Positions 1-64,000 of a stretch of DNA of 64,000 nt are shown here, one piece after another. The notes under the pieces are model-generated. The model was not told the DNA's origin, searched no databases, and saw only the letters and a program-made list of their open reading frames with translations. This DNA comes from Salinimicrobium catena (lineage in GTDB: Bacteria > Bacteroidota > Bacteroidia > Flavobacteriales > Flavobacteriaceae): assembly GCF_900102915.1 (NCBI RefSeq), contig NZ_FNGG01000002.1, forward strand, positions 310,001 through 374,000. The letters run 5' to 3'. The translations under genes were made by a program, and so were the position numbers. Each line of letters opens with the position of its first letter. Within the stretch, counting starts at the first letter, position 1.

Positions 1-26
1 TAAACAATTCATTAATCTTTTTTCAA

Positions 27-2753
27 ATGAAAAAAATTAAACTTTACCTGATGCTACTGGCGGCAAGTACGTTGCTGTTTACTTACTGTAGCAAGGAAGA
101 TGAAACAATTCCGGAAGATGTGAAATCTACTCTTTCCTTTGGAGCTGTTTTAAATGATCTGACCAATCGATCTGGATTAAAGCAGGCCCTGGACGACCTT
201 CCAGCCTGTTCTGATGATGCCCCTGCTTTTGTTGAAATTGTGCTGAGTGGGACTGAAGAAGTGGGTACTGCTGAAAACCCTCTGGTCATAGAAGTAAATC
301 CTACTCCGGGAGATTATGACGATGACGGTGTAGAAGAATATTTTACCGAAGAATCTCTTGAACTTGAATTAGAGCCGGGACCTTACTCCCTGGATTATTT
401 TGTGGTATATAATGGAGATCCTGCAGCCGAGTCAAGTGAGATCATTTGGGTTGCTCCTTTAGCCACAGGTGACTTTGCAAGTTGGGTAGACTCCCCACTT
501 CCTCTGGAATTTAACCTTGGAGCCGGAGTGAAAAAGTATGTTGATGTAGACGTCTTGTGTTATGATGATAGGATGGTCAATCAATACGGCTACCTTTTCT
601 TTGAGCTCGAACCAGGCGAAGTGGTTGACTTTTGCTTCTTTGCCAACTACTGTGATAATGACGGAAGGCATTATCCTGCAAATTATAGCGTAAACATCTG
701 GCGAGGTACAGATTCATCAGGAGTGGTATTATACACTGGTGAAGTCCCTGAAACAGGAATGAATGCAGACGGTGATTACTTTGCAAATCCGGTATGTCTG
801 GCTGTTCCTCATCCCGCTGATGGAGTGGCAGATGATGAGGCTTATCTTTATTATGAAGTGACTTTGGAAAGCTGGGAAGACAACTACGGAACCGTAGATG
901 CAATGGTTCTTAGTGGTACCCTTAGCTGGAATGATATTTCTGAAAATTTCACCGGTGAGGAGGAAGTCGAGTACAGGCACCTGCGGTTTAATTGCGAAGA
1001 CGATGGGAACGGAGGCCCTGTAGATTCTGATGATGACGGAATTATGGACGATTCTGATAATTGCCCCAATACCGCAAATGCCGATCAGGCCGACTCAGAT
1101 GAAGACGGGGTAGGTGATGCCTGTGACAATTGTAAGGATACTGCCAACCCCAACCAGGAAGACAGCGATGAAGACGGAACAGGGGATGCCTGTGAAGAAG
1201 CTGCTCCCGATTCAGATGAAGATGGTATTGCCGATGATGTAGATAACTGCCCTAAAACAGCAAATGCCGATCAGGCTGATGCTGATGAGGACGGGGTAGG
1301 TGATGCCTGTGACAATTGTAAGGATACTGCCAACCCCAACCAGGAAGACAGCGATGAAGACGGAACAGGGGATGCCTGTGAAGAAGCTGCTCCCGATTCA
1401 GATGAAGATGGTATTGCCGATGATGTTGATAACTGTCCGAATACCGCTAATGCCGATCAGGCTGATTCTGATGAAGACGGAGTAGGAGATGCCTGTGACA
1501 ACTGTCCAGATAATGCCAACCCGAACCAGGAAGACGGCGATGAAGATGGAACAGGTGATGCCTGCGAGGCTGCAGATGATGACGGCGATGGAATGGGTAA
1601 TGATGAAGACAACTGCCCCAATGTTTCGAATCCAGACCAGGCCGATGCGGATGGAGATGGAATAGGTGATGCCTGCGATAATTGCAAGGATACTGCAAAT
1701 CCAGACCAGGCTGATGCTGATTCTGATGGTGAGGGAGATGCCTGTGAAAATACAGGAAATCCGGGAGATGGTGGATCTTTGACCAATGGTGCTAACCACA
1801 CAGGAGAAATTATCTTGGGAGAATTAGATACTTGGTCTTTTACAGCTGATCAGGGAGATTTTATTCACCTAACAATGGCTCAAACTTCTGGTAATTTACG
1901 TCCATTAATTCGTTTACTTTCACCTTCAGGTGAATTGTTGGTTTCAGCTGGCAATGGCGGAACCATAACTGAACTTTTATTGGCCGACGCACCTGTAACC
2001 GGTACTTATCGAGTAATCGTTGGTGCTTGGGGAGCCAGTAGTAGTGGTGAATATGCGTTACGCTTAGCCCATGCACCTGAAGAATTTGTTGTTCCTTCCA
2101 ATGATGAAGGAGGTGAATTGACCAATGGTGGAAATCATTTGGGCCAAATACCTCTTGGTGATCTTGATCAATGGAGTTTTACAGCTGATGTTGGAGAATT
2201 TATTCATTTGTCGATTGGTAATACTTCAGGGGAATTCCGTCCGATTATACGTTTAATTTCACCATCGGGTGATGTGGTAAACTCTGCCGGAAACGGTGGC
2301 TTATCAACAGAAATGGTGGTTTATGATGCGCCCACAAGTGGAACTTATAGAGTTATCGTGAGTTCTTGGGGCGGGGTTTCAACTGGTGAATATGTTTTAC
2401 GTTTAGCTCAAGCTCCGACCGCTTTTGTGGTACCAAATGGGGATGAAGGTGGGAATTTAATTAACGGAACAGATTATTCAGGAAACATCCCTTTAGGGGA
2501 CCTTGATCAGTGGTCCTTAACAGTAAATCAAGGTAATTTTATTCATATTGCAGTAGGTCAAACTTCAGGTACGTTTAGACCAATTATACGTTTAATTTCA
2601 CCTACTGGTGATGTTGTGGCTTCTGCTGGAAACGGGGGAACATCTACTGAATTGGTAGTAAATAGCGCTCCTGAAAGTGGGACTTACCGAGTAATTCTAA
2701 GCTCTTGGGGAGGTTCTACTACAGGAGAATACACAATGACTCCAACTTGGTGA
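27..2753 (+). CDS. Surface lipoprotein with thrombospondin type 3 repeats and three PPC-like domains
   Basis: Predicted outer-membrane lipoprotein of unknown role. Residues 1-21 are a lipoprotein signal with lipobox FTYC; the following SKEDE fits the C-x-K-(D/E)2 signal known to send Bacteroidetes lipoproteins to the cell surface. Residues about 35-325 form a domain shared with four paralogues at 22583-28653 (shared anchors [26 protein letters not shown]). Residues about 332-575 are Asp-rich thrombospondin type 3 repeats (DSDEDG, DNCP), a calcium-binding fold. Residues about 582-908 hold three repeats of roughly 113 residues ([27 protein letters not shown]) that resemble prepeptidase C-terminal (PPC) beta-sandwiches. 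The gene stands alone, ending at a hairpin terminator. The repeat region contains a near-perfect internal duplication. A structural or adhesive surface role is inference. Confidence 0.8.
1104..1426 (+). repeat. 186-bp period tandem duplication within the calcium-repeat region
   Basis: Bases 1104-1240 and 1290-1426 are identical over 137 bp by eye, offset by 186 bp (62 codons). The unit encodes two to three thrombospondin type 3 motifs, and a more diverged third unit follows from about 1440. Identity at the DNA level, including third codon positions, points to recent duplication or gene conversion rather than protein-level selection alone. Confidence 0.85.
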
Positions 2754-2779
2754 TAACATTATATTTTGGTTTAATAAGT

Positions 2780-2812
2780 AAAAGGAGTCGTTACATTGCG
2801 GCTCCTTTTTTT
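2780..2812 (+). terminator. Rho-independent terminator after the first lipoprotein gene
   Basis: Arms AAAAGGAGTCG and CGGCTCCTTTT pair with one G-T wobble around an 8-base loop, followed by a run of T. It lies 27 bases after the stop codon. Confidence 0.8.
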
Positions 2813-2882
2813 ACTATAGAAAGAATCCGTTACAAGATCTTCACAGGTTTCGTACTTTTACAAAGTAACCAATCTAATCATT

Positions 2883-3305
2883 ATGACCCAAAAGGAAATT
2901 CGCGAGCTGTCAAAAAAAGTGTGCAAGAACACGCTCATGGAAACCCTTGAAATTGAATTTACTGAAGCCGGAGAAGACTTCCTTGTTGCTACAATGCCTG
3001 TTACACCTAAAGTGCATCAGCCCGATGGCGTCTTACACGGTGGGGCCACAGTTGCCCTGGCAGAAAGCGTGGGCAGCATGGCCAGTTATCTTTTTCTGGA
3101 TACAGATGAATTCTACGTTCGCGGCATTGAGATCGCGGCCAACCATATAAAAAGCATTTCTGAAGGCTTTGTAATTGCCAAAGCGACTTACCTGCATAAG
3201 GGCAGGACCACCCAGCTTTGGGACATTCGCATCACAGATGAATCCGAAAACCTTATTTCGGTAGTGAAATTGACCACGATCACCCTTCCAAAAAAGAAGC
3301 AGTAA
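2883..3305 (+). CDS. menI: Hotdog-fold acyl-CoA thioesterase, probable DHNA-CoA hydrolase
   Basis: A 140-residue single hotdog domain of the PaaI/EntH/MenI family. The segment HQPDGVLHGG followed by VALAES is the characteristic active-site helix region, with the Glu (AES) as the likely catalytic residue. The stop codon overlaps the start of the isochorismate synthase gene (TAATG), so the two are probably translationally coupled, and menD follows. This setting supports hydrolysis of 1,4-dihydroxy-2-naphthoyl-CoA in menaquinone synthesis. The family is broad in substrate, so the menI assignment rests on context; a general phenylacetyl-CoA-like thioesterase remains possible. Confidence 0.75.
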   Translation: MTQKEIRELSKKVCKNTLMETLEIEFTEAGEDFLVATMPVTPKVHQPDGVLHGGATVALAESVGSMASYLFLDTDEFYVRGIEIAANHIKSISEGFVIAKATYLHKGRTTQLWDIRITDESENLISVVKLTTITLPKKKQ

Positions 3306-4471
3306 TGACCGAAGAACAGTTTTTTGACCGGCTTGGGAAGCAGTACGCCCAAAATTTACCTTTTGTAGCTTACAGGAAGCCGGGCGAAAATAGTGGAACC
3401 GCATTTTTGCAGAAGTCGGCTGAAATATTCTATTCTGAAGAACTTACTGAAAAAGGCTTCGTTTTTGCCCCTTTTGACGATAAGGAGCAGAAATTTCTTA
3501 TTCCTGAAAAGGGATCTGAAAAGATCATTTTCGAGACTTCCGGACTCACTTCTGGTGAGGAAAATCCTTCTGTTGATGCTCCTTCCGAAGCAGATAATCC
3601 AGCAAAAGAAGAACATGTTTCCCTGGTAAAAAGTGCATTGGAAAAATTGAAATCCGGAGAACTGGAAAAAGTGGTGCTTTCCAGAAAAGAGGAGATCAAT
3701 ATTCCTGGAGTAGATCCTGTAGAGTTGTTTCGCAGGCTCCTTAAAACTTATCCTGCTGCTTTTGTCTATCTCTGGTATCATCCGGCCACTAAGGTTTGGC
3801 TTGCCGCAACGCCCGAGACTTTATTAAAGGTGGAAGGCAATAGATTCAAGACCATGGCTTTGGCCGGCACTCAGAAATATCAGGGAACTACAGAAGTTGA
3901 GTGGAGAGATAAGGAAAAGCAGGAACAACTTTTTGTGACAGATTCTATTCTTAAGAATCTTGAAAAGGCCGGTGTCTCTACGGAAGAGATCCAGAGGTCT
4001 GAAGTATATACCACCAAAGCAGGAAATTTACTCCATTTGAGAACCGATATTACTGGTCAAATTCCAAGCACCAAATTCCAAATTCCAAATTCGGAAAAGG
4101 CAGGTGTGAACGCTTTAGTTGCAGCCCTTCACCCCACCCCGGCGGTGTGCGGACTTCCGAAGAAAAAAGCCAAAGAATTTATCCTTTCTGAAGAGGGGTA
4201 TGACCGGGAATTTTACACTGGGTTTTTGGGGGAATTGAATCTTCAAAAAAATATACAGCGCTCCAGAACGAGAAGGAATGTGGAAAACCTTGCTTATCGT
4301 GCGGTGAAACAGGAAACAGCGCTTTATGTCAACCTTAGGTGCATGAAGATAGAAGACGACACTGTCAGTATTTTTGTTGGAGGCGGGATTACCAAAGATT
4401 CCGATCCCGTGGCAGAGTGGGAAGAAACGGTCAATAAATCCCAGACCATGAAAAAAGTGCTTTTTAAATAA
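3305..4471 (+). CDS. menF: Isochorismate synthase (chorismate-binding family)
   Basis: Converts chorismate to isochorismate, the first committed step of menaquinone synthesis. The 388-residue protein shows the chorismate-binding enzyme core: KVVLSRK, AATPETLLKVEG, MALAGT, LHPTPAVCG, ReFYTGFLGE, and the C-terminal GGGIT...EWEETVNKS. The length fits MenF/EntC. It overlaps the thioesterase gene upstream by one base and precedes menD, as in a men operon. One oddity: between DITG and the conserved ALHPTPAV lies a short extra peptide, encoded by an AAATTCCAA-rich repeat at 4058-4094, which looks like an in-frame insertion in a loop. Function is probably retained because the conserved blocks on both sides are intact. 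Confidence 0.92.
   Translation: MTEEQFFDRLGKQYAQNLPFVAYRKPGENSGTAFLQKSAEIFYSEELTEKGFVFAPFDDKEQKFLIPEKGSEKIIFETSGLTSGEENPSVDAPSEADNPAKEEHVSLVKSALEKLKSGELEKVVLSRKEEINIPGVDPVELFRRLLKTYPAAFVYLWYHPATKVWLAATPETLLKVEGNRFKTMALAGTQKYQGTTEVEWRDKEKQEQLFVTDSILKNLEKAGVSTEEIQRSEVYTTKAGNLLHLRTDITGQIPSTKFQIPNSEKAGVNALVAALHPTPAVCGLPKKKAKEFILSEEGYDREFYTGFLGELNLQKNIQRSRTRRNVENLAYRAVKQETALYVNLRCMKIEDDTVSIFVGGGITKDSDPVAEWEETVNKSQTMKKVLFK
4058..4094 (+). repeat. AAATTCCAA-iterated short repeat inside menF
   Basis: The unit AAATTCCAA or ATTCCAA occurs about four times in 37 bases and encodes a stretch rich in Q-I-P/F-Q-I-P-N. It sits in a poorly conserved loop of isochorismate synthase. Comparable AATTCC-rich runs are, to my recollection, dispersed in other Bacteroidetes genomes; that is memory, not a search. 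Confidence 0.6.
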
Positions 4472-4509
4472 GTCTTTGAAGTTCTTTGGAAATCGTAAAT
4501 TCGTGGACC

Positions 4510-4542
4510 AGACCTAACAGGTTTTCAAAACCTGTTAGGTCT
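4510..4542. repeat. Perfect 33-bp palindrome between menF and menD (REP-like)
   Basis: Two 16-base arms (AGACCTAACAGGTTTT and its exact complement) flank a single C. No T-run follows on either side, so it is not a typical terminator. It lies in the 89-bp gap between menF and menD. Its perfect symmetry suggests a dispersed palindromic element or a structured mRNA hairpin; no second copy was noticed in this window. Confidence 0.75.
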
Positions 4543-4560
4543 CCAAAAATTGATCAAATA

Positions 4561-6294
4561 GTGAAATACCCCAGAATACCAGTCGCCCGTTCCATCGTCG
4601 CTCTTTGCGAAGCCAAAAACATTCAGCATGTGGTGATCTCGCCGGGATCGAGGAACGCACCTCTTACCAACGGATTTGCATTGAACCCGAACATTTCCAC
4701 CTATAGCGTGGTTGACGAACGCTGTGCTGGATTTGTGGCGCTGGGTATGGCCCAGCAATTGGGAAAACCTGTAGCGGTGGTGTGTACCTCCGGGTCGGCA
4801 CTTCTCAATTATTATCCGGCTATTTCAGAAGCCTTTTACAGTGATATTCCGCTGGTGGTCATCTCCGCAGACAGGCCGGTAGAACGCATTGACATTGGGG
4901 ACGGACAAACCATCCGCCAAAAGAACGTTTTTGAGAATCACATTCTTTATTCAGCGAATCTGCATTCTGAACTGGTACTCGAAAATGAGGCTGTAGATAA
5001 AAAACTGCAGCAAAAGCAGTTTGAATCTCAGAAGCACAACGAACGGGAGATCAACCTTGCGTTGAACAAAGCTATTGAAGGAAAAGGTCCCGTTCACATC
5101 AATGTACCGTTTTACGAGCCTTTATACGATCTTGTAGAGGACGTGGAAGTGATTCCTATCCAGATCCTGCCAGAGGTAGTCGAAAGAACGTATTCTGAAA
5201 ATCAGCTGCAGGCGTATGCTGATTTATGGAACAAAGCGAAGCGAAAGATGGTGATCGTGGGGGTGGCCCAACCGAATGCTGTAGAACAACAATTCCTGGA
5301 CAGGCTGGCCGAAGATGAGTCGGTCATCGTCTTTACCGAAACCACTTCAAATGTGCATCATCCAAAGTTCTTCACCCGGATAGATACGGTGATTGGCCCT
5401 ATAGAAAAGGACGAAAACAAGGAGGAGATGTTCGAAGCTCTGCAACCCGACATCCTTTTGACTTTCGGAGGAATGATCGTATCCAAAAAGATCAAAGCCT
5501 TCCTTCGAAGTTACCAGCCAAAACACCACTGGCATATTGATACGAAAAAGGCTTACAACACCTTTTTCTGCCTCAACAAACATTTTGAAACTTCGGTAAA
5601 TTCATTTTTCACTCACTTCTTTCCGCTGACCAAAGAAGTGGAAAGCACTTACGCCCAATTTTGGCAGGAGGTGAGAAGCAGGCGACAGGTGCGCCACGAT
5701 GAATATATGGACAGGATCCCATATTCAGATCTTAAGGCCATGCAGGCTGTTGTTCCCCGAATGCCCGAAGGTCACATTTTACACCTGGCCAACAGTTCAA
5801 CCATAAGGTACGCGCAGCTTTTTAAATGGAAGGAGAGCCTTAGTATCTACTGTAACCGTGGCACCAGCGGAATTGACGGCAGCATATCCACTTCAGTGGG
5901 GGCGGCCATGATCTCGAACGAGCCGGTCCTGATGATCACCGGTGACCTGAGCTTTTTCTACGACAGTAACGCTTTATGGAACAATTACATTCCGAAGAAC
6001 TACAGAATTATCATTCTGAACAACCAGGGTGGCGGGATCTTCAGGATACTTCCGGGAGATAAGAATTTCGAAATTTTTGATACCTACTTTGAAACCGTGC
6101 ATGAGCTTAACGCCAAACCTGTTTGTGATCTGCATGGCTTTGAGTATGCTTCAGCCAGTTCTTCCCAAGAAATAGAGATGCGGCTAAATGGCTTTTTTGA
6201 TGCTTCAGAAAAACCGAAAGTGCTGGAGATCTTCACCCCGAGAAAGGTAAATGACGAGGTGTTGCTGGAATACTTCAGCTTTATGAAGGATTGA
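4561..6294 (+). CDS. menD: 2-succinyl-5-enolpyruvyl-6-hydroxy-3-cyclohexene-1-carboxylate synthase
   Basis: Thiamine-diphosphate enzyme that joins 2-oxoglutarate to isochorismate in menaquinone synthesis. The N-terminal block VVISPGSRNAPL, the TPP-domain Glu region (VVDERCAGFVALG), CTSGSALLNYYPA and the C-terminal TPP/Mg2+ region (MITGDLSFFYDSNAL...NNQGGGIF) are all present. The reading frame is open from an ATG at 4486, but translation from there would run through the 33-bp palindrome. The GTG at 4561 gives an N-terminus (KYPRIPVARSIV) that starts where MenD homologues usually start and a normal length of 577 residues, so it is preferred. It lies 89 bp after menF on the same strand. Confidence 0.93.
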   Translation: MKYPRIPVARSIVALCEAKNIQHVVISPGSRNAPLTNGFALNPNISTYSVVDERCAGFVALGMAQQLGKPVAVVCTSGSALLNYYPAISEAFYSDIPLVVISADRPVERIDIGDGQTIRQKNVFENHILYSANLHSELVLENEAVDKKLQQKQFESQKHNEREINLALNKAIEGKGPVHINVPFYEPLYDLVEDVEVIPIQILPEVVERTYSENQLQAYADLWNKAKRKMVIVGVAQPNAVEQQFLDRLAEDESVIVFTETTSNVHHPKFFTRIDTVIGPIEKDENKEEMFEALQPDILLTFGGMIVSKKIKAFLRSYQPKHHWHIDTKKAYNTFFCLNKHFETSVNSFFTHFFPLTKEVESTYAQFWQEVRSRRQVRHDEYMDRIPYSDLKAMQAVVPRMPEGHILHLANSSTIRYAQLFKWKESLSIYCNRGTSGIDGSISTSVGAAMISNEPVLMITGDLSFFYDSNALWNNYIPKNYRIIILNNQGGGIFRILPGDKNFEIFDTYFETVHELNAKPVCDLHGFEYASASSSQEIEMRLNGFFDASEKPKVLEIFTPRKVNDEVLLEYFSFMKD

Positions 6295-6327
6295 AATCCT
6301 TCCGAAGAAAAGCCGTGAAAAATACAG

Positions 6328-6335
6328 TACCTTTG
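6328..6335 (+). promoter_or_regulatory. Candidate -7 element (TAnnTTTG) before the CvfB-like gene
   Basis: TACCTTTG matches the Bacteroidetes -7 consensus, 17 bases before the ATG at 6353. No good -33 TTTG at the right spacing was seen, so this is a partial promoter match. Confidence 0.45.
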
Positions 6336-6352
6336 CAGGATAAATTGAGATC

Positions 6353-7183
6353 ATGCTTACAATTGGCGAATACCATACTTTAAAGATAGACAGAGATACC
6401 GAACCGGGACTTTTCCTGAAAAATGAGGATGGCGATGAGGTTTTGTTGCCCAATAAGTACAAACCTGAAAACTATGAACTGGAAGATGAGCTTGAGGTTT
6501 TCGTGTACCTAGACCATGAGGAGCGGCCTGTAGCCACCACCCTGAAACCTTTCATCAAACTGGATGAATTTGGTTATCTAAAGTGCGTTGAGGTTTCTGA
6601 TATTGGGGCTTTTTTGGACTGGGGGCTGGAAAAACACCTTTTTGTGCCCTTTAAGGAACAGGTGACAAAAATGCGAAAAGGCGATCGTTATCTCGTTTTC
6701 TGTTACCTAGATGAGCTTACCGGCAGACTGGTGGCATCGAGCAAGACGAATGCATTCCTCGATAATACAGAACTGACCGTAGAGCCTTTTGAAGAAGTAG
6801 AACTTATTGTAAGCAATCCTACCGAATTGGGCTGGAACGTGATCGTGAATCAGTTGCACCGCGGATTGCTTTACAAAGATGATGTTTTTCAAAAACTGCA
6901 CACCGGCGATAAATTAACGGGATACGTCAAGAAAACCCGTCCTGACGGAAAGATAGATGTGACACTGCAAAGGCCTGGCTACAGGAGCATTGAGCCTAAT
7001 GCCCAGGAGTTACTTACCATTCTCGAGTTAAAAGGAGGTTTTTTGAAACTTACCGATAAATCTTCGCCTGAAGAGATACAAAAGCAGTTGCAAATGAGCA
7101 AAAAGAGCTTTAAAAGGGCGCTGGGGAATCTTTACAAACAGCGGCTGGTAGATATTAAAGACAGCGGAATTTATCTCAAATAA
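6353..7183 (+). CDS. CvfB-like S1 RNA-binding protein
   Basis: A 276-residue protein of the CvfB/YitL family. The N-terminus (LTIGEYHTLKI...LLPNKY) and the central part form successive S1-type OB folds (GAFLDWGLEKHLFVPF at about residues 83-98; LHTGDKLTGYVKKTRPDGKIDVTL at about 180-205), and the last 60 residues form a winged helix (SPEEIQKQLQMSKKSFKRAL). Family members bind RNA and affect expression of secreted factors in Firmicutes; the role in Bacteroidetes is not established. It has its own -7-like element and lies 58 bp after menD. Its 3' end overlaps a minus-strand gene by 13 bp. Confidence 0.85.
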   Translation: MLTIGEYHTLKIDRDTEPGLFLKNEDGDEVLLPNKYKPENYELEDELEVFVYLDHEERPVATTLKPFIKLDEFGYLKCVEVSDIGAFLDWGLEKHLFVPFKEQVTKMRKGDRYLVFCYLDELTGRLVASSKTNAFLDNTELTVEPFEEVELIVSNPTELGWNVIVNQLHRGLLYKDDVFQKLHTGDKLTGYVKKTRPDGKIDVTLQRPGYRSIEPNAQELLTILELKGGFLKLTDKSSPEEIQKQLQMSKKSFKRALGNLYKQRLVDIKDSGIYLK

Positions 7184-7674
7184 GGATTGTAGTTATTGGG
7201 TGAGACAAAGCCTCTTACCCTGCCGCGGGAATGTAGCGGACTGCTAAATAGTGGCACCTGAATGTCTTCGTAAGCCGGGATCTTTTTCTTCCCTGTGTAG
7301 ATGTCATAATTGGAACTGCGGTCGTGAATTCTAAAATCGTTGGTCACCTCGATCATTCCCTGTTCAGATCGGCTTAAATTGGGCATGGGTGATTCCAGTT
7401 CAATATAGCGGCTTTCTTTTTCATAGCGTTCTCTCTCCATGACAGCCACCAAATTCACTTCTCTTTTCACTTCTTTACTAAAATTAACTTCAGTTAAAGT
7501 GAGATTTTGAGAAGGTATTGCGGGAGCCAGTAAGGACAGACTGGGAACGGTTCTTCTCTCGAGGCCGAAATCAGCTGTTTCGCCTACAGAGATCGCAGCC
7601 GGAATTTCAAATTCCTGAGCAGATCCTGTGGCAGAAAATAAGAGAAAGGCTATTATGACAGGCAGGTATTTCAT
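7171..7674 (-). CDS. Hypothetical secreted protein
   Basis: A 167-residue protein not recognised as a named family. Residues 1-19 are a clear signal peptide (hydrophobic core, ATGSAQ cleavage region). The rest is polar with no obvious membrane segment; the C-terminus (GFVSPNNYNPYLR) is rich in Asn and Pro. It converges with the CvfB-like gene and overlaps its 3' end by 13 bp. A periplasmic location is inferred; no function can be proposed. Confidence 0.65.
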   Translation of the reverse strand: MKYLPVIIAFLLFSATGSAQEFEIPAAISVGETADFGLERRTVPSLSLLAPAIPSQNLTLTEVNFSKEVKREVNLVAVMERERYEKESRYIELESPMPNLSRSEQGMIEVTNDFRIHDRSSNYDIYTGKKKIPAYEDIQVPLFSSPLHSRGRVRGFVSPNNYNPYLR

Positions 7675-7836
7675 TTAGTCGTTTTTCTTTCAGAAATCAA
7701 AAACCATACAAATATTGCAAAAGAATGTCTGGCGGGCAAGTTTCCCTTTGAAAAGCCTCATAGCTGAAAAACATTTTTTTTCTCCCGGTACTTAAATTAA
7801 AAATCTATTTTAGAGGCCAATCAAAAACACTTAGCA

Positions 7837-8244
7837 ATGAAAAAATTTATTTGCCTGTTCTTCCTCGGGTTCATCGGGTTTCAGTCTCAGGCGCAGGAAA
7901 GCAGTGACCTTCAGCAAAAGGCGGTTAGTCTTATCGAAATGACTTCAGGACAACAATTCGATATTATGTTGGATCCTATTGTAAAAATGATCCCGGAAAA
8001 GAACCAGGAAGCCTTTAAAAATGAAATGATGGCCAGTCTAGATGATGTTTATACACGCCTTGCAAAGATCTATACAGAAAAGTTTACTGAAGAAGAGCTT
8101 GATCAGATACTTGCCTTTTACAATACTCCTGTGGGAAAAAAGATGAGGGACATCACTCCTGAACTTACCAAGAGAGGTATGGAAATAGGGCAGGAATGGG
8201 GAATGCAATTGCAGCCCATCATGATGAAATACATGCAGGAATAG
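7837..8244 (+). CDS. DUF2059 family secreted protein
   Basis: A 135-residue protein with a signal peptide (residues 1-19, SQAQ cleavage region) followed by a DUF2059-type helical domain. The family signature ILAFYNTPVGKKM is present near residues 88-100, followed by PELTKRGMEIGQEW. DUF2059 proteins are periplasmic and of unknown function. It is separate from menB: a hairpin terminator stands 28 bases after its stop codon. Confidence 0.8.
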   Translation: MKKFICLFFLGFIGFQSQAQESSDLQQKAVSLIEMTSGQQFDIMLDPIVKMIPEKNQEAFKNEMMASLDDVYTRLAKIYTEKFTEEELDQILAFYNTPVGKKMRDITPELTKRGMEIGQEWGMQLQPIMMKYMQE

Positions 8245-8271
8245 TATTTTTCCGCAGAAAAGCAAAATAAG

Positions 8272-8298
8272 GTCTGCCCGCTAAAGGCGGACTTTTTT
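8272..8298 (+). terminator. Rho-independent terminator after the DUF2059 gene
   Basis: GTCTGCC and GGCGGAC pair (one wobble) around a 7-base loop and are followed by six T. It separates the DUF2059 gene from menB. Confidence 0.75.
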
Positions 8299-8339
8299 AT
8301 TGGCCTTGAAAAGGCTATTTTTACTGAAATTATTTGACT

Positions 8340-9179
8340 ATGGCTACTATTGATTGGAAAACAGCAAAAGAATACGAAGATATCACCTATAAAAAAGCGA
8401 ACGGCGTAGCAAGGATCGCCTTTAACAGACCCGATGTTCGCAATGCCTTTAGGCCGAAGACCACCAGTGAACTGTATGACGCTTTTTATGATGCGCAGGA
8501 GGATACCTCTATTGGCGTGGTATTGCTTTCTGCGGAAGGGCCTTCGTCTAAGGACGGTGTTTATTCCTTCTGCAGCGGAGGAGATCAGAAAGCACGGGGG
8601 CACCAGGGATATGTGGGAGAAGACGGCATGCACCGCCTGAATATTCTGGAAGTGCAGCGCCTGATCCGTTTTATGCCTAAAGCGGTCATCGCTGTCGTTC
8701 CCGGCTGGGCAGTAGGCGGCGGACACAGTTTGCACGTGGTTTGTGACCTCACTCTTGCCAGTAAAGAACATGCGATCTTTAAACAAACCGATGCCGATGT
8801 GACCAGTTTTGATGGGGGATACGGATCGGCTTATCTTGCTAAAATGGTGGGCCAGAAAAAGGCTCGTGAGATCTTCTTTTTGGGTCGAAATTATTCGGCG
8901 CAGGAAGCCTTTCAAATGGGAATGGTAAATGCCGTTATCCCACATGAGGAGCTGGAAGACACGGCTTATGGGTGGGCACAGGAGATCCTGGCTAAATCCC
9001 CAACTTCCATTAAAATGCTGAAATTTGCGATGAACCTTACCGATGACGGGATGGTGGGGCAACAGGTTTTCGCGGGAGAAGCCACCCGCCTGGCCTACAT
9101 GACCGATGAGGCCAAGGAGGGAAGGAATGCTTTCCTGGAGAAAAGAAAACCTAACTTTGAGAAAAAATGGATCCCGTAA
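8340..9179 (+). CDS. menB: 1,4-dihydroxy-2-naphthoyl-CoA synthase
   Basis: Crotonase-fold enzyme that closes the naphthoquinone ring in menaquinone synthesis. Diagnostic MenB blocks are NAFRPKTTSEL, FCSGGDQKARG, VPGWAVGGGHSLH, TDADVTSFDGGYGSAYLA and the C-terminal EGRNAFLEKRKPNF. The ATG at 8340 (279 residues) is preferred over an in-frame TTG two codons earlier. The 3' end overlaps the PH-domain gene by 13 bp, so the three genes from here to 11195 probably form one transcript. It is separated from menF-menD by about 2 kb of unrelated genes. Confidence 0.95.
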   Translation: MATIDWKTAKEYEDITYKKANGVARIAFNRPDVRNAFRPKTTSELYDAFYDAQEDTSIGVVLLSAEGPSSKDGVYSFCSGGDQKARGHQGYVGEDGMHRLNILEVQRLIRFMPKAVIAVVPGWAVGGGHSLHVVCDLTLASKEHAIFKQTDADVTSFDGGYGSAYLAKMVGQKKAREIFFLGRNYSAQEAFQMGMVNAVIPHEELEDTAYGWAQEILAKSPTSIKMLKFAMNLTDDGMVGQQVFAGEATRLAYMTDEAKEGRNAFLEKRKPNFEKKWIP

Positions 9180-9697
9180 GATCAGGAGATTTTTCGAATC
9201 TGGAAGTTGATGTAGCTTCCCTGCCTCAATATGAGCAGGTGAAGCTGCATTCGCTTTCCAAAAAATACCTGCTTAAGCTTCACATCAATACCAGCATTTC
9301 CCTGACCTTTTTTATGGGCGGCATATTAGTGGCCTCTTTTTTTCTAGCGGGTTATCAATTGATCTTTTGGCTGGTCTTTGGGTTTTTCGTGCTGCTTTTC
9401 GGCTGGTCTTATTACAATAACTATCAACTGGCAAAAAGGAATGGCTATGGTCTAAGGGAGCGGGACGTGATCTACAGGCGCGGGTTCATTTTTGAAAAAG
9501 TGACTGTGGTACCTTTTAATCGTATTCAGCATGTTTCTGTAGAACGGAATTTCCTTGACAAGCTTCTGAACATTTCCACGCTCAAGATCTTCACTGCCGG
9601 CGGCTCGGGAAGTGATGTGAATATCCCCGGCTTACCGCCTGAGACAGCGACTGCGTTAAAGGAAGAGATCTCCGAAAGAATTTCCGGCCATGCCTGA
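9167..9697 (+). CDS. Bacterial PH-domain membrane protein (YdbS-like)
   Basis: A 176-residue inner-membrane protein. Two membrane segments lie at about residues 42-85, followed by a bacterial PH (bPH2) domain with the family motif IYRRGFIFEKVTVVPFNRIQHVSVE. Such proteins resemble YdbS/YdbT of Bacillus subtilis, which have been linked to resistance to antimicrobial peptides. It overlaps menB upstream and the larger PH-domain gene downstream by 8 bp, an arrangement like the YdbS-YdbT pair. The molecular role is not known. Confidence 0.82.
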   Translation: MDPVRSGDFSNLEVDVASLPQYEQVKLHSLSKKYLLKLHINTSISLTFFMGGILVASFFLAGYQLIFWLVFGFFVLLFGWSYYNNYQLAKRNGYGLRERDVIYRRGFIFEKVTVVPFNRIQHVSVERNFLDKLLNISTLKIFTAGGSGSDVNIPGLPPETATALKEEISERISGHA

Positions 9698-11195
9698 ATA
9701 TGATTTTTCACAACCTCAAAGACAGTCAAAGGTAGGCCTTATCCTCATTTTTGGGACCGCACTTTTTCACCTGGTGAGGAATCTCTGGGTGGTTGTGATC
9801 TATTTCCTGGTAAGGGAGGTGGACCGGCAGATCATGCTGCTGACCATTCTGGGCCTCTTTGTGGTGCTGCTTTTAACGCTTGCATATTCGGTGCTGGCTT
9901 TTCTGAATTTTAAGTTCCATATTGATGAAAAGAACCGGGAGTTTGTGCTGCGGAAAGGAGTGGTTTCTACGGATGTGATCAATATCCCCTTTGAGAAGAT
10001 ACAGCAGGTAAACTTCAGAAGAAACCTGCTGCAAAGGTTAATAGGAGTGTATAGCGTGGTAATTGAAACAGCCGGAAGCCAGGACAAGGAGATTGAAATT
10101 AAAGCCCTCTTTCAGGAGAAAGCGAATGAACTTTCCGAACGGCTGATGGAGCTGAAGGAAGCTGAAATTTTCGGTGGCCGTGAAGATCTGGAAGCCGCTG
10201 CTGAAGAGTCACCGGAAAAGGCAACTTTTAAAAAACCAAAATGGGAATACCATGTAAGTCTTTTGACTCTTATAAAACTCGGTTTATCCTCTAATTACCT
10301 GCGCGGGGTAGGTCTTATCCTCGCATTTTATTTCACTCTGCGGGACCAATTCATGCTTGATGAGGTCTTTCCTAATGAAATACCAGGGCAGCAGGAGTTT
10401 GTTGAAAAGAGTTCCTTCGTTTTTATAATGGGATTACTGCTTTTTGGGATGGTCATAACAGTGGCCGAAACCGTGATCAAGTATTATGACCTTAACCTGA
10501 AGCAGTTTCACGAATCGCTGCAGGTGGAAATGGGCCTGCGGAACAATACCAAAGTGAACATCAGGTCTTCCCGGGTGCAGATGCTGGAAGTGAGCACCAA
10601 CCCTGTTCAAAAGTTCCTTGATCTTTATACACTTAAGATCTCCCTTGCCAGCAGTCAGGATGATCTTGAAAAAAGCCGTATAAAAATGCCCGGCCTATCT
10701 CCCGAAGTGGTGAAACAGGTCCAGAAATTCATTTTTAAGCAGGAGAGTTCAGAAAAGGTCACCATACTTCCGCATAAGATCGTCCTGTGGAGGAAATTTT
10801 CAAGGGGTTCGATCCCTGCAGTTCTAGGCCTCGTAGTAGGATTTATTTTTCAGTTTCCTACTTTGCTCCTGGGAGGCTTAGTGAGTGTTTACCTGATCCT
10901 GTTAAGCCTGTACAACTATTTTTATTTCCAAAGATTAAAACTAGGCCTGGATAAGGACATTCTGGTGAAAACTTCAGGCTTATGGAACAGGAAAGAGCAG
11001 TTTTTGGAGATCTATCGGCTGCAGGCGGTATCTGTTCGGCAGCCTCTTTGGTATAAAAGAAGAGGGATCGTAAATCTGACTTTCCATTCCGCGGGAGGGG
11101 ATATCAGCTTCAACGGAGTACGCAAAAAAGAGGTGACCCCGCTGGTCAATTTTCTGATGTACCGGGTGGAGAGCATTGAAAGATCCTGGATGTAA
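9690..11195 (+). CDS. Multi-PH-domain membrane protein (YdbT-like)
   Basis: A 501-residue protein with repeated units of paired membrane helices followed by bPH2 domains. The PH motif recurs three times: VLRKGVVSTDVINIPFEKIQQVNF (about residues 88-111), VEMGLRNNTKVNIRSSRVQMLEV (about 278-300) and LVKTSGLWNRKEQFLEIYRLQAVSV (about 424-448). Hydrophobic pairs precede each domain. It is translated in overlap with the smaller PH protein and presumably forms a membrane complex with it. It fits the YdbT family; the substrate or partner is unknown. Confidence 0.82.
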   Translation: MPEYDFSQPQRQSKVGLILIFGTALFHLVRNLWVVVIYFLVREVDRQIMLLTILGLFVVLLLTLAYSVLAFLNFKFHIDEKNREFVLRKGVVSTDVINIPFEKIQQVNFRRNLLQRLIGVYSVVIETAGSQDKEIEIKALFQEKANELSERLMELKEAEIFGGREDLEAAAEESPEKATFKKPKWEYHVSLLTLIKLGLSSNYLRGVGLILAFYFTLRDQFMLDEVFPNEIPGQQEFVEKSSFVFIMGLLLFGMVITVAETVIKYYDLNLKQFHESLQVEMGLRNNTKVNIRSSRVQMLEVSTNPVQKFLDLYTLKISLASSQDDLEKSRIKMPGLSPEVVKQVQKFIFKQESSEKVTILPHKIVLWRKFSRGSIPAVLGLVVGFIFQFPTLLLGGLVSVYLILLSLYNYFYFQRLKLGLDKDILVKTSGLWNRKEQFLEIYRLQAVSVRQPLWYKRRGIVNLTFHSAGGDISFNGVRKKEVTPLVNFLMYRVESIERSWM

Positions 11196-11273
11196 ATTAA
11201 CAATTCCCCGGTGTTAAAAATCTGCACACCCGATTCTTTTTCCGTAAATTAACTGAAAGAATAGGAGGGGAAG

Positions 11274-11816
11274 ATGAAACTTTACTTATCAATTATTTTG
11301 TTGGTTTTTCTGATGCCATACTCTTGCAGTACAGAGGTCTTTGCACCCAATTTACTGGTCACGGGAGAGAATGGGTATAATTTTGTGCAAAGTCAAAAGG
11401 AATGGAAAACTCTAAAAAAACGGCACCAGGATTCTTACCGGTACACCGTGCTTGAACTGTCTTTTTCAGGTTTCGGAAGTGAGACAACCGTTACTGTTAT
11501 AGACGGGAAAGTGGTATCGAGAGAATATGAAGCTTTTCAAATGTCTGAAGATGATGGAAGTAAAGAGGTGTTGAATTCTTATTTTGAAGAAGGAGAAGAT
11601 ATTGGAAGTCATTCAGAGGGCTGGCCGGCTTACGATATGGACAAGATGTATACCGAATGCGGATCAGATTACCTGATGGTCGATCCTGAAACTCACACCC
11701 TCTATTTCGACACTACAGAGGAAGGAGTGATGACCTTATGCGGAAACGTTCCAGACCTATGCGGAGACGATTGTTTTGAAGGATTCAGCATGTCAGAATT
11801 TGAATGGATGAAGTAG
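11274..11816 (+). CDS. Small hypothetical lipoprotein
   Basis: A 180-residue protein with a lipoprotein signal (residues 1-18, lipobox PYSC) and no acidic surface-export signal after the cysteine, so it may face the periplasm. The segment DSYRYTVLEL...TVTVIDGKVVSREYEAF resembles the short secreted DUF6174-type fold, a weak impression only. Four cysteines near the C-terminus (CGNVPDLCGDDC region) could form disulfides. It is followed by a strong hairpin terminator. Confidence 0.65.
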   Translation: MKLYLSIILLVFLMPYSCSTEVFAPNLLVTGENGYNFVQSQKEWKTLKKRHQDSYRYTVLELSFSGFGSETTVTVIDGKVVSREYEAFQMSEDDGSKEVLNSYFEEGEDIGSHSEGWPAYDMDKMYTECGSDYLMVDPETHTLYFDTTEEGVMTLCGNVPDLCGDDCFEGFSMSEFEWMK

Positions 11817-11845
11817 TAGTTTAATTAGTTTAGTTTCCATAAAGA

Positions 11846-11882
11846 GAAAAGCCACAGATACGTTTGAGTACTGTGGCTTTTC
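11846..11882. terminator. Bidirectional hairpin terminator
   Basis: Exact 12-base arms GAAAAGCCACAG and CTGTGGCTTTTC around a 13-base loop, with A- and T-rich flanks. It lies between two converging genes and can serve both strands. Confidence 0.8.
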
Positions 11883-11904
11883 CAATTTATCTTTATCTGA
11901 TATT

Positions 11905-14319
11905 TTATCTTAACTGCGGATATTTTCCGGGATTTGATTCGTGCATGATGGCATATACCTTTTCGAAAATATCTTCTACAGAAGGTTTTGAGAAGTAATC
12001 TCCGTCTGTTCCGTAAGCCGGACGGTGCTCTTTTGCAGTCAACGTTTGTGGTTTACTGTCCAGATACCTCCAGGCATTCTGCTCTTCAAGGACCTTTTGC
12101 ATGATGTAGGCAGACGCTCCTCCCGGTACATCTTCATCTATGACTAGCAAACGGCTGGTTTTAGCCACACTTTTCACAACATCCTGGTTGAGATCGAACG
12201 GAAGTAAGGATTGCACATCTATGACTTCGGCGTCAATTCCTAACTCTAAAAGTTCTTTTGCAGCCTGTTCTACAAGGCGTAAAGTGGAACCATAAGACAC
12301 CAGCGTGATGTCATTCCCTTCTTTCATCGTTTCCACAACTCCCAGAGGTGTCTTAAATTCTCCCAGGTTATTAGGCATCTTTTCCTTGAGACGGTAACCA
12401 TTAAGCGATTCCACGATCAGGGCAGGTTCATCGCTTTCTAAAAGCGTGTTGTAGAATCCGGCTGCTTTGGTCATGTTTCGCGGAACGAGTACATGAATAC
12501 CTCTCAACAGGTGAAGGATTCCGCCCATAGGAGAACCGCTGTGCCAGATACCTTCAAGCCTATGGCCTCTGGTTCTAATTATAAGCGGCGCCTTCTGTTT
12601 TCCAGCAGTACGATACTGTAGGGTAGCCAGGTCATCGCTCATGATCTGCAGGGCATACAACAGGTAATCCAGGTACTGAATTTCAGCGATTGGACGAAGG
12701 CCTCTCATGGCCATTCCGATTCCCTGTCCCAGGATGGTAGCTTCCCTAATTCCGGTGTCAGAAATGCGGAATTCTCCATATTTTTCCTGCAGACCTTCAA
12801 GTCCCTGGTTCACATCCCCGATCTCCCCGGTGTCCTCTCCAAAAATCAGAGATTCAGGATATTTTTCAAATATCTTATCAAAATTATCTCTCAGTACCAC
12901 ACGCCCGTCAACCTCTTCGGAATCTTCAGAATAAGCAGGAGCGACCGCATCTATATTCAAGGCGTTGTACTGTGAATCGCTGTACAGGTGACTGCTGTAC
13001 TGTGGCTGCGTATCTTTGGTAAAAGATTCGATCCAGTTGATCAACTCCTGCTTGGCGTCAGATTCCTCGCCGATCATGTAACGAAGGGTCTTGCGAGCGG
13101 CCACTAAAAGGTCTTTTTTAAGCGGCTCCTTGTTTTCTGAAAGTTCTTTCTTCAGTTGAAGAATAAAAGTTTTATTTGAGCTGGATGCAGCCGCTTTATC
13201 CAATAAAGGCAGCACTTCCTGGTGTCTATGCTTTACCGGGGAAACATGTGCTTCCCAGGCCGCTTTCTTTCCGTCGCGAACTTCCTTCTTGACCTCCTTT
13301 TCAAGTGCCTGCAGTTCTTCTTCGGTAGCAATGTTCCCGGAGATCATCCATTCTCTCATCTTCACATTACAATCGTGCTCTCTTTCCCACTGAAGGCGCT
13401 CTTCGCTTTTATACCTTTCGTGTGAACCTGAAGTGGAATGTCCCTGCGGCTGAGTTAATTCCTTCACATGGATCAAGACCGGCGTATGGTTCTCGCGGGC
13501 TATCCTGCTTGCCTTTTCATAAGTTTCGATCAAAGCAGGATAATCCCAACCGTTTACGGTAAATATCTCGTACCCATTGTTCTTGTCTTCATCTTTTTGA
13601 AAGCCCTTAAGCACTTCAGAAATATTTTGCTTGGTGGTCTGGTGACGGGCATGCACAGAGATCCCGTACTCGTCATCCCATACGTTCATTACCATGGGTA
13701 CCTGTAGCACCCCGGCCGCATTGATGGCTTCCCAAAAAAGGCCTTCGCTGGTACTCGCATTTCCAATGGTTCCCCAGGCGATCTCATTTCCGTTTTGAGA
13801 GAAATTTGCAGCATCAATGCCTTCTACATTTCGATATATTTTAGAAGCCTGAGCCAGTCCAACTAACCGGGGCATCTGCCCTGCAGTAGGGGAGATGTCT
13901 GCGCTGGAATTCTTTTGCTGAGTCAGGTTCTTCCAGGTTCCGTCTTCCTGAAGGCTGTGAGTGGCGAAATGCCCGCCCATCTGGCGGCCTGCAGAGCTTG
14001 GTTCCTGTTCTATATTGGTGGTGGCATAAAGGCCGGCAAAGAACTGCTGAATGTTCAGTGCGCCTATAGCCATCATAAAGGTCTGGTCTCTATAATATCC
14101 TGACCGGAAATCTCCATTTTGAAAAACTTTGGCCCAGGCAAGCTGCGGCACTTCTTTTCCGTCTCCAAAAATCCCGAATTTCGCTTTCCCGGTCAGCACT
14201 TCCCTTCTTCCCAGAAGGCTGCACTCCCGGCTGGTGACCGCAAGCCTGTAATCTTCAATGACTTGAGTCTTGAAATCTTCAAAAGAAATAGCACTTTTAG
14301 AGGAGGTTTCACTTTGCAT
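11905..14319 (-). CDS. Fused alpha/beta 2-oxoacid dehydrogenase E1 component
   Basis: An 804-residue thiamine-diphosphate enzyme in which E1 alpha (about residues 1-420) and E1 beta (about 465-804) are one chain, an arrangement common in Bacteroidetes. The alpha part has the TPP-loop region GNASTSEGLFWEAINAAG and the phospho-loop-like GHSTSGSHERY. The beta part has FGEDTGEIGDVNQGL, RISDTGIREATILGQG, and PRNMTKAAGFYNTLL. The substrate is most likely branched-chain or another 2-oxoacid; the sequence does not decide. No E2 or E3 gene is adjacent, so lipoyl partners must be elsewhere. It stands alone, with a -7-like element upstream. Confidence 0.9.
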   Translation of the reverse strand: MQSETSSKSAISFEDFKTQVIEDYRLAVTSRECSLLGRREVLTGKAKFGIFGDGKEVPQLAWAKVFQNGDFRSGYYRDQTFMMAIGALNIQQFFAGLYATTNIEQEPSSAGRQMGGHFATHSLQEDGTWKNLTQQKNSSADISPTAGQMPRLVGLAQASKIYRNVEGIDAANFSQNGNEIAWGTIGNASTSEGLFWEAINAAGVLQVPMVMNVWDDEYGISVHARHQTTKQNISEVLKGFQKDEDKNNGYEIFTVNGWDYPALIETYEKASRIARENHTPVLIHVKELTQPQGHSTSGSHERYKSEERLQWEREHDCNVKMREWMISGNIATEEELQALEKEVKKEVRDGKKAAWEAHVSPVKHRHQEVLPLLDKAAASSSNKTFILQLKKELSENKEPLKKDLLVAARKTLRYMIGEESDAKQELINWIESFTKDTQPQYSSHLYSDSQYNALNIDAVAPAYSEDSEEVDGRVVLRDNFDKIFEKYPESLIFGEDTGEIGDVNQGLEGLQEKYGEFRISDTGIREATILGQGIGMAMRGLRPIAEIQYLDYLLYALQIMSDDLATLQYRTAGKQKAPLIIRTRGHRLEGIWHSGSPMGGILHLLRGIHVLVPRNMTKAAGFYNTLLESDEPALIVESLNGYRLKEKMPNNLGEFKTPLGVVETMKEGNDITLVSYGSTLRLVEQAAKELLELGIDAEVIDVQSLLPFDLNQDVVKSVAKTSRLLVIDEDVPGGASAYIMQKVLEEQNAWRYLDSKPQTLTAKEHRPAYGTDGDYFSKPSVEDIFEKVYAIMHESNPGKYPQLR

Positions 14320-14341
14320 AAATATGTATTTTATATATGCA

Positions 14342-14349
14342 CAAATGTA
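14342..14349 (-). promoter_or_regulatory. Candidate -7 element (TACATTTG) for the E1 gene
   Basis: On the minus strand this reads TACATTTG, an exact TAnnTTTG match, 22 bases before the start codon. A TTTG lies at 14375-14378 with a 25-base spacer, slightly longer than usual. Confidence 0.5.
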
Positions 14350-14514
14350 AAAAAAACAATGATTAATTACAATTCAAAAATATGCGATTAAATTCCGTTT
14401 TTCTGAATTTAACCTCCTTATCAGTGAAAATTTTTCAGTGAAAAACCAAATAACAGAAGTTTATTAAAAATACTGAAATTATGTGAAAATCAGAAGGTTC
14501 TTTTTTTCAGACAT

Positions 14515-17361
14515 TTAGAACCACTCACGGGTAAAGATCCCTAATATTGTTCTTAGATCAAGAGTAGCTATGAATCTTATCTTTTGATCGTAGCGGCCCG
14601 AAGTGAATTCCCAGCCGTCGCTGGAGTGGATGGGGAAGAAGATCTCGAAATAATCCTGAATGATACTTGCTCTTACTCCTGAATCATAAAGAAACTTGGC
14701 CGATTGATCCCTGTTCTTGACCAGGCCTGCATCGGCATAAGCGAAGATCCATTTCCAAATAGTGGTACTTGCGTTAACCGTAGAGATCCATTGATTGGCG
14801 AACTGCGGGTCCAGATCAGATTTAAAGCCACCTTCGGCCATGATGATCTGCTGACTGAAAATTCCGCTGGTCTCACTCCTCCCGTAGTAATTATAATCAA
14901 AAAGATAATCTGTAGGCCTGTCTAAAGCAAAGCTGAAATAATCTGAATTCGGCATATCATTATAGAAAAAGGCGCCGCCAAAGAAGCGTACATTGATTTG
15001 ACGGTCACTGCGCAGGAGTTTTCGATATTCCAGTGTAAAAGAGGATTTCCCGAATTGTTCGGCTACCTGCAGGTCAACGCTTCCGGTCACATGCTCCACA
15101 AGCCCCGGATTGCTGTAGGAGTAATTGACATTGAACACGCTGTAATCGGCAACGTCAAGTGGTTCTTCCGGATTTTCATCCCTGTAGACGTTTACGTTCC
15201 TCACGACCAAAAATTCTTTCTGGCTATTCCTTAGGGGGCTATCCCTAAAGGACATGGTGAGGTAGGGGGTAAGCCGTTGATAGAAAAGGCCGTACCCATA
15301 AGAGAAACGACTGCCGCTTATTCCATACCTAAGTGCGTGCAAATGCTCATCTTCAAAGAATATTTCATGTGTAAGGCCGGCGCTTCCCACCAAAGTCTTA
15401 CTTTCGGTCCCGTATAGCGGCGCTATTTCAAATTCAAAATTCTTGTTGAGCAAAGTGCTGTTATAGACCTTGGCGCCAAGAGAGAGACCGTCATATAAGT
15501 TGTACTCGGCCTGCGGCATAAAGAAGAGCTGGCTGTAGCGTGGATCTTCCACATCTTTAAGAAGACGAAATTGCAATGGTTTATTTATTATGGCTCCCAC
15601 TTTGCGGTAGTTGTTTCGCTGGTTGATCTCGGGGACCTCGCCTTCATAATTCAGTGCAACAGTTTCTATTCCTTTTGAAGGAATGGAAACCACCCTGGTG
15701 TCTCTCACGTTCTCTACCCAGGTCTTATACACTACCTTGCCATTATTAAGCCCGTACAATGAAACAGGCATTCCATTTCCAGTCTTATTCTTGATAGTGA
15801 TCTCCAGGGAATCACCTTCAATCTTCACATTACGTATTCTGAAATCGAGTTTTTCGTCAGTTTCGATGTAATCCTTAAAGAACCACTCAATGTCTTTGTC
15901 GGCATTTTTTTTCAGGATCTTTCTGAAATCTTCGGGATCAACAGGCTGTAAATTATAATCCTCATATAATTCTTTAATAGACTTGCTTACGGTTTCATTT
16001 GTCAAAAAATGATCGAGGTACTTAAAGCCAACTCCGGCCTTATAAGGATTCGCCAAATTCTTATTGAATTTCACCAGTGAATCCTGGGGTATGGAGAGTG
16101 GCTGATCCAGGTTTTGTCTTGCCATGAACAGGTAAAGCAGAGGATATTGATCATTGAATTCCAGGTCTGCAGCATGGAACCACCTTATTCCAATTACCTT
16201 GCTCAGGCTTCCTAATACTTTTAGATCTGGATAATTTTCGTTGACATACTCCATCATCAGGTATGTCTGGATCCCGTCAAAGATCCATTTCGACTCCCGA
16301 GGATTGAGCATAAGAGTATTCTGAAGGTAGTTCTGGGTAATCGTCTTAAACTGCTTCAAGTCATAATTGAATCCCTGCGGAAAAGGCCTTAGGAACTTTG
16401 GGAGCTGATTAAGACCGTATACAGGATTGGCTGCATATTGCTCCCGGGTGGAAAGTAGCTTATCGTGAGGATATGTTCCCAGGTTTTCTTCCAGAAAGTC
16501 AATAATCCGTTTTACAATAAGAGACTTGTGCACAGGGTTTAAGCCGTCGTCCTCCATATTGGTAAGAACGCGAAGATTTTCGGTTTCAATATCCTCAAAA
16601 ACATAGCTTTGAGTGAGGAAAAGTTCGGTTTCCAGGCGGTCATATCCTGAAAGGCTAACCAACTTTGAATTTTCCTGCTGCTCAATATCTTCTACTTTAA
16701 GAGGGGAAATTGCAGCCAGGTGCGGGGGCAGGATGATGTCGATTTTAAGGTCTAACTTCGGAACGAAAAGGTCTCCCATATTCTTGTGGCTGTATACCTC
16801 CCAGCCATTCCTATATACGCCGGGGGTCAGGAACCAATATCTTAACTGGTATTTTCCGCGATTGGAATAACCAAAACGGGTAAAATCTTCACTTGGGATT
16901 TTGACCGAATAATTCAGGTTGATCACATATTCCTCTCCGGGTGCTATAGGATTGTCTGGAATAATACTGATAAGATCTGGGTGGCCCAGAGGTCTTTTCC
17001 AGGACAAGATCTCAAATTCTTTGTTGGATATCGAGTTTATTGTAGTTCCCCCTCTTTTTTCCTGCCTCGCAAAATGGAAATTTCGGTCATAATCTTCAAA
17101 AAATCTGCGAGCGAGAGGCGTTCTCTTGTCAGAAAAAGCATTGATCCAATCATTGAGATAGATCTCCTGTAACGTATCCTGACTTAGGTTGCGATACTCC
17201 AGCACCTGTTGCACATAGACAGATTTTGTAGAGTCGTTAAGGGTTGCTTTAAGATAGGTTTTTTGCTGCCCGTAAATACTGCCGCACAGGAGTAAGAAAA
17301 GTATTCCAAAAGTGCTTTTGCTGGTCAAGGTAATTCTAAGTGTAGAGATGGAATTGTACAA
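14515..17361 (-). CDS. M1-peptidase-like protein fused to an outer-membrane barrel, zinc site lost
   Basis: A 948-residue exported protein. A signal segment (about residues 12-32) is followed by an M1 aminopeptidase-like region: N-terminal beta domain (about 33-250) and a helical part (about 255-480). Where active M1 enzymes carry HExxH followed by a third zinc Glu in a WLDEG-like block, this one has TITQNYL and then WIFDG (about residues 335-365), so the zinc-binding residues appear absent. The last 330 residues alternate hydrophobic and polar positions and end in Phe, as in outer-membrane beta-barrels. It lies downstream of uvrA and the LOG gene on the same strand. It is likely an outer-membrane protein with a non-catalytic, binding or assembly role; that is inference. 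Confidence 0.75.
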   Translation of the reverse strand: MYNSISTLRITLTSKSTFGILFLLLCGSIYGQQKTYLKATLNDSTKSVYVQQVLEYRNLSQDTLQEIYLNDWINAFSDKRTPLARRFFEDYDRNFHFARQEKRGGTTINSISNKEFEILSWKRPLGHPDLISIIPDNPIAPGEEYVINLNYSVKIPSEDFTRFGYSNRGKYQLRYWFLTPGVYRNGWEVYSHKNMGDLFVPKLDLKIDIILPPHLAAISPLKVEDIEQQENSKLVSLSGYDRLETELFLTQSYVFEDIETENLRVLTNMEDDGLNPVHKSLIVKRIIDFLEENLGTYPHDKLLSTREQYAANPVYGLNQLPKFLRPFPQGFNYDLKQFKTITQNYLQNTLMLNPRESKWIFDGIQTYLMMEYVNENYPDLKVLGSLSKVIGIRWFHAADLEFNDQYPLLYLFMARQNLDQPLSIPQDSLVKFNKNLANPYKAGVGFKYLDHFLTNETVSKSIKELYEDYNLQPVDPEDFRKILKKNADKDIEWFFKDYIETDEKLDFRIRNVKIEGDSLEITIKNKTGNGMPVSLYGLNNGKVVYKTWVENVRDTRVVSIPSKGIETVALNYEGEVPEINQRNNYRKVGAIINKPLQFRLLKDVEDPRYSQLFFMPQAEYNLYDGLSLGAKVYNSTLLNKNFEFEIAPLYGTESKTLVGSAGLTHEIFFEDEHLHALRYGISGSRFSYGYGLFYQRLTPYLTMSFRDSPLRNSQKEFLVVRNVNVYRDENPEEPLDVADYSVFNVNYSYSNPGLVEHVTGSVDLQVAEQFGKSSFTLEYRKLLRSDRQINVRFFGGAFFYNDMPNSDYFSFALDRPTDYLFDYNYYGRSETSGIFSQQIIMAEGGFKSDLDPQFANQWISTVNASTTIWKWIFAYADAGLVKNRDQSAKFLYDSGVRASIIQDYFEIFFPIHSSDGWEFTSGRYDQKIRFIATLDLRTILGIFTREWF

Positions 17362-17521
17362 TTGCTTCTTCAGGAGGGCAAGATATTGTTTTGATGAGTA
17401 AATATAAGGGGAATTAGTATTATTTTAGGAGTTTTCCGAACCAACGAGGAGGAATGATCTCTTATCAATAACAAACGGCTTTTCATCCCCGAAAAACCGT
17501 TTATTACAGATATTTTCCAAA

Positions 17522-18211
17522 TTAGAAATTTGGACTTAAATTGTATTCTTCGTAGAACTTATCAAGGATCTCGATCACCTCTTCAGCCGTATCTACTACC
17601 TGGACAATATCGATATCTCCTGCACTAATGTTCTGGAAGGTATCGAGTAAAGTGGTTCTTACCCAATCTATCAACCCGCTCCAAAAATCACGTCCTACCA
17701 GGATAATTGGAAATTTGTCTATTTTGTTAGTCTGAATAAGGGTGATGGCTTCAAAGAGTTCATCCAGTGTACCAAAACCGCCGGGCATCACCACAAAGCC
17801 TTGAGAATACTTGACGAACATTACCTTTCTTACAAAAAAGTAGTCGAAATTGATGTTTTTGTCACTGTCTATATAAGGATTGTCATGCTGTTCAAACGGC
17901 AGGTGAATGTTTAGTCCTACAGAAGTACCTCCGGCGAGGTGAGCACCTTTATTTCCAGCTTCCATGACTCCCGGTCCACCTCCTGTAATGATCCCGTAGC
18001 CGTGCTCAACGATCTTCTTGGCCACCTCTTCTGTAAGTTTATAGTAGGGATTCTCGGGCTTGGTACGTGCAGATCCAAAAATGGAAACGCAGGGGCCAAT
18101 TTGACTTAATTTTTCATATCCGTTCACGAACTCTCCCATGATCTTAAAAATGGCCCAGGAGTCGTTCGTTTTTATTTCATTCCAGCTTTTGTTCCTTGTT
18201 TCTGTTCTCAT
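17522..18211 (-). CDS. LOG-family protein (TIGR00730, nucleotide 5'-monophosphate phosphoribohydrolase-like)
   Basis: A 229-residue Rossmann-fold protein of the LOG/lysine decarboxylase-like family. The two diagnostic motifs are present: GGGPGVMEAGNKGA (about residues 78-91) and MPGGFGTLDE (about 142-151). Characterised members release the base from nucleoside 5'-monophosphates, including cytokinin precursors; the physiological substrate in this type of organism is not known. The older label lysine decarboxylase is not supported. It starts 19 bp after the end of uvrA on the same strand, suggesting cotranscription. Confidence 0.88.
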   Translation of the reverse strand: MRTETRNKSWNEIKTNDSWAIFKIMGEFVNGYEKLSQIGPCVSIFGSARTKPENPYYKLTEEVAKKIVEHGYGIITGGGPGVMEAGNKGAHLAGGTSVGLNIHLPFEQHDNPYIDSDKNINFDYFFVRKVMFVKYSQGFVVMPGGFGTLDELFEAITLIQTNKIDKFPIILVGRDFWSGLIDWVRTTLLDTFQNISAGDIDIVQVVDTAEEVIEILDKFYEEYNLSPNF

Positions 18212-18230
18212 AAATTATTTCGATTGCCTG

Positions 18231-21062
18231 CTAAATTAGCTCTTTTTGAAGAAACTGTGCAGTATAACTTTTCTTGTGTTTCGCTACTTCTTCGGGCGTA
18301 CCGGTAGCCACGACTTCCCCGCCATTCCTTCCGCCTTCATACCCGATATCAATGATATAATCTGCGATCTTGATCACGTCCAGGTTATGTTCTATAATAA
18401 GAACTGTATTTCCTTTATTGGTGAGTTTATTCAGCACCTCCATCAACACCCTGATATCTTCAAAATGGAGCCCTGTAGTGGGTTCATCAAGTATATAAAA
18501 GGTGTTACCGGTGTCTCTTTTTGAAAGCTCGGTGGCCAGTTTGATCCTTTGGGCTTCCCCACCCGAGAGAGTAGTGCTTTGCTGCCCAAGGGTGATATAT
18601 CCCAGGCCAACATCTTTAATGGTCTTTAATTTCCTGTATATCTTTGGAATGTTCTCAAAGAAGATTGTAGCTTCATTGATGGTCATTTCGAGTACATCTG
18701 AAATCGATTTCCCTTTATACCGAATTTCCAGCGTCTCCCGGTTGAATCGTTTTCCCTGGCAGGTCTCACATTCCACGTAAACATCGGGCAGGAAATTCAT
18801 TTCAATTACCCGCAGGCCTCCGCCTTTACAGGTTTCACACCTTCCGCCTTTGACGTTGAAACTGAAGCGTCCTGGTTTATACCCCCTTATCATGGCCTCA
18901 GGTGTCTTGGCAAAAAGACTTCTCACTTCAGAAAAAACACCTGTGTAAGTCGCAGGATTGGAGCGAGGTGTGCGGCCAATGGGCGTCTGGTTAATATCTA
19001 TAACCTTATCGATGTGTTCCAGGCCTTTGATGCGCGTATAAGGCATCGGCTTTTTTACTCCGTTAAAATAATGAGCATTCATAATAGGGTAGAGGGTCTC
19101 GTTAATAAGAGTAGACTTCCCGCTTCCCGAAACTCCCGTCACGGCGATCATCTTTCCCAATGGAAAAGTGACCGAAACGTTTTTGAGGTTATTCCCGGTG
19201 GCTCCTATTAACTCTATGCTTTTGCCATTTCCCTTACGCCTTTTCTTCGGAACTTCGATCTCCATGCTGCCGTTAAGATAATTGGCGGTAATGGTATCGT
19301 GCTTCCTGATCTCCTCAGGGGTGCCCTGGCTGATGATCTCTCCGCCATGCCTTCCCGCTTCGGGGCCTATATCAATAACATGGTCCGCACGTTCTATCAT
19401 GTCCTTATCATGCTCCACCACAAGTACCGAATTTCCCAGATCCCTCAGGGACACGAGGGAATTGATCAGTTTCTCATTGTCCCGCTGATGCAGCCCTATA
19501 CTCGGCTCATCCAGGATATAAAGAACCCCTACAAGCTGAGAACCGATCTGGGTGGCCAGCCTAATACGCTGCGCTTCACCTCCCGAAAGAGTTTTTGATC
19601 CGCGATTCAGTGAAAGATAATCCAGCCCAACATTCAGGAGAAACTGTAATCTTACGTTTATTTCCTTAATGACTTCGGAAGCGATCTTCTTTTGCTTTTC
19701 AGTCAGTTCAGGTTCTAATTCCTTAAACCATTCGGCAAGGTGAACGATATCTTTTTCAGCGAGGTCGGCAATGCTTTTTTCGTTTATCTTGAAATAGAGG
19801 GACTCCTTTTTTAATCGGCTGCCGTTACATTCGGGGCAAACGATCTTGTCCATATATTCCTTCGCCCATCGGCGTAAGGAGGTAGATTCATTCTTGTTGT
19901 AAGTTTCCTCAATGAAACTGGCCACCCCTTCAAAATCTATTTTTAGGTCGCGGGTTATTCCAAGAGTTTTCGATTCTTTGGAGAATTTTTCCTTTCCGCC
20001 GTAAAGGATCATTTCAAGAGCTTCTGCAGGAATGTCTTTTATGGGATCATTAAGAGAGAATTCAAAGCGCTCAGCGATCATTTCAAGCTGTTTGAAGATC
20101 CAGTTTTTCTTTTGCGGACCATGCGGAGCAAGCGCGCCTTTTTTGATGCTCAGGCTTTTGTCGGGCACGATCTTATCGGGATTAACTTTGTGAAGGGTCC
20201 CTATGCCGTTACAAACCGGGCAGGCTCCTTTTGGAGAGTTGAAAGAAAAATTATTGGGTTCCGGGTTAGGATAGGAGATGCCGGTAGTAGGACACATCAG
20301 GTTTCGGCTGAAGTATTTTAGCTCTTCAGAATCCTGTTCCAGGATCATCAAAACATCATCACCGTGGTACATGGCGGTCTTGATGCTCTCGCTAAGCCGA
20401 TTTTCGACCTCTTCTTTAGAAGTGATCTTTAGCCTATCCACAACGATCTCGATATCGTGGGTCTTGTAGCGGTCCAGTTTCATACCCTTTACGATATCCC
20501 GAATTTCCCCATCGACTCTTACCTTAACAAAGCCCTGTTTGGCGATCTGCTCAAAAAGCTCACGATAATGCCCTTTTCTGGACCTAATTACCGGCGCAAG
20601 TACGTTTACTTTTTTATTTGTAAATTTTTCAATAATGAGTTCGCGAATTTGTTCATCTCCGTAGCTCACCATTTTCTCACCCGTATTGTAGCTGTAGGCA
20701 TCACTGGCCCGTGCGTATAACAACCTGAGAAAGTCATAGATCTCTGTAATGGTTCCTACAGTACTGCGGGGACTTTTACTGGTGGTTTTCTGTTCGATCG
20801 CGATCACCGGGGAAAGCCCGTCTATCTTGTCTACATCGGGTCGTTCGAGTCCTCCAAGGAATTGCCGGGCATAAGCAGAAAAAGTTTCGATATACCTGCG
20901 CTGGCCTTCGGCATAAATAGTGTCGAAAGCAAGGGAAGATTTTCCGGAGCCGGAAAGGCCGGTGATGACCACTAACTTTTCGCGGGGTATTCGTATATCA
21001 ATATTCTTTAGGTTGTGAACTCGCGCCCCTAAAATCTCAATATATTCTTCAGTAACAGCCAT
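18231..21062 (-). CDS. uvrA: Excinuclease ABC subunit A
   Basis: DNA-damage recognition ATPase of nucleotide excision repair. Two ABC ATPase halves are visible: Walker [10 protein letters not shown] near the N-terminus and GVSGSGKST near residue 645, each with an LSGGEAQRI signature. Zinc-binding CxxC modules are present ([25 protein letters not shown] with CETCQGKRF). An upstream in-frame TTG would add four residues; the ATG at 21062 gives 943 residues, the usual UvrA length, and places a TACCTTTG -7 element 18 bp upstream. Confidence 0.97.
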
Positions 21063-21079
21063 AAATTTATTCAAGAGGG

Positions 21080-21087
21080 CAAAGGTA
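21080..21087 (-). promoter_or_regulatory. Candidate -7 element (TACCTTTG) for uvrA
   Basis: Read on the minus strand it is TACCTTTG, matching TAnnTTTG, 18 bases before the uvrA ATG. No convincing -33 element was seen, nor a LexA-like box. Confidence 0.5.
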
Positions 21088-21457
21088 CTGAAACTGTATA
21101 AATTAATAAAGCAGCCCCTATCTCTGTTAAACTATTGATAAGACCTCTTAAACTATTGAAAAGGCTTCCTACAAATCAAAATCTTTTTCCTTCCAATTTT
21201 ATCATAAACCTACGCTTAAAGGATAAAAATTTTCATAATTAAACATAATATGGTGGATAAAATGCAATTTTAACTTATTAATTGTCAGAGTAATACCACG
21301 TAAAATTAGCATTAATTTTAAACTAGAAGACCTACCTTTATCCTTGTAATCAGGGAGTTATCCCTGGCTTTGTCCCTCTACAACCGCTTTTTGGAGCATG
21401 GTGTGTATGAAACTTCCTTAGTAGGAAGATAATGTAAAAAATGGTTGACAAAATACT
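21088..21457. other. Intergenic region between uvrA and the LuxR-type regulator
   Basis: About 370 bp, strongly AT-rich, with no plausible ORF. It must hold the promoter of the regulator gene. A short inverted repeat CAGGGA-GTTA-TCCCTG lies at 21351-21366, about 90 bases before the start codon, and could be an operator or the base of a leader hairpin. No T-run follows it. Confidence 0.5.
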
Positions 21458-22456
21458 ATGGAAAAGAAACAACTACTACTAATTACCAAGAACACAAATT
21501 TAACCTCTGACCTAGATAATGAAGCCTGTCAATTTTACGAGATAACTACCGTAAAAAGCATTCATGCAGGTTATCCTTTAGCACTTAGTTATCTTCCAGA
21601 TGTCGTGGTTATAGATCATTCTTCCCTTGGGCCCGATTCCTTACGCAGCCTAACGAACTTTAAATCTACTCATTTTCTAAATAAAAGCTTTCTCTTTCTT
21701 CTGGTGAGCCCTGAAGACAGACCTTTTATAAATAAAAAGATCAAAGATCAAGTAGACGGGATCCTGCAGGCTAGAACTAACTGTAAGGACCTTGTTGAGC
21801 AAATTGAGGACACCATAAAAATGAAGCGCTGTTTGACCAATTATTGGAAAGATGCTTTTATGGGCCTTTTCAACTTATTGGGAAATCCTGTGATCCTTCT
21901 CCAGGATGAGAAAATCATTGCTATGAACGACGCCTTTAAAAGGGATTTCTTTGTTGCTAAACCACACCAAATGAGACTGTCAAATCTTATGACAGAGCAA
22001 AATCAATTGAAGATCAAGGAAACCCTACGCAAATTTGATAAAAGCAAACATATGAAAGCCAGTACTACTGCGGCATTGCAGATGAATGGCAAATTAAGGG
22101 AAGCCAAGATCACCTTTTCCAAACTGGATAAGAATCTGAGAGGCCAGTTGGTCATGATGATCAACTTAACCGGAAAAGAACTTCCTATCAACGAAGAAAT
22201 TGGTTCTTCTTCCCCTGAAATAGAAAATTGTTTTTCCAATTCTAATGATCATGAGGAAAGGGAATTCACCAAAAGGGAGAAAGAAGTGATCACCTTATTA
22301 TGTAAAGGTTATAAAACAAAAGAAATTTCTGAAGCGCTGTGTATCTCTACCAAGACCATAGAGAAACACCGCTCCAATATTATCAAAAGAACCCATTCAG
22401 GAACTATTGTCGAGAGCATTGTTTTCGCTCTTAACCATAATATGATAGAGATCTAA
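21458..22456 (+). CDS. LuxR-type transcriptional regulator with receiver-like and PAS-like domains
   Basis: A 332-residue regulator. Residues about 1-125 resemble a response-regulator receiver fold: the Asp of VVVID is at the phospho-acceptor position, but the N-terminal acidic pair is not obvious, so it may be an atypical receiver. Residues about 140-245 look like a PAS domain (NPVILLQDEKIIAMNDAF). The C-terminal 65 residues are a LuxR HTH (LTKREKEVITLLCKGYKTKEISEAL, STKTIEKHRSNI). It is the gene immediately upstream of, and codirectional with, four paralogous lipoprotein genes, so it is a candidate regulator of them. No cognate kinase is adjacent. Confidence 0.82.
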   Translation: MEKKQLLLITKNTNLTSDLDNEACQFYEITTVKSIHAGYPLALSYLPDVVVIDHSSLGPDSLRSLTNFKSTHFLNKSFLFLLVSPEDRPFINKKIKDQVDGILQARTNCKDLVEQIEDTIKMKRCLTNYWKDAFMGLFNLLGNPVILLQDEKIIAMNDAFKRDFFVAKPHQMRLSNLMTEQNQLKIKETLRKFDKSKHMKASTTAALQMNGKLREAKITFSKLDKNLRGQLVMMINLTGKELPINEEIGSSSPEIENCFSNSNDHEEREFTKREKEVITLLCKGYKTKEISEALCISTKTIEKHRSNIIKRTHSGTIVESIVFALNHNMIEI

Positions 22457-22541
22457 AAAATAGGGGTTTTTCCCCATTGATGAGGATTAGGATAAATCCT
22501 ACATTTAAAATGCTTGTAAGAAAAGCACAAAATGAAGTTTA

Positions 22542-22573
22542 TTAACCATTCTAATATTTATTAATCAAAAACC
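22542..22573 (+). promoter_or_regulatory. Shared AT-rich leader element, copy 1
   Basis: TTAACCATTCTAAT then TTAATCAAAAACC lies 10 bases before the ATG at 22583. Closely similar sequences precede the next three paralogous genes. Confidence 0.6.
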
Positions 22574-22582
22574 TTTTCAATT

Positions 22583-24295
22583 ATGAAGAAAATTAAATTA
22601 TTCTTTGCGTTTATGGGGGTATTCGCATTGTTGTTTTACGCCTGTAGTAAGGACGAAAATAACGTGAATCCTGATGAGAAAGCAACTTTGTCTTTTGGGG
22701 CAATAGTACAGGATCTGGCAAATAAATCTGCCAATAAACAGGAGATCGGAGATATACCGGCGTGTAGTGATGATGACGCCGCTTATGTGGAGATCATCTT
22801 GATGCAGGGAGATCAGGCAGTTGTAGGAGCTGAAGGAGCTCCCTTTAGAGTAGATCTTGTTTCGGGACAGGTGTTTACAGAAGAAGTTCCCGAACTGGAA
22901 CTTGACCCTGGAACTTACTCACTGGAACATTTTGCGGTTTACAACGAAGGGGGAGAACTTATCTGGTTAGCGCCAAAAGGAGGAGTTTTAGCTGATTTCG
23001 TTGATAACGCACTACCATTAAGTATAAACCTGGGAGCAGGGGTTAAAAAGTATGTTGATGTTTCTGTTTTGTGTTATGACGACAGGGATGTGAACCAGTA
23101 CGGATATTTGTTCTTTGAACTTGATGCTACAGAGGCTGTAGAATTCTGCTTCTTTGCTAACTACTGTCCACCTGGAGAAGATGGAAAACACTACACCGCC
23201 AATTATAGCGTAAACATCTGGTGGGGAACTGACGCCACAGGAACTCCATTATATACCGGTGTTACACCTGTAACCGGAGTGAATGAGGACGGAGATTATT
23301 TTGCCGAGCCAGCATGTTTCGTATTACCAGACAATGATGATCTAAACACACCATATCTATATTATGAAGTAACACTTCTTGATTGGCCAGATAACTACGG
23401 AACTGTCGCTCCGGGAACTGTGATTTCAGGTACGCTTACCGCTCAGGATATCATGGATAATTTTGATGGAGAAAATAACGTCAACTATGAACACCTAAGG
23501 TTCAACTGTGATGGTGAAACCCCACCTCCGGGCGATGATGATGACGATGGTGTGCCTAATGATGATGACAACTGTCCTTTGATTCCTAATCCAGACCAGG
23601 CAAACTCAGATGATGATAGCCATGGTGATGCATGTGATAATTGTCCACTAGACACTAATGAAGATCAGGCAGACACTGATGAAGACGGAGTAGGAGATGA
23701 ATGTGATATCTGCCCAGGCTATGATGATGCTGCAGACATGGATGAAGACGGTATACCTGACGATTGCGATAATTGTCCAAATGTGTGGAATCCAACACAA
23801 CTTGATACTGACGGAGATGGTGAAGGAAATGCCTGTGATCAAACCCCAGGTGGAGATAACGGTGGAGATACCGGAGATGTAGTGGAAAACTGCGAAACTG
23901 CTATTATGTATGGTGACACTACCTTCTGGGATCTAGGATTAGCCAATAACCGTTGGGGATGGGCTGAACACGTAGGTGTTGGCGAAGATGGAACCAATGG
24001 TCCTGGCGTTTATCAAATTTGGGCAGCAGCCGGACAAAATGATTTGGAAAAAGGTTACTGGGTAGGTAATGTGACCGTTACTGCAGAAGGTGATGAATAC
24101 ACAATTGAACTTGAAGCATTTGAGGGTAATGAATTCAGTGATATTCATGTTTATATAGGCGAAGCCGAACCTACTACCTCAGCTCCTGGTCAGTTCGATA
24201 ATACTGATGAAGACGGAATGAGCTATTCATTTACTGATGAAGATGGAGGCGGATTCTGGCTGATAGTTCATGTACAGGCTTGTCCTGCAGACTAA
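22583..24295 (+). CDS. Paralogous surface lipoprotein with thrombospondin type 3 repeats
   Basis: A 570-residue lipoprotein, second member of the family. Lipobox FYAC at residue 21 is followed by SKDEN, close to the surface-export signal. The family N-domain (about 34-312) includes [43 protein letters not shown] and HLRFNC. Residues about 318-422 are thrombospondin type 3 calcium-binding repeats. The C-terminal 140 residues (about 430-570) form a separate domain beginning [16 protein letters not shown] with a NRWGW motif, similar to C-terminal modules I recall from other Bacteroidetes secreted proteins; function unknown. It begins a run of four tandem paralogues downstream of a LuxR regulator. 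Confidence 0.78.
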
Positions 24296-24306
24296 TAGAT
24301 TAAATA

Positions 24307-24333
24307 AACTGCACCGGGTTTCCCGGTGCAGTT
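24307..24333 (+). terminator. Strong hairpin after the first tandem lipoprotein
   Basis: Exact 12-base arms AACTGCACCGGG and CCCGGTGCAGTT around TTT, 11 bases after the stop codon. There is no following T-run, so it may act as a partial terminator or an mRNA 3'-end stabiliser. Confidence 0.6.
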
Positions 24334-24376
24334 AAACAAACGCCCCGAGTTACGTGAGGCTTAAAAAAGGAATTAT

Positions 24377-24403
24377 TTAACCATTATATATTAATCAAAA
24401 ACC
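24377..24403 (+). promoter_or_regulatory. Shared AT-rich leader element, copy 2
   Basis: TTAACCATTATATATTAATC followed by AAAAACC, 10 bases before the ATG at 24413; the same element as upstream of the other tandem paralogues. Confidence 0.6.
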
Positions 24404-24412
24404 AAAATTCTT

Positions 24413-25837
24413 ATGAAAACAATTTCAAGCTACTTATGTTTAATCGCAATGTTCGCATTGGTCTTTACTTCATGTAGTAAAGATGAACCAGCTGTTGCTG
24501 ACGACAGCTCAAACAAAGCCAGCCTATCATTTGGGGCTATTGTAAATGACCTCGCTTCAAAATCAGGTAACAAGCAAACCACCACAGATGATCTGCCGGT
24601 ATGTACAGAAGACACCCCGGCCTATGTAGAAGTTGTTCTTTCCCAGGGAGGAACGGCTGTAGTGGGATCAACAGATGCTCCTTTTAGAGTAAATCTGGTT
24701 GCAGGACAGGTTTTTACTGAAGAAGTGCCTGAACTGGAGTTGGAGCCTGGTACTTATTCTCTTGATCACTTTATGGTATACAATGACGCAGATGAATTGA
24801 TCTGGGTTGCACCAAAAGGTGGCGTGTTGGCAGACTTTATCGATAACCCACTGCCAATGGACATCAATCTTGGAGCAGGAGTTAAAAAGTATGTTGACGT
24901 TTCTGTTCTTTGCTACGATGACAGGGATGTTAACGAATATGGATACCAGTTCTTCGATATCGACACTAACGAGGCGATAGAGTTCTGTATCTTCGGTAAC
25001 TATTGCCCACCATCTGGAAGACACTATCCTGCTGAATACAGCGTGAGTGTATGGTCAGGAACCAGTGCCGCAGGAGCTCCTCTTTATACCAATGTTTCTA
25101 ATGAAACCGGGTACTACGAAAATGGAGACTTCTATGCAGAACCACTTTGCTTTGCTCTTCCGGACAAAGAAGGTGTTGATAACTACTACTTCGAGATCAC
25201 ATTAAGATCATCTGATGAATATGGAGAAGTAACTGAGAGAGTTATCAGAACCGGATCTATAACAGATGATATTGTAAAAGCTTTCTTTGATGGTGATAAC
25301 AATCTTGATTACTATCACTTTAGAGAAGGTGAAGGATGTGGAGATGATTCTGCACCGATCTTTGAAGATCCTGAGTCTGAAGCAGATTACTACAAGACTT
25401 GTGCTTATCCAATGAACGATAGCAAGTCAGTTGCTTTGACCTACCTTGAAGTACAGGGTAACACTTTAAAAGCAACAGTTCTTGCGGCAGGTGTTACTCC
25501 AAACCAGCAACATGCACAACACCTTCACGGATTTGAAGATGGAACTAATTCAACTTGTCCACCTATGGAAGCCGATGAAAATGGAGATGGTTGGATCAGT
25601 CTGGAAGAAGGTGCGCCTTATTACGGAGCACCCAAACTTTTCCTCGACAATGAAGATGGGTCATTCCCGGCTGCCAGTGCACAAGGTTTTTATACCTATA
25701 CAAGAACTTTCGACCTAAACGGAATGAACTTACCGGCATGGGAAGATATGTCTGTAGTAGTTCACGGCGGTAATGCAGGAGGAGAATACATAGGAAACCT
25801 TCCTGTAGCTTGTGGAGAAGTTTCAAACTTAGACTAG
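24413..25837 (+). CDS. Paralogous surface lipoprotein with SOD/CHRD-like C-terminal domain
   Basis: A 474-residue lipoprotein, third family member (lipobox FTSC, then SKDEP). The family N-domain occupies about residues 36-305. The C-terminal 150 residues differ from all siblings: HAQHLHG (about residue 366), an EF-hand-like loop DENGDGWISLEE (about 386-397), VVVHGG (about 448) and a near-terminal ACGEV. The order HxxHxHG, VHG, ACG resembles CHRD or Cu/Zn superoxide dismutase-like folds, but the full set of metal ligands of an active dismutase is not evident. A metal- or calcium-binding surface domain is likely; activity is not claimed. Confidence 0.75.
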   Translation: MKTISSYLCLIAMFALVFTSCSKDEPAVADDSSNKASLSFGAIVNDLASKSGNKQTTTDDLPVCTEDTPAYVEVVLSQGGTAVVGSTDAPFRVNLVAGQVFTEEVPELELEPGTYSLDHFMVYNDADELIWVAPKGGVLADFIDNPLPMDINLGAGVKKYVDVSVLCYDDRDVNEYGYQFFDIDTNEAIEFCIFGNYCPPSGRHYPAEYSVSVWSGTSAAGAPLYTNVSNETGYYENGDFYAEPLCFALPDKEGVDNYYFEITLRSSDEYGEVTERVIRTGSITDDIVKAFFDGDNNLDYYHFREGEGCGDDSAPIFEDPESEADYYKTCAYPMNDSKSVALTYLEVQGNTLKATVLAAGVTPNQQHAQHLHGFEDGTNSTCPPMEADENGDGWISLEEGAPYYGAPKLFLDNEDGSFPAASAQGFYTYTRTFDLNGMNLPAWEDMSVVVHGGNAGGEYIGNLPVACGEVSNLD

Positions 25838-25843
25838 TAAAGT

Positions 25844-25877
25844 AAAGAGGCCAAAAGGCAACTTTTGGCCTCTTTTT
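25844..25877 (+). terminator. Rho-independent terminator after the second tandem lipoprotein
   Basis: Exact 14-base arms AAAGAGGCCAAAAG and CTTTTGGCCTCTTT around GCAA, followed by additional T. It begins 7 bases after the stop codon. Confidence 0.85.
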
Positions 25878-25894
25878 AAAAAGTGAACTAATAA

Positions 25895-25923
25895 TTAACC
25901 ATTCTAAATATTAATCAAAAACC
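25895..25923 (+). promoter_or_regulatory. Shared AT-rich leader element, copy 3
   Basis: TTAACCATTCTAAATATTAA then TCAAAAACC, 10 bases before the ATG at 25933. Because a strong terminator lies just upstream, this copy suggests each gene has its own promoter. Confidence 0.6.
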
Positions 25924-25932
25924 AATTATCTA

Positions 25933-26871
25933 ATGAAAACTTTTAAAACCTATGTAAGCTTTTTGGCAATTTTTGCAATGCTTTTCACCTCTTGTAGCAA
26001 AGATGAAGACACTGCAGTAAACCCCGAATCTGACAAAGCCAGTCTCTCTTTCGGAGCACTGGTAGAAGACCTCACTAATGAATCTTCCAACAAACAATCT
26101 ACTGATGTTATAGGAGACCTTCCTTTTTGTACCGATGATACTGCTGCTTATGTAGAGATCGTACTTATGCAGGGAGATACTGAAATAGTGGGAACCGAAG
26201 CGGAACCTTTCAGAGTTGACCTGGTAGCAGGACAATTATTCACTAAAGAAGTTTCTGAACTGGAACTAGATCCAGGAGCTTACTCTTTAGAGCACTTCGC
26301 AGTTTACAATGCAGAAGGTGCTTTGATCTGGCTAGCACCAAGAGCTGACGGTACTTTGGCTCAGTTTGTAGACAATGCACTTCCTTTGGATATCAATCTT
26401 GGAGCCGGAGTTAAGAAGTATGTAGATGTTTCTGTTATCTGCTATGATGACCGTGACGTAAACCAATATGGTTATATGTTCTTTGAACTGGACATCAACA
26501 GAGCCTTTGAATACTGCTTCTTTGCAAACTACTGTACTCCTGAAGGACGTCACTATCCAGCCCATTATTCTGTAGATATTTCTATAGATGGAAATGTTAT
26601 CTACAGTGGAGTAGTGAATACTACCGGAACTAATGAGGACGGTGATTTCTATGCAGACCCATTATGTTTCGCTCTTCCAGATCTTGCTGAATATGGTGAT
26701 GATGAAGAGTATATTGACTATACAGTAACCCTACTAGACTGGGAAGGTGCTTATGGAGATGTTGACCAAATGGAGATCAGCGGAAGCCTGAGCAGAGCTG
26801 AAGTGATGGCGAAATTTGACGGAACCGAAGCAGTGGAATATGACCACCTGAGATTCGGATGTGATCAATAA
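25933..26871 (+). CDS. Paralogous surface lipoprotein, N-domain only
   Basis: A 312-residue lipoprotein and the shortest family member. Lipobox FTSC is followed by SKDEDT, an excellent match to the Bacteroidetes surface-export signal. Nearly the whole mature protein is the family N-domain ([22 protein letters not shown]-like segment, [31 protein letters not shown]) and it stops where siblings continue into calcium repeats or other modules. It defines the domain boundary at about residue 310. It is most similar to the next gene, with several long identical peptides, which suggests recent duplication. Function unknown. Confidence 0.78.
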   Translation: MKTFKTYVSFLAIFAMLFTSCSKDEDTAVNPESDKASLSFGALVEDLTNESSNKQSTDVIGDLPFCTDDTAAYVEIVLMQGDTEIVGTEAEPFRVDLVAGQLFTKEVSELELDPGAYSLEHFAVYNAEGALIWLAPRADGTLAQFVDNALPLDINLGAGVKKYVDVSVICYDDRDVNQYGYMFFELDINRAFEYCFFANYCTPEGRHYPAHYSVDISIDGNVIYSGVVNTTGTNEDGDFYADPLCFALPDLAEYGDDEEYIDYTVTLLDWEGAYGDVDQMEISGSLSRAEVMAKFDGTEAVEYDHLRFGCDQ

Positions 26872-26949
26872 GATCATTGAATAAATGGAATTTCTGACGG
26901 GTGGAAAGCTATTGCTTATCCGCCTGTTGGAGCTTCCATATTATAAAAA

Positions 26950-26979
26950 TTAACCATTCTAATAATTATTAATTAAAAC
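26950..26979 (+). promoter_or_regulatory. Shared AT-rich leader element, copy 4
   Basis: TTAACCATTCTAATAATTAT then TAATTAAAAC, 9-10 bases before the ATG at 26989. Slightly diverged from the other copies at the 3' part. Confidence 0.55.
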
Positions 26980-26988
26980 TAACAGACT

Positions 26989-28653
26989 ATGAAGAAATTC
27001 AATTTTTACTTGAGTTTTCTGGCAGTTTTTGCGCTGCTCTTTACTTCATGTAGTAAAGATGAAGATTCGGGTGTAAACCCAGACTCCGAAAAGGCCACTT
27101 TGTCCTTTGGAGCAATAGTACAGGATCTGGCAAATAAATCCTCCAATAAGCAATCTGAAATTGGAGATATGCCAGAATGTACAGACGATACCGCTGCATA
27201 TGTAGAGATCGTACTTATGCAGGGAGAAGACGAAGTTGTAGGAACCACAACTGAACCATTTAGAGTAGACCTGGTAGCAGGACAACTTTTTACAGAAGAA
27301 GTTCCAGAACTAGAGTTAACCCCCGGGACCTATTCTCTTGATCACTTCGCAGTATATAATGAAGAAGGAACATTGATCTGGTTAGCTCCAAAAGGAGGTG
27401 TGCTGGCTCAATTTGTTGACAATCCTCTGCCACTAAATATTAATCTTGGTGCAGGAGTTAAAAAATATGTAGATGTTTCTGTGATCTGTTATGATGACAG
27501 AGATGTGAACCAATATGGATATATGTTCTTTGAACTGGATATGAATGAAGCCTTTGAATACTGCTTCTTTGCAAACTATTGTACTCCAGAAGGACGTCAC
27601 TTCCCTGCTAGATATTCTGTAGACATTTCTATTGACGGAAATACTATTTACAGTGGAGTAGAGAATACTACAGGAACTAACGAAGACGGAGATCTATTCG
27701 CTGAGCCATTGTGCTTCGCACTGCCTAATATTGAAACATATGGTGATGAAGAGGAATACATTGACTATACCATCACCCTGTTAGATTGGGATGCTGAAGG
27801 TGCTTATGGCGATGTAGAGCAAATGGTAATAACCGGAAGCTTAAGCAGAGCTGAGATCATGGCCAATTTCGACGGAGAAGAAGCCGTAGAGTATGAGCAC
27901 CTAAGATTTGGATGTGATGATGGTCAGGTACCTGAAGATTCAGATAATGACGGTGTTATAGACTCTGAAGATGATTGTCCAAATGAAGCAGGACCAGCGT
28001 CCAATAATGGCTGTCCTGTAGAGGATCAGGATTCAGATAATGATGGAGTGGTAGATTCCATTGATGAATGTCCTGATACTGAAGCCGGAGTTGAGGTTGA
28101 TGAAGTAGGATGTCCTGTAGAGGAAGGTGATGAGGATAATGACGGCGTAGTTGATTCTATTGATGAATGCCCTGGTACTGAATCAGGCGTTGAAGTCGAT
28201 GAAGTAGGATGTCCAATTGAGGATGACGATGAGGATAATGACGGGGTTGTAGATTCCGTAGATCAATGTCCAAATACTCCTGAGGGGACAGAAGTTGACG
28301 AAGTGGGTTGTCCAATTCAAATAGCTGATTGTATTCCAGCTCCTGTAACAGGATGTGAAACTTCAGAAGCTACAACTCTTACAGTTGAGGATGGATTTGT
28401 AATTTCTCAGGAATTTTATGGGGATATTACAGTTCAGGTTGATGAAGCTACTGGAAATCTAACTGTAGGTGTAACTCCTGTTGCTCCCTACGAATTGACA
28501 GATCTTCAAGTGTATGTTGAGTCTGAAGCACTGATCCAGTGTTATTCAACCACTGAGCCCGAATCAGGTGTAACTGGAACAGTTGAAGGAGATTTTGGTG
28601 ATGCTGCCTTTGATGTGGAAGTTACCGTCAACTATTGCGACGTTTCCAATTAA
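26989..28653 (+). CDS. Paralogous surface lipoprotein with OmpA-type thrombospondin 3 repeats
   Basis: A 554-residue lipoprotein, last of the tandem set (lipobox FTSC then SKDEDS). Residues about 34-312 are the family N-domain. Residues about 316-444 hold four calcium repeats of a different subtype from the siblings: DNDGVVDSIDECP followed by GVEVDEVGCP, the type common in linkers of OmpA-like proteins. The C-terminal 110 residues contain paired cysteines (CETSEAT, QCYST, NYCDVSN) and no recognised domain; there is no OmpA peptidoglycan-binding domain. It ends the cluster at a strong terminator. Confidence 0.78.
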   Translation: MKKFNFYLSFLAVFALLFTSCSKDEDSGVNPDSEKATLSFGAIVQDLANKSSNKQSEIGDMPECTDDTAAYVEIVLMQGEDEVVGTTTEPFRVDLVAGQLFTEEVPELELTPGTYSLDHFAVYNEEGTLIWLAPKGGVLAQFVDNPLPLNINLGAGVKKYVDVSVICYDDRDVNQYGYMFFELDMNEAFEYCFFANYCTPEGRHFPARYSVDISIDGNTIYSGVENTTGTNEDGDLFAEPLCFALPNIETYGDEEEYIDYTITLLDWDAEGAYGDVEQMVITGSLSRAEIMANFDGEEAVEYEHLRFGCDDGQVPEDSDNDGVIDSEDDCPNEAGPASNNGCPVEDQDSDNDGVVDSIDECPDTEAGVEVDEVGCPVEEGDEDNDGVVDSIDECPGTESGVEVDEVGCPIEDDDEDNDGVVDSVDQCPNTPEGTEVDEVGCPIQIADCIPAPVTGCETSEATTLTVEDGFVISQEFYGDITVQVDEATGNLTVGVTPVAPYELTDLQVYVESEALIQCYSTTEPESGVTGTVEGDFGDAAFDVEVTVNYCDVSN

Positions 28654-28676
28654 TATAGTTTTTATAAACTCCTTTG

Positions 28677-28707
28677 AAAAAAGCTGTCCTTCTGGGCAGC
28701 TTTTTTT
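28677..28707 (+). terminator. Rho-independent terminator ending the lipoprotein cluster
   Basis: AAAAAAGCTGTCC and GGGCAGCTTTTTTT pair around TTCT with one wobble, 24 bases after the stop codon. Confidence 0.85.
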
Positions 28708-29752
28708 ATACTCATGGCCTGTCCTGAAACAAAGACCGGCTTACTTATGAAACCACTTAAGAACAAGTGGTAAAGCGTAACCAGAAAGATTAATTTGGGC
28801 TTTAAATTAACAGTTGTATAGGAGATAGAAAAAGGTTCAAAATGACTCATAAGCCCAAGATCCTTATTGAACATAGGGCCGGAGTACGACTTTGTTTTGA
28901 TAAACAAAAACATGGTATCTTAATCTGAAATCATCTAAGCTTTGTTTAATATCCAGATGAAAGGTAACACCGGCTCAGAAAATTAAAAGTAAGATGGCTT
29001 TCTGGATGAAATAGAATATAGATCCCTTGCACCAGGAGGTATATATTGTCATCAGAAAAAGTTGTCTCCCAACCGATCCTGGAGTATCCAATATTCAAAA
29101 AAAAGTAATCACTTTACTTATTATTCGTTAGGTGGTTAGCGACAAGAAGGTATGTGCCGGTTTTTAGCCTCAGAATTCGGGATAATGTTCTTCCAGTAGC
29201 TTAAAAGCAACCTTTACAATGTCTTCTCAAGGGATAAAAACCATTGTCACTTATTTCAAAACTATAATGTTCACTCCTTTTTAATTTACTGGTTTTTACT
29301 TGTTCTTCTTTTTAACACATTCCTTTCCAGAAAAAATTAAATCTTTTTAAAACTGTTTATTCTTCTTAACAGAAAATACTTATTGTCAGAGTGTTAAAAT
29401 TTAATTAAAAAGGTTTAAAAAAATATTAATTTATATTTTTGGACCAGATTAAAGTATATAAAATCTCGTTAATCTGAAACATGAATTTTTTCAAATGATC
29501 TAAAAAATGGGCCTGTTTAAAGGATTAGCGAATTAGATTTAAAAAAGAAAGATCATTTAAAAGTTAAAGTTTACAGAATTTTTTTTTTGGCACAGTTATT
29601 ACAAATGTTACAGCAGAGAATCAAATTAAGATTTTTTTATGTTTTCAGAATCTAGCTTTAACGAAAAATTGGAAATCATCAAAACCTATAATAATCATAA
29701 AAGCAATGTACTACCCAAAGGTATGTTGCTAACTAATGCAAAACACCTACTT
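28708..29752. other. Long non-coding gap before the astacin-like gene
   Basis: About 1 kb without a credible gene. The only ORF over 80 codons (minus strand, 28662-28913) overlaps the terminator and has no family features. The second half (about 29270-29640) is extremely AT-rich. TATTTTTG at 29434-29441 fits the -7 consensus but is 310 bases from the next start codon, implying either a long 5' leader or a chance match. It could be the remains of a decayed gene; no homology was recognisable by eye. Confidence 0.5.
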
Positions 29753-30802
29753 ATGAGAAAGTTGAAATTTGTTTATTTGTTGCCAGCTTTGGCTTTATTG
29801 GCGTCATGTAGTAAAGACGATCCTAATGAATTAGAAGAAGTAGACGGTACGGAGACTGCCGTAGAAATGGTTGAAACAGATGCGATGGCTGAAGTTGCTA
29901 ATGCTGATGCTCCCGGAAGTGTACGTGAAATGTACTTTGGGGGTCATAAAGTTCCTGTTGAAGAATTTAATGGGGAATATGTTTATCAGGGAGACATAAT
30001 TTTACCAAATGACATGGTATCTGCAGAAGAAGTGCAGGTAGTGTATGATAAGGGAGATTCGCCTGAGAACAAAAGTGTGGGGCGAACTTCGGCAAGATGG
30101 CCAAATAATACTGTATATTATGCCATAGACAGTAATTTAGATAATAAATCCAGGGTATACGATGCTATATCTCACTGGGAGTCAAAAACCAATATTCAAT
30201 TTGTTGAGAGAACTTCGCAATCCAATTATGTCTATTTCGTGAGCGGATCAGGTTGCTCCTCTTATATTGGAATGATTGGGGGAAAACAGAATATTACGCT
30301 TTCCAGCAGCTGCTCTACTGGAAATACTATTCATGAAATAGGTCACGCAATAGGCCTGTGGCACGAACAAAGCAGGGTAGACAGAGAGAACTACATCACT
30401 ATTAATTATGGTAATATCCAGAGTGGAAGAGAACATAATTTTTACACATATGCCGATCAGGGATTTGATGGAGCAGAGTTCACCAGTGCTCTAGATTTTG
30501 GATCTATAATGATGTATGGTTCGTATTCCTTTTCTGCTAATGGGCAGCCTACTATTGTTAAAAAAGACGGAAGCACTTTTAACATTCAAAGAAGTGGTCT
30601 ATCGTCAGGAGATGTTACTGGAATTAATAATATGTACCCTTATAGCTCGGGTGGTGAGACCGAAGAGGAAATTTATGTAAACGGGGAGACCTATTACATA
30701 AGTGGATTAACAGTGCTTCGTTATCTTGATACCTGGTATTTCAGTACTAAATACGGATATAAACGAGTAGAATTGATCAATGATAGATGGTATTGGGTGT
30801 AA
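29753..30802 (+). CDS. Astacin-like (M12A) metalloprotease, surface lipoprotein
   Basis: Zinc endopeptidase of the astacin family. The ATG at 29753 is chosen over one at 29639 because it begins a clean lipoprotein signal (lipobox LASC at residue 19) followed by SKDDPN, a surface-export type signal. A pro-region of about 90 residues precedes the catalytic domain. The zinc motif HEIGHAIGLWHE lies at about residues 194-205 and the Met-turn SIMMYG near 251, both as in active astacins. About 50 residues follow the catalytic domain (YVNGETYYISGL...YWV). It lies downstream of the lipoprotein cluster but behind a 1-kb gap and has its own terminator. Substrate unknown. Confidence 0.88.
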   Translation: MRKLKFVYLLPALALLASCSKDDPNELEEVDGTETAVEMVETDAMAEVANADAPGSVREMYFGGHKVPVEEFNGEYVYQGDIILPNDMVSAEEVQVVYDKGDSPENKSVGRTSARWPNNTVYYAIDSNLDNKSRVYDAISHWESKTNIQFVERTSQSNYVYFVSGSGCSSYIGMIGGKQNITLSSSCSTGNTIHEIGHAIGLWHEQSRVDRENYITINYGNIQSGREHNFYTYADQGFDGAEFTSALDFGSIMMYGSYSFSANGQPTIVKKDGSTFNIQRSGLSSGDVTGINNMYPYSSGGETEEEIYVNGETYYISGLTVLRYLDTWYFSTKYGYKRVELINDRWYWV

Positions 30803-30827
30803 GATATCCAATCAAGAATTGTAAGAT

Positions 30828-30853
30828 AACCCGGCTTTACGCCGGGTTTTTTT
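30828..30853. terminator. Rho-independent terminator after the astacin-like gene
   Basis: AACCCGGC and GCCGGGTT around TTTAC, then five more T. The converging gamma-glutamyltransferase gene ends 5 bases downstream. Confidence 0.88.
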
Positions 30854-30857
30854 ATGT

Positions 30858-32564
30858 TTAAAAACCAACGGCAGTATCATCGCCCCTGTGATCTGCACCG
30901 CCTTCAAGCCAGCCGTTGTCCAGCTTTAAGATCGCATCTACCTTTCCCAGGATCCTGGAATTTCTTTCATTTAATTCATATCCTTTTGCTCTTAGTTCTT
31001 CCAAAAGTTCAGGATCAAAAGAGTCGGGTTCAAACACGATTTCGTCAGGAAGCCACTGGTGGTGGAACCTTGCCACATTCACAGCCTGTTGCATGGTAAG
31101 GCCATATTCGGTAACGTTTAGGATTGTTTGGAGGACCGAGGTTATGATAGTAGAGCCTCCGGGAGACCCCAGGACCATGAACAATTCTCCATCCTTCTCA
31201 ACTATAGTTGGGGTCATTGAACTCAGCATTCTTTTCTGCGGTTCTATAGCGTTTGCCTCAGCGCCAATAAGGCCGAACATGTTGGGTACTCCGGGCTTTG
31301 CACTGAAATCATCCATTTCATTGTTCAGGAAAAAACCAAGCTCTTCTGCATAAAGCTTTGAGCCGTAGGCGCCGTTAAGCGTAGTAGTAACTGATACTGC
31401 ATTCCCATACTGGTCTACTATTGAATAGTGGGTTGTTTCCATACTTTCATAACCGGGTATATTTCCATGACTTATTTCTACTGAAGGAGTGGCTTTATCA
31501 AAACTGAAGGATTTCATTCTATTGTGTAAATATTCCACACTTGTGAGGAAGGAGGTGGGGATTTCCACAAAATCGGGATCTCCCAGAAAATGACTCCTGT
31601 CGGCATATGCTCTTTTTTCTGCTTCGGTTAAAACCTGAATTGATCTCAAAGAATTGTGTCCGAATTTTCTCAAGGGGTAAGGTTCGACCATCTTGAGGAT
31701 CTGGGAAAGTACAATTCCGCCGCTCGAAGGCGGTGACATCGAGAGCACAGTATAATCTTTATATTTTACAGATATCGGCTCCCGCCATTTAGCTTCATAG
31801 GCAGCCAGATCTTCTAAAGTGATAATGCTTCCATGGCTTTGGAGAAAATCTATCAGTTGCTTCGCAACCTGCCCCTCATAAAAAACCTCTTTTCCACCTT
31901 CCGCAAGAAGTTCCAGCGTATTAGCAAGCGCCGGATTTTTAATTGTATCTCCAGATTGGTGTTGCCTTGCAAAAAGTATGGTGTCTATATTCACTTCCAG
32001 GAAAAGATCCCGGTAATGCTCGAAATTCCTCGCCTGATTATCGGAGACCGCAAATCCCTTTTCAGCCAGTGCGATCACAGGAGCTAATAAGTCCTTCATG
32101 GGTTTGGACCCAAATTTTTCATGGGTAGCGAATATTCCTGCTACCGTTCCCGGGACACCTACGGCCAGTCCTCCCAAGCGGCTCCTTTCAGGAACAACTT
32201 CTCCATTCTCATCCAGGTACATATCCCTGTGGGCTCTTAAAGGTGCTTTTTCTCTGTAATCCAATGCGCCCGTCTCCCCATCAGCCATTCTATAGACCAT
32301 AAAGCCACCTCCGCCGAGGTTTCCTGCAAAGGGATAAACTACTGCCAGGGCCATTTCTGTAGCCACCATAGCGTCAAAAGCGTTCCCGCCGGACTTCAGA
32401 ACTTCTAATCCTATTTTAGAGGCTTCCTCACGGGCAGAGACCACCATCGCGTTTTTGGCTGTTACGCCACGGCCTTCCTTAAGGTGGGTGGCCGGAAGTT
32501 CTTGAATTGTTGTTTTACAGGAGAGGTGTAGGGCGATAAAAGCCCATAGTAGAATTCTTTTCAT
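30858..32564 (-). CDS. ggt: Gamma-glutamyltransferase (glutathione hydrolase)
   Basis: A 568-residue N-terminal nucleophile hydrolase precursor that cleaves gamma-glutamyl bonds of glutathione and related peptides. A lipoprotein signal (lipobox HLSC, residue 16) suggests periplasmic membrane anchoring. Family blocks are GGNAFDAMVATE, NLGGGGFMVYR, the autocleavage site before TTHYSIVDQYGNAVS (nucleophile Thr near residue 376), LNNEMDDF, and the PGGSTIITSVLQTILNV block. It overlaps the start of its upstream neighbour's end by 4 bp (ATGA), so it is probably translated together with the ACP phosphodiesterase-like gene. Confidence 0.94.
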   Translation of the reverse strand: MKRILLWAFIALHLSCKTTIQELPATHLKEGRGVTAKNAMVVSAREEASKIGLEVLKSGGNAFDAMVATEMALAVVYPFAGNLGGGGFMVYRMADGETGALDYREKAPLRAHRDMYLDENGEVVPERSRLGGLAVGVPGTVAGIFATHEKFGSKPMKDLLAPVIALAEKGFAVSDNQARNFEHYRDLFLEVNIDTILFARQHQSGDTIKNPALANTLELLAEGGKEVFYEGQVAKQLIDFLQSHGSIITLEDLAAYEAKWREPISVKYKDYTVLSMSPPSSGGIVLSQILKMVEPYPLRKFGHNSLRSIQVLTEAEKRAYADRSHFLGDPDFVEIPTSFLTSVEYLHNRMKSFSFDKATPSVEISHGNIPGYESMETTHYSIVDQYGNAVSVTTTLNGAYGSKLYAEELGFFLNNEMDDFSAKPGVPNMFGLIGAEANAIEPQKRMLSSMTPTIVEKDGELFMVLGSPGGSTIITSVLQTILNVTEYGLTMQQAVNVARFHHQWLPDEIVFEPDSFDPELLEELRAKGYELNERNSRILGKVDAILKLDNGWLEGGADHRGDDTAVGF

Positions 32565-33148
32565 AAAAGGGATTTGATCTTTTGGTCTGAATATTCCTGC
32601 AGATCTGGAAAAAAGGTCCTGAAATCGGTTTCAAACTCAGAATAATGTTCCTTAAGCTCTTTGACGGCTTCATCCATTTTTGATCTGCCTTTGGTGCGCC
32701 GGTTCATTTGATACAATATGCGTTTAATTCCTTCGATGCTCGCATAGCTCAACAGCCAATTGTCTTCAACCATGTAAGGGTAAAATTGCTGTACTGCACT
32801 GGGAAGTATAGAGAATCTTTTCTTCAGTAGCAGGTAAAAATCGGCTATAAAGTCCTCCAGTGGCCGGTCGGAATAGTAGCTCCAGTTCGAAGCCAGGAAA
32901 TGGTCGTAAAATATATCCACTATCACCGGACTGTAATGACTGTAATTTTTGTAAAGTCGACCGGCACTTTTTCTAACCACAGGGTGAGCATCTGTATAAG
33001 TGTCTATTGCGCGATGCAGAAGGATGCCTTTTTGAATTCCCGGAGGATAATCAAGATATTTCCTGCCCTTTATTGAATCGGCGATAAAATTCCCAACGGT
33101 GAGCTCCTCATCTTTTCCTGATAGATATATATGGGCAAGAAAATTCAT
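32561..33148 (-). CDS. Acyl carrier protein phosphodiesterase-like (DUF479)
   Basis: A 195-residue helical protein of the AcpH/DUF479 family. MNFLAHIYLSG, VGNFIADSIKG, LLHRAIDTYTDAHP and DIFYDHFLASNW carry the His/Asp residues typical of this HD-like fold. AcpH of Escherichia coli removes 4'-phosphopantetheine from acyl carrier protein; homologues elsewhere may have other roles. Its stop codon overlaps the ggt start (ATGA). The gene starts about 150 bp from the divergent phosphohexomutase gene. Confidence 0.85.
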   Translation of the reverse strand: MNFLAHIYLSGKDEELTVGNFIADSIKGRKYLDYPPGIQKGILLHRAIDTYTDAHPVVRKSAGRLYKNYSHYSPVIVDIFYDHFLASNWSYYSDRPLEDFIADFYLLLKKRFSILPSAVQQFYPYMVEDNWLLSYASIEGIKRILYQMNRRTKGRSKMDEAVKELKEHYSEFETDFRTFFPDLQEYSDQKIKSLL

Positions 33149-33190
33149 GCAGACTAAGGTACTAATTTGACTGTTTAATTTTTGTTAAGT

Positions 33191-33222
33191 TTTGTTACTG
33201 CTTCAGAAGCCTTGTATATTTG
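33191..33222 (+). promoter_or_regulatory. Bacteroidetes-type promoter for the phosphohexomutase gene
   Basis: TTTG at 33191-33194 and TATATTTG at 33215-33222 are separated by 20 bases, matching the TTTG / TAnnTTTG consensus. The coding start at 33296 lies about 70 bases downstream. Confidence 0.7.
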
Positions 33223-33295
33223 TATGCCTTCGGAAGAAATCCTGTTCATAGGACGTTGTGAGCCGAAGTTAATTTCTAATACTAAACCAACTTTA

Positions 33296-34687
33296 ATGAC
33301 CTTAATAAAATCGATTTCCGGAATTCGAGGAACAATTGGAGGAAAGCCTTCAGATAATCTTACACCTATAGATGCAGTGAAATTTGCAGCGGCATATGGC
33401 AGCTGGCTTAAAGAACGTACAGAAGGAGATTCAGTGAAAGTAGTGGTGGGAAGAGACGCCCGAATTTCGGGAGAAATGATCCAGCAACTGGTAATGAACA
33501 CGCTCATAGGCCTGGGAATTGATGTCATAGATCTTGACCTGTCCACAACCCCTACTGTAGAAGTGGCGGTGCCAATGGAGAAGGCCAACGGCGGGATCAT
33601 CCTTACAGCCAGCCATAATCCCAAACAGTGGAACGCTCTTAAACTGTTGAATGAAAAAGGGGAATTCTTAAGCGGTTCTGACGGCGCTGAGATCCTGGAT
33701 ATGGCTGAAAAAGCCACTTTTGAATTCGCAGATGTAGACTCTCTTGGAAATATTAAACCGGCCACTCATTATATCGATACTCATATTGAAGAGGTGGTAA
33801 TGCTGCCTTTGGTGGATGCAAAAAAGGTTTCTGAAGCCAATTTTACAGTAGCAGTTGATGGGGTGAATTCCACAGGAGGTATCGCTATTCCGCGTTTACT
33901 GAAAAGGCTGGGAGTGAATGTGATCGAGTTGTACTGTGAACCTACCGGTCATTTTCCGCATAACCCGGAACCTTTGAAAGAACACCTTACAGACATCTGC
34001 CAACTTGTTAAGGAAAAGAATGCCGATCTTGGTATTGTGGTCGACCCGGATGTGGATCGTCTAGCTTTTATCAGCGAGGATGGAGAGATGTTTGGAGAGG
34101 AGTATACCCTGGTGGCCTGTGCCGATTATGTGTTGAGCAAAACCCCCGGAAATACCGTGAGTAACCTCTCTTCTTCAAGGGCGTTGCGAGACATCACTCA
34201 AAAACACGGTGGAACTTATAAAGCGAGTGCCGTGGGCGAAGTAAATGTAGTTCAGCTAATGAAGGATACCAATGCCATTATTGGTGGGGAAGGCAATGGA
34301 GGGATCATTTTTCCTGAATTGCACTATGGAAGGGATAGTCTTGTGGGAGTAGCTTTATTCCTGACCTATTTAGCCGAGAAAAAAATGAAGGTTTCTGAAC
34401 TTCGTAAAACCTATCCTTCCTACTATATGAGCAAAAATAAGATCGAACTAACACCCGAACTGGATGTGGATAAGATCCTTAAAGATGTGGAGGAAAAATA
34501 TGATTCAGAAGAAGTGTCTACGGTAGACGGTGTAAAAATAGATTTTGAGGATCACTGGGTGCACCTGAGAAAATCGAATACAGAACCTATTATCAGGATC
34601 TATACAGAGGCCGGTTCACAACAAAAGGCCGATGAGGTTGCACAAAAAATGATCTCCGAGATCAAAGAAATAGCTAATCTGGTTTAA
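33296..34687 (+). CDS. glmM: Phosphoglucosamine mutase / phosphohexomutase
   Basis: A 463-residue alpha-D-phosphohexomutase. The active-site serine loop TASHNPKQWNALK is near residue 104, the metal loop DPDVDR near 250, the sugar-binding GEGNGG near 327 and the phosphate-binding RKSNTEPIIRIY near the C-terminus. In Bacteroidetes this type is annotated GlmM (glucosamine-6-P to glucosamine-1-P, for UDP-GlcNAc); phosphomannomutase activity cannot be excluded. The ORF is open from 33182, but the ATG at 33296 (MTLIKSISGIRGT) matches the family start and lies after the promoter. It converges with an acyltransferase gene, overlapping by 14 bp. Confidence 0.88.
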   Translation: MTLIKSISGIRGTIGGKPSDNLTPIDAVKFAAAYGSWLKERTEGDSVKVVVGRDARISGEMIQQLVMNTLIGLGIDVIDLDLSTTPTVEVAVPMEKANGGIILTASHNPKQWNALKLLNEKGEFLSGSDGAEILDMAEKATFEFADVDSLGNIKPATHYIDTHIEEVVMLPLVDAKKVSEANFTVAVDGVNSTGGIAIPRLLKRLGVNVIELYCEPTGHFPHNPEPLKEHLTDICQLVKEKNADLGIVVDPDVDRLAFISEDGEMFGEEYTLVACADYVLSKTPGNTVSNLSSSRALRDITQKHGGTYKASAVGEVNVVQLMKDTNAIIGGEGNGGIIFPELHYGRDSLVGVALFLTYLAEKKMKVSELRKTYPSYYMSKNKIELTPELDVDKILKDVEEKYDSEEVSTVDGVKIDFEDHWVHLRKSNTEPIIRIYTEAGSQQKADEVAQKMISEIKEIANLV

Positions 34688-35585
34688 TGACTACGGCATC
34701 ATGAGGGATGGAAGCATTCCGGTGTTTCCATCTTTTGTGGGTCCAGAGATAATACTCGGGAGCCTTTTTTATCTGTGCTTCCAGTAAGCTGAAGTATTGG
34801 CGGGTAATTTCATATTCAGGCTCTTGTTTCGGCTGGCAGGTAAGGGGTTTAAATGTAGCTACGTAATACCCCCTCTTCACTTTTTCTACATGAAGGTAGA
34901 CCACTGCCATATCCAGGCTTCTTGAAAGTTTTTCTGTTCCTGTAAATACCGGAACACCTATTCCCATAAATTTGGCCCAGGCTCGGGTTCGGCTTAATTT
35001 AGGAGATTGATCTGCGATCATTGCGTATACCCCTAAAATTCCTTTTTCCTGGTTTTCGGTTATGGTCTTGGTAGCTTTGCTGGTCGATATTAAAACTCCG
35101 TCGTATCTCCCACGTATGTCTTTTGCCAGCTTGTCAAAATATCTGTTCTTGACCTTTTTATAAATTCCGAAGCCTTTATAATCCAACCCATATAGTTGTA
35201 GTGCGTTCATCCATTCATAACTGGCGTAATGCCCACAGGCAAGGATAATGCTCTTGTTCATCTTCCTGATCTTTTGGAGTTCCTCCAGGTTGGTAAAGGT
35301 GAACCGCTTTTTCAGCTCTTCATTTGAAATAGAAATGCTCTTGATCATTTCAAGGAACATATCTACCATGTGCTTGTAGAACTTTTTTCTTGTTTTGTTT
35401 ATTTCTTCGGAAGACTTTTCTGGAAAGACCAGCTCTAGGTTTGAAGTGACTGTTTTTCTGCGATACCTCACCACATGATACACCAGCACATATACCACAT
35501 CAGAAACCATGTAGAAGAGTTTGAAGGGTAAAATGGAAACAAACCAGAGCAGGGGGTAAGCAAGCCAGAAAACTAAACGCTGCAT
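34674..35585 (-). CDS. Lipid A biosynthesis acyltransferase (LpxL/HtrB family)
   Basis: A 303-residue inner-membrane protein with an N-terminal hydrophobic segment (residues about 3-30). The catalytic HX4E motif is HYASYE (about residues 118-123), and further family features include GVYAMIADQSP and GTEKLSRSLDMAVVY. It adds secondary acyl chains to lipid A. Which chain is added cannot be read from the sequence. It is convergent with glmM and divergent from the rhomboid gene. Confidence 0.9.
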   Translation of the reverse strand: MQRLVFWLAYPLLWFVSILPFKLFYMVSDVVYVLVYHVVRYRRKTVTSNLELVFPEKSSEEINKTRKKFYKHMVDMFLEMIKSISISNEELKKRFTFTNLEELQKIRKMNKSIILACGHYASYEWMNALQLYGLDYKGFGIYKKVKNRYFDKLAKDIRGRYDGVLISTSKATKTITENQEKGILGVYAMIADQSPKLSRTRAWAKFMGIGVPVFTGTEKLSRSLDMAVVYLHVEKVKRGYYVATFKPLTCQPKQEPEYEITRQYFSLLEAQIKKAPEYYLWTHKRWKHRNASIPHDAVVIKPD

Positions 35586-35610
35586 GAAAAAAATTTAGGC
35601 AAATATATGC

Positions 35611-35618
35611 TATATTTG
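35611..35618 (+). promoter_or_regulatory. Candidate -7 element (TATATTTG) before the rhomboid gene
   Basis: Exact TAnnTTTG match 19 bases before the ATG at 35638; no well-spaced -33 TTTG. Confidence 0.45.
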
Positions 35619-35637
35619 GCAGTAAACAGAACCGTTC

Positions 35638-36291
35638 ATGGGAGATTTAAACCTGGTGACCATACTGGTAATTGCCACCAACGTCATCATTTCATACAAA
35701 GGATTTAAAGATAGATATTTTTTTGACCGATATAAATTCAACGCAGCAGCCGTAAAAAGAGGGGAGAAACTCAGAATTCTTTCTTCCGGATTTCTTCACG
35801 TAGACACCTCCCATCTTTTCCTGAACATGTTAACCCTTTATTTCTTTGCCGATGTGGTAATAGATTCTATGGGTACCATTGGATTTTTACTGATCTATTT
35901 TGCCAGCCTTCTTGTGGGTAACCTGCTTTCCTATTACTTTCATAAACACGATTATTCCTATAACGCCGTAGGTGCCAGCGGGGCGGTTTCAGGGATAATT
36001 TATGCAGCCATACTGTTGTACCCTGATATGAGCCTGTATCTTTTCTTGATACCAATTCCCATTCCGGCTTATGTCTTCGGAATTGGTTATATGCTGTATT
36101 CTATCTACGGAATGAAAAGACAATTGGGAAATATTGGTCACGATGCCCATTTTGGAGGAGCCGTAGGGGGTTACCTTCTAACGTTGGTACTTGCGCCGTG
36201 GATCTTTACAGATCATTTACTGATGGTCATTCTCCTTGCTATCCCAATTGTATTATTATTTTTTCTGCAAAAAGCGGGGAAAATAGGATAA
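35638..36291 (+). CDS. Rhomboid-family intramembrane serine protease
   Basis: A 217-residue protein with about six membrane helices. The first conserved region HVDTSHLFLNMLTLYFF, the catalytic serine motif GASGAVSG (about residues 113-120) and the catalytic His in HDAHFGGAVGG (about 168-178) are all present, so it is probably active. Rhomboids cut transmembrane substrates inside the membrane; the substrate here is unknown. It is followed 44 bp later by the SIMPL gene on the same strand. Confidence 0.92.
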   Translation: MGDLNLVTILVIATNVIISYKGFKDRYFFDRYKFNAAAVKRGEKLRILSSGFLHVDTSHLFLNMLTLYFFADVVIDSMGTIGFLLIYFASLLVGNLLSYYFHKHDYSYNAVGASGAVSGIIYAAILLYPDMSLYLFLIPIPIPAYVFGIGYMLYSIYGMKRQLGNIGHDAHFGGAVGGYLLTLVLAPWIFTDHLLMVILLAIPIVLLFFLQKAGKIG

Positions 36292-36335
36292 TTGGTATTG
36301 ATTTTGCCAAAAACAAAAACTAAACCAAATTTGTT

Positions 36336-37016
36336 ATGAAAAAACTGATTTTTACCCTCTCTCTATTTGTATGTATAGCCGGAATGGCTCAGGAAAAACC
36401 TGTATCACTGGTCAACGTTACCGGCGAAGGTACCGTAAAAGTGGTTCCCGATAAAGTGGTTATAAGGGCCAGAATAGAACATACGGGAAAAGATGCTACT
36501 GAAGTTAAGGCGCAAAATGACAAGGTTGTAAATGATGTGATCAAGTACCTGAAATCACAGGATATTCCTTCCAAAAATTTTCAGACCGAATACATTACCC
36601 TAAATAAAGATTATAATTACCAGTCTAAAGAAACCTTTTATTCAGCTAACCAGGCTATTTCTATTACCCTTGATGATCTTAGCAAATACGAGAAGCTTAT
36701 GAGCGGTTTACTTGAATCTGGTTTGAACAGGATCAATGGGATCCAGTTTCAGTCGTCCAAAAGAGAAGAACTGGAATCTGAAGCCCGCAAAAAGGCTGTT
36801 TTAGATGCGAGGCAAAAGGCTGAGGAATTTGCAGGAGCACTAGGGCAGGAAATTGGAGCTGCTCATACCATCAGCGAGATAGAAAATGGAAATTACCCTC
36901 TACCCATGTACCGAACCATGGAAATGAAGGCTGCAGATAGTGAGCAGCAGGAGACTTTGGCTCCGGGAGAAATGGAGATCACGGCAAAAGTTAATATTGG
37001 ATTTCTTCTGAAGTAG
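36336..37016 (+). CDS. SIMPL-domain (DUF541) periplasmic protein
   Basis: A 226-residue protein with a signal peptide (residues 1-18) and a SIMPL/DUF541 domain: VNVTGEGTVKVVPDKVVIRARIE at the start and ARKKAVLDARQKAEEFAGALG in the middle are typical. Relatives include oxidative-stress proteins of the outer membrane or periplasm (YggE type). It ends at a strong bidirectional terminator. Confidence 0.88.
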   Translation: MKKLIFTLSLFVCIAGMAQEKPVSLVNVTGEGTVKVVPDKVVIRARIEHTGKDATEVKAQNDKVVNDVIKYLKSQDIPSKNFQTEYITLNKDYNYQSKETFYSANQAISITLDDLSKYEKLMSGLLESGLNRINGIQFQSSKREELESEARKKAVLDARQKAEEFAGALGQEIGAAHTISEIENGNYPLPMYRTMEMKAADSEQQETLAPGEMEITAKVNIGFLLK

Positions 37017-37038
37017 ATAACTGAGAAAACTTAAAATG

Positions 37039-37074
37039 AAAAAGCCTCCAAAATTGCATTTTTGGAGGCTTTTT
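37039..37074. terminator. Bidirectional hairpin terminator
   Basis: AAAAAGCCTCCAAAA and TTTTTGGAGGCTTTTT around a short loop. It lies between converging genes (SIMPL and TlpA-like) and has A and T tails on both sides. Confidence 0.88.
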
Positions 37075-37093
37075 CTATAAGTGTGTTAGAATA

Positions 37094-38227
37094 TTAATTG
37101 GAAGCTTCAGCGTTCAAAAGTTCACCAACCTTTTGCTCAAGACTTTCGCCTCTTAAATTCTTTGCTACGATATTTCCCTCCTTATCAAGAAGGAAGGCTG
37201 CAGGAATAGCCCTTACCCCATATTGAGCAGCGATAGGATCCTGCCAGAACTTAAGGTTTGAAACATGATTCCAGTTACCTAAATTATCATCTTCAATAGC
37301 TTTTATCCATTTGTCCTTTTGACCGGGACGGTCAAGAGAAACCTGAATTATATTAAAACCTTTGTCGTGGTATTTTTCATAAACCTTTACGATATTAGGA
37401 TTCTCAACTCTACAAGGCTTACACCAGGAGGCCCAAAAATCAACCAAAGTTACCTCGCCCAGTGCCTCTTGAAGCGACAGCTCGTTACCTTCGGGGGTTG
37501 GAGCGCTAAAACCGGGTGCTTTGTTGCCTACATCGGTGCGACTCATGTTCTTCAGGTTTTGATCAAGATTTTGAGCCAGGGAAGTTTGTTTTACTTCCGC
37601 AGAAAGATTATCAAAGAGAGTCCTGAGTTCAGAAGTAGAATACATTTTAGTGTTCAGCATATCCTGAAGTACCATTACCGATACTATAGAATTTGGGTTC
37701 TGGCTTACCAGTTCCTTTTTGTTCACTTTATCCTTATCGGTGATCTCCTGCTGAGTTTGCTGTAGAGCCTTCAGTTTCGCTGTATCCTGAGTGGAAAAAG
37801 CCTCTCTCATGGCGTTTCTTGCCTCACCCATTTTCCTGTTATTCTCCTTGATCTCACCCAGGTAATTGTAAAGGATCTCGTTATCTTTTCCGCCCGTCAC
37901 TGTAGAGGCGTAAAGACTGTCCGGGTAAATAGTAAAAGAGATAGGGGTATTGTCGGCGATATATAAAATATTACCCCTGGTACCTTTTAAATTCAGGAAA
38001 CTAATGGCCGGACTGTCTTTTTCAGGCAGGTCAAGCTCAAATTTTCCATCAACTACTTGTACGGTATCAACGGGTACAGTTTGAGTATTACTTTCATTAA
38101 GTTCAGAAACATAGATCTCTTGTCCTTCGGTAGCGTTTTCTACCGTTCCGCTGATGAAGTAGCCTTCTTTGTCCTCCTCACAGGAAGCAAAAGCAGCAAG
38201 TACACCAAGCATTAAAATTTTGCGCAT
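37094..38227 (-). CDS. TlpA/ResA-like thioredoxin-fold lipoprotein
   Basis: A 377-residue lipoprotein (lipobox FASC at residue 16, then EEDKE). Residues about 25-130 fit the DUF4369 domain often preceding thioredoxin folds in Bacteroidetes. Residues about 240-377 are an AhpC/TSA-Redoxin type thioredoxin domain with DFWASWCKPCRVENP (CKPC active site), and a cis-Pro region AIPAAFLL. It is a probable periplasmic thiol-disulfide reductase. The reading frame runs on upstream to 38833, but the ATG at 38227 gives the signal peptide and avoids overlap with the divergent gene. Confidence 0.9.
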   Translation of the reverse strand: MRKILMLGVLAAFASCEEDKEGYFISGTVENATEGQEIYVSELNESNTQTVPVDTVQVVDGKFELDLPEKDSPAISFLNLKGTRGNILYIADNTPISFTIYPDSLYASTVTGGKDNEILYNYLGEIKENNRKMGEARNAMREAFSTQDTAKLKALQQTQQEITDKDKVNKKELVSQNPNSIVSVMVLQDMLNTKMYSTSELRTLFDNLSAEVKQTSLAQNLDQNLKNMSRTDVGNKAPGFSAPTPEGNELSLQEALGEVTLVDFWASWCKPCRVENPNIVKVYEKYHDKGFNIIQVSLDRPGQKDKWIKAIEDDNLGNWNHVSNLKFWQDPIAAQYGVRAIPAAFLLDKEGNIVAKNLRGESLEQKVGELLNAEASN

Positions 38228-38243
38228 AATTAATTGTTTTGTG

Positions 38244-38251
38244 CAAAAATA
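38244..38251 (-). promoter_or_regulatory. Candidate -7 element for the TlpA-like gene
   Basis: On the minus strand it reads TATTTTTG (TAnnTTTG), 16 bases before the ATG at 38227. Confidence 0.4.
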
Positions 38252-38347
38252 ATCAACTTGTATTTGTGCGGAACCCCATTTGTATAAAATATTGTTAATA
38301 TAAAGAGCCAATTCAGGCTTCGGGGAGAAAATATCTATTTTTAAAAT

Positions 38348-40723
38348 ATGAAGAAGCAAAAGGATTTTCCCCTCAATATCAAGATCAGCTTTCATAAGAT
38401 CACTCAGCTTTACCGGAGGCAGCTGGAATGTGAGACCAGTACGATCTCCAGAGAATACATTGAGAAGATGTTGAATTATGTGGCGCAGTTTCCGGCGCTT
38501 ACTGAAGGGATTGAAAGTGGAGAGGACCTGGTGAAATATAAAGATCCTATAAAGATCCTTATGAAAGACCTTTTTCCAGAGATCCTTTCTGAAAACCAGA
38601 TCAAGGCTATCTCTATTCCATTTCATAATGTGATCTTTAATTCTACGGCCCGCTTCAGGGAAATTCTGAAAGAGGCAGGGGAGGATTATAATCTTTCCAT
38701 GAGAAACCTTAATGAGGATCTGGATTACATTTTTGCCTGTATCATGATCCTGAACACTCATTATGGTTACGATATTGATTTTTCGCGCCCATTGTATTAT
38801 GATATACCCGATGAAAAAGGGATCATTAGACACTACAGGATTGACCTGAATTCAGATTTTGTCGAGATAGAACCTACAGAGCAGGCCATTGAGATCTCTG
38901 ATAGAGATGTTGATTCCCTGCTCCAGAATATTGAAGATATTGAGCTGTGGAAGAAAAAATTTCCTCCGCGCAGTTGGATCTTTAAAGGTTTTACCATTAT
39001 TACTCTTACCGATGTAACAGTAGACGACGCCATCTCTGATCTGAAAACGACTTTGTTGCAACGGAATACTTCAGGAAAGGAAGAGGTCGAAAAATTTGAA
39101 GAGATATTTAAGTCCATTTATAAGATCCCGGATCTTCGTGTCGGTTTTACGCTTTACAACGAACAGGAATCTTGTTTTGAAAAAATGGGTGGAAAGGGTA
39201 CCAATAGCTTCATTCTCAATTCAGAAAGCACCCTTGATTGCAGGGCGGCGATGGGAGATGACGCTTATGAAGCTTTGATGCAGCAGCATACTTACTTTTC
39301 TATCTCAAATATTGAACAATATACGAAAGATTATCCCGATAATCTCCTCGGAAAAAACCTTATGGAGAGAGGAGTGAAAAGTGCCATTTTAGCGCCCATT
39401 GCCAAAAATGATATTTTACTCGGAGTTCTTGAGATCGCCTCCTTCAGAAAGAATGAGCTCAACAGCGTGAACGCTACCAAGCTTGAAGATATCCTGCCTT
39501 ACATCGTCACTGCGGTAGAGCGAAATAAAACCGAATATGAGAACCGGGTGAAGGCGGTCATTCAGAGCGAATGTACCTCAATACATCCCAGCGTGCTCTG
39601 GATCTTTGAAAAGGAGGCTCGAAAATTCATCAAAGACCTTGATGAAGACGGGTTGGCGTCTTTTAAGGATATTTCTTTTGAAAATATTCATCCCCTCTTT
39701 GGGCAAATAGATATTGTGGCTTCTTCGGAAGCCCGTAATGATGCGATTCAGCGGGATCTACTCGATCAATTGCTGCTCATTAGAAAGATAGTGGATGAAG
39801 CCGAAGCGAGGGAGAAACTGGACATTTATGAGCAGGTAAAGTTCCGGATAAAGGAATTTGAAGATGAACTTTCTCAAAGCCTGAACGCCTCCAGTGAACA
39901 AAAGGTGTTCAATCTGCTTCAGCGGGAAATACGTCCGGTACTGGATCATATTCAGAAACAGACTCCTCGTTTAAAGGAAAGTGTTGAGAACTACCGGAAG
40001 AAGATCAATTCAGATACCGGTATTATTTACAACCACCGGAAGAATTATGATGAGGCTGTACAGCAGATCAACCGAACCATGGCCCGATATATTGATCGCA
40101 AGCAGGTCGAGGCCCAGAAGATCTATCCGCATTACTTTGAACGCTATAAGACCGACGGGGTAGAGCATAATATTTACATTGGCGCCGCCCTTACAAACGA
40201 CAGGATAAAACCTTTTGATGAAGTTTACCTCTTCAATCTTAGATTATGGCAATTGAGCACCATGTGTGAAATGGAAAACAGGTTCTACCAGGTGCAGGAA
40301 AACATGCCGCTAAAGCTGGAGGCTGCATCCTTAATACTCGTTTACAACAGCACCCTTTCTATCCGTTATCGAATGGATGAGAAGAAATTCGATGTTGACG
40401 GTACTTACAACGCGCGATACGAGATCATTAAAAAGCGAATAGACAAGGCCTTTATTAAAGGTACCGAGGAAAGGATCACTGAAAAAGGGAAGATCGCGAT
40501 CATTTATTCCAACAGGAAAGATGAACGCGAATACCTGCGCTACATTGAATATCTGCAGGCCAAAAAATACCTGGGGCAAAATGTGGAAATGCTGGAAATG
40601 GAAGATGTACAGGGTGTAATAGGCTTAAAAGCCATACGGGTGGATGTACTTTACAATATGCCCGGTGAAGACTCTTCAGAACAGGTCATCACCTATGAAG
40701 ATCTGATCAACGAACTGGATTAG
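38348..40723 (+). CDS. Large GAF-domain protein of unknown function
   Basis: A 791-residue, apparently cytoplasmic protein. A GAF-like domain spans about residues 240-395 (SIYKIPDLRVGFTLYNEQESCF ... SAILAPIAKNDILLGVLEIAS). The N-terminal 230 residues are alpha-helical, and the region after the GAF domain (about 400-580) is rich in charged heptad-like segments suggesting coiled coil. The last 200 residues are mixed alpha/beta with no recognised catalytic motif; there is no kinase, cyclase or HTH domain. It meets the HD-PycTM gene tail to tail with a 4-bp overlap. A sensory or scaffold role is possible but unproven. Confidence 0.7.
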   Translation: MKKQKDFPLNIKISFHKITQLYRRQLECETSTISREYIEKMLNYVAQFPALTEGIESGEDLVKYKDPIKILMKDLFPEILSENQIKAISIPFHNVIFNSTARFREILKEAGEDYNLSMRNLNEDLDYIFACIMILNTHYGYDIDFSRPLYYDIPDEKGIIRHYRIDLNSDFVEIEPTEQAIEISDRDVDSLLQNIEDIELWKKKFPPRSWIFKGFTIITLTDVTVDDAISDLKTTLLQRNTSGKEEVEKFEEIFKSIYKIPDLRVGFTLYNEQESCFEKMGGKGTNSFILNSESTLDCRAAMGDDAYEALMQQHTYFSISNIEQYTKDYPDNLLGKNLMERGVKSAILAPIAKNDILLGVLEIASFRKNELNSVNATKLEDILPYIVTAVERNKTEYENRVKAVIQSECTSIHPSVLWIFEKEARKFIKDLDEDGLASFKDISFENIHPLFGQIDIVASSEARNDAIQRDLLDQLLLIRKIVDEAEAREKLDIYEQVKFRIKEFEDELSQSLNASSEQKVFNLLQREIRPVLDHIQKQTPRLKESVENYRKKINSDTGIIYNHRKNYDEAVQQINRTMARYIDRKQVEAQKIYPHYFERYKTDGVEHNIYIGAALTNDRIKPFDEVYLFNLRLWQLSTMCEMENRFYQVQENMPLKLEAASLILVYNSTLSIRYRMDEKKFDVDGTYNARYEIIKKRIDKAFIKGTEERITEKGKIAIIYSNRKDEREYLRYIEYLQAKKYLGQNVEMLEMEDVQGVIGLKAIRVDVLYNMPGEDSSEQVITYEDLINELD

Positions 40724-41907
40724 ACCACGTAATAGGTAACTATAAAACTTAAAACTGACAGAATAATACCTACCATGAAGATATTGTAGGTGATCCTCAG
40801 TAATCGGTACTTCCTGTTCAGCACTACTCCCAGGAGGTAAAGATCTTTCATCAGCGATTCATAAACGTAACTGTGGTCGTGTATGATCTCGTTCATTGCC
40901 CACTCGAATTGGTCGTATGGCATGCGATGAAAATTTCCGAAGAATAAGACGTTCACTTCCCTTTTTTTGACCTGTTCACGGGTAAATTCCCCGGTAGTAA
41001 TATCAGGTCTGGTAGACATGATAGCTCCAATTATTGAGGCTACGCTAAAGCAAATTAGGACCAACGTTGGTATCATCAGGTGATAATCTGGCGTGGGTGC
41101 GGTAAGGTCCGGTATTAGATTGGCGATCATCAGCGAGATAATGATGGCATTCACCGAAAGCAGGATGTTCGCCTTGGCATCCGCAATATCGCTTAACTTT
41201 AGGTGATTTCTCATGGTCACCCGAAAAAGGGTTTGAATTCCCCTGTCCGGACTTTTATCCTTATATTTTACCTTTAATTTCGCCTTGGTCTCTTCCTTGG
41301 CGATCTTTTTCTTGATCTTTCTCTCTTTCTCCAGGAGGTCCTGAAGGTTTTTATCTTTTTGCTCCTTCCATTTCTTCAGCGCATGATCTGTATAGAACTG
41401 GTGCTTTTGGGTAAAGAGCTTGATGTTCTGTTCCACCCATTCCTGGGCACCAAAATTCTTAATGTGCTGCAGCCGAAGTTCCTGCCGCAGTAATTCACTT
41501 ACATCACTAAAATAATCCTGTGCCAGGTGAGAAGTGTCGGCATCTTTAATGATCTTTTCCAGAAGGTCACTGGGCTCCACGCTCATTTTGGTGGCCCTTA
41601 TGCAGCGGCTCACATCGCTGATCAATTCCTCGTCGGCCCCATTTTTCCTGAGCCAATCGTTCGCTATCTCAATACTTTTTTCTTCATGCCCCGAGTAGGT
41701 TTCGGTGTAGCCGGTATCATGTAACCATGCCGCCAAAAGGAGCGCTTCCTTTTGTTTAACATGAATTTCAGATTTTTCAATTAATTCATTAGTACTTTTA
41801 GCTACCCTTTGTGTGTGTTTAAAGTTGTGATAAATGAAAGTATTGGGTAATTTTTCTCGGAATAATTTCTTGACAAATTTTTCAGCTTTCTCAACAAGGG
41901 GTGTCAT
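40720..41907 (-). CDS. HD-domain phosphohydrolase fused to a PycTM-like membrane domain
   Basis: A 395-residue protein. Residues about 20-150 are an HD domain: the metal-binding pattern H...HD...D is seen as FKHTQRV, WLHDTGY, GHEEKS and DADTSHL. A lysine-rich helix (about 190-225) leads to a C-terminal membrane module (about 230-395) with paired hydrophobic helices (ILLSVNAIIISLMIA, MIPTLVLICFSVASIIGAIM, and a terminal helix) and the SDIADAKANILLS motif of the PycTM/DUF5706 family. PycTM is the membrane effector of Pycsar anti-phage systems; no pyrimidine cyclase gene is adjacent, so defence is only a hypothesis. Nucleotide phosphohydrolase activity is likely from the HD residues. Confidence 0.82.
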   Translation of the reverse strand: MTPLVEKAEKFVKKLFREKLPNTFIYHNFKHTQRVAKSTNELIEKSEIHVKQKEALLLAAWLHDTGYTETYSGHEEKSIEIANDWLRKNGADEELISDVSRCIRATKMSVEPSDLLEKIIKDADTSHLAQDYFSDVSELLRQELRLQHIKNFGAQEWVEQNIKLFTQKHQFYTDHALKKWKEQKDKNLQDLLEKERKIKKKIAKEETKAKLKVKYKDKSPDRGIQTLFRVTMRNHLKLSDIADAKANILLSVNAIIISLMIANLIPDLTAPTPDYHLMIPTLVLICFSVASIIGAIMSTRPDITTGEFTREQVKKREVNVLFFGNFHRMPYDQFEWAMNEIIHDHSYVYESLMKDLYLLGVVLNRKYRLLRITYNIFMVGIILSVLSFIVTYYVV

Positions 41908-41963
41908 TCAGTATGAGTTAGGTTCATTGCCAAATTACAAAAAAATCCCCCGATTTAATTTCT

Positions 41964-44900
41964 ATGAAAGAAAATAACAAATTTCTAACACTGATTGTAC
42001 TTATTGCCTTTACTGCCTGTTCTACCTACAATGTTCCCAAGTACAAAGAAGGAGAACCCAAAGCTGATTTTAGCTACCCCACCGACAAAAAGATCGAGAA
42101 GTCTTTCTACCTTCTTGGGGATGGCGGCTACGCTCTTCCGGGAGGAACCTCTGAAGGTTTGCTGGCTTTCAAGACTTACCTTGATTCAGTAAAGCAATTT
42201 GGGAATTACACTTTTTTCCTTGGAGATAATATTTATCCCGATGGCCTTGTTCGGGAAGATCATCCGCTGAGGGAAAGGGCAGAATACAGACTGGACGCTC
42301 AGCTTGATGCTGTTGAAAATTATGACGGAAAAGTTATTTTCATTCCTGGTAATCACGACTGGTATAATGAAGGGGTTCCCGGGTTGAAAAGAGAGAAGGA
42401 TTATCTGGAGGAAGTACTGGAAAGAGAAGACGTGTTTCATCCCGATCCAGGTTGTGCTTTTGAGAGTATAGAAGTATCTGAAAATATCCAGCTGCTGGTG
42501 GTTGATTCCCAATGGTATCTCACTAATTGGGATAACCATCCTTCTATTAATGATGAATGTCCGATCAAAACCAGGGAAGCGCTTTTCCTTGAAATAGAAA
42601 GCGAATTAAAAAAGAATCAGAACAAAACGGTGGTTTTTGCCTTGCACCACCCGCTGTATACGAATGGGGTACATGGGGGACATTATAATTTCAACCAGCA
42701 TTTATATCCGTCACAAAAGAAGATCCCGGTACCAATTTTAGGTTCTCTTGCCATGTTGATAAGGACGAGTGGGGGAGTTTCTATTCAGGATGCGCAAAAC
42801 CTTCGATACAAGACCCTTGTAAAAAGGCTTTCCACGATCTCCAAACAATGGGGAAATGTGATCTTTGTCTCCGGCCATGAGCACAGCCTCCAATATATTG
42901 AACATGAAGGTGTCAAACAGATCGTTTCAGGCTCTGGGTCCAAAGCGACCAATGTTTCCCTTGGAAATGATGGGCTCTTTGCCATAGAGGGGCAGGGCTT
43001 TGCTGTTTTGGATGTTTTTGAAGACGGCTCTACCTGGGCAAGTTTCTACGGAAGTTTTGACAACCAGCCAAAACTTCTGTACCAAAAAGAAGTATTTCCT
43101 GCACCAAAACCAGTTAATTTGGATACGTTGGCCACCTCATTTCCAAAGTTTGTAGAGGCCTCTGTTTATGAGCCGGAAGAGACTGAAAAGAACGAAGTTT
43201 ACGAAAGCGTTTGGGGAGATCGTTACCGGGAAATATACGGTACCAAAATAAAAGCCGAAGTAGTGGATCTGGACACCCTTTTTGGCGGCCTGGAAGTGGT
43301 CAGAACCGGTGGTGGGCACCAAACCCGTTCCCTAAGGTTGAAAGACAAGCAGGGCAGGGACTATAATTTGAGAGCTATTAAGAAAAGTGCGGTACAGTTT
43401 CTCCAGACGGTGGCTTTCAAGGATGCCTCAGTAGAATCTGAATTTGAAAATACACTGGCTGAGGACATTATTGAAGATTTTTATACTTCCGCACATCCAT
43501 ACGGATTTATGGCTATTCCTACTTTATCCAAGGCCGCAGGAATATTTCATACCAATCCGAAGCTATATTATGTACCAAAACAAAAAGCTTTAGGACCGTA
43601 TAATGATGAATATGGTGATGAGCTGTATATGATCGTGGAGCGACCTGAAGAGAACTGGACAGGATATGAATCTTTCGGTTCCCCAGATCATGATATTGAG
43701 AGCACCTCAGGAGTTTTCGAACGTTTGAGAAGAGATGAAAAATACAGGCTTGATGAAGAAGCTTATATTCGGGCAAGGATCTTTGACATGCTGGTAGGTG
43801 ATTGGGACCGTCATCAGGATCAATGGAGGTGGAGCGAATTTGAAGATGAAGAAGGAAATCACCTTTTTAAGCCAATTCCGCGAGACAGGGACCAGGTATT
43901 TTCCAATTTTGACGGTGCCTTCCTGGCCACTCTCAGGGGACTTACTGGTATTGCCAATCAATTTGCTTTGTACAACGAAGATATCAAAGATGTGGAATGG
44001 TTCAATTCGGCCGCACTGGGTCTTGACAGGAGCCTTTTGCAAAATACCGGAAGGGAAGAATGGATAGAGCAGGCGAAATACCTTCAGGAGCACATTACAG
44101 ATGAGGTCATAAATGCAGCATTTTCCAGGCTTCCCGAGGAGACCCGCGGGGAATCTTCAGAAAATATCATAAAAAGTCTGAAAGCCCGCAGGGAAAACCT
44201 CGTAGATATTACCAAGCGATATTATAAAGTTCTTGCCAAAACCGCCATTGTGACCGGTACAGACAAGGACGATCATATTGAAGTGGAAAGGTTGCCTAAG
44301 GGTAAGACAAAAGTCACAGTGTTTAGGATCAAAGAAGGTAAAAAGGCAGATGTGGTGAATTCAAGAGTTTATTCAGATGAATTTACAAAGCAGATCTGGG
44401 TTTATGGTCTTGATGATGATGATATTTTTGAGGTTTTCGGAGAGGGAGAAGATCCGCTGCTTACCCGGTTGATAGGGGGGCAGAACAATGATGTTTATCG
44501 GATAAGAAATGGAAAGAACCTGAAGGTTTATGATCATAAATCAAAACCCAACACTATTGAAGTGAACCAGGGCGGGGATATTAATTTCACCGATGATTAT
44601 GAAGTGAATATTTTTGATAAGGATAGAAAGATCTATTCCACTACCCGGGTTATTCCTGCAGTAGGTTACAATCCCGATGACGGCATCAAAATAGGACTAC
44701 GAGGTTCTTATACTACTTATGGCTTTAGAAGGAATCCTTTCACTTCACGTCACAGTATTAGCGGGGGGTATTATTTTGCCACCCAGGGTTTTGATGTGTA
44801 TTATGACGGGGAATTTGCCAACGTTTTTGGTACTTATAATCTGATGATAGGAGCTCATTTTACAAGCCCTAATTTTACACGCAACTTCTTTGGGTATGGA

Positions 44901-45680
44901 AATGACACTTTTAATCCTGAAGATGAGCTGGGAAAAGATTATAACCGGGTTAAAATAAGTCGGATTGGAGGGGAAGCAGGCTTTGTGCGTGAGAGTCCCT
45001 TTGGAAGTTATTTTAAATATGTAGCCACATTTGAAGGAGTAGAGGTTGAGGAGACTGAAGGAAGATTTATCACCGAAGAATTTGCAGACAGTCCCGACTT
45101 CTTTAACCGAAAATATTTTTTGGGCATCGAGGGCACCTTTCGCTATGAAAGTTATAATGATGTGATCAATCCTTCCAACGGAATGAAATTCGAACTGGTA
45201 GTTGGAGGAAAGATGAACACTCAGCACACCGACAATTTTTATGGATATATAAACCCTTATCTCGGATTTTTTAGAGGGATTACAAGGAGCGACAAGCTGG
45301 TACTTAATCCAAGAGTACAGGCAGAAATAAACCTGGGTGATGACTTTGAATTCTATCAGGCTGCTAATCTGGGAGGCGACAATGGACTGAGAGCTTACAG
45401 GCTGCATCGATTTGCCGGAGAAAGTGCCTTTGCTACGGGTGCCGATCTGAGATATAGCTTTAACCAGTTCAAAACTCCAGTATTGCCCGTGCAAATTGGG
45501 GTATTTGTGGGATATGAAGCCGGAAAGATCTGGCAGGATGGAGAGGACAGTAACCCATGGCATGAAAGCTATGGAGGCGGATTCTGGGTTACCAGTGCGC
45601 AGGCGTTAAGCGGAAGGTTCAATTTCTTTACCGGAGAGGAAGGCTTTAGGTTCAGCTTTGGATTCGGACTGAATTTTTAG
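41964..45680 (+). CDS. Metallophosphoesterase fused to an outer-membrane beta-barrel
   Basis: A 1238-residue exported protein with a lipobox-like signal (FTAC near residue 19). Residues about 45-330 are a calcineurin-like phosphoesterase with the full motif set: LGDGGY, LGDNIYPDG, GNHDWY, HHPLY and GHEHSLQ. A central region of about 450 residues includes RAIKKSAVQFLQ and LVGDWDRHQDQWRW, reminiscent of a kinase-fold-like module. The last 300 residues look like a surface-antigen/BamA-type barrel (repeated short beta strands, terminal FGFGLNF ending in Phe). It is predicted to place a phosphoesterase at the outer membrane; the substrate is unknown. It ends at a bidirectional terminator. Confidence 0.83.
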   Translation: MKENNKFLTLIVLIAFTACSTYNVPKYKEGEPKADFSYPTDKKIEKSFYLLGDGGYALPGGTSEGLLAFKTYLDSVKQFGNYTFFLGDNIYPDGLVREDHPLRERAEYRLDAQLDAVENYDGKVIFIPGNHDWYNEGVPGLKREKDYLEEVLEREDVFHPDPGCAFESIEVSENIQLLVVDSQWYLTNWDNHPSINDECPIKTREALFLEIESELKKNQNKTVVFALHHPLYTNGVHGGHYNFNQHLYPSQKKIPVPILGSLAMLIRTSGGVSIQDAQNLRYKTLVKRLSTISKQWGNVIFVSGHEHSLQYIEHEGVKQIVSGSGSKATNVSLGNDGLFAIEGQGFAVLDVFEDGSTWASFYGSFDNQPKLLYQKEVFPAPKPVNLDTLATSFPKFVEASVYEPEETEKNEVYESVWGDRYREIYGTKIKAEVVDLDTLFGGLEVVRTGGGHQTRSLRLKDKQGRDYNLRAIKKSAVQFLQTVAFKDASVESEFENTLAEDIIEDFYTSAHPYGFMAIPTLSKAAGIFHTNPKLYYVPKQKALGPYNDEYGDELYMIVERPEENWTGYESFGSPDHDIESTSGVFERLRRDEKYRLDEEAYIRARIFDMLVGDWDRHQDQWRWSEFEDEEGNHLFKPIPRDRDQVFSNFDGAFLATLRGLTGIANQFALYNEDIKDVEWFNSAALGLDRSLLQNTGREEWIEQAKYLQEHITDEVINAAFSRLPEETRGESSENIIKSLKARRENLVDITKRYYKVLAKTAIVTGTDKDDHIEVERLPKGKTKVTVFRIKEGKKADVVNSRVYSDEFTKQIWVYGLDDDDIFEVFGEGEDPLLTRLIGGQNNDVYRIRNGKNLKVYDHKSKPNTIEVNQGGDINFTDDYEVNIFDKDRKIYSTTRVIPAVGYNPDDGIKIGLRGSYTTYGFRRNPFTSRHSISGGYYFATQGFDVYYDGEFANVFGTYNLMIGAHFTSPNFTRNFFGYGNDTFNPEDELGKDYNRVKISRIGGEAGFVRESPFGSYFKYVATFEGVEVEETEGRFITEEFADSPDFFNRKYFLGIEGTFRYESYNDVINPSNGMKFELVVGGKMNTQHTDNFYGYINPYLGFFRGITRSDKLVLNPRVQAEINLGDDFEFYQAANLGGDNGLRAYRLHRFAGESAFATGADLRYSFNQFKTPVLPVQIGVFVGYEAGKIWQDGEDSNPWHESYGGGFWVTSAQALSGRFNFFTGEEGFRFSFGFGLNF

Positions 45681-45701
45681 GAAAAACAAAAATTTGATGA
45701 T

Positions 45702-45733
45702 AAAAAACTCCCGAATTCTTCGGGAGTTTTTTT
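45702..45733. terminator. Bidirectional hairpin terminator
   Basis: AAAAAACTCCCGAA and TTCGGGAGTTTTTT arms around a short loop, between converging genes. Confidence 0.88.
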
Positions 45734-45748
45734 ATAGTTTTGAAAAGG

Positions 45749-46636
45749 TCAATCTTCAGAAGAGCGATCGATGTTGAGTTTGTTATTAAACTCCAAAGTT
45801 CTTATTGGGAACGGAATATTGATATCATTCTCATCATAAATCTTTTTAACGGCAATGACAGCCTTGCTGCGTGCAAGCAGAATTTCCCGGTTCGAGGTAA
45901 CATCGGTCCAGAACCGTACCACGAAATTGATTGAACTGTCACCGAATTCCTTGTACATGAATTCCACTTCCTCATTTCCTTTCTGCGGAAAATGTTCAGA
46001 AATGGCTTTAATTGTAAGTTCTTTTACCAATTCAAGATCTGATTCGTATCCTACCCCGCAATCCAGCATCACCCTTGAGCGGGAGGTCCTGGAGAAATTT
46101 TTGAAAGGTGCATCAACGACCTGTGAATTGGGTATGACAACATAATTATTATCGGCTTCTTTGATAACAATACTCCTAAGGTTGATCTCTACAACTCTAC
46201 CGGCATAACCGTTATTCTCTATCCAATCCCCGATCTGAATTTCAGGAAGAAAGCTTAAAAGTATTCCCGAAAAGGTGTTGTTTAGAGTTCCCTGCAGGGC
46301 AAGGCCTATTGCCAAGCCAACAACTCCGGCACCGGCAAGCACAGAGGTGAGTACTGTGTCAAGGTTGAGCAGCCCCAGGGCCACAAAAAAGCCCAGTACG
46401 ATCACCAAAACCTTCACGATCTTTATAGTGATCTCGCGAATAGAATCCTGTCTTACTTTGAACCTTAAGATCCTGCCAAGCAGTTTGCCCACATATTTAG
46501 CCGCGATAACAAACAAGACAAAGACCAGAATGGCCAAAATAAAATTAGGCAAACTTAAGATCAATGAATCTGTCCATTCGCCTAATTTTTCCCAAATTCC
46601 TTCTATGGAATCGTTTATGTCAAAACTTTCTTGCAT
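45749..46636 (-). CDS. mscS: Small-conductance mechanosensitive channel (MscS family)
   Basis: A 295-residue inner-membrane channel. Three membrane segments lie in residues about 22-135; the pore helix region GAGVVGLAIGLALQGTLNNTFSG is rich in Gly and Ala as expected for TM3. It is followed by the beta domain (IGDWIENNGYAGRVVEI) and the alpha/beta domain of the cytoplasmic cage (YVVIPNSQVVDAPFKNFS). It relieves turgor on osmotic downshock. It lies 10 bp after the dps-like gene on the same strand, which suggests a stress-related transcript. Confidence 0.92.
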   Translation of the reverse strand: MQESFDINDSIEGIWEKLGEWTDSLILSLPNFILAILVFVLFVIAAKYVGKLLGRILRFKVRQDSIREITIKIVKVLVIVLGFFVALGLLNLDTVLTSVLAGAGVVGLAIGLALQGTLNNTFSGILLSFLPEIQIGDWIENNGYAGRVVEINLRSIVIKEADNNYVVIPNSQVVDAPFKNFSRTSRSRVMLDCGVGYESDLELVKELTIKAISEHFPQKGNEEVEFMYKEFGDSSINFVVRFWTDVTSNREILLARSKAVIAVKKIYDENDINIPFPIRTLEFNNKLNIDRSSED

Positions 46637-46646
46637 TCAGAAAAGT

Positions 46647-47138
46647 TTAGACTGGCTTATGTTGTTCGGAGGTTTTCATTTTCCAGGCGTCAAGCATCCA
46701 GCTGGTCTTTTCCAGTTCCCTTATATAAGCTCCGATGAGGTCAATGGTTCCTTCATCTTCTCCTTTTTCGGCTACTTCAACTACTTTTCTCATCTGCTTC
46801 AAAAGAGCGCCGTGGTCATCCAAAAGATTTTTGATCATTTGCGAATCAGAGAGATCAGATTTGGATTCTTTTAGATTTGATTTTTCAAGGTACTCACTCA
46901 GGTTACTGGTGGGCTGAAAACGTAAGGTAAGGATCCTTTCTGCTATTTCATCTATCTTCTCCTTGGCATCATCATAGAGTTCCTCAAATTTTTCATGAAG
47001 GTCAAAGAAGTTCTTGCCTATTACATTCCAGTGATAATTGCGCAATTTTTGATAATACAGGTGATAATCTGCCAGTAAGACATTTAACTCCTGAACGGTA
47101 TTTGACGTTTTTTTTTCGTCTAATCCTAAGTAGCTCAT
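46647..47138 (-). CDS. dps: Dps-family ferritin-like DNA-protection protein
   Basis: A 163-residue four-helix ferritin-like protein. The Dps ferroxidase signature is clear: NYHWNVIGKNFFDLHEKFEELY followed by DEIAERI, carrying the His and Asp/Glu iron ligands of the intersubunit site. It oxidises and stores iron using peroxide. The upstream region has an 18-bp palindrome near a TATTTTAG -7-like sequence. MscS follows 10 bp downstream on the same strand. Confidence 0.93.
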   Translation of the reverse strand: MSYLGLDEKKTSNTVQELNVLLADYHLYYQKLRNYHWNVIGKNFFDLHEKFEELYDDAKEKIDEIAERILTLRFQPTSNLSEYLEKSNLKESKSDLSDSQMIKNLLDDHGALLKQMRKVVEVAEKGEDEGTIDLIGAYIRELEKTSWMLDAWKMKTSEQHKPV

Positions 47139-47184
47139 AGTTTTTGTTTATTGGTTTTTAAAATTCAATTCTAAAATACAATAG

Positions 47185-47202
47185 TTTGGTTGTATAACCA
47201 AA
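47185..47202. promoter_or_regulatory. Palindrome upstream of dps, candidate operator
   Basis: TTTGGTT-GTAT-AACCAAA, perfect 7-base arms. On the minus strand its outer TTTG lies 20 bases from TATTTTAG, so it overlaps the likely -33 region of dps. It could bind an oxidative-stress or iron regulator. A weak terminator for the upstream minus-strand gene is the alternative, but no T-run follows. Confidence 0.45.
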
Positions 47203-47217
47203 TTTTTTGAACTGATC

Positions 47218-47541
47218 TTAGTCAGATATTGGCCGATTTTTCTTGGCATTAAGCTTTGCCATCATTTCATCAGATACCTGTCCGCTGGAATAACCATAAC
47301 CATCCACCAAAACTCCCTTATGTCCGCTTGAAGTTGTAATGGCATATAAAATTGCATTATCTGAGGGATTTGATTCTCCCTCAAATCTAAACACCTGGTC
47401 GACGGTAAAATCATCGGGTCCTAATTTTTCACTTTTGGATTTTATTTCCAGATGTTCATCCAGGAGATTGAAATCTTCATCATAACCTTCTTCTGTCCTC
47501 AGCATATTTATAGTTTCAGATAATGTTCCTTTCTGTTTCAT
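47218..47541 (-). CDS. Small conserved protein of unknown function
   Basis: A 107-residue soluble, acidic protein. Segments DEDFNLLDEHLEIKS, DDFTVDQVFRFEGESNPSD and AITTSSGHKGVLVDGYG define a compact family that I recall from other Bacteroidetes, sometimes carrying the misleading label phosphoribosylpyrophosphate synthetase; it is far too short for that enzyme and has no PRPP-binding motif. It lies upstream of dps on the same strand with about 80 bp between them. Confidence 0.7.
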   Translation of the reverse strand: MKQKGTLSETINMLRTEEGYDEDFNLLDEHLEIKSKSEKLGPDDFTVDQVFRFEGESNPSDNAILYAITTSSGHKGVLVDGYGYSSGQVSDEMMAKLNAKKNRPISD

Positions 47542-47628
47542 GATCTTGAATTTTGAAGTTTATTATAAATTACGCCCGAAGTAGTAGCTATGCAAAAACA
47601 AGCCTTGCTTTAATACAACTTTAACTTG

Positions 47629-47772
47629 TCACTGATCTCTGTCATTTTTATTGCGGGTAAACAGACTAAAAGGGATCACAAGGAAGATAAAAAGATACCA
47701 TCCCGTTACTAATCCAATTATGGTAATAACGGCTGCAAGAATATAAAACCAATAGGACCTTAAAAATTTCAT
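47629..47772 (-). CDS. Small hydrophobic membrane protein (47 aa)
   Basis: A short ORF of 48 codons found by reading the gap. It encodes 47 residues beginning MKFLRSYWFYILAAV, with one long hydrophobic stretch or two short helices (IITIIGLVTGW, LFIFLVIPFSLF) and a charged tail RNKNDRDQ that suits the positive-inside rule. The hydrophobic core with charged termini is unlike random sequence. No family is recognised; such proteins are often missed. It is divergent from the LacI-type gene. Confidence 0.55.
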   Translation of the reverse strand: MKFLRSYWFYILAAVITIIGLVTGWYLFIFLVIPFSLFTRNKNDRDQ

Positions 47773-47827
47773 CTTTAGGTTGATTTTCTCCAGATAATTT
47801 ATAAAAAAGAAACTTCTCGAGACCTTT

Positions 47828-47862
47828 TTTGAACTTCAATTTGTGAGGCTTTACTACATTTG
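47828..47862 (+). promoter_or_regulatory. Bacteroidetes-type promoter for the LacI-family gene
   Basis: TTTG at 47828-47831 and TACATTTG at 47855-47862 with a 23-base spacer, at the long end of the known range. The ATG at 47884 follows 21 bases later. Confidence 0.6.
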
Positions 47863-47883
47863 TAGCTTAGCCTATTGAAGTTT

Positions 47884-48891
47884 ATGAAAAATCGCATCAC
47901 CTTAAAGGAACTTGCCAAGTTGCTCAATGTATCTGTGTCAACTGTCTCAAAAGCTCTGAATGACAGCCCCGAAATTAGTCCCAAGACCATTCAGCGGGTA
48001 AAAGAACTGGCTGCTTTGCATAAGTACCGCCCAAATCCCACGGCTGTCAATTTAAAAAGTAGTAAGAGCGGAACCATTGGCGTGATCATTCCTAATATTT
48101 CAAATGCCTTCTTTGCCAATGTACTTTCGGGAATAGAAGCGCAGGCACAGAAAGAAGGTTTACAGGTGATCACCTATATTTCAAATGAATCCTGGGAAGA
48201 AGAAAAGAAGATCGTCGAAATGCTGGCAACGGGTTTTGTTGATGGGGTTTTGATAGCCATCGCGGAAGAAACACAGAGAAAAAAGGAATTCGGGCACATT
48301 CAAAACCTAATTGATTATGATATTCCCGTCGTTCTATATGATCGAATCGATTTTGACATGACAGTGGATAAAATAGGTGTTGATGACAGAAAGATCTTTT
48401 TTGATGCTACAAAATATCTTCAAACTTTAAATTTAAAGAAAATAGGAATTGCAACGTCCATTCACCACATGGGGGTTGGGAAGTTAAGGATAACAGGCTA
48501 CAAAGAAGCTTTAGCCAGTAAGGAAGATTTTTTCATAGCCAATTCAGCCAAGCCTGATAGCCTTCGAGAAAAACTTTTGAAATTAATGCTTCAGGATAAG
48601 GTTGACGCTCTTCTGTGCAGCGATTTTGAGAGTACGATGATGGCCTATCGTCTTGCTTTTGAAAATGGTTTAGGGATTCCGAAGGACCTGAAGATTGTGG
48701 GCTTCATCAATGGAAAACTAGCCAGATATTTGGCACCTTCTGTCTCTTATGTAGATCAAAAACCGGAACGTATCGGTGAAAATGCGATGATTCTCTTAAA
48801 GAAACGTATAAATAATCCAAATGAGAAGGGAAGGGATACTCAAATCGTGGAAACGGAACTTGTTCATTTAGAGTCAACAGCATCGGCTTAA
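47884..48891 (+). CDS. LacI-family transcriptional regulator
   Basis: A 335-residue repressor/activator. The N-terminal HTH (ITLKELAKLLNVSVSTVSKALND) is followed by the hinge (YRPNPTAVNLKSSKSGTIGVIIPN) and a periplasmic-binding-protein-like effector domain (residues about 60-335). An in-frame TTG at 47875 is possible, but the ATG at 47884 suits the family start and the promoter. Effector is probably a sugar. It is the first gene before the polysaccharide locus, 130 bp upstream of the epimerase, but nothing proves it regulates the locus. Confidence 0.92.
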   Translation: MKNRITLKELAKLLNVSVSTVSKALNDSPEISPKTIQRVKELAALHKYRPNPTAVNLKSSKSGTIGVIIPNISNAFFANVLSGIEAQAQKEGLQVITYISNESWEEEKKIVEMLATGFVDGVLIAIAEETQRKKEFGHIQNLIDYDIPVVLYDRIDFDMTVDKIGVDDRKIFFDATKYLQTLNLKKIGIATSIHHMGVGKLRITGYKEALASKEDFFIANSAKPDSLREKLLKLMLQDKVDALLCSDFESTMMAYRLAFENGLGIPKDLKIVGFINGKLARYLAPSVSYVDQKPERIGENAMILLKKRINNPNEKGRDTQIVETELVHLESTASA

Positions 48892-48975
48892 GAAGGTGGT
48901 TCAGAATTATTTTGAGCTGTTTTTGTAATTGTTCATCTTTAAGATTAAATTAGGAATAACCTTACAGGGAAATTT

Positions 48976-48983
48976 TATCTTTG
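48976..48983 (+). promoter_or_regulatory. Candidate -7 element before the polysaccharide locus
   Basis: TATCTTTG matches TAnnTTTG, 35 bases before the ATG at 49018. It is the only good promoter-like match noticed before the long run of codirectional genes that follows. Confidence 0.5.
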
Positions 48984-49017
48984 GACAAGAACGATTAATC
49001 AACCCAAATAATTCTTA

Positions 49018-50016
49018 ATGAACAATAAACAGTTTGAAGTTCTTCAATCTGCAAAAGTTTTGGTGACAGGTGGAGCGGGTTTTATAGGCTCCAATCTTTG
49101 TGAAGCTTTATTAGAACTAAATGCCCGGGTGGTCTGCCTTGATAATTTTGCTACAGGTAAAAGAGAGAACCTGGAGGCTATTAAAGATCATCCAAATTTT
49201 ACTTTAATAGAAGGCGATATTCGAAACCTGGAAGACTGTAAAAAAGCGGTTTCTGGAGCAGATTATGTCCTACATGAAGCGGCATTAGGCTCGGTTCCCC
49301 GGTCCATTAATGATCCCATTACCAGTAACGATGTGAATGTTTCAGGCTTTGTCAATATGCTTGTGGCAGCACGTGATGCAGGGGTGAAACGTTTTGTTTA
49401 CGCTGCAAGCTCTTCTACCTATGGCGATTCCGAAGCACTTCCAAAAGTTGAGGATAAAATAGGAAGACCACTGTCTCCTTATGCTATCACCAAATATGTC
49501 AATGAACTGTATGCTGAAATCTTTCACAAGACCTATGGTATTGATACGATTGGCCTAAGATATTTTAATGTCTTCGGAAGAAAGCAAGATCCCAATGGAG
49601 CTTACGCGGCGGTGATCCCAAAGTTCGTGATGAAATTCATGAAACATGAAAGTCCCGTGATCAATGGTGACGGAACCTACTCCAGGGATTTTACTTATGT
49701 CGATAATGTTGTGCAAATGAATTTGCTGGCGCTGACGACTTCAAATGAGAAAGCGTTGAACGAAGTTTACAATACAGCAGTTGGAGATAGAACCAATCTT
49801 GTGGAGCTTACTCAATTACTCAGGAAATATCTTTCTGCATACGATCCTGAAATCGAGAAGGTGGAAGTGAAGCATGGGCCTAACCGGCCGGGAGATATTC
49901 CGCATTCCCTGGCATCTGTAGACAAAGCCAAAAACTTGATGGGCTACGAACCTGAATATAAAATAGAAGACGGACTTAAAGAAGCCGTGAACTGGTACTG
50001 GAAAAACCTGCAATAA
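49018..50016 (+). CDS. UDP-N-acetylglucosamine 4-epimerase (WbpP-like, SDR family)
   Basis: A 332-residue extended short-chain dehydrogenase. It has the NAD-binding TGGAGFIGSNLCE, the VPRSINDP block typical of WbpP/Gne-type epimerases, and the catalytic S...YxxxK (SSSTYGD ... YAITKY). It interconverts UDP-GlcNAc and UDP-GalNAc or their uronic acids. It is followed 21 bp later by a TviB-like dehydrogenase, the usual pair for GalNAcA-type sugars. It is the first gene of the polysaccharide locus. Confidence 0.85.
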   Translation: MNNKQFEVLQSAKVLVTGGAGFIGSNLCEALLELNARVVCLDNFATGKRENLEAIKDHPNFTLIEGDIRNLEDCKKAVSGADYVLHEAALGSVPRSINDPITSNDVNVSGFVNMLVAARDAGVKRFVYAASSSTYGDSEALPKVEDKIGRPLSPYAITKYVNELYAEIFHKTYGIDTIGLRYFNVFGRKQDPNGAYAAVIPKFVMKFMKHESPVINGDGTYSRDFTYVDNVVQMNLLALTTSNEKALNEVYNTAVGDRTNLVELTQLLRKYLSAYDPEIEKVEVKHGPNRPGDIPHSLASVDKAKNLMGYEPEYKIEDGLKEAVNWYWKNLQ

Positions 50017-50037
50017 AAATTAATTAGAACAGATTAA

Positions 50038-51333
50038 ATGGAATCAAAGAAGATCGCCGTTATCGGCCTTGGTTATGTGGGGCTGCCTTTGGCTCGCCTA
50101 TTTGCCACCAAATATCCTGTTGTGGGATTTGATATAAATAAAAGAAGAATTGAAGAGCTTCGGGAGGGTAAGGATACAACCTTAGAAGTTGAAAATGATG
50201 TTTTGCAGTCGGTTTTGTTGCAGTCAAACCCTTTAGGTGCTGAAAATGCTGAAAGCGGATTATTCTGTACAGATCAGTTGGATGATATTAAAGACTGCAA
50301 CTACTATGTCATCACTGTGCCTACACCGGTAGATAAAAATAACCGGCCAGATCTTACTCCGCTTTACAAATCCAGTGAAAGTGTAGGTAAGGTGCTTAAA
50401 AAAGGAGATATCGTGATCTATGAATCTACTGTGTTTCCTGGCGCTACCGAAGATGAATGCGTACCTGTGCTGGAGAAGAGCAGCGGCTTAAAATATAATG
50501 AAGACTTTTTTGTAGGCTATTCTCCTGAAAGAATTAATCCGGGAGATAAAGAGCATACTGTAGAAAAGATCCTGAAAGTTACGGCAGGCTCCACTCCTGA
50601 AGTGGGACAGAAAGTAAACGAACTTTACGCATCTGTGATCACTGCCGGGACCCATTTGGCACCAACTATTAAAGTTGCTGAAGCAGCAAAAGTTATCGAA
50701 AACTCTCAGAGGGATATAAATATTGCCTTTGTCAATGAGCTGGCAAAGATCTTTAATATGCTTGATATTGATACCCAGGATGTTTTAGAAGCGGCGGGAA
50801 CAAAATGGAATTTTTTACCTTTTAAACCAGGATTAGTTGGAGGGCATTGTATAGGAGTAGATCCCTATTACCTGGCTCAGAAGGCTCAGGAAATAGGATA
50901 TCATCCTGAAATTATCCTGGCCGGGAGAAGAATGAATGACAGTATGGGACACTACGTAAGCAGTGAAATAGTGAAGCTTATGCTGAAAAATGACATGAAA
51001 GTAAAAGGCTCAAAAGTTCTTGTTTTGGGAATAACCTTTAAGGAGAATTGCCCCGATGTCAGAAACACAAAAGTGGTAGATGTGGTAAAACATCTCAAAG
51101 AGTATGGCACTAATGTAACAATATATGATCCCTTAGCTAGTCCTGCAGAAGTTGAACACGAGTACGGTCTAAAAACGGTAATTAAAATACCTGAGGATAA
51201 ATTTGATGCGGTAGTCTTGGCTGTTGCCCATAATGAATTCCTGGAAATGGATCTGGAAGTCTTAAAAAATCAGAAAACAGTGATATATGACGTCAAAGGT
51301 GTCTTAAAAGACAGGTGTGATAAAAAACTTTAA
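50038..51333 (+). CDS. UDP-N-acetylhexosamine 6-dehydrogenase (TviB/WbpO-like)
   Basis: A 431-residue nucleotide-sugar dehydrogenase. The NAD-binding [14 protein letters not shown], the sequence [12 protein letters not shown] and the active-site Cys in [16 protein letters not shown] place it in the UDP-GlcNAc/GalNAc dehydrogenase branch (Vi antigen TviB, WbpO). It oxidises UDP-HexNAc to the uronic acid. Preceded by the WbpP-like epimerase and followed 12 bp later by a second, unrelated-branch dehydrogenase. Confidence 0.88.
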
Positions 51334-51345
51334 AAGAAGCATTTC

Positions 51346-52740
51346 ATGAAAATTAAAAATATTTGCTGTATTGGAGCTGGTTATGTTGGAGGGCCAACTA
51401 TGGCTGTCATTGCGCAAAAATGCCCAAAAGTAAAGGTTACCGTAGTTGATATTAATGAGCAAAGGATCCAGCTATGGAATGATCCCGATGTGAATAATAT
51501 TCCTGTTTACGAACCCGGCCTTTCCGAAATTGTTGAAGAAGCCCGGGGCAGAAATCTGTTCTTTTCCACCGATGTTGAAAAGGCGATAGATGAGGCCGAC
51601 ATGATATTCATTTCTGTCAATACCCCTACAAAAACCTACGGAATCGGGAAAGGTATGGCCGCAGATCTTAAGTGGATCGAACTCTGTGCACGACAAATCG
51701 CTGAAGTATCAAAATCTGATAAAATTGTTATTGAAAAATCCACTTTACCGGTACGTACGGCGGCTGCTTTGAAAGACATCCTGGATAGTACGGGGAATGG
51801 AGTAAAATTTCAGATCCTTTCCAATCCCGAGTTTCTTGCTGAAGGAACAGCCGTGGAAGATCTTAGGAATCCGGACAGGGTATTGATTGGTGGGGACATT
51901 GATTCTGAAGAAGGAAGGGAAGCTATGGATGCATTGGTGAATATCTATGCTTCCTGGGTGCCCAAGGAAAAGATCCTTACTACCAATGTATGGTCTTCAG
52001 AACTTTCTAAACTAACGGCAAATGCCTTTTTAGCTCAAAGAGTTTCTTCGATCAATGCCATTTCTGAACTCTGTGAAAAGACCGGTGCCGACGTGAATGA
52101 AGTAGCAAAGGCCGTTGGAATGGACAGCAGAGTGGGACCCAAGTTTCTAAAAGCCTCTGTGGGCTTTGGAGGATCTTGTTTTCAAAAAGATATTCTTAAT
52201 CTTGTTTATATCGCACGAAGCTTCAACCTGCAGGAAGTAGCCGATTATTGGGAGCAGGTGATCATCATGAACGATCATCAGAAAAGGCGTTTTGCAGCCA
52301 ACATGGTCAGGACCATGTACAATACAGTGGCAGATAAGAAGATCGCTATTCTGGGATGGGCTTTTAAGAAAGATACGAACGATACCAGGGAGTCTGCAGC
52401 CATTTATGTAGCCGATTACCTGCTGAATGAGCAGGCAGAGATCCTGGTGTACGACCCGAAGGTAACTGCAGAACAGATCTATTCCGACCTCGATTACCTT
52501 GGCAGCCGAAGCAATGATGCTAACAGGCAGGCCGTTACTGTAGTGAACGATCCTATGCAGGCATGTAAAGGCGCACACGCTATAGCGGTGCTGACAGAAT
52601 GGGATGAATTCAGACAGCTGGACTGGCAAGAGGTTTATGATAATATGCTCAAACCTGCATTCTTGTTTGATGGAAGGCGATTGCTTCGCCCAGATACAAA
52701 AAGAGAAATAGGATTTGAATTTTACGCGATAGGAAACTAA
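51346..52740 (+). CDS. UDP-glucose 6-dehydrogenase, eukaryotic-type
   Basis: A 464-residue enzyme that makes UDP-glucuronate. It follows the long UGDH type of animals and plants: N-terminus [41 protein letters not shown], the active-site Cys in [14 protein letters not shown], and [18 protein letters not shown]. This branch is distinct from the preceding TviB-like enzyme, so two different uronic acids are likely made. Gene spacing is 12 bp. Confidence 0.93.
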
Positions 52741-52778
52741 CAACAACTCATTTCCCCTGCTGAGATAATACACAATAG

Positions 52779-54011
52779 ATGAACTCAGAAAAAAGATCTG
52801 ATACTGCAATTTTTATAATGCCGCGTTCAAGTAGTTCCTGGGAAGGTTCTGAGGCGTTGTGGATAACAGCAGCAGGGTGGGCTTCGGCAGCAAAAAGAAA
52901 ATTTGGTAATGCTATTGTTGTTACCTCTGACAGGATTGCAGAACCTAGTGAGGTTTGGAATTACCCTCTAAACCAGAAATCCGGCAGGCAGGTGGCAAAA
53001 AGAAGATACTCTTATTTTCCTTCTTTTTGCAGGACATTATTTAACGATCTGGTTGTTTGCAAAAATCTGATGGATTGGAAATTACTTAAAAGTGATCTTC
53101 TTCAGGGTAAAAATCCGGCATTTGTTTGGGAGAAGCATGATCTATTTTTTGGACCCGGAAAGAAATTATCGCAAAAATTAAATGTACCTCTTATCAGTTA
53201 TGTTCATGCCCCGGTAGTATGGGAAGCTTCAAAATGGGGGGTGAAAAGATATTGGTGGGGAAAGTGGCTCGAAAGATTAGAGGCCCAGAGTCTTAGAAAA
53301 GCGGACCTGGTAGCAGTGGTTTCCGAAGAAGTAAAGGAGAAGGTAATGACAATGGGAGTAGCTGAAGAAAAGATACTGATCTCTCCCATGGCCGTTGAGC
53401 CTCAGCTTTTTTCAGAAAATAAACAACTCTCCCAGGAAATCAATGAAGCCTATAAACTGAAAGATAAGTTCGTTATTGGATGGACCGGAAGTTTTCGTAA
53501 GTTTCATGGTCTTGACCACGTGATCAAAGCTTTTAAAAAGGTCTCAGACAAACATCCTCATACTATTTTAATGCTGGTAGGAGATGGTGCGGAACGTCAA
53601 AATTCTGAGAGGCTTGTAAAAAAGTTAGGGATACATGATAAAGTGATCTTTACCGGGAGGTTAAAGTTTTTAGAGATCCCTCAGTATATTTCACTGTTTG
53701 ACGTCGCAGTTGTCAGCGCAAGGAGTGGTGAGGGTTTTCATTATTCTCCTTTAAAGTTGAGGGAGTATATGGCTGCAGGTAAAGCAGTGTTGGCGCCTAA
53801 TGCTGGGGAGATCCCTTCTACCTTTCAGGATGAACAAAATGTGAAGTTATTTAATGCAGGAAATATTGAGAGTCTTAAAAACGGAATGTTGTTCCTCATT
53901 GAGAATGATGATAAAAAACAGGAAATAGCGCAGAATGGAAAACAGAAGATCCTTGGTTCAGGAACCTGGGAGCAGGAACTGGAAAAGGCTATGAACTTTT
54001 TAGATATTTAA
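52779..54011 (+). CDS. Glycosyltransferase family 4
   Basis: A 410-residue GT-B glycosyltransferase. The C-terminal Rossmann domain has IGWTGSFRKFHGLDHVIKAF, LVGDGAERQN, VIFTGRL and the nucleotide-sugar site SARSGEGFHYSPLKLREYMAAGKAVLAPNAGE. The N-terminal acceptor domain is less conserved. Donor and acceptor cannot be deduced. It lies 38 bp after the UDP-glucose dehydrogenase gene and 4 bp before cysQ. Confidence 0.88.
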   Translation: MNSEKRSDTAIFIMPRSSSSWEGSEALWITAAGWASAAKRKFGNAIVVTSDRIAEPSEVWNYPLNQKSGRQVAKRRYSYFPSFCRTLFNDLVVCKNLMDWKLLKSDLLQGKNPAFVWEKHDLFFGPGKKLSQKLNVPLISYVHAPVVWEASKWGVKRYWWGKWLERLEAQSLRKADLVAVVSEEVKEKVMTMGVAEEKILISPMAVEPQLFSENKQLSQEINEAYKLKDKFVIGWTGSFRKFHGLDHVIKAFKKVSDKHPHTILMLVGDGAERQNSERLVKKLGIHDKVIFTGRLKFLEIPQYISLFDVAVVSARSGEGFHYSPLKLREYMAAGKAVLAPNAGEIPSTFQDEQNVKLFNAGNIESLKNGMLFLIENDDKKQEIAQNGKQKILGSGTWEQELEKAMNFLDI

Positions 54012-54015
54012 GGTT

Positions 54016-54822
54016 ATGAGAGAGAAGCTTAAAACAGCTATTGAAGCATCTGTGGCCGCGGGAAAAGCGATTATGGAAATATACAGGAATGATGATTTTG
54101 GAGTAGAAAATAAAGAAGATGATTCCCCCTTGACTCTGGCCGATAAAAAGGCCAATGAGATCATCAATGAATTTCTTGTTCCGCATGCAATACCCATTAT
54201 CAGTGAAGAGAATAAACAAATAGACTACGAGGAAAGAAAGATCTGGACACAGTGCTGGATCGTAGACCCGTTGGATGGTACAAAAGAATTCATTAAAAAG
54301 AATGATGAATTCACGGTCAATATAGCTTTTGTTGAAAAAGGTAAACCTGAACTGGGGGTTATTTTTGCACCTGCATTGAATACCTTGTATTTTGCTGTGG
54401 TTTCAGAATCAAAAGCCTTTAAGTATATTATTTCTGAAACAGGGGTGTCTGCAGAAGAAGTTTTGGATACGGCGGAAGAGATAAATCCCGCGGCTTCCAA
54501 AGGTGAGCGCCTAAAAGTGGTAGGCAGTAGATCTCATATGAATGAGGATACCCAAAGATATATTGAAGATCTTAAACAAACCTACGGAGAAGAAATTGAG
54601 ATAGTTTCCCGAGGTAGCTCTTTAAAATTTTGTCTCGTGGCCGAAGGTAATGCTCATATTTACCCGCGATTTGCGCCCACCATGGAATGGGATACGGCAG
54701 CAGGCCATGCTATTTGTGAAGCCGTAGGTTTGAAATGTGTTTTCAAGGAAACAGGGGAACCTATGACCTATAATCGGGAGGATCTTTTGAATGGCCATTT
54801 TTCAGTTTCTTATGAAGGATAA
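54016..54822 (+). CDS. cysQ: 3'(2'),5'-bisphosphate nucleotidase
   Basis: A 268-residue lithium-sensitive phosphatase of the inositol monophosphatase superfamily. The metal sites are visible: ISEEN (Glu), DPLDGTKEF and EWDTAAGHA. It hydrolyses PAP, the product left after sulfate transfer from PAPS, and so prevents feedback inhibition of sulfotransferases. Its place directly upstream of DUF2061, cysC, cysD and cysN supports this role. The 3' end overlaps the DUF2061 gene. Confidence 0.94.
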   Translation: MREKLKTAIEASVAAGKAIMEIYRNDDFGVENKEDDSPLTLADKKANEIINEFLVPHAIPIISEENKQIDYEERKIWTQCWIVDPLDGTKEFIKKNDEFTVNIAFVEKGKPELGVIFAPALNTLYFAVVSESKAFKYIISETGVSAEEVLDTAEEINPAASKGERLKVVGSRSHMNEDTQRYIEDLKQTYGEEIEIVSRGSSLKFCLVAEGNAHIYPRFAPTMEWDTAAGHAICEAVGLKCVFKETGEPMTYNREDLLNGHFSVSYEG

Positions 54823-55306
54823 AACCTACAAGAGACATATTGCCAAAGCCATTACCTGGAGAACTGTAGGTACTCTGGATACTATTGTCCTGGCCTGGCT
54901 GATCTCAGGAAATCCCTATACCGGCCTTAAAGTTGGAATTTCTGAAGTGATTACTAAAATGGTCCTTTACTATCTCCACGAAAGGGTATGGTTTAAAGTT
55001 AAAATGGGTGTTAAAAGGAATGGTGATGACAGTAAAAAACGACACCTTGCGAAAACTTTCACCTGGAGGTTCGTCGGAACTCTGGATACCATGATCCTTG
55101 CCTGGATCATTTCGGGAAGTCCTTTAACGGGTTTCAAAATTGGTGCGGCCGAAGTGGTAACCAAAATGATACTATATTATCTGCACGAGCGCACCTGGTA
55201 TAAAATCGATTTTGGTTTACCGAACAGGAAAAGGAAGAAAAAAGAGAATGAAGCCGAGCCTCAGGTGGGCACTGTAAAGAATGAAAAGATCATCGAACAG
55301 GAATAA
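54791..55306 (+). CDS. Tandem DUF2061 membrane protein
   Basis: A 171-residue protein with two copies of DUF2061: KRHIAKAITWRTVGTLDT... (about residues 12-70) and KRHLAKTFTWRFVGTLDT... (about 85-143), each with one or two hydrophobic helices and ending in YYLHERxWxK. DUF2061 genes are often near sulfate-activation genes, but their role is unknown. The ATG at 54791 has a GGGAGG-like ribosome site and overlaps cysQ by 32 bp; an ATG at 54812 closer to the first domain is an alternative. The C-terminal tail is highly charged. Confidence 0.85.
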   Translation: MAIFQFLMKDKTYKRHIAKAITWRTVGTLDTIVLAWLISGNPYTGLKVGISEVITKMVLYYLHERVWFKVKMGVKRNGDDSKKRHLAKTFTWRFVGTLDTMILAWIISGSPLTGFKIGAAEVVTKMILYYLHERTWYKIDFGLPNRKRKKKENEAEPQVGTVKNEKIIEQE

Positions 55307-55339
55307 GAAGAGGTAAGTCTTTTAAGAAAAAATAAAAAT

Positions 55340-55936
55340 TTGAAGAATATCATTAAACATACCTACCATGTATCCAGGGAAGACCGGAACAGCCAAAACG
55401 GGCATAACTCTTTTGTGATCTGGTTTACAGGATTGTCAGGTTCAGGAAAGTCAACTATTGCCAATCAACTGGAAAAAAAACTTTTTGATCTCGGGGTTAA
55501 AACCTATTCCCTGGATGGGGATAATATTAGAAGTGGATTGAACAAAGGTTTGTCGTTCACCGAGGAAGACAGGACAGAGAATAACAGAAGGATCGCCGAG
55601 GTTGCCAAACTTTTTATGGATGCCGGGCTGGTAACTATAACAGCCTTTATTTCTCCTCTTGCAGAAGACCGGGAGAAGGCGAAGGAAGTAATTGGAGATG
55701 AGGATTTTATCGAAGTATTCGTAAATACCCCGCTGGAAGTTTGTGAAGAAAGGGATGTAAAAGGCCTGTATAAAAAGGCAAGGCAGGGGGAAATCAAAAA
55801 TTTCACGGGAATTTCTTCGCCTTATGAAGCCCCCGTAAATCCTGATATTGAAATTAAAACTGAAAATGAAAGTATCGAGGAATCGGTGGAAAGGATTTTT
55901 CAGGTTCTAAAAGGAAAACTAGCATACAATGAGTAA
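55340..55936 (+). CDS. cysC: Adenylylsulfate kinase
   Basis: Phosphorylates APS to PAPS. A 198-residue P-loop kinase with Walker [10 protein letters not shown], the APS site LDGDNIRSGLNKGLSF and EVAKLFMDAGLVTITAFISP. The only available start is a TTG at 55340; no in-frame ATG precedes the Walker motif. The stop overlaps cysD by 8 bp. In combination with downstream genes this is the PAPS-making branch, not a sulfate-reduction pathway: no PAPS or sulfite reductase gene is in the window. Confidence 0.94.
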   Translation: MKNIIKHTYHVSREDRNSQNGHNSFVIWFTGLSGSGKSTIANQLEKKLFDLGVKTYSLDGDNIRSGLNKGLSFTEEDRTENNRRIAEVAKLFMDAGLVTITAFISPLAEDREKAKEVIGDEDFIEVFVNTPLEVCEERDVKGLYKKARQGEIKNFTGISSPYEAPVNPDIEIKTENESIEESVERIFQVLKGKLAYNE

Positions 55937-56834
55937 ATATTTTTTGAACTATCTAGATGAGCTGGAGTCTGAAGCGATCTATATCCTTAGAGAAGTTTGG
56001 GCTCAATTTGAAAATCCGGTCATTTTGTTTTCGGGTGGGAAGGATTCCATTTTGGTCACTCATCTGGCTAAAAAAGCATTCTATCCGGCGAAGATCCCCT
56101 TTGCCCTGATGCATGTGGATACCGGACATAACTTTCCTGAAACCATTAAGTTCAGGGATGATCTTATTAAAGAATTAGGAGTAAAACTTATTGTAGGATC
56201 TGTTCAGGAGTCTATTGACAACGGAAGAGTATCCGAGGAAAAAGGAAAAAATGCGACAAGAAATGCTCTGCAGATAACCACCTTGCTTGATGCGATAGAA
56301 GAAAACAAGATTGATTGCGCCATTGGTGGGGGAAGAAGAGATGAAGAAAAGGCCAGGGCCAAAGAACGCTTCTTTTCACATCGAAATGATTTTGGGGAAT
56401 GGGATCCCAAAAATCAGCGGCCTGAGCTGTGGAACCTTCTTAACGGGAAACACTTTGAAGGAGAGCATTTTCGGGCATTTCCTATCAGTAACTGGACAGA
56501 AATGGATGTCTGGAACTATATTAAAAGAGAAAACATTCAAATTCCATCCCTGTACTTTGCTCACGAAAGAGAAGTGGTGTGGAGAAACAATTCCTGGATT
56601 CCTACTTCAGAATTTCTGAATTTAGAAGAAGGAGAGGAGATCCATAAGAAGAAGATCCGTTTTAGAACTTTAGGAGATATTACTATCACCGGCGGAATTG
56701 AATCTGATGCAGATACTCTTGGGAAGATAGTTGAGGAGGTATCGGCAATGAGAAAAACCGAAAGAGGGGATCGTTCAGATGATAAACGTTCCGAAACTGC
56801 AATGGAAGACCGAAAAAAACAAGGGTACTTCTAA
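55929..56834 (+). CDS. cysD: Sulfate adenylyltransferase subunit 2
   Basis: ATP sulfurylase catalytic subunit. A 301-residue PP-loop enzyme with LFSGGKDSI, HVDTGHNFPET, RRDEEKARAKERFFSHR and the C-terminal RFRTLGDITITGGIES. It forms APS from ATP and sulfate, driven by the GTPase CysN encoded 50 bp downstream. It overlaps cysC by 8 bp. Confidence 0.96.
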   Translation: MSKYFLNYLDELESEAIYILREVWAQFENPVILFSGGKDSILVTHLAKKAFYPAKIPFALMHVDTGHNFPETIKFRDDLIKELGVKLIVGSVQESIDNGRVSEEKGKNATRNALQITTLLDAIEENKIDCAIGGGRRDEEKARAKERFFSHRNDFGEWDPKNQRPELWNLLNGKHFEGEHFRAFPISNWTEMDVWNYIKRENIQIPSLYFAHEREVVWRNNSWIPTSEFLNLEEGEEIHKKKIRFRTLGDITITGGIESDADTLGKIVEEVSAMRKTERGDRSDDKRSETAMEDRKKQGYF

Positions 56835-56884
56835 AATCCTATTTCTATCAGACTTTTATTATACAAGAATAGCATACAATCACC

Positions 56885-58141
56885 ATGGAAATAAATAACA
56901 ACCAACTCTTAAGATTCACAACTGCAGGTAGTGTAGATGATGGAAAAAGCACCCTTATCGGAAGGCTTTTATACGATTCGAAATCCATTTTTGAAGATCA
57001 ACTGGACTCCGTAACGGCAACCAGTGCCAAAAAAGGGCACGATGGTGTGGACCTGGCCCTGTTTACTGATGGCCTTAGAGATGAAAGAGAGCAAGGGATC
57101 ACTATAGATGTTGCTTACAGGTACTTTACCACCCCAAAAAGAAAGTTCATCATAGCCGATACTCCCGGGCATATTCAATACACCAGGAACATGGTGACCG
57201 GAGCATCTACGGCCAATGCCGCCGTGATTCTCATAGATGCCCGTCACGGAGTTATTGAACAGACCAAGAGACACTCATTCATAGCCTCTTTGTTGAACAT
57301 TCCACACCTGATTGTGTGCATCAATAAAATGGACCTGGTTGATTATTCTGAAGATGTATATAATGATATCATTGGGCAGTTCGAGGAATTCTCCTCTAAA
57401 CTGTTAGTGAAAGACGTTAGGTTTATACCTATTAGTGCCTTAAATGGAGACAATGTGGTCAACCGGTCAGTGAATATGGACTGGTACCAGGGAGGTACTT
57501 TACTGAACATTCTGGAAACCCTGCACATAAGCAGTGATATCAATAAAATTGATGCCCGTTTCCCCGTGCAGACGGTATTAAGGCCTCAAAGTGAGAAGCA
57601 TAGGGATTATCGCGGATACGCGGGTAGGGTCGCTAGTGGAATTTACAGACTTGGTGATGAAGTTGCGGTCCTGCCATCTGGCTTTACTTCTAAAATTCGT
57701 TCAATAAATGCCGGAGAGACTGAAGTGCAGGAAGCCTTTGCACCCATGTCTGTAGCGATCACTTTAGACGATGATATTGATGTTAGCAGGGGAGATATGA
57801 TCGTGAAAACAAATAATCAGCCGGAGAGTTCACAGGAATTTGATATAATGTTATGCTGGTTGAACAATGAGCCTGCCAAACCTCGAGCCAAATACACGAT
57901 CATGCATACCTCTAACGAACAGAGAGCGATGATCAAGGACGTGGTTTACAAGGTTGATATCAACACCTATAATCGAATTACCGATGACAAGGATCTCAGC
58001 ATGAATGATATTGGTCGCGTCAAGATTCGATGTACCCGTCCTTTAATGACCGATGCTTACCGGGACAATAGAAATACGGGAAGTATAATTTTAATTGATG
58101 AAAATACCAATGAAACCGTGGCGGCGGGGATGATTGTGTGA
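56885..58141 (+). CDS. cysN: Sulfate adenylyltransferase subunit 1 (GTPase)
   Basis: A 418-residue elongation-factor-like GTPase, regulatory subunit of ATP sulfurylase. The G-box motifs are GSVDDGKST, DTPGH and NKMDL; domains II and III follow. Here CysN is separate from CysC, unlike fused CysNC proteins. It closes the sulfate-activation block. Downstream DNA becomes visibly richer in A and T. Confidence 0.96.
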   Translation: MEINNNQLLRFTTAGSVDDGKSTLIGRLLYDSKSIFEDQLDSVTATSAKKGHDGVDLALFTDGLRDEREQGITIDVAYRYFTTPKRKFIIADTPGHIQYTRNMVTGASTANAAVILIDARHGVIEQTKRHSFIASLLNIPHLIVCINKMDLVDYSEDVYNDIIGQFEEFSSKLLVKDVRFIPISALNGDNVVNRSVNMDWYQGGTLLNILETLHISSDINKIDARFPVQTVLRPQSEKHRDYRGYAGRVASGIYRLGDEVAVLPSGFTSKIRSINAGETEVQEAFAPMSVAITLDDDIDVSRGDMIVKTNNQPESSQEFDIMLCWLNNEPAKPRAKYTIMHTSNEQRAMIKDVVYKVDINTYNRITDDKDLSMNDIGRVKIRCTRPLMTDAYRDNRNTGSIILIDENTNETVAAGMIV

Positions 58142-58177
58142 TCATTTCAAAGGTAATCGATCAAAAATTAGCTCCAT

Positions 58178-59497
58178 TTGAAAGGTATAATTAATAAAGG
58201 TTTGTTTTTTCTCTATGAGACTTATAAAAATAGACAAAGGTCTTTGGAGAAAAAATATGTCTATAAAAAATATCAAAAATCCATTGGTTACATGGGGAAG
58301 GAAGTATTTTTCAATGGGCTGATTAACCTTATTTTTCCTGAAGGCCTATCTTTAGGGAATAACGTTCACATTGGGAAAAATGCTCATTTTGACTGCAGAG
58401 GTGGAGTTGTTATTGGTGATCATACCCATATAAGTAGGAATGTTACGATTTATTCAACTAATCATGATTACGAGGGTGACTTAATTCCTTACAACAGTGA
58501 CCTTATTTGCAACAGTGTAATTATTGGAAAAGGGGTGTGGATAGGTATGAATGTTTCCATTTTACCTGGAGTTAAAATAGGTGATGGGGCTATAATTGCA
58601 ATGGGATCTGTCATTTCAAAAGATGTACCTGCTGGTAAGATTGCAGTTTCTAACCAGCAAAGATTAGTTGCTGAAAGAAATATAGATTCCTTTGATCAAA
58701 AATTAAAAACAACAAAAGTTGGCGGTAGATCTGGGTATCCGGTCAGCTCCAATTGGGTTTCTGAAAAATGTACTATTCAAGAAAAATATGAATCAACACC
58801 ACAAAATGTGATATTCATATTTTCTACAAGCAGCTATAAAAGTTTAAAATTTGTTAGCAGCGCTGATAAGGTTGAATTTACCAAAGAAATTTTTTCGACC
58901 CAGTTGAGTACTTTGTGTGTTCAATATCTAAGAGGATTGATAACAAAATTAGAAGCGGAAGATGATTTAAGGAAACTTTACTCCAGTATTTCTGTTGCCA
59001 ACCGGAATGAAAAATTCATTGAGTTTCACTCCACTTCAATTCCATTATTATCCTTGTTTTTAGAAGTGTTCCCAGATGCCAAGTTTGTTTGGTTTGTTGA
59101 GCATCCCCGATTAGTGAATGAGAGTTACCCAAAAATTCATAATGAGTACTTAAGTAGGGCTACCGTCTATGAAAGCTATTGTGAAATCAATGGTTTGGAG
59201 AAAAGTGAAATTGAAAATTCGAATAAATCAGTTGAGGAATTACGATTTTGGAAAAGGTGGAATTCGATAATTTATGGTTCATTTCAACAAATTCCACCAT
59301 CGCATAAATTCCTATTAAAATCATCTCAAAATTCAGATTTAAAAGAATTCGGGAAATTTTTACAGCTCGACATTAAAATATCTGGACCTGATTTTTATAG
59401 AAAAGAATCACAATTTGACGGAGATAACACTATGGATTTAAAAGAATATAATCAGGCCTATGATCAATTTGTAGCTTCAGAAAAATTGTCTTCTTAA
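58178..59497 (+). CDS. Hexapeptide acetyltransferase fused to a degenerate sulfotransferase-like domain
   Basis: A 439-residue protein. Residues about 40-180 are a left-handed beta-helix acyltransferase: VVIGDHTHISRNVTIYSTNHDYEG contains the expected catalytic His (residue 96), followed by IIGKGVWIGMNVSILPGVKIG. Residues about 200-439 align with the sulfotransferase-like part of the paralogue at 60939, but the PAPS-binding motifs are altered: FSTSSYKSLKF in place of the GRSGS loop and FVEHPRLVNESY where the paralogue has IRSPGSFLKS. It thus looks like an active O-acetyltransferase with a non-catalytic second half. The start is a TTG at 58178; an internal ATG at 58292 would trim 38 residues. 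It lies 36 bp after cysN and 3 bp before the flippase. Confidence 0.75.
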   Translation: MKGIINKGLFFLYETYKNRQRSLEKKYVYKKYQKSIGYMGKEVFFNGLINLIFPEGLSLGNNVHIGKNAHFDCRGGVVIGDHTHISRNVTIYSTNHDYEGDLIPYNSDLICNSVIIGKGVWIGMNVSILPGVKIGDGAIIAMGSVISKDVPAGKIAVSNQQRLVAERNIDSFDQKLKTTKVGGRSGYPVSSNWVSEKCTIQEKYESTPQNVIFIFSTSSYKSLKFVSSADKVEFTKEIFSTQLSTLCVQYLRGLITKLEAEDDLRKLYSSISVANRNEKFIEFHSTSIPLLSLFLEVFPDAKFVWFVEHPRLVNESYPKIHNEYLSRATVYESYCEINGLEKSEIENSNKSVEELRFWKRWNSIIYGSFQQIPPSHKFLLKSSQNSDLKEFGKFLQLDIKISGPDFYRKESQFDGDNTMDLKEYNQAYDQFVASEKLSS

Positions 59498-59500
59498 AAC

Positions 59501-60937
59501 ATGAATGTTGGAAAAGCTATATTGTCTGGTGTTTTTTGGAATGTACTTCAAGAAGTTATTTCCAGATCAGCTGGATTTTTTATAAAATTACTTCTTGCCA
59601 GACTTCTTTTTCCAGAGGACTTTGGTCTTATTGGTATGGCAACTGTTTTTATTTCTTTCATTCAGGTGTTTAATGATATAGGAATGAATGCGGCATTAGT
59701 TCAAAGAAAAGAGGAATTACTGGATGATAAGCATTATTATACCTCGTTTTGGACTGGGATTATTTGGTCTGGGGTTATTTATGCATTGATCTACTTTTTA
59801 ATTGCCCCATTGATAGTAGATTTCTATAATGAACATAAACTCTTGGCAATAGTCAGGGTATTGAGTCTGAGTATTTTGTTTAGTCCACTAGTTTCCATTC
59901 AAAGGGCTATTCTTACTAAGCGTTTTGATTTTAAAAAACTCTCCTTCATAAGTTTTAGTACAAGCATTGCAGCAGGGATTGTAGCAATAATTTTAGCCTT
60001 CTTAGGCTATGGTGTGTGGGCTTTGGTTTTTAATGTCGTAACTCCCGTAATTTTAAGCATTCCACTTTATTTTATGGCCACTTCTTTTATTCCAAAGTTT
60101 ATATGGGATAAAAAAGCATTTCAAGACATTTTTGGTTTTGGAGTATTTACTACCGGTTCGTCTTTATTAATTAAAGTGACGAGCCAGATGGATTATTTGT
60201 TAGTGGGAAAGTTGGTAGGAAAAATCTCTTTAGGGGTTTACACTTTTGCATTTATAGTAACCGAAATGATACGGGCTCAGATTATAAATGTTTTCACTAA
60301 AGTTATGTATCCTATTTTTAGTAAGGATCAGGATAATACGGAAAAGCTGAAATATTACTATTTGGAATTACTTAAAGTGATTTCTTTGGTAATAATCCCA
60401 CCAATGCTGTTACTAATTTATTTTACTACAGGTTTATTAACTTTTTTGTTTGGGCATAAATGGGATGCAGCTATACCGATCGTTAAAATATTTGCATGGG
60501 CTGTAATTATTCATATGCCTCTAGTTTCCATTACGGCGATGATCAGGGGGTCGGGAAAGCCAAAAACAGAACTTAATTTTCAATTTATTAGAGCTTTAGT
60601 CTTTTATCTTCCTTTAATTTTTATTGGAACTTACTATTATGGTATAATGGGAACCGCCTGGGCACACTTAATTGCCAAAGTTTTAACGGTGATATTTGGA
60701 ATCTATTTATTGAATAAATTGTTCGGAATAACTCCCATGGAAATACTGAAGGAAGTCAAAAGTTCATTATTGATAGGTTTAATTCCATTTGCCATCTTTT
60801 ACATTTTCAATGTTCCATTTTCCTGGTATTTTGAATTGATTATCTACTTGGTGGTTCTAGGTGCTGCCTACATGTTATTTGCAAAAAATACTATAGAAAG
60901 GTATATAAAGTTGTTTAGATCCTATTTAAAAAAATAA
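59501..60937 (+). CDS. Wzx-type polysaccharide flippase (MOP superfamily)
   Basis: A 478-residue membrane protein with about 12-14 helices, related to WzxC/oligosaccharide flippases (AILSGVFWNVLQEVISRSAGFFIKLLLARLL, LARLLFPEDFGLIGMATVF, DYLLVGKLVGKISLG). It moves lipid-linked polysaccharide units across the inner membrane. It sits between the two acyltransferase-sulfotransferase fusions. Spacing is 3 bp upstream and 1 bp downstream, so the three are surely cotranscribed. No polymerase (Wzy) is seen before the window ends. Confidence 0.9.
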   Translation: MNVGKAILSGVFWNVLQEVISRSAGFFIKLLLARLLFPEDFGLIGMATVFISFIQVFNDIGMNAALVQRKEELLDDKHYYTSFWTGIIWSGVIYALIYFLIAPLIVDFYNEHKLLAIVRVLSLSILFSPLVSIQRAILTKRFDFKKLSFISFSTSIAAGIVAIILAFLGYGVWALVFNVVTPVILSIPLYFMATSFIPKFIWDKKAFQDIFGFGVFTTGSSLLIKVTSQMDYLLVGKLVGKISLGVYTFAFIVTEMIRAQIINVFTKVMYPIFSKDQDNTEKLKYYYLELLKVISLVIIPPMLLLIYFTTGLLTFLFGHKWDAAIPIVKIFAWAVIIHMPLVSITAMIRGSGKPKTELNFQFIRALVFYLPLIFIGTYYYGIMGTAWAHLIAKVLTVIFGIYLLNKLFGITPMEILKEVKSSLLIGLIPFAIFYIFNVPFSWYFELIIYLVVLGAAYMLFAKNTIERYIKLFRSYLKK

Positions 60938-60938
60938 A

Positions 60939-62279
60939 ATGTTGATACAGAAGATTAATTTTATACTGACCAAAATATTCCTGCTAATTTTTGAGCCAAC
61001 CAGGGTAGGGTATTTTAAATACCTTTTCTTCAAAAATGTTCAAAAGACTGGCGAAGGAGTAAAGATAACCGGTAAAATCAAAGTTATTAATAATGCTGGT
61101 TTAACCGTAGGCGGTAATGTATATTTTGGAGAAGACGTTGAAATGAGATGCCATGGAGGAGTTATAATCGGAAATGATGTTATAATTGAGGATGATTGTA
61201 GAATTATTTCAAGTTACCCTGTGGTTCGCAATAACTATGACCCCACTTTTATTTCAGAACTACCCGGGTCAATTATCATAGGCGATAATGTATTAATAGG
61301 TAAAGGAAGTATAATCAGGTCAGAAGTTGAAATTCCTTCCAACACGGTCATCCCACCTTATTCATTTATCGGTACTCCTGCAGATTTGTCACGAACTACT
61401 GCAACTGCTCAAAATTTTCACGGAGCAAAAAGGCAAGAGTATGATCGAGTATCAGTAATCGAAAAATACGAGGAATTCCCAGATGAAGTCGTTTTTGTGT
61501 TTTCTACAGGAAGATCAGGCTCTAACGCCATTGAAACTCTGGCGAATAAAAATCCTCGGATCAATGCTTTCCATGAACCTTTTTATGCTCAGATAAAGAT
61601 CTTAGCTTTTAATTATTCTGCAGGTTTTATTTCTGAAGAAGAAGCAAAGAACAATTTGATCAAAATATATTTGTCTGCACCAATCTCCCAAAGGAAGAAG
61701 ATTTACTTAGAATCAGATCAAAAGCTTGTTCCTTTTATTAAGATAATTTCCTCACTTTTCCCAAAGGCTAAATTTATATGGCTTATTAGAAGTCCTGGTA
61801 GCTTCTTGAAAAGTGCAAAGGCACGAGGGTGGTTTTTAAATGACTATCCTACGGTCTTAAATAATCAGGTCTTAATAACTCCAGAGATGATGTCTGACGC
61901 CTGTAGGTTAACTGGAGATTTTACTGATGAATTTACGAAAGAAGAATGGCTGTCTTTAAGTCATGATGATAAAATTCTATGGTATTGGTTTTATTGGAAT
62001 AAATTAATTGAACACCAATTGAGATCTGTTTCGAATAAAAAATATCTTTTAAAGTTAGAAGATATCAATACCAATGCAAAATCTTTTTTTGAATTCGTTA
62101 GTAACGAATTTAACTCCGATTGGAAACCTGAGGTCACGAATAAGGTAAAAAAGAAACATCAAAAAAAATATTCCAGTGTCACCAATAACAAAGTCAACTA
62201 TTATGATCTTGAAAAATTAAAGGACTATTATTCCAGTTTGGATGAAAATATTTTCTCACTAGAAAGAATAAATGAATGA
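60939..62279 (+). CDS. Sulfotransferase domain fused to a degenerate hexapeptide domain
   Basis: A 446-residue paralogue of the protein at 58178. The N-terminal beta-helix (about residues 40-165) keeps hexapeptides (VYFGEDVEMRCHGGVIIGNDVIIEDD) but has no His at the acetyltransferase position (ISSYPVVRNNYDP instead) and looks catalytically dead. The C-terminal domain (about 180-446) has a sulfotransferase-type 5'-phosphosulfate loop FSTGRSGSNAI near residue 190 and a 3'-phosphate loop WLIRSPGSFLKSAKARG near 285. It is a candidate PAPS-dependent carbohydrate sulfotransferase, using PAPS from CysC/CysD/CysN nearby. It overlaps the next gene by 4 bp. Confidence 0.76.
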   Translation: MLIQKINFILTKIFLLIFEPTRVGYFKYLFFKNVQKTGEGVKITGKIKVINNAGLTVGGNVYFGEDVEMRCHGGVIIGNDVIIEDDCRIISSYPVVRNNYDPTFISELPGSIIIGDNVLIGKGSIIRSEVEIPSNTVIPPYSFIGTPADLSRTTATAQNFHGAKRQEYDRVSVIEKYEEFPDEVVFVFSTGRSGSNAIETLANKNPRINAFHEPFYAQIKILAFNYSAGFISEEEAKNNLIKIYLSAPISQRKKIYLESDQKLVPFIKIISSLFPKAKFIWLIRSPGSFLKSAKARGWFLNDYPTVLNNQVLITPEMMSDACRLTGDFTDEFTKEEWLSLSHDDKILWYWFYWNKLIEHQLRSVSNKKYLLKLEDINTNAKSFFEFVSNEFNSDWKPEVTNKVKKKHQKKYSSVTNNKVNYYDLEKLKDYYSSLDENIFSLERINE

Positions 62280-63172
62280 TTGATTTAATATCTGTTATAA
62301 TCCCTACCTATAATAGACATCATATAATTCTTGATGCCATAAAGAGTGTAGAAAACCAAACTTATAAAAACTGGGAGTTGATCGTTGTTGACGATTGTTC
62401 AACCGATCAAACTCAGGAATTACTTGAGGGAAGAAAAGGTTTAAAATTCATTAAATTACCAGAAAACAAAGGGAATGCAGGAGCCAGAAATGAAGGGGTG
62501 AAGAATGCAAGTGGTAAATATATTGTGTTTCTCGATAGTGATGACCAAATGGAAGTGAATTGTCTTGAATTGTTTTCTGAATTATTAAAAAACAAGCCTG
62601 AGACCAAATTCGCATTTGGAGGTTATTATATATTAAATAAAGAAACCGGAACCAAGAATAAAAAAATGTGGAAACCCGATCCGTCCAAAAGTTTCCTTCG
62701 AGAACTAAAAATAGGTACCGGTTGTGGTTTATTAGTTCAAAAGGAGTGTTTTGAAAAAATAGGATTTTTTGATGAGAGGTTAAGAGTGGCTGTAGATACG
62801 GATTGGCTTATAAGATTGGAAAAAGAGTTTTCATATGAGGTAATTGATGAATGTTTGGTCACTGTTGTTAAACACCAAGGCGAACGAGTAAGAAATGATA
62901 AAAGTAAGCTTCTAAAATCGTATGAAATTATTCTAGAAAAGAATAAAAAGGATATTTATTCCGATCCTTCTATTTTATTTAAATTCTTATATAAGCTACA
63001 ATGGTTAAATTATCAGTCTGGTAATTTAGGAAATGGAAATAAGTTTTTGTTGAGACAATTGAAGCATGGTGTTTTTAAATTAAAAGCTTTTTATTCCTTT
63101 ATACTGTATAATTTTTTACCTACAAATATTGCCCGGAACATTCATAATAAATTAAGTGGTTCCACAATATAA
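62276..63172 (+). CDS. Glycosyltransferase family 2
   Basis: A 298-residue GT-A glycosyltransferase. The nucleotide-sugar motif VSVIIPTYNR (here ISVIIPTYNR), VDDCSTD and the metal-binding DSDD (VFLDSDDQ) are present. The C-terminal 100 residues are variable. It overlaps the upstream fusion gene (ATGA). It presumably adds a sugar of the repeating unit; specificity is unknown. Confidence 0.9.
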   Translation: MIDLISVIIPTYNRHHIILDAIKSVENQTYKNWELIVVDDCSTDQTQELLEGRKGLKFIKLPENKGNAGARNEGVKNASGKYIVFLDSDDQMEVNCLELFSELLKNKPETKFAFGGYYILNKETGTKNKKMWKPDPSKSFLRELKIGTGCGLLVQKECFEKIGFFDERLRVAVDTDWLIRLEKEFSYEVIDECLVTVVKHQGERVRNDKSKLLKSYEIILEKNKKDIYSDPSILFKFLYKLQWLNYQSGNLGNGNKFLLRQLKHGVFKLKAFYSFILYNFLPTNIARNIHNKLSGSTI

Positions 63173-63181
63173 ATCCCTACA

Positions 63182-63997
63182 ATGAAAGTTTTAGTCTACC
63201 ATAAAATCCATGATAAAACTCAGTTTGAGAAGCAGATTAAGTTTCTCAAACGCAGCTATAATATTATAGACCCTACTTGCCTTGAGGATCACCTTTGCCA
63301 CGGAAAATCTTTACCAGAGAATTCCTTGATGATAACTTTTGATGACGGGGACTCTACATTATATAAAAATGCATTTCCGGTCTTAAAACGAGAAAATATT
63401 CCGGCTATCATATTTGTAATTACAAATTTAATCGGAACCAATGAACCTTTCTGGTGGGATGAGTTGGAATACCTGTTAGGGGAAGAAGAAGGGAACAATA
63501 AGGTCTGGGAAGTCAAAACCTGGCCCAATAAGAAAAGAGTCCAATATCTCCAGGAATTAAGATCAAAATCAAATAAAGAGCAATATAAATATCCTCAACT
63601 TTCTATTCAGGAGTTAAAGGAGATGCAACATGCGAACATACTTATTGCTAATCACACCCATACTCACCCAATGCTGGATAAATGTGAGGAAGATGAATTG
63701 GAAGAAGAACTTTTTAATTCTACTGAAAAGCTGAAGGAGCGAAATTTTAATTATCAGTATTTCGCCTATCCAAACGGGAATTATTCAGAAAGGGCTGAGA
63801 AAAAGTTAGTTCAGCATGGTATAAAATATTCCTTTTTATTTGACCACAAGATCAATACCGGTAAACTTAATCCGTTGCGTATTTCCAGGCTAAAAGTGAA
63901 TGATAATACTCCAATTTGGAAATTAAAATTCATCTTAAGTGGATGGCATAGCAGAGTACTGCCGGTAACGAGAACTTTAGGTAAATTAAGAAGATGA
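63182..63997 (+). CDS. Polysaccharide deacetylase (NodB-homology)
   Basis: A 271-residue carbohydrate esterase 4-type enzyme, complete at the window edge. Catalytic motifs are MITFDDGD (catalytic and metal Asp) and NHTHTHP (metal His). It should remove N- or O-acetyl groups from a glycan. The presence of a HexNAc pathway upstream suggests N-acetylhexosamine as the target, which is inference. No signal peptide is seen, so action may be on a lipid-linked intermediate in the cytoplasm or the start may be mis-set. Confidence 0.85.
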   Translation: MKVLVYHKIHDKTQFEKQIKFLKRSYNIIDPTCLEDHLCHGKSLPENSLMITFDDGDSTLYKNAFPVLKRENIPAIIFVITNLIGTNEPFWWDELEYLLGEEEGNNKVWEVKTWPNKKRVQYLQELRSKSNKEQYKYPQLSIQELKEMQHANILIANHTHTHPMLDKCEEDELEEELFNSTEKLKERNFNYQYFAYPNGNYSERAEKKLVQHGIKYSFLFDHKINTGKLNPLRISRLKVNDNTPIWKLKFILSGWHSRVLPVTRTLGKLRR

Positions 63998-64000
63998 CTA

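Follow-up and report, generated by a model that had tools for sequence, protein, structure and literature searches.

Why should one polysaccharide gene cluster encode two homologous proteins that each join an acetyltransferase-type domain to a sulfotransferase-type domain, and in which opposite active sites appear to be lost? This arrangement is found in a 64,000-nucleotide stretch of Salinimicrobium catena DNA (hereafter the window). Fusion A (58178..59497, plus strand) is an open reading frame of 439 amino acids with a TTG start, and fusion C (60939..62279, plus strand) encodes 446 amino acids from an ATG start. Between them lies a gene for a Wzx-type flippase (59501..60937, plus strand; Polysacc_synt_3, E = 5.7e-76), which starts 3 bases past A and ends 1 base before C. 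Fusion A consists of a left-handed beta-helix (LbH, or hexapeptide) O-acetyltransferase domain (approximately amino acids 1-166), a long linker (approximately 167-205) and a sulfotransferase-derived region (approximately 205-439), and C of an LbH domain, a short linker and a sulfotransferase domain.

An earlier note on this DNA had described the two genes as homologous fusions around a flippase gene, and the open reading frames and their alignment agree with this view. Specifically, pairwise alignment of A with C covers 406 positions at 25% identity (E = 1e-30), and because it spans the inter-domain linker, the two proteins share a common architecture that extends beyond two widespread domains. 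Separate joining of the domains in A and in C is ruled out, since the linker aligns and both sulfotransferase parts group with those of other fusions. We propose that A and C derive from a bifunctional LbH O-acetyltransferase-sulfotransferase, such that A is now predicted to acetylate and C to sulfate, and we consider this explanation moderately probable.

Divergent active sites in fusions A and C

The acetyltransferase half of A carries a clear Hexapep match (54.5 bits; Pfam cut-off 27), and its His96, as counted in the printed alignment, falls on His115 of LacA, which we take to be the catalytic residue of that enzyme. The best NCBIfam match is to the WcaF family NF007797, at 78.3 bits far under the family cut-off of 192. 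The LbH domain of A is 45% identical to that of L077, a fusion with both sites. Alignment also reveals that the linker or tail that follows in A, of the R-N/D..HY..L...GG..G type (approximately 58676..58774, plus strand), is common to fusions with an intact LbH domain and to stand-alone LbH homologues.

The second half of A matches Sulfotransfer_3 at 13.2 bits, under the cut-off of 27, and is recovered by a sulfotransferase profile built without A (E = 6.6e-9, in its own genome). At the 5'-PAPS loop site (58820..58843, plus strand) A reads FSTSSYKS where C reads FSTGRSGS or, in the ungapped reading, STSSYKS against STGRSGS. In six of six alignments A lacks G191, R192, G194, H212, R284, S292 and R296 (C numbering), with Glu at both the 3'-PB Arg and Ser columns and neither the Arg nor the second Gly in the loop. 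The Glu of the HE pair of C (E213) depends on the alignment, being kept in four and not in two. Of 41 conserved sulfotransferase columns, 17 are retained in A overall, and other alignments give 16-19 of 40-54. Of seven PAPS-site columns, which were chosen afterwards, zero or one is kept, with p between 0.013 and 0.25 depending on the alignment; the loss in A therefore does not clearly appear to be focused on these columns. The earlier claim that A keeps His96 and has lost the PAPS loops is upheld, with the refinement that the Ser and Thr opening the loop are still present.

Fusion C displays the reciprocal pattern. Its Hexapep match is just over the cut-off of 27 (29.1 bits) and its Sulfotransfer_3 match just under the same value (25.7 bits). 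Three columns that hold His in nine of nine LbH proteins, which were picked for bearing the catalytic His, are occupied in C by Tyr, Ile and Pro, with Pro at the catalytic position. The PAPS-site residues are all in place: STGRSGS (amino acids 189-195), R284 and S292. Thus the same note was right that C has both PAPS loops and lacks the acetyltransferase His, and indeed the whole LbH His set is gone.

Structure prediction of the chains singly, a check that the note had suggested, was informative for C and poor for A. The model of C (pLDDT 72.6, pTM 0.70) resembles PAP-bound sulfotransferases in Foldseek searches (top match TPST1 5wrj, E = 5.2e-7; 3uan, E = 1.8e-5; target-normalised TM 0.51-0.59), and this prediction supports a sulfotransferase fold for the C-terminal domain. 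With the AlphaFold model of A (pLDDT 61.6, pTM 0.41), all 50 listed Foldseek matches are LbH-type and no sulfotransferase is among them, so the fold assigned to its second half rests on sequence. In both models, an N-terminal helix accompanies an LbH coil.

Relatives with both sites and the ancestry of the pair

LbH-sulfotransferase fusions are found in seven other genomes from three phyla (Bacteroidota, Pseudomonadota and Gemmatimonadota). Four of the seven have both sites, the type for which the earlier note had proposed a search: L074 from Aestuariicella and L076 from Loktanella (both records named as strains), L077 from a Flavobacteriales MAG, and the fusion of genome G682, which is truncated at a contig end with both motifs present. 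The remaining three are C-like and none is A-like. The existence of fusions with both sites rules out chance resemblance of two common folds, and makes a bifunctional ancestor plausible. R192, R284 and S292 are present in all eight fusions besides A.

Loss of the histidines is not unique to C. All three are missing from C, L045, L073 and L078, the catalytic column being Lys, Glu and Arg in the latter three, respectively. L045 (24.5 bits) and L073 (no match) also miss the Hexapep cut-off of 27 bits among the six other complete fusions, and the LbH domain of L073 is partly deleted. L078, without the His, is sister to the His-bearing fusion of G682 in sulfotransferase trees (97/97, 99/96, 99/96, 94/90 and 94/95) as well as in that of the LbH domains (89/76), which indicates at the level of predicted sites that the acetyltransferase site has been lost more than once in the family. 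The C state is thus a common one. A parallel to the A/C pair is seen in a Saprospiraceae genome (G840), in which a cluster encodes the C-like fusion L073 together with a solo LbH protein that has an intact His and a fusion-type tail, the two lying about 14 kb apart.

The sulfotransferase domains of eight fusions, A left out, form one clade against 10 solo domains (100/100), and the clade persists when A and all 12 solo domains are included (88/96). Two solo domains with very long branches (L063 and L064) were omitted from some sulfotransferase trees and are part of the 88/96 tree; L062 stands outside the trees, as no open reading frame was found over its match, and so do the remaining weak matches of the sulfotransferase profile search. 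The LbH tree draws on 16 of the 28 loci L009-L036, namely those with a plus-strand open reading frame over the match.

Several observations tie A to C. Among 20 other sulfotransferase domains, the best match of the A domain is C (67.4 bits), followed by L073 (50.4 bits). The two are sisters in two sulfotransferase trees (99/94 and 98/95), and they alone among the fusions have the linker string EKYE..P..V.F.FST. Because C is the top match of A and the linker motif is common to both, we favor a duplication in which the copies lost opposite sites. A one-residue insertion common to A and C was discarded as a marker, being present in just three of six alignments.

The branch leading to the A sulfotransferase domain is very long (7.7-10 changes per column), so the sisterhood may be a long-branch effect, and we regard the duplication step itself as uncertain. 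Placements of A beside L077 (p = 0.058), L074 (0.085) or L076 (0.066) survive AU tests when solo domains are included in the tree, as do placements beside L074 (0.094) or L073 (0.172) in the fusion-only tree. When C is removed, A falls beside other fusions without resolution. In the LbH tree A lies near L077 and L090, and C lies elsewhere on a long branch; forcing A and C together is 4.9 log units worse and is unrejected (p-AU = 0.22). Thus, of the note's proposal that a bifunctional ancestor was duplicated and split, the ancestor is plausible, and the single duplication that would have yielded exactly this pair is tentative.

Cluster context and competing explanations

Upstream of A on the plus strand lie genes for acidic sugar supply (49018..52740), comprising a TviC-like nucleotide-sugar epimerase under its model cut-off and two nucleotide-sugar dehydrogenases over theirs (TIGR03026), and a GT1-type glycosyltransferase (52779..54011; Glycos_transf_1). 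These are followed, also on the plus strand, by cysQ for a 3'(2'),5'-bisphosphate nucleotidase that recycles PAP (54016..54822; TIGR01331, 254.6 bits, cut-off 228.8), cysC for the PAPS-making APS kinase (55340..55936; TIGR00455, 272 bits, cut-off 138.7), and cysD (55929..56834; TIGR02039, 412.1 bits, cut-off 396.6) and cysN (56885..58141; TIGR02034, 554.5 bits, cut-off 336.1) for the sulfate adenylyltransferase subunits. The end of cysN is 36 bases from A. Beyond C are genes for a GT2 glycosyltransferase (62276..63172, plus strand), which shares 4 bases with the end of C, and a polysaccharide deacetylase family protein (63182..63997, plus strand). No cys genes occur in the fetched stretches flanking other fusions.

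The architecture, the state of the site residues, the existence of two-site relatives and the gene content of the cluster can be read directly from sequence, whereas the donors, acceptor, oligomer and order of events, and the origin of the pair in a single duplication, are our inference. In the ancestor, a glycan-decorating enzyme, an LbH O-acetyltransferase and a PAPS-dependent sulfotransferase would have shared one chain. Fusion A would act as an LbH trimer with acetyl-CoA as donor and His96 as base, its sulfotransferase-derived half perhaps being retained as a structural or glycan-binding appendix. Fusion C would use PAPS made by the adjacent cysD, cysN and cysC products, with CysQ clearing PAP, and its LbH half may be retained as an oligomerization scaffold. 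Decoration by both proteins would take place in the cytoplasm, on a lipid-linked repeat unit that the flippase would then export.

The same division of labor could have come about without a duplicate pair, if A and C were acquired separately and brought together by horizontal transfer, A stemming from bifunctional relatives of the L077 type and C from an L073-like line whose acetyltransferase site was already lost. In agreement with this alternative, the top match of C is L073 (147 bits), likewise without the His, and the LbH domain of A is nearest that of L077. Furthermore, GC content is 31-34% from A to the GT2 gene versus 41% both in the cys genes and across the window, and no match to C is present in 11 other genomes of the genus (two of them 74-75% complete), such that the block looks imported. 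Set against this are the proximity of the A sulfotransferase domain to that of C, their exclusive EKYE string, and the weak rejection of a grouping of C and L073 without A (p = 0.046), and we judge separate acquisition unlikely. Slightly less unlikely is that the C-terminal half of A and the LbH half of C are decaying, functionless relics that burden what are simply an acetyltransferase and a sulfotransferase, a possibility compatible with the favored explanation. The few conserved sulfotransferase columns left in A, the partial deletion in L073, and the LbH homologues L081, L090 and L091, which have a fusion-type tail and no sulfotransferase part, all fit such decay. Nevertheless, some 230 codons of A remain open and core residues are kept (F213, T217, P299, A301, K302, F303, W305, W358, N362 and I365), suggesting some constraint.

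A third alternative is that A and C form an obligate LbH-mediated hetero-oligomer, equivalent to the bifunctional ancestor, in which the dead domains complete or place the live ones. The LbH coil and N-terminal helix in both models and the tight packing of the genes around that of the flippase, within one strand block, would suit this arrangement. LbH enzymes, however, are usually trimers whose sites lie between subunits, and C lacks both W121 and the His positions, so mixed trimers would carry damaged sites. The argument from W121 is qualified by L074, which has the His and also lacks the Trp. We consider an obligate complex improbable.

Relation to known systems

The Hexapep repeats of A and C are common to LbH sugar O-acetyltransferases such as LacA, maltose acetyltransferase, WcaF, WbbJ and NeuO, from which A and C differ in being fused to a sulfotransferase domain and C also in lacking the catalytic His. 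Similarly, C and the other fusions share the 5'-PSB loop and the 3'-PB Arg and Ser with PAPS sulfotransferases (Sulfotransfer_3, TPST, heparan 3-OST and the NDST domain), whereas the fusions add an N-terminal LbH domain and A lacks the loop residues. NDST1 likewise combines acyl-handling and sulfotransferase domains in one chain that acts on a polysaccharide (PMC10864358); its deacetylase domain removes N-acetyl groups, whereas the LbH domain of the fusions is predicted to add acetyl groups. The cluster for the sulfated capsular polysaccharide of Cobetia marina KMM 1449 resembles that in the window in combining CysQ and sulfotransferase genes with genes for PAPS synthesis, and differs in having ABC transporter genes rather than a flippase; the words 'acetyltransferase' and 'hexapeptide' are absent from the main text of its report (PMC11766843).

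The listings returned by literature searches contained no description of the A/C arrangement or of an LbH-sulfotransferase fusion, in line with the earlier note's impression. There is perhaps slightly less than an even chance that these proteins represent an undescribed family, spread over Bacteroidota, Pseudomonadota and Gemmatimonadota, whose single chains both acetylate and sulfate glycans, and of which the window contains a duplicated and split copy on a shared scaffold, perhaps as a hetero-oligomer. Acetyl and sulfate groups influence the ion binding of bacterial polysaccharides, their resistance to enzymes and their contact with other cells. An enzyme predicted to add both groups from one chain, and whose two sites are intact in Bacteroidota and Pseudomonadota, is a well-defined target for assays and might serve to produce glycans that carry both decorations. 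The pair and the recurrent loss of the acetyltransferase site in other lineages together make up a natural series, with members that have both sites, the acetyl site only or the sulfate site only, for following how a bifunctional enzyme turns into two specialists.

Scans of viral contigs, one using alignment A3 and another using just L077, yielded no relative. A plasmid search with L076 gave five records, each matching in one stretch of 26-37% of the query inside the first 192 residues. Near known carriers, searches with alignment A3 (thresholds 1e-30 or 1e-25) found no new fusions, some of them scoring only 6-8 first-look candidates per genome among the matches listed. The A3 searches around carriers did yield two of the stand-alone LbH homologues.

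A fusion pair flanking a flippase gene

The two fusions of a left-handed beta-helix (LbH) acetyltransferase domain to a sulfotransferase domain, A (58178-59497, 439 aa, TTG start) and C (60939-62279, 446 aa), are encoded on the forward strand on both sides of a forward-strand Wzx-type flippase gene (59501-60937), at distances of 3 bases and 1 base, respectively. The end of C overlaps a GT2 glycosyltransferase gene by 4 bases, and a polysaccharide deacetylase family protein is encoded farther 3′, followed at the window's end by a third, separate sulfotransferase gene (L049:3-854; Sulfotransfer_3, 78.2 bits) and more glycosyltransferase-like genes. On the 5′ side of A are genes for a TviC-like epimerase, two nucleotide-sugar dehydrogenases and a glycosyltransferase, then cysQ, a DUF2061 protein gene, cysC, cysD and cysN; 36 bases separate the end of cysN from A. 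The homology of A and C claimed in an earlier note is borne out by an alignment of 406 positions (25% identity, E 1e-30), in which the linker is covered as well as the two domains.

Judging from these sequences, the sugar repeat unit most likely receives acetyl groups from A and sulfate groups from C while still in the cytoplasm, and the decorated unit would afterwards be exported by the flippase encoded between the two fusions. CysD, CysN and CysC would supply PAPS, and CysQ would clear PAP. The DUF2061 protein (54791-55306, between cysQ and cysC; 139.6 bits) gives two matched stretches and thus apparently carries a doubled domain; perhaps it is a membrane partner in sulfate use.

Because C has no match among the 11 other genomes of the genus that were searched (two of them merely 74-75% complete), the block with A and C looks imported. 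GC content is 41% across cysQ to cysN versus 31-34% in the four genes from A to the GT2 glycosyltransferase gene, with a fall from about 41% to about 33% near 58140, at the cysN/A junction, a possible import boundary. The assembly comprises 26 contigs.

Elsewhere in the window are five lipoprotein-like proteins (27-2753, 22583-24295, 24413-25837, 25933-26871 and 26989-28653), four of them in tandem. By eye, the five have similar N-terminal regions (LSFG..V.DL type), for which Pfam gives no family at 1e-3; thrombospondin type 3 repeats occur in three of these proteins. An astacin (M12A) metalloprotease (29639-30802, 164.9 bits) adjoins the array.

Active sites of A and C

As the earlier note proposed, A keeps the acetyltransferase histidine; of the PAPS loops that the note called lost, it lacks key residues. 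Specifically, His96 of A aligns with LacA His115, and the His columns at A64 and A84 are likewise invariant in nine LbH proteins, which were picked for bearing the His96-type residue. C has lost more than the note described, since all three histidines are gone. In the sulfotransferase part, A retains 17 of the 41 columns conserved in the other eight fusions, and it preserves core residues such as F186, P275, K278, F279, W281, W350 and N354 (C numbering throughout). G191, R192, G194, H212, R284, S292 and R296 are missing from A in all six alignments compared, S189 and T190 are retained in all six, and retention at S193 and E213 varies with the alignment. A profile alignment with TPST1 and CurM chains matches up the same PAPS loops. 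For seven PAPS-site columns, picked post hoc, excess loss in A has p values from 0.013 to 0.25 depending on the alignment and so decides nothing. Our claim that A is not a sulfotransferase is based instead on its lack of the Arg, Gly and Ser residues.

Structure models, each built on an alignment of eight sequences, agree with the proposed fold for C (pLDDT 72.6, pTM 0.70): among its Foldseek matches, maltose acetyltransferase corresponds to the first domain, and TPST1, 3-OST-1 and NDST1 correspond to the second. The A model (pLDDT 61.6, pTM 0.41) does not extend this agreement to its second half, as the 50 matches listed are LbH-type entries, mainly acetyl- and acyltransferases. C probably uses its LbH half as a scaffold for trimers, and the second half of A is probably a remnant with a structural or glycan-binding role.

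The view that the arrangement lacks an earlier description is consistent with the open-access full-text literature, in which phrases naming the fusion gave no match and the titles and abstract starts of the papers listed revealed no such protein; preprints and most subscription papers lie outside this scope.

Fusions in other genomes

A scan of genome contigs matched 164 stretches, six of which encode a relative; all six relatives (L073-L078) have both domains, although the LbH domain of L073 is partly deleted. A seventh carrier, G682, is from the window's own phylum, and its fusion is truncated by a contig end. These seven fusions span three phyla. Fusions with both sites intact, the state proposed for the ancestor, do exist: four of the seven have them (L074, Aestuariicella hydrocarbonica; L076, Loktanella atrilutea; L077, a Flavobacteriales MAG; and G682). 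The other three resemble C, with an intact sulfotransferase site and none of the three LbH histidines (L073, a Saprospiraceae MAG; L045/L075, a Bacteroidia MAG; L078, a Gemmatimonadetes MAG), and none of the seven resembles A. W121 is also absent from C, L045, L078 and, by deletion, L073; L074 lacks this Trp though it keeps the His.

The family is rare within the genomes searched. Beyond the window's genome, C as query found none in 118 relatives, its sulfotransferase part found one in 394 genomes of the class (G202, whose gene matches that of L075), and profile A2 found one in 394 genomes of the phylum (G682); these sets overlap, and in both 394-genome counts a fusion was recognized by an open frame of >400 aa. 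Further searches near the known carriers (238, 258, 194, 1, 13 and 2 genomes) gave no new fusion among the matches listed.

In the stretches around the other fusions (mostly 13 to 21 kb, shortest 11 kb), a flippase-like gene lies beside L074 and L076 only. Within these stretches no cysQ, cysC, cysD or cysN homologue lies beside any of the fusions, so adjacent PAPS genes are a trait of the window's cluster rather than of the family.

Duplication and loss

Do A and C descend from one duplicated ancestor, as the earlier note held? The fusions group together by their sulfotransferase domains in a single clade (100/100 for eight fusions and 10 solo domains; 88/96 with A added and all 12 solo domains), and A and C are sisters in two trees (99/94 and 98/95). 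In a fusion-only tree A adjoins C, and the branch that leads from them to the other fusions has 85/87. The best match of A among 20 other sulfotransferase domains is C (67.4 bits versus 50.4 for L073, the next), and the linker string EKYE..P..V.F.FST is confined to A and C among eight fusions compared. A shared one-residue insertion was not counted, as it appears in just three of six alignments. Against the duplication, the A branch measures 7.7 to 10 versus 0 to 2 for C, so the sister placement could be a tree artefact. AU tests of other partners for A gave p values of 0.058 (L077), 0.085 (L074), 0.066 (L076) and 0.044 (L073), and in the fusion-only tree 0.022 (L077), 0.094 (L074) and 0.172 (L073). 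The LbH tree also sets C elsewhere, on a long branch, and places A near L077, L076 and the stand-alone LbH homologue L090, but grouping A with C is not rejected there (p 0.22). A single duplicated ancestor is the favoured but uncertain reading.

The loss of the acetyltransferase site in C is not unique. L078, which lacks the His, and G682, which has it, are sisters in both the sulfotransferase and LbH trees, indicating that this site was lost more than once within the family.

A parallel case is found in the Saprospiraceae genome G840, where a stand-alone LbH protein with intact His (L081, 189 aa) is encoded about 14 kb from the C-like fusion L073, with a solo sulfotransferase about 1 kb after L081. 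The L081 tail, R-N..HY..L....GG..G, is the one that leads into the sulfotransferase part in fusions. L090, whose immediately following genes encode a flippase and a sulfotransferase, and L091 carry similar tails. These three proteins are either fusions minus their second half or the unfused source, and the LbH tree is compatible with both readings. Elsewhere, at L046:6456-8675 and at L047:8363-10551, a solo sulfotransferase gene adjoins a gene of 441-443 aa, a possible partner, and the starts of these two adjoining genes look alike by eye.
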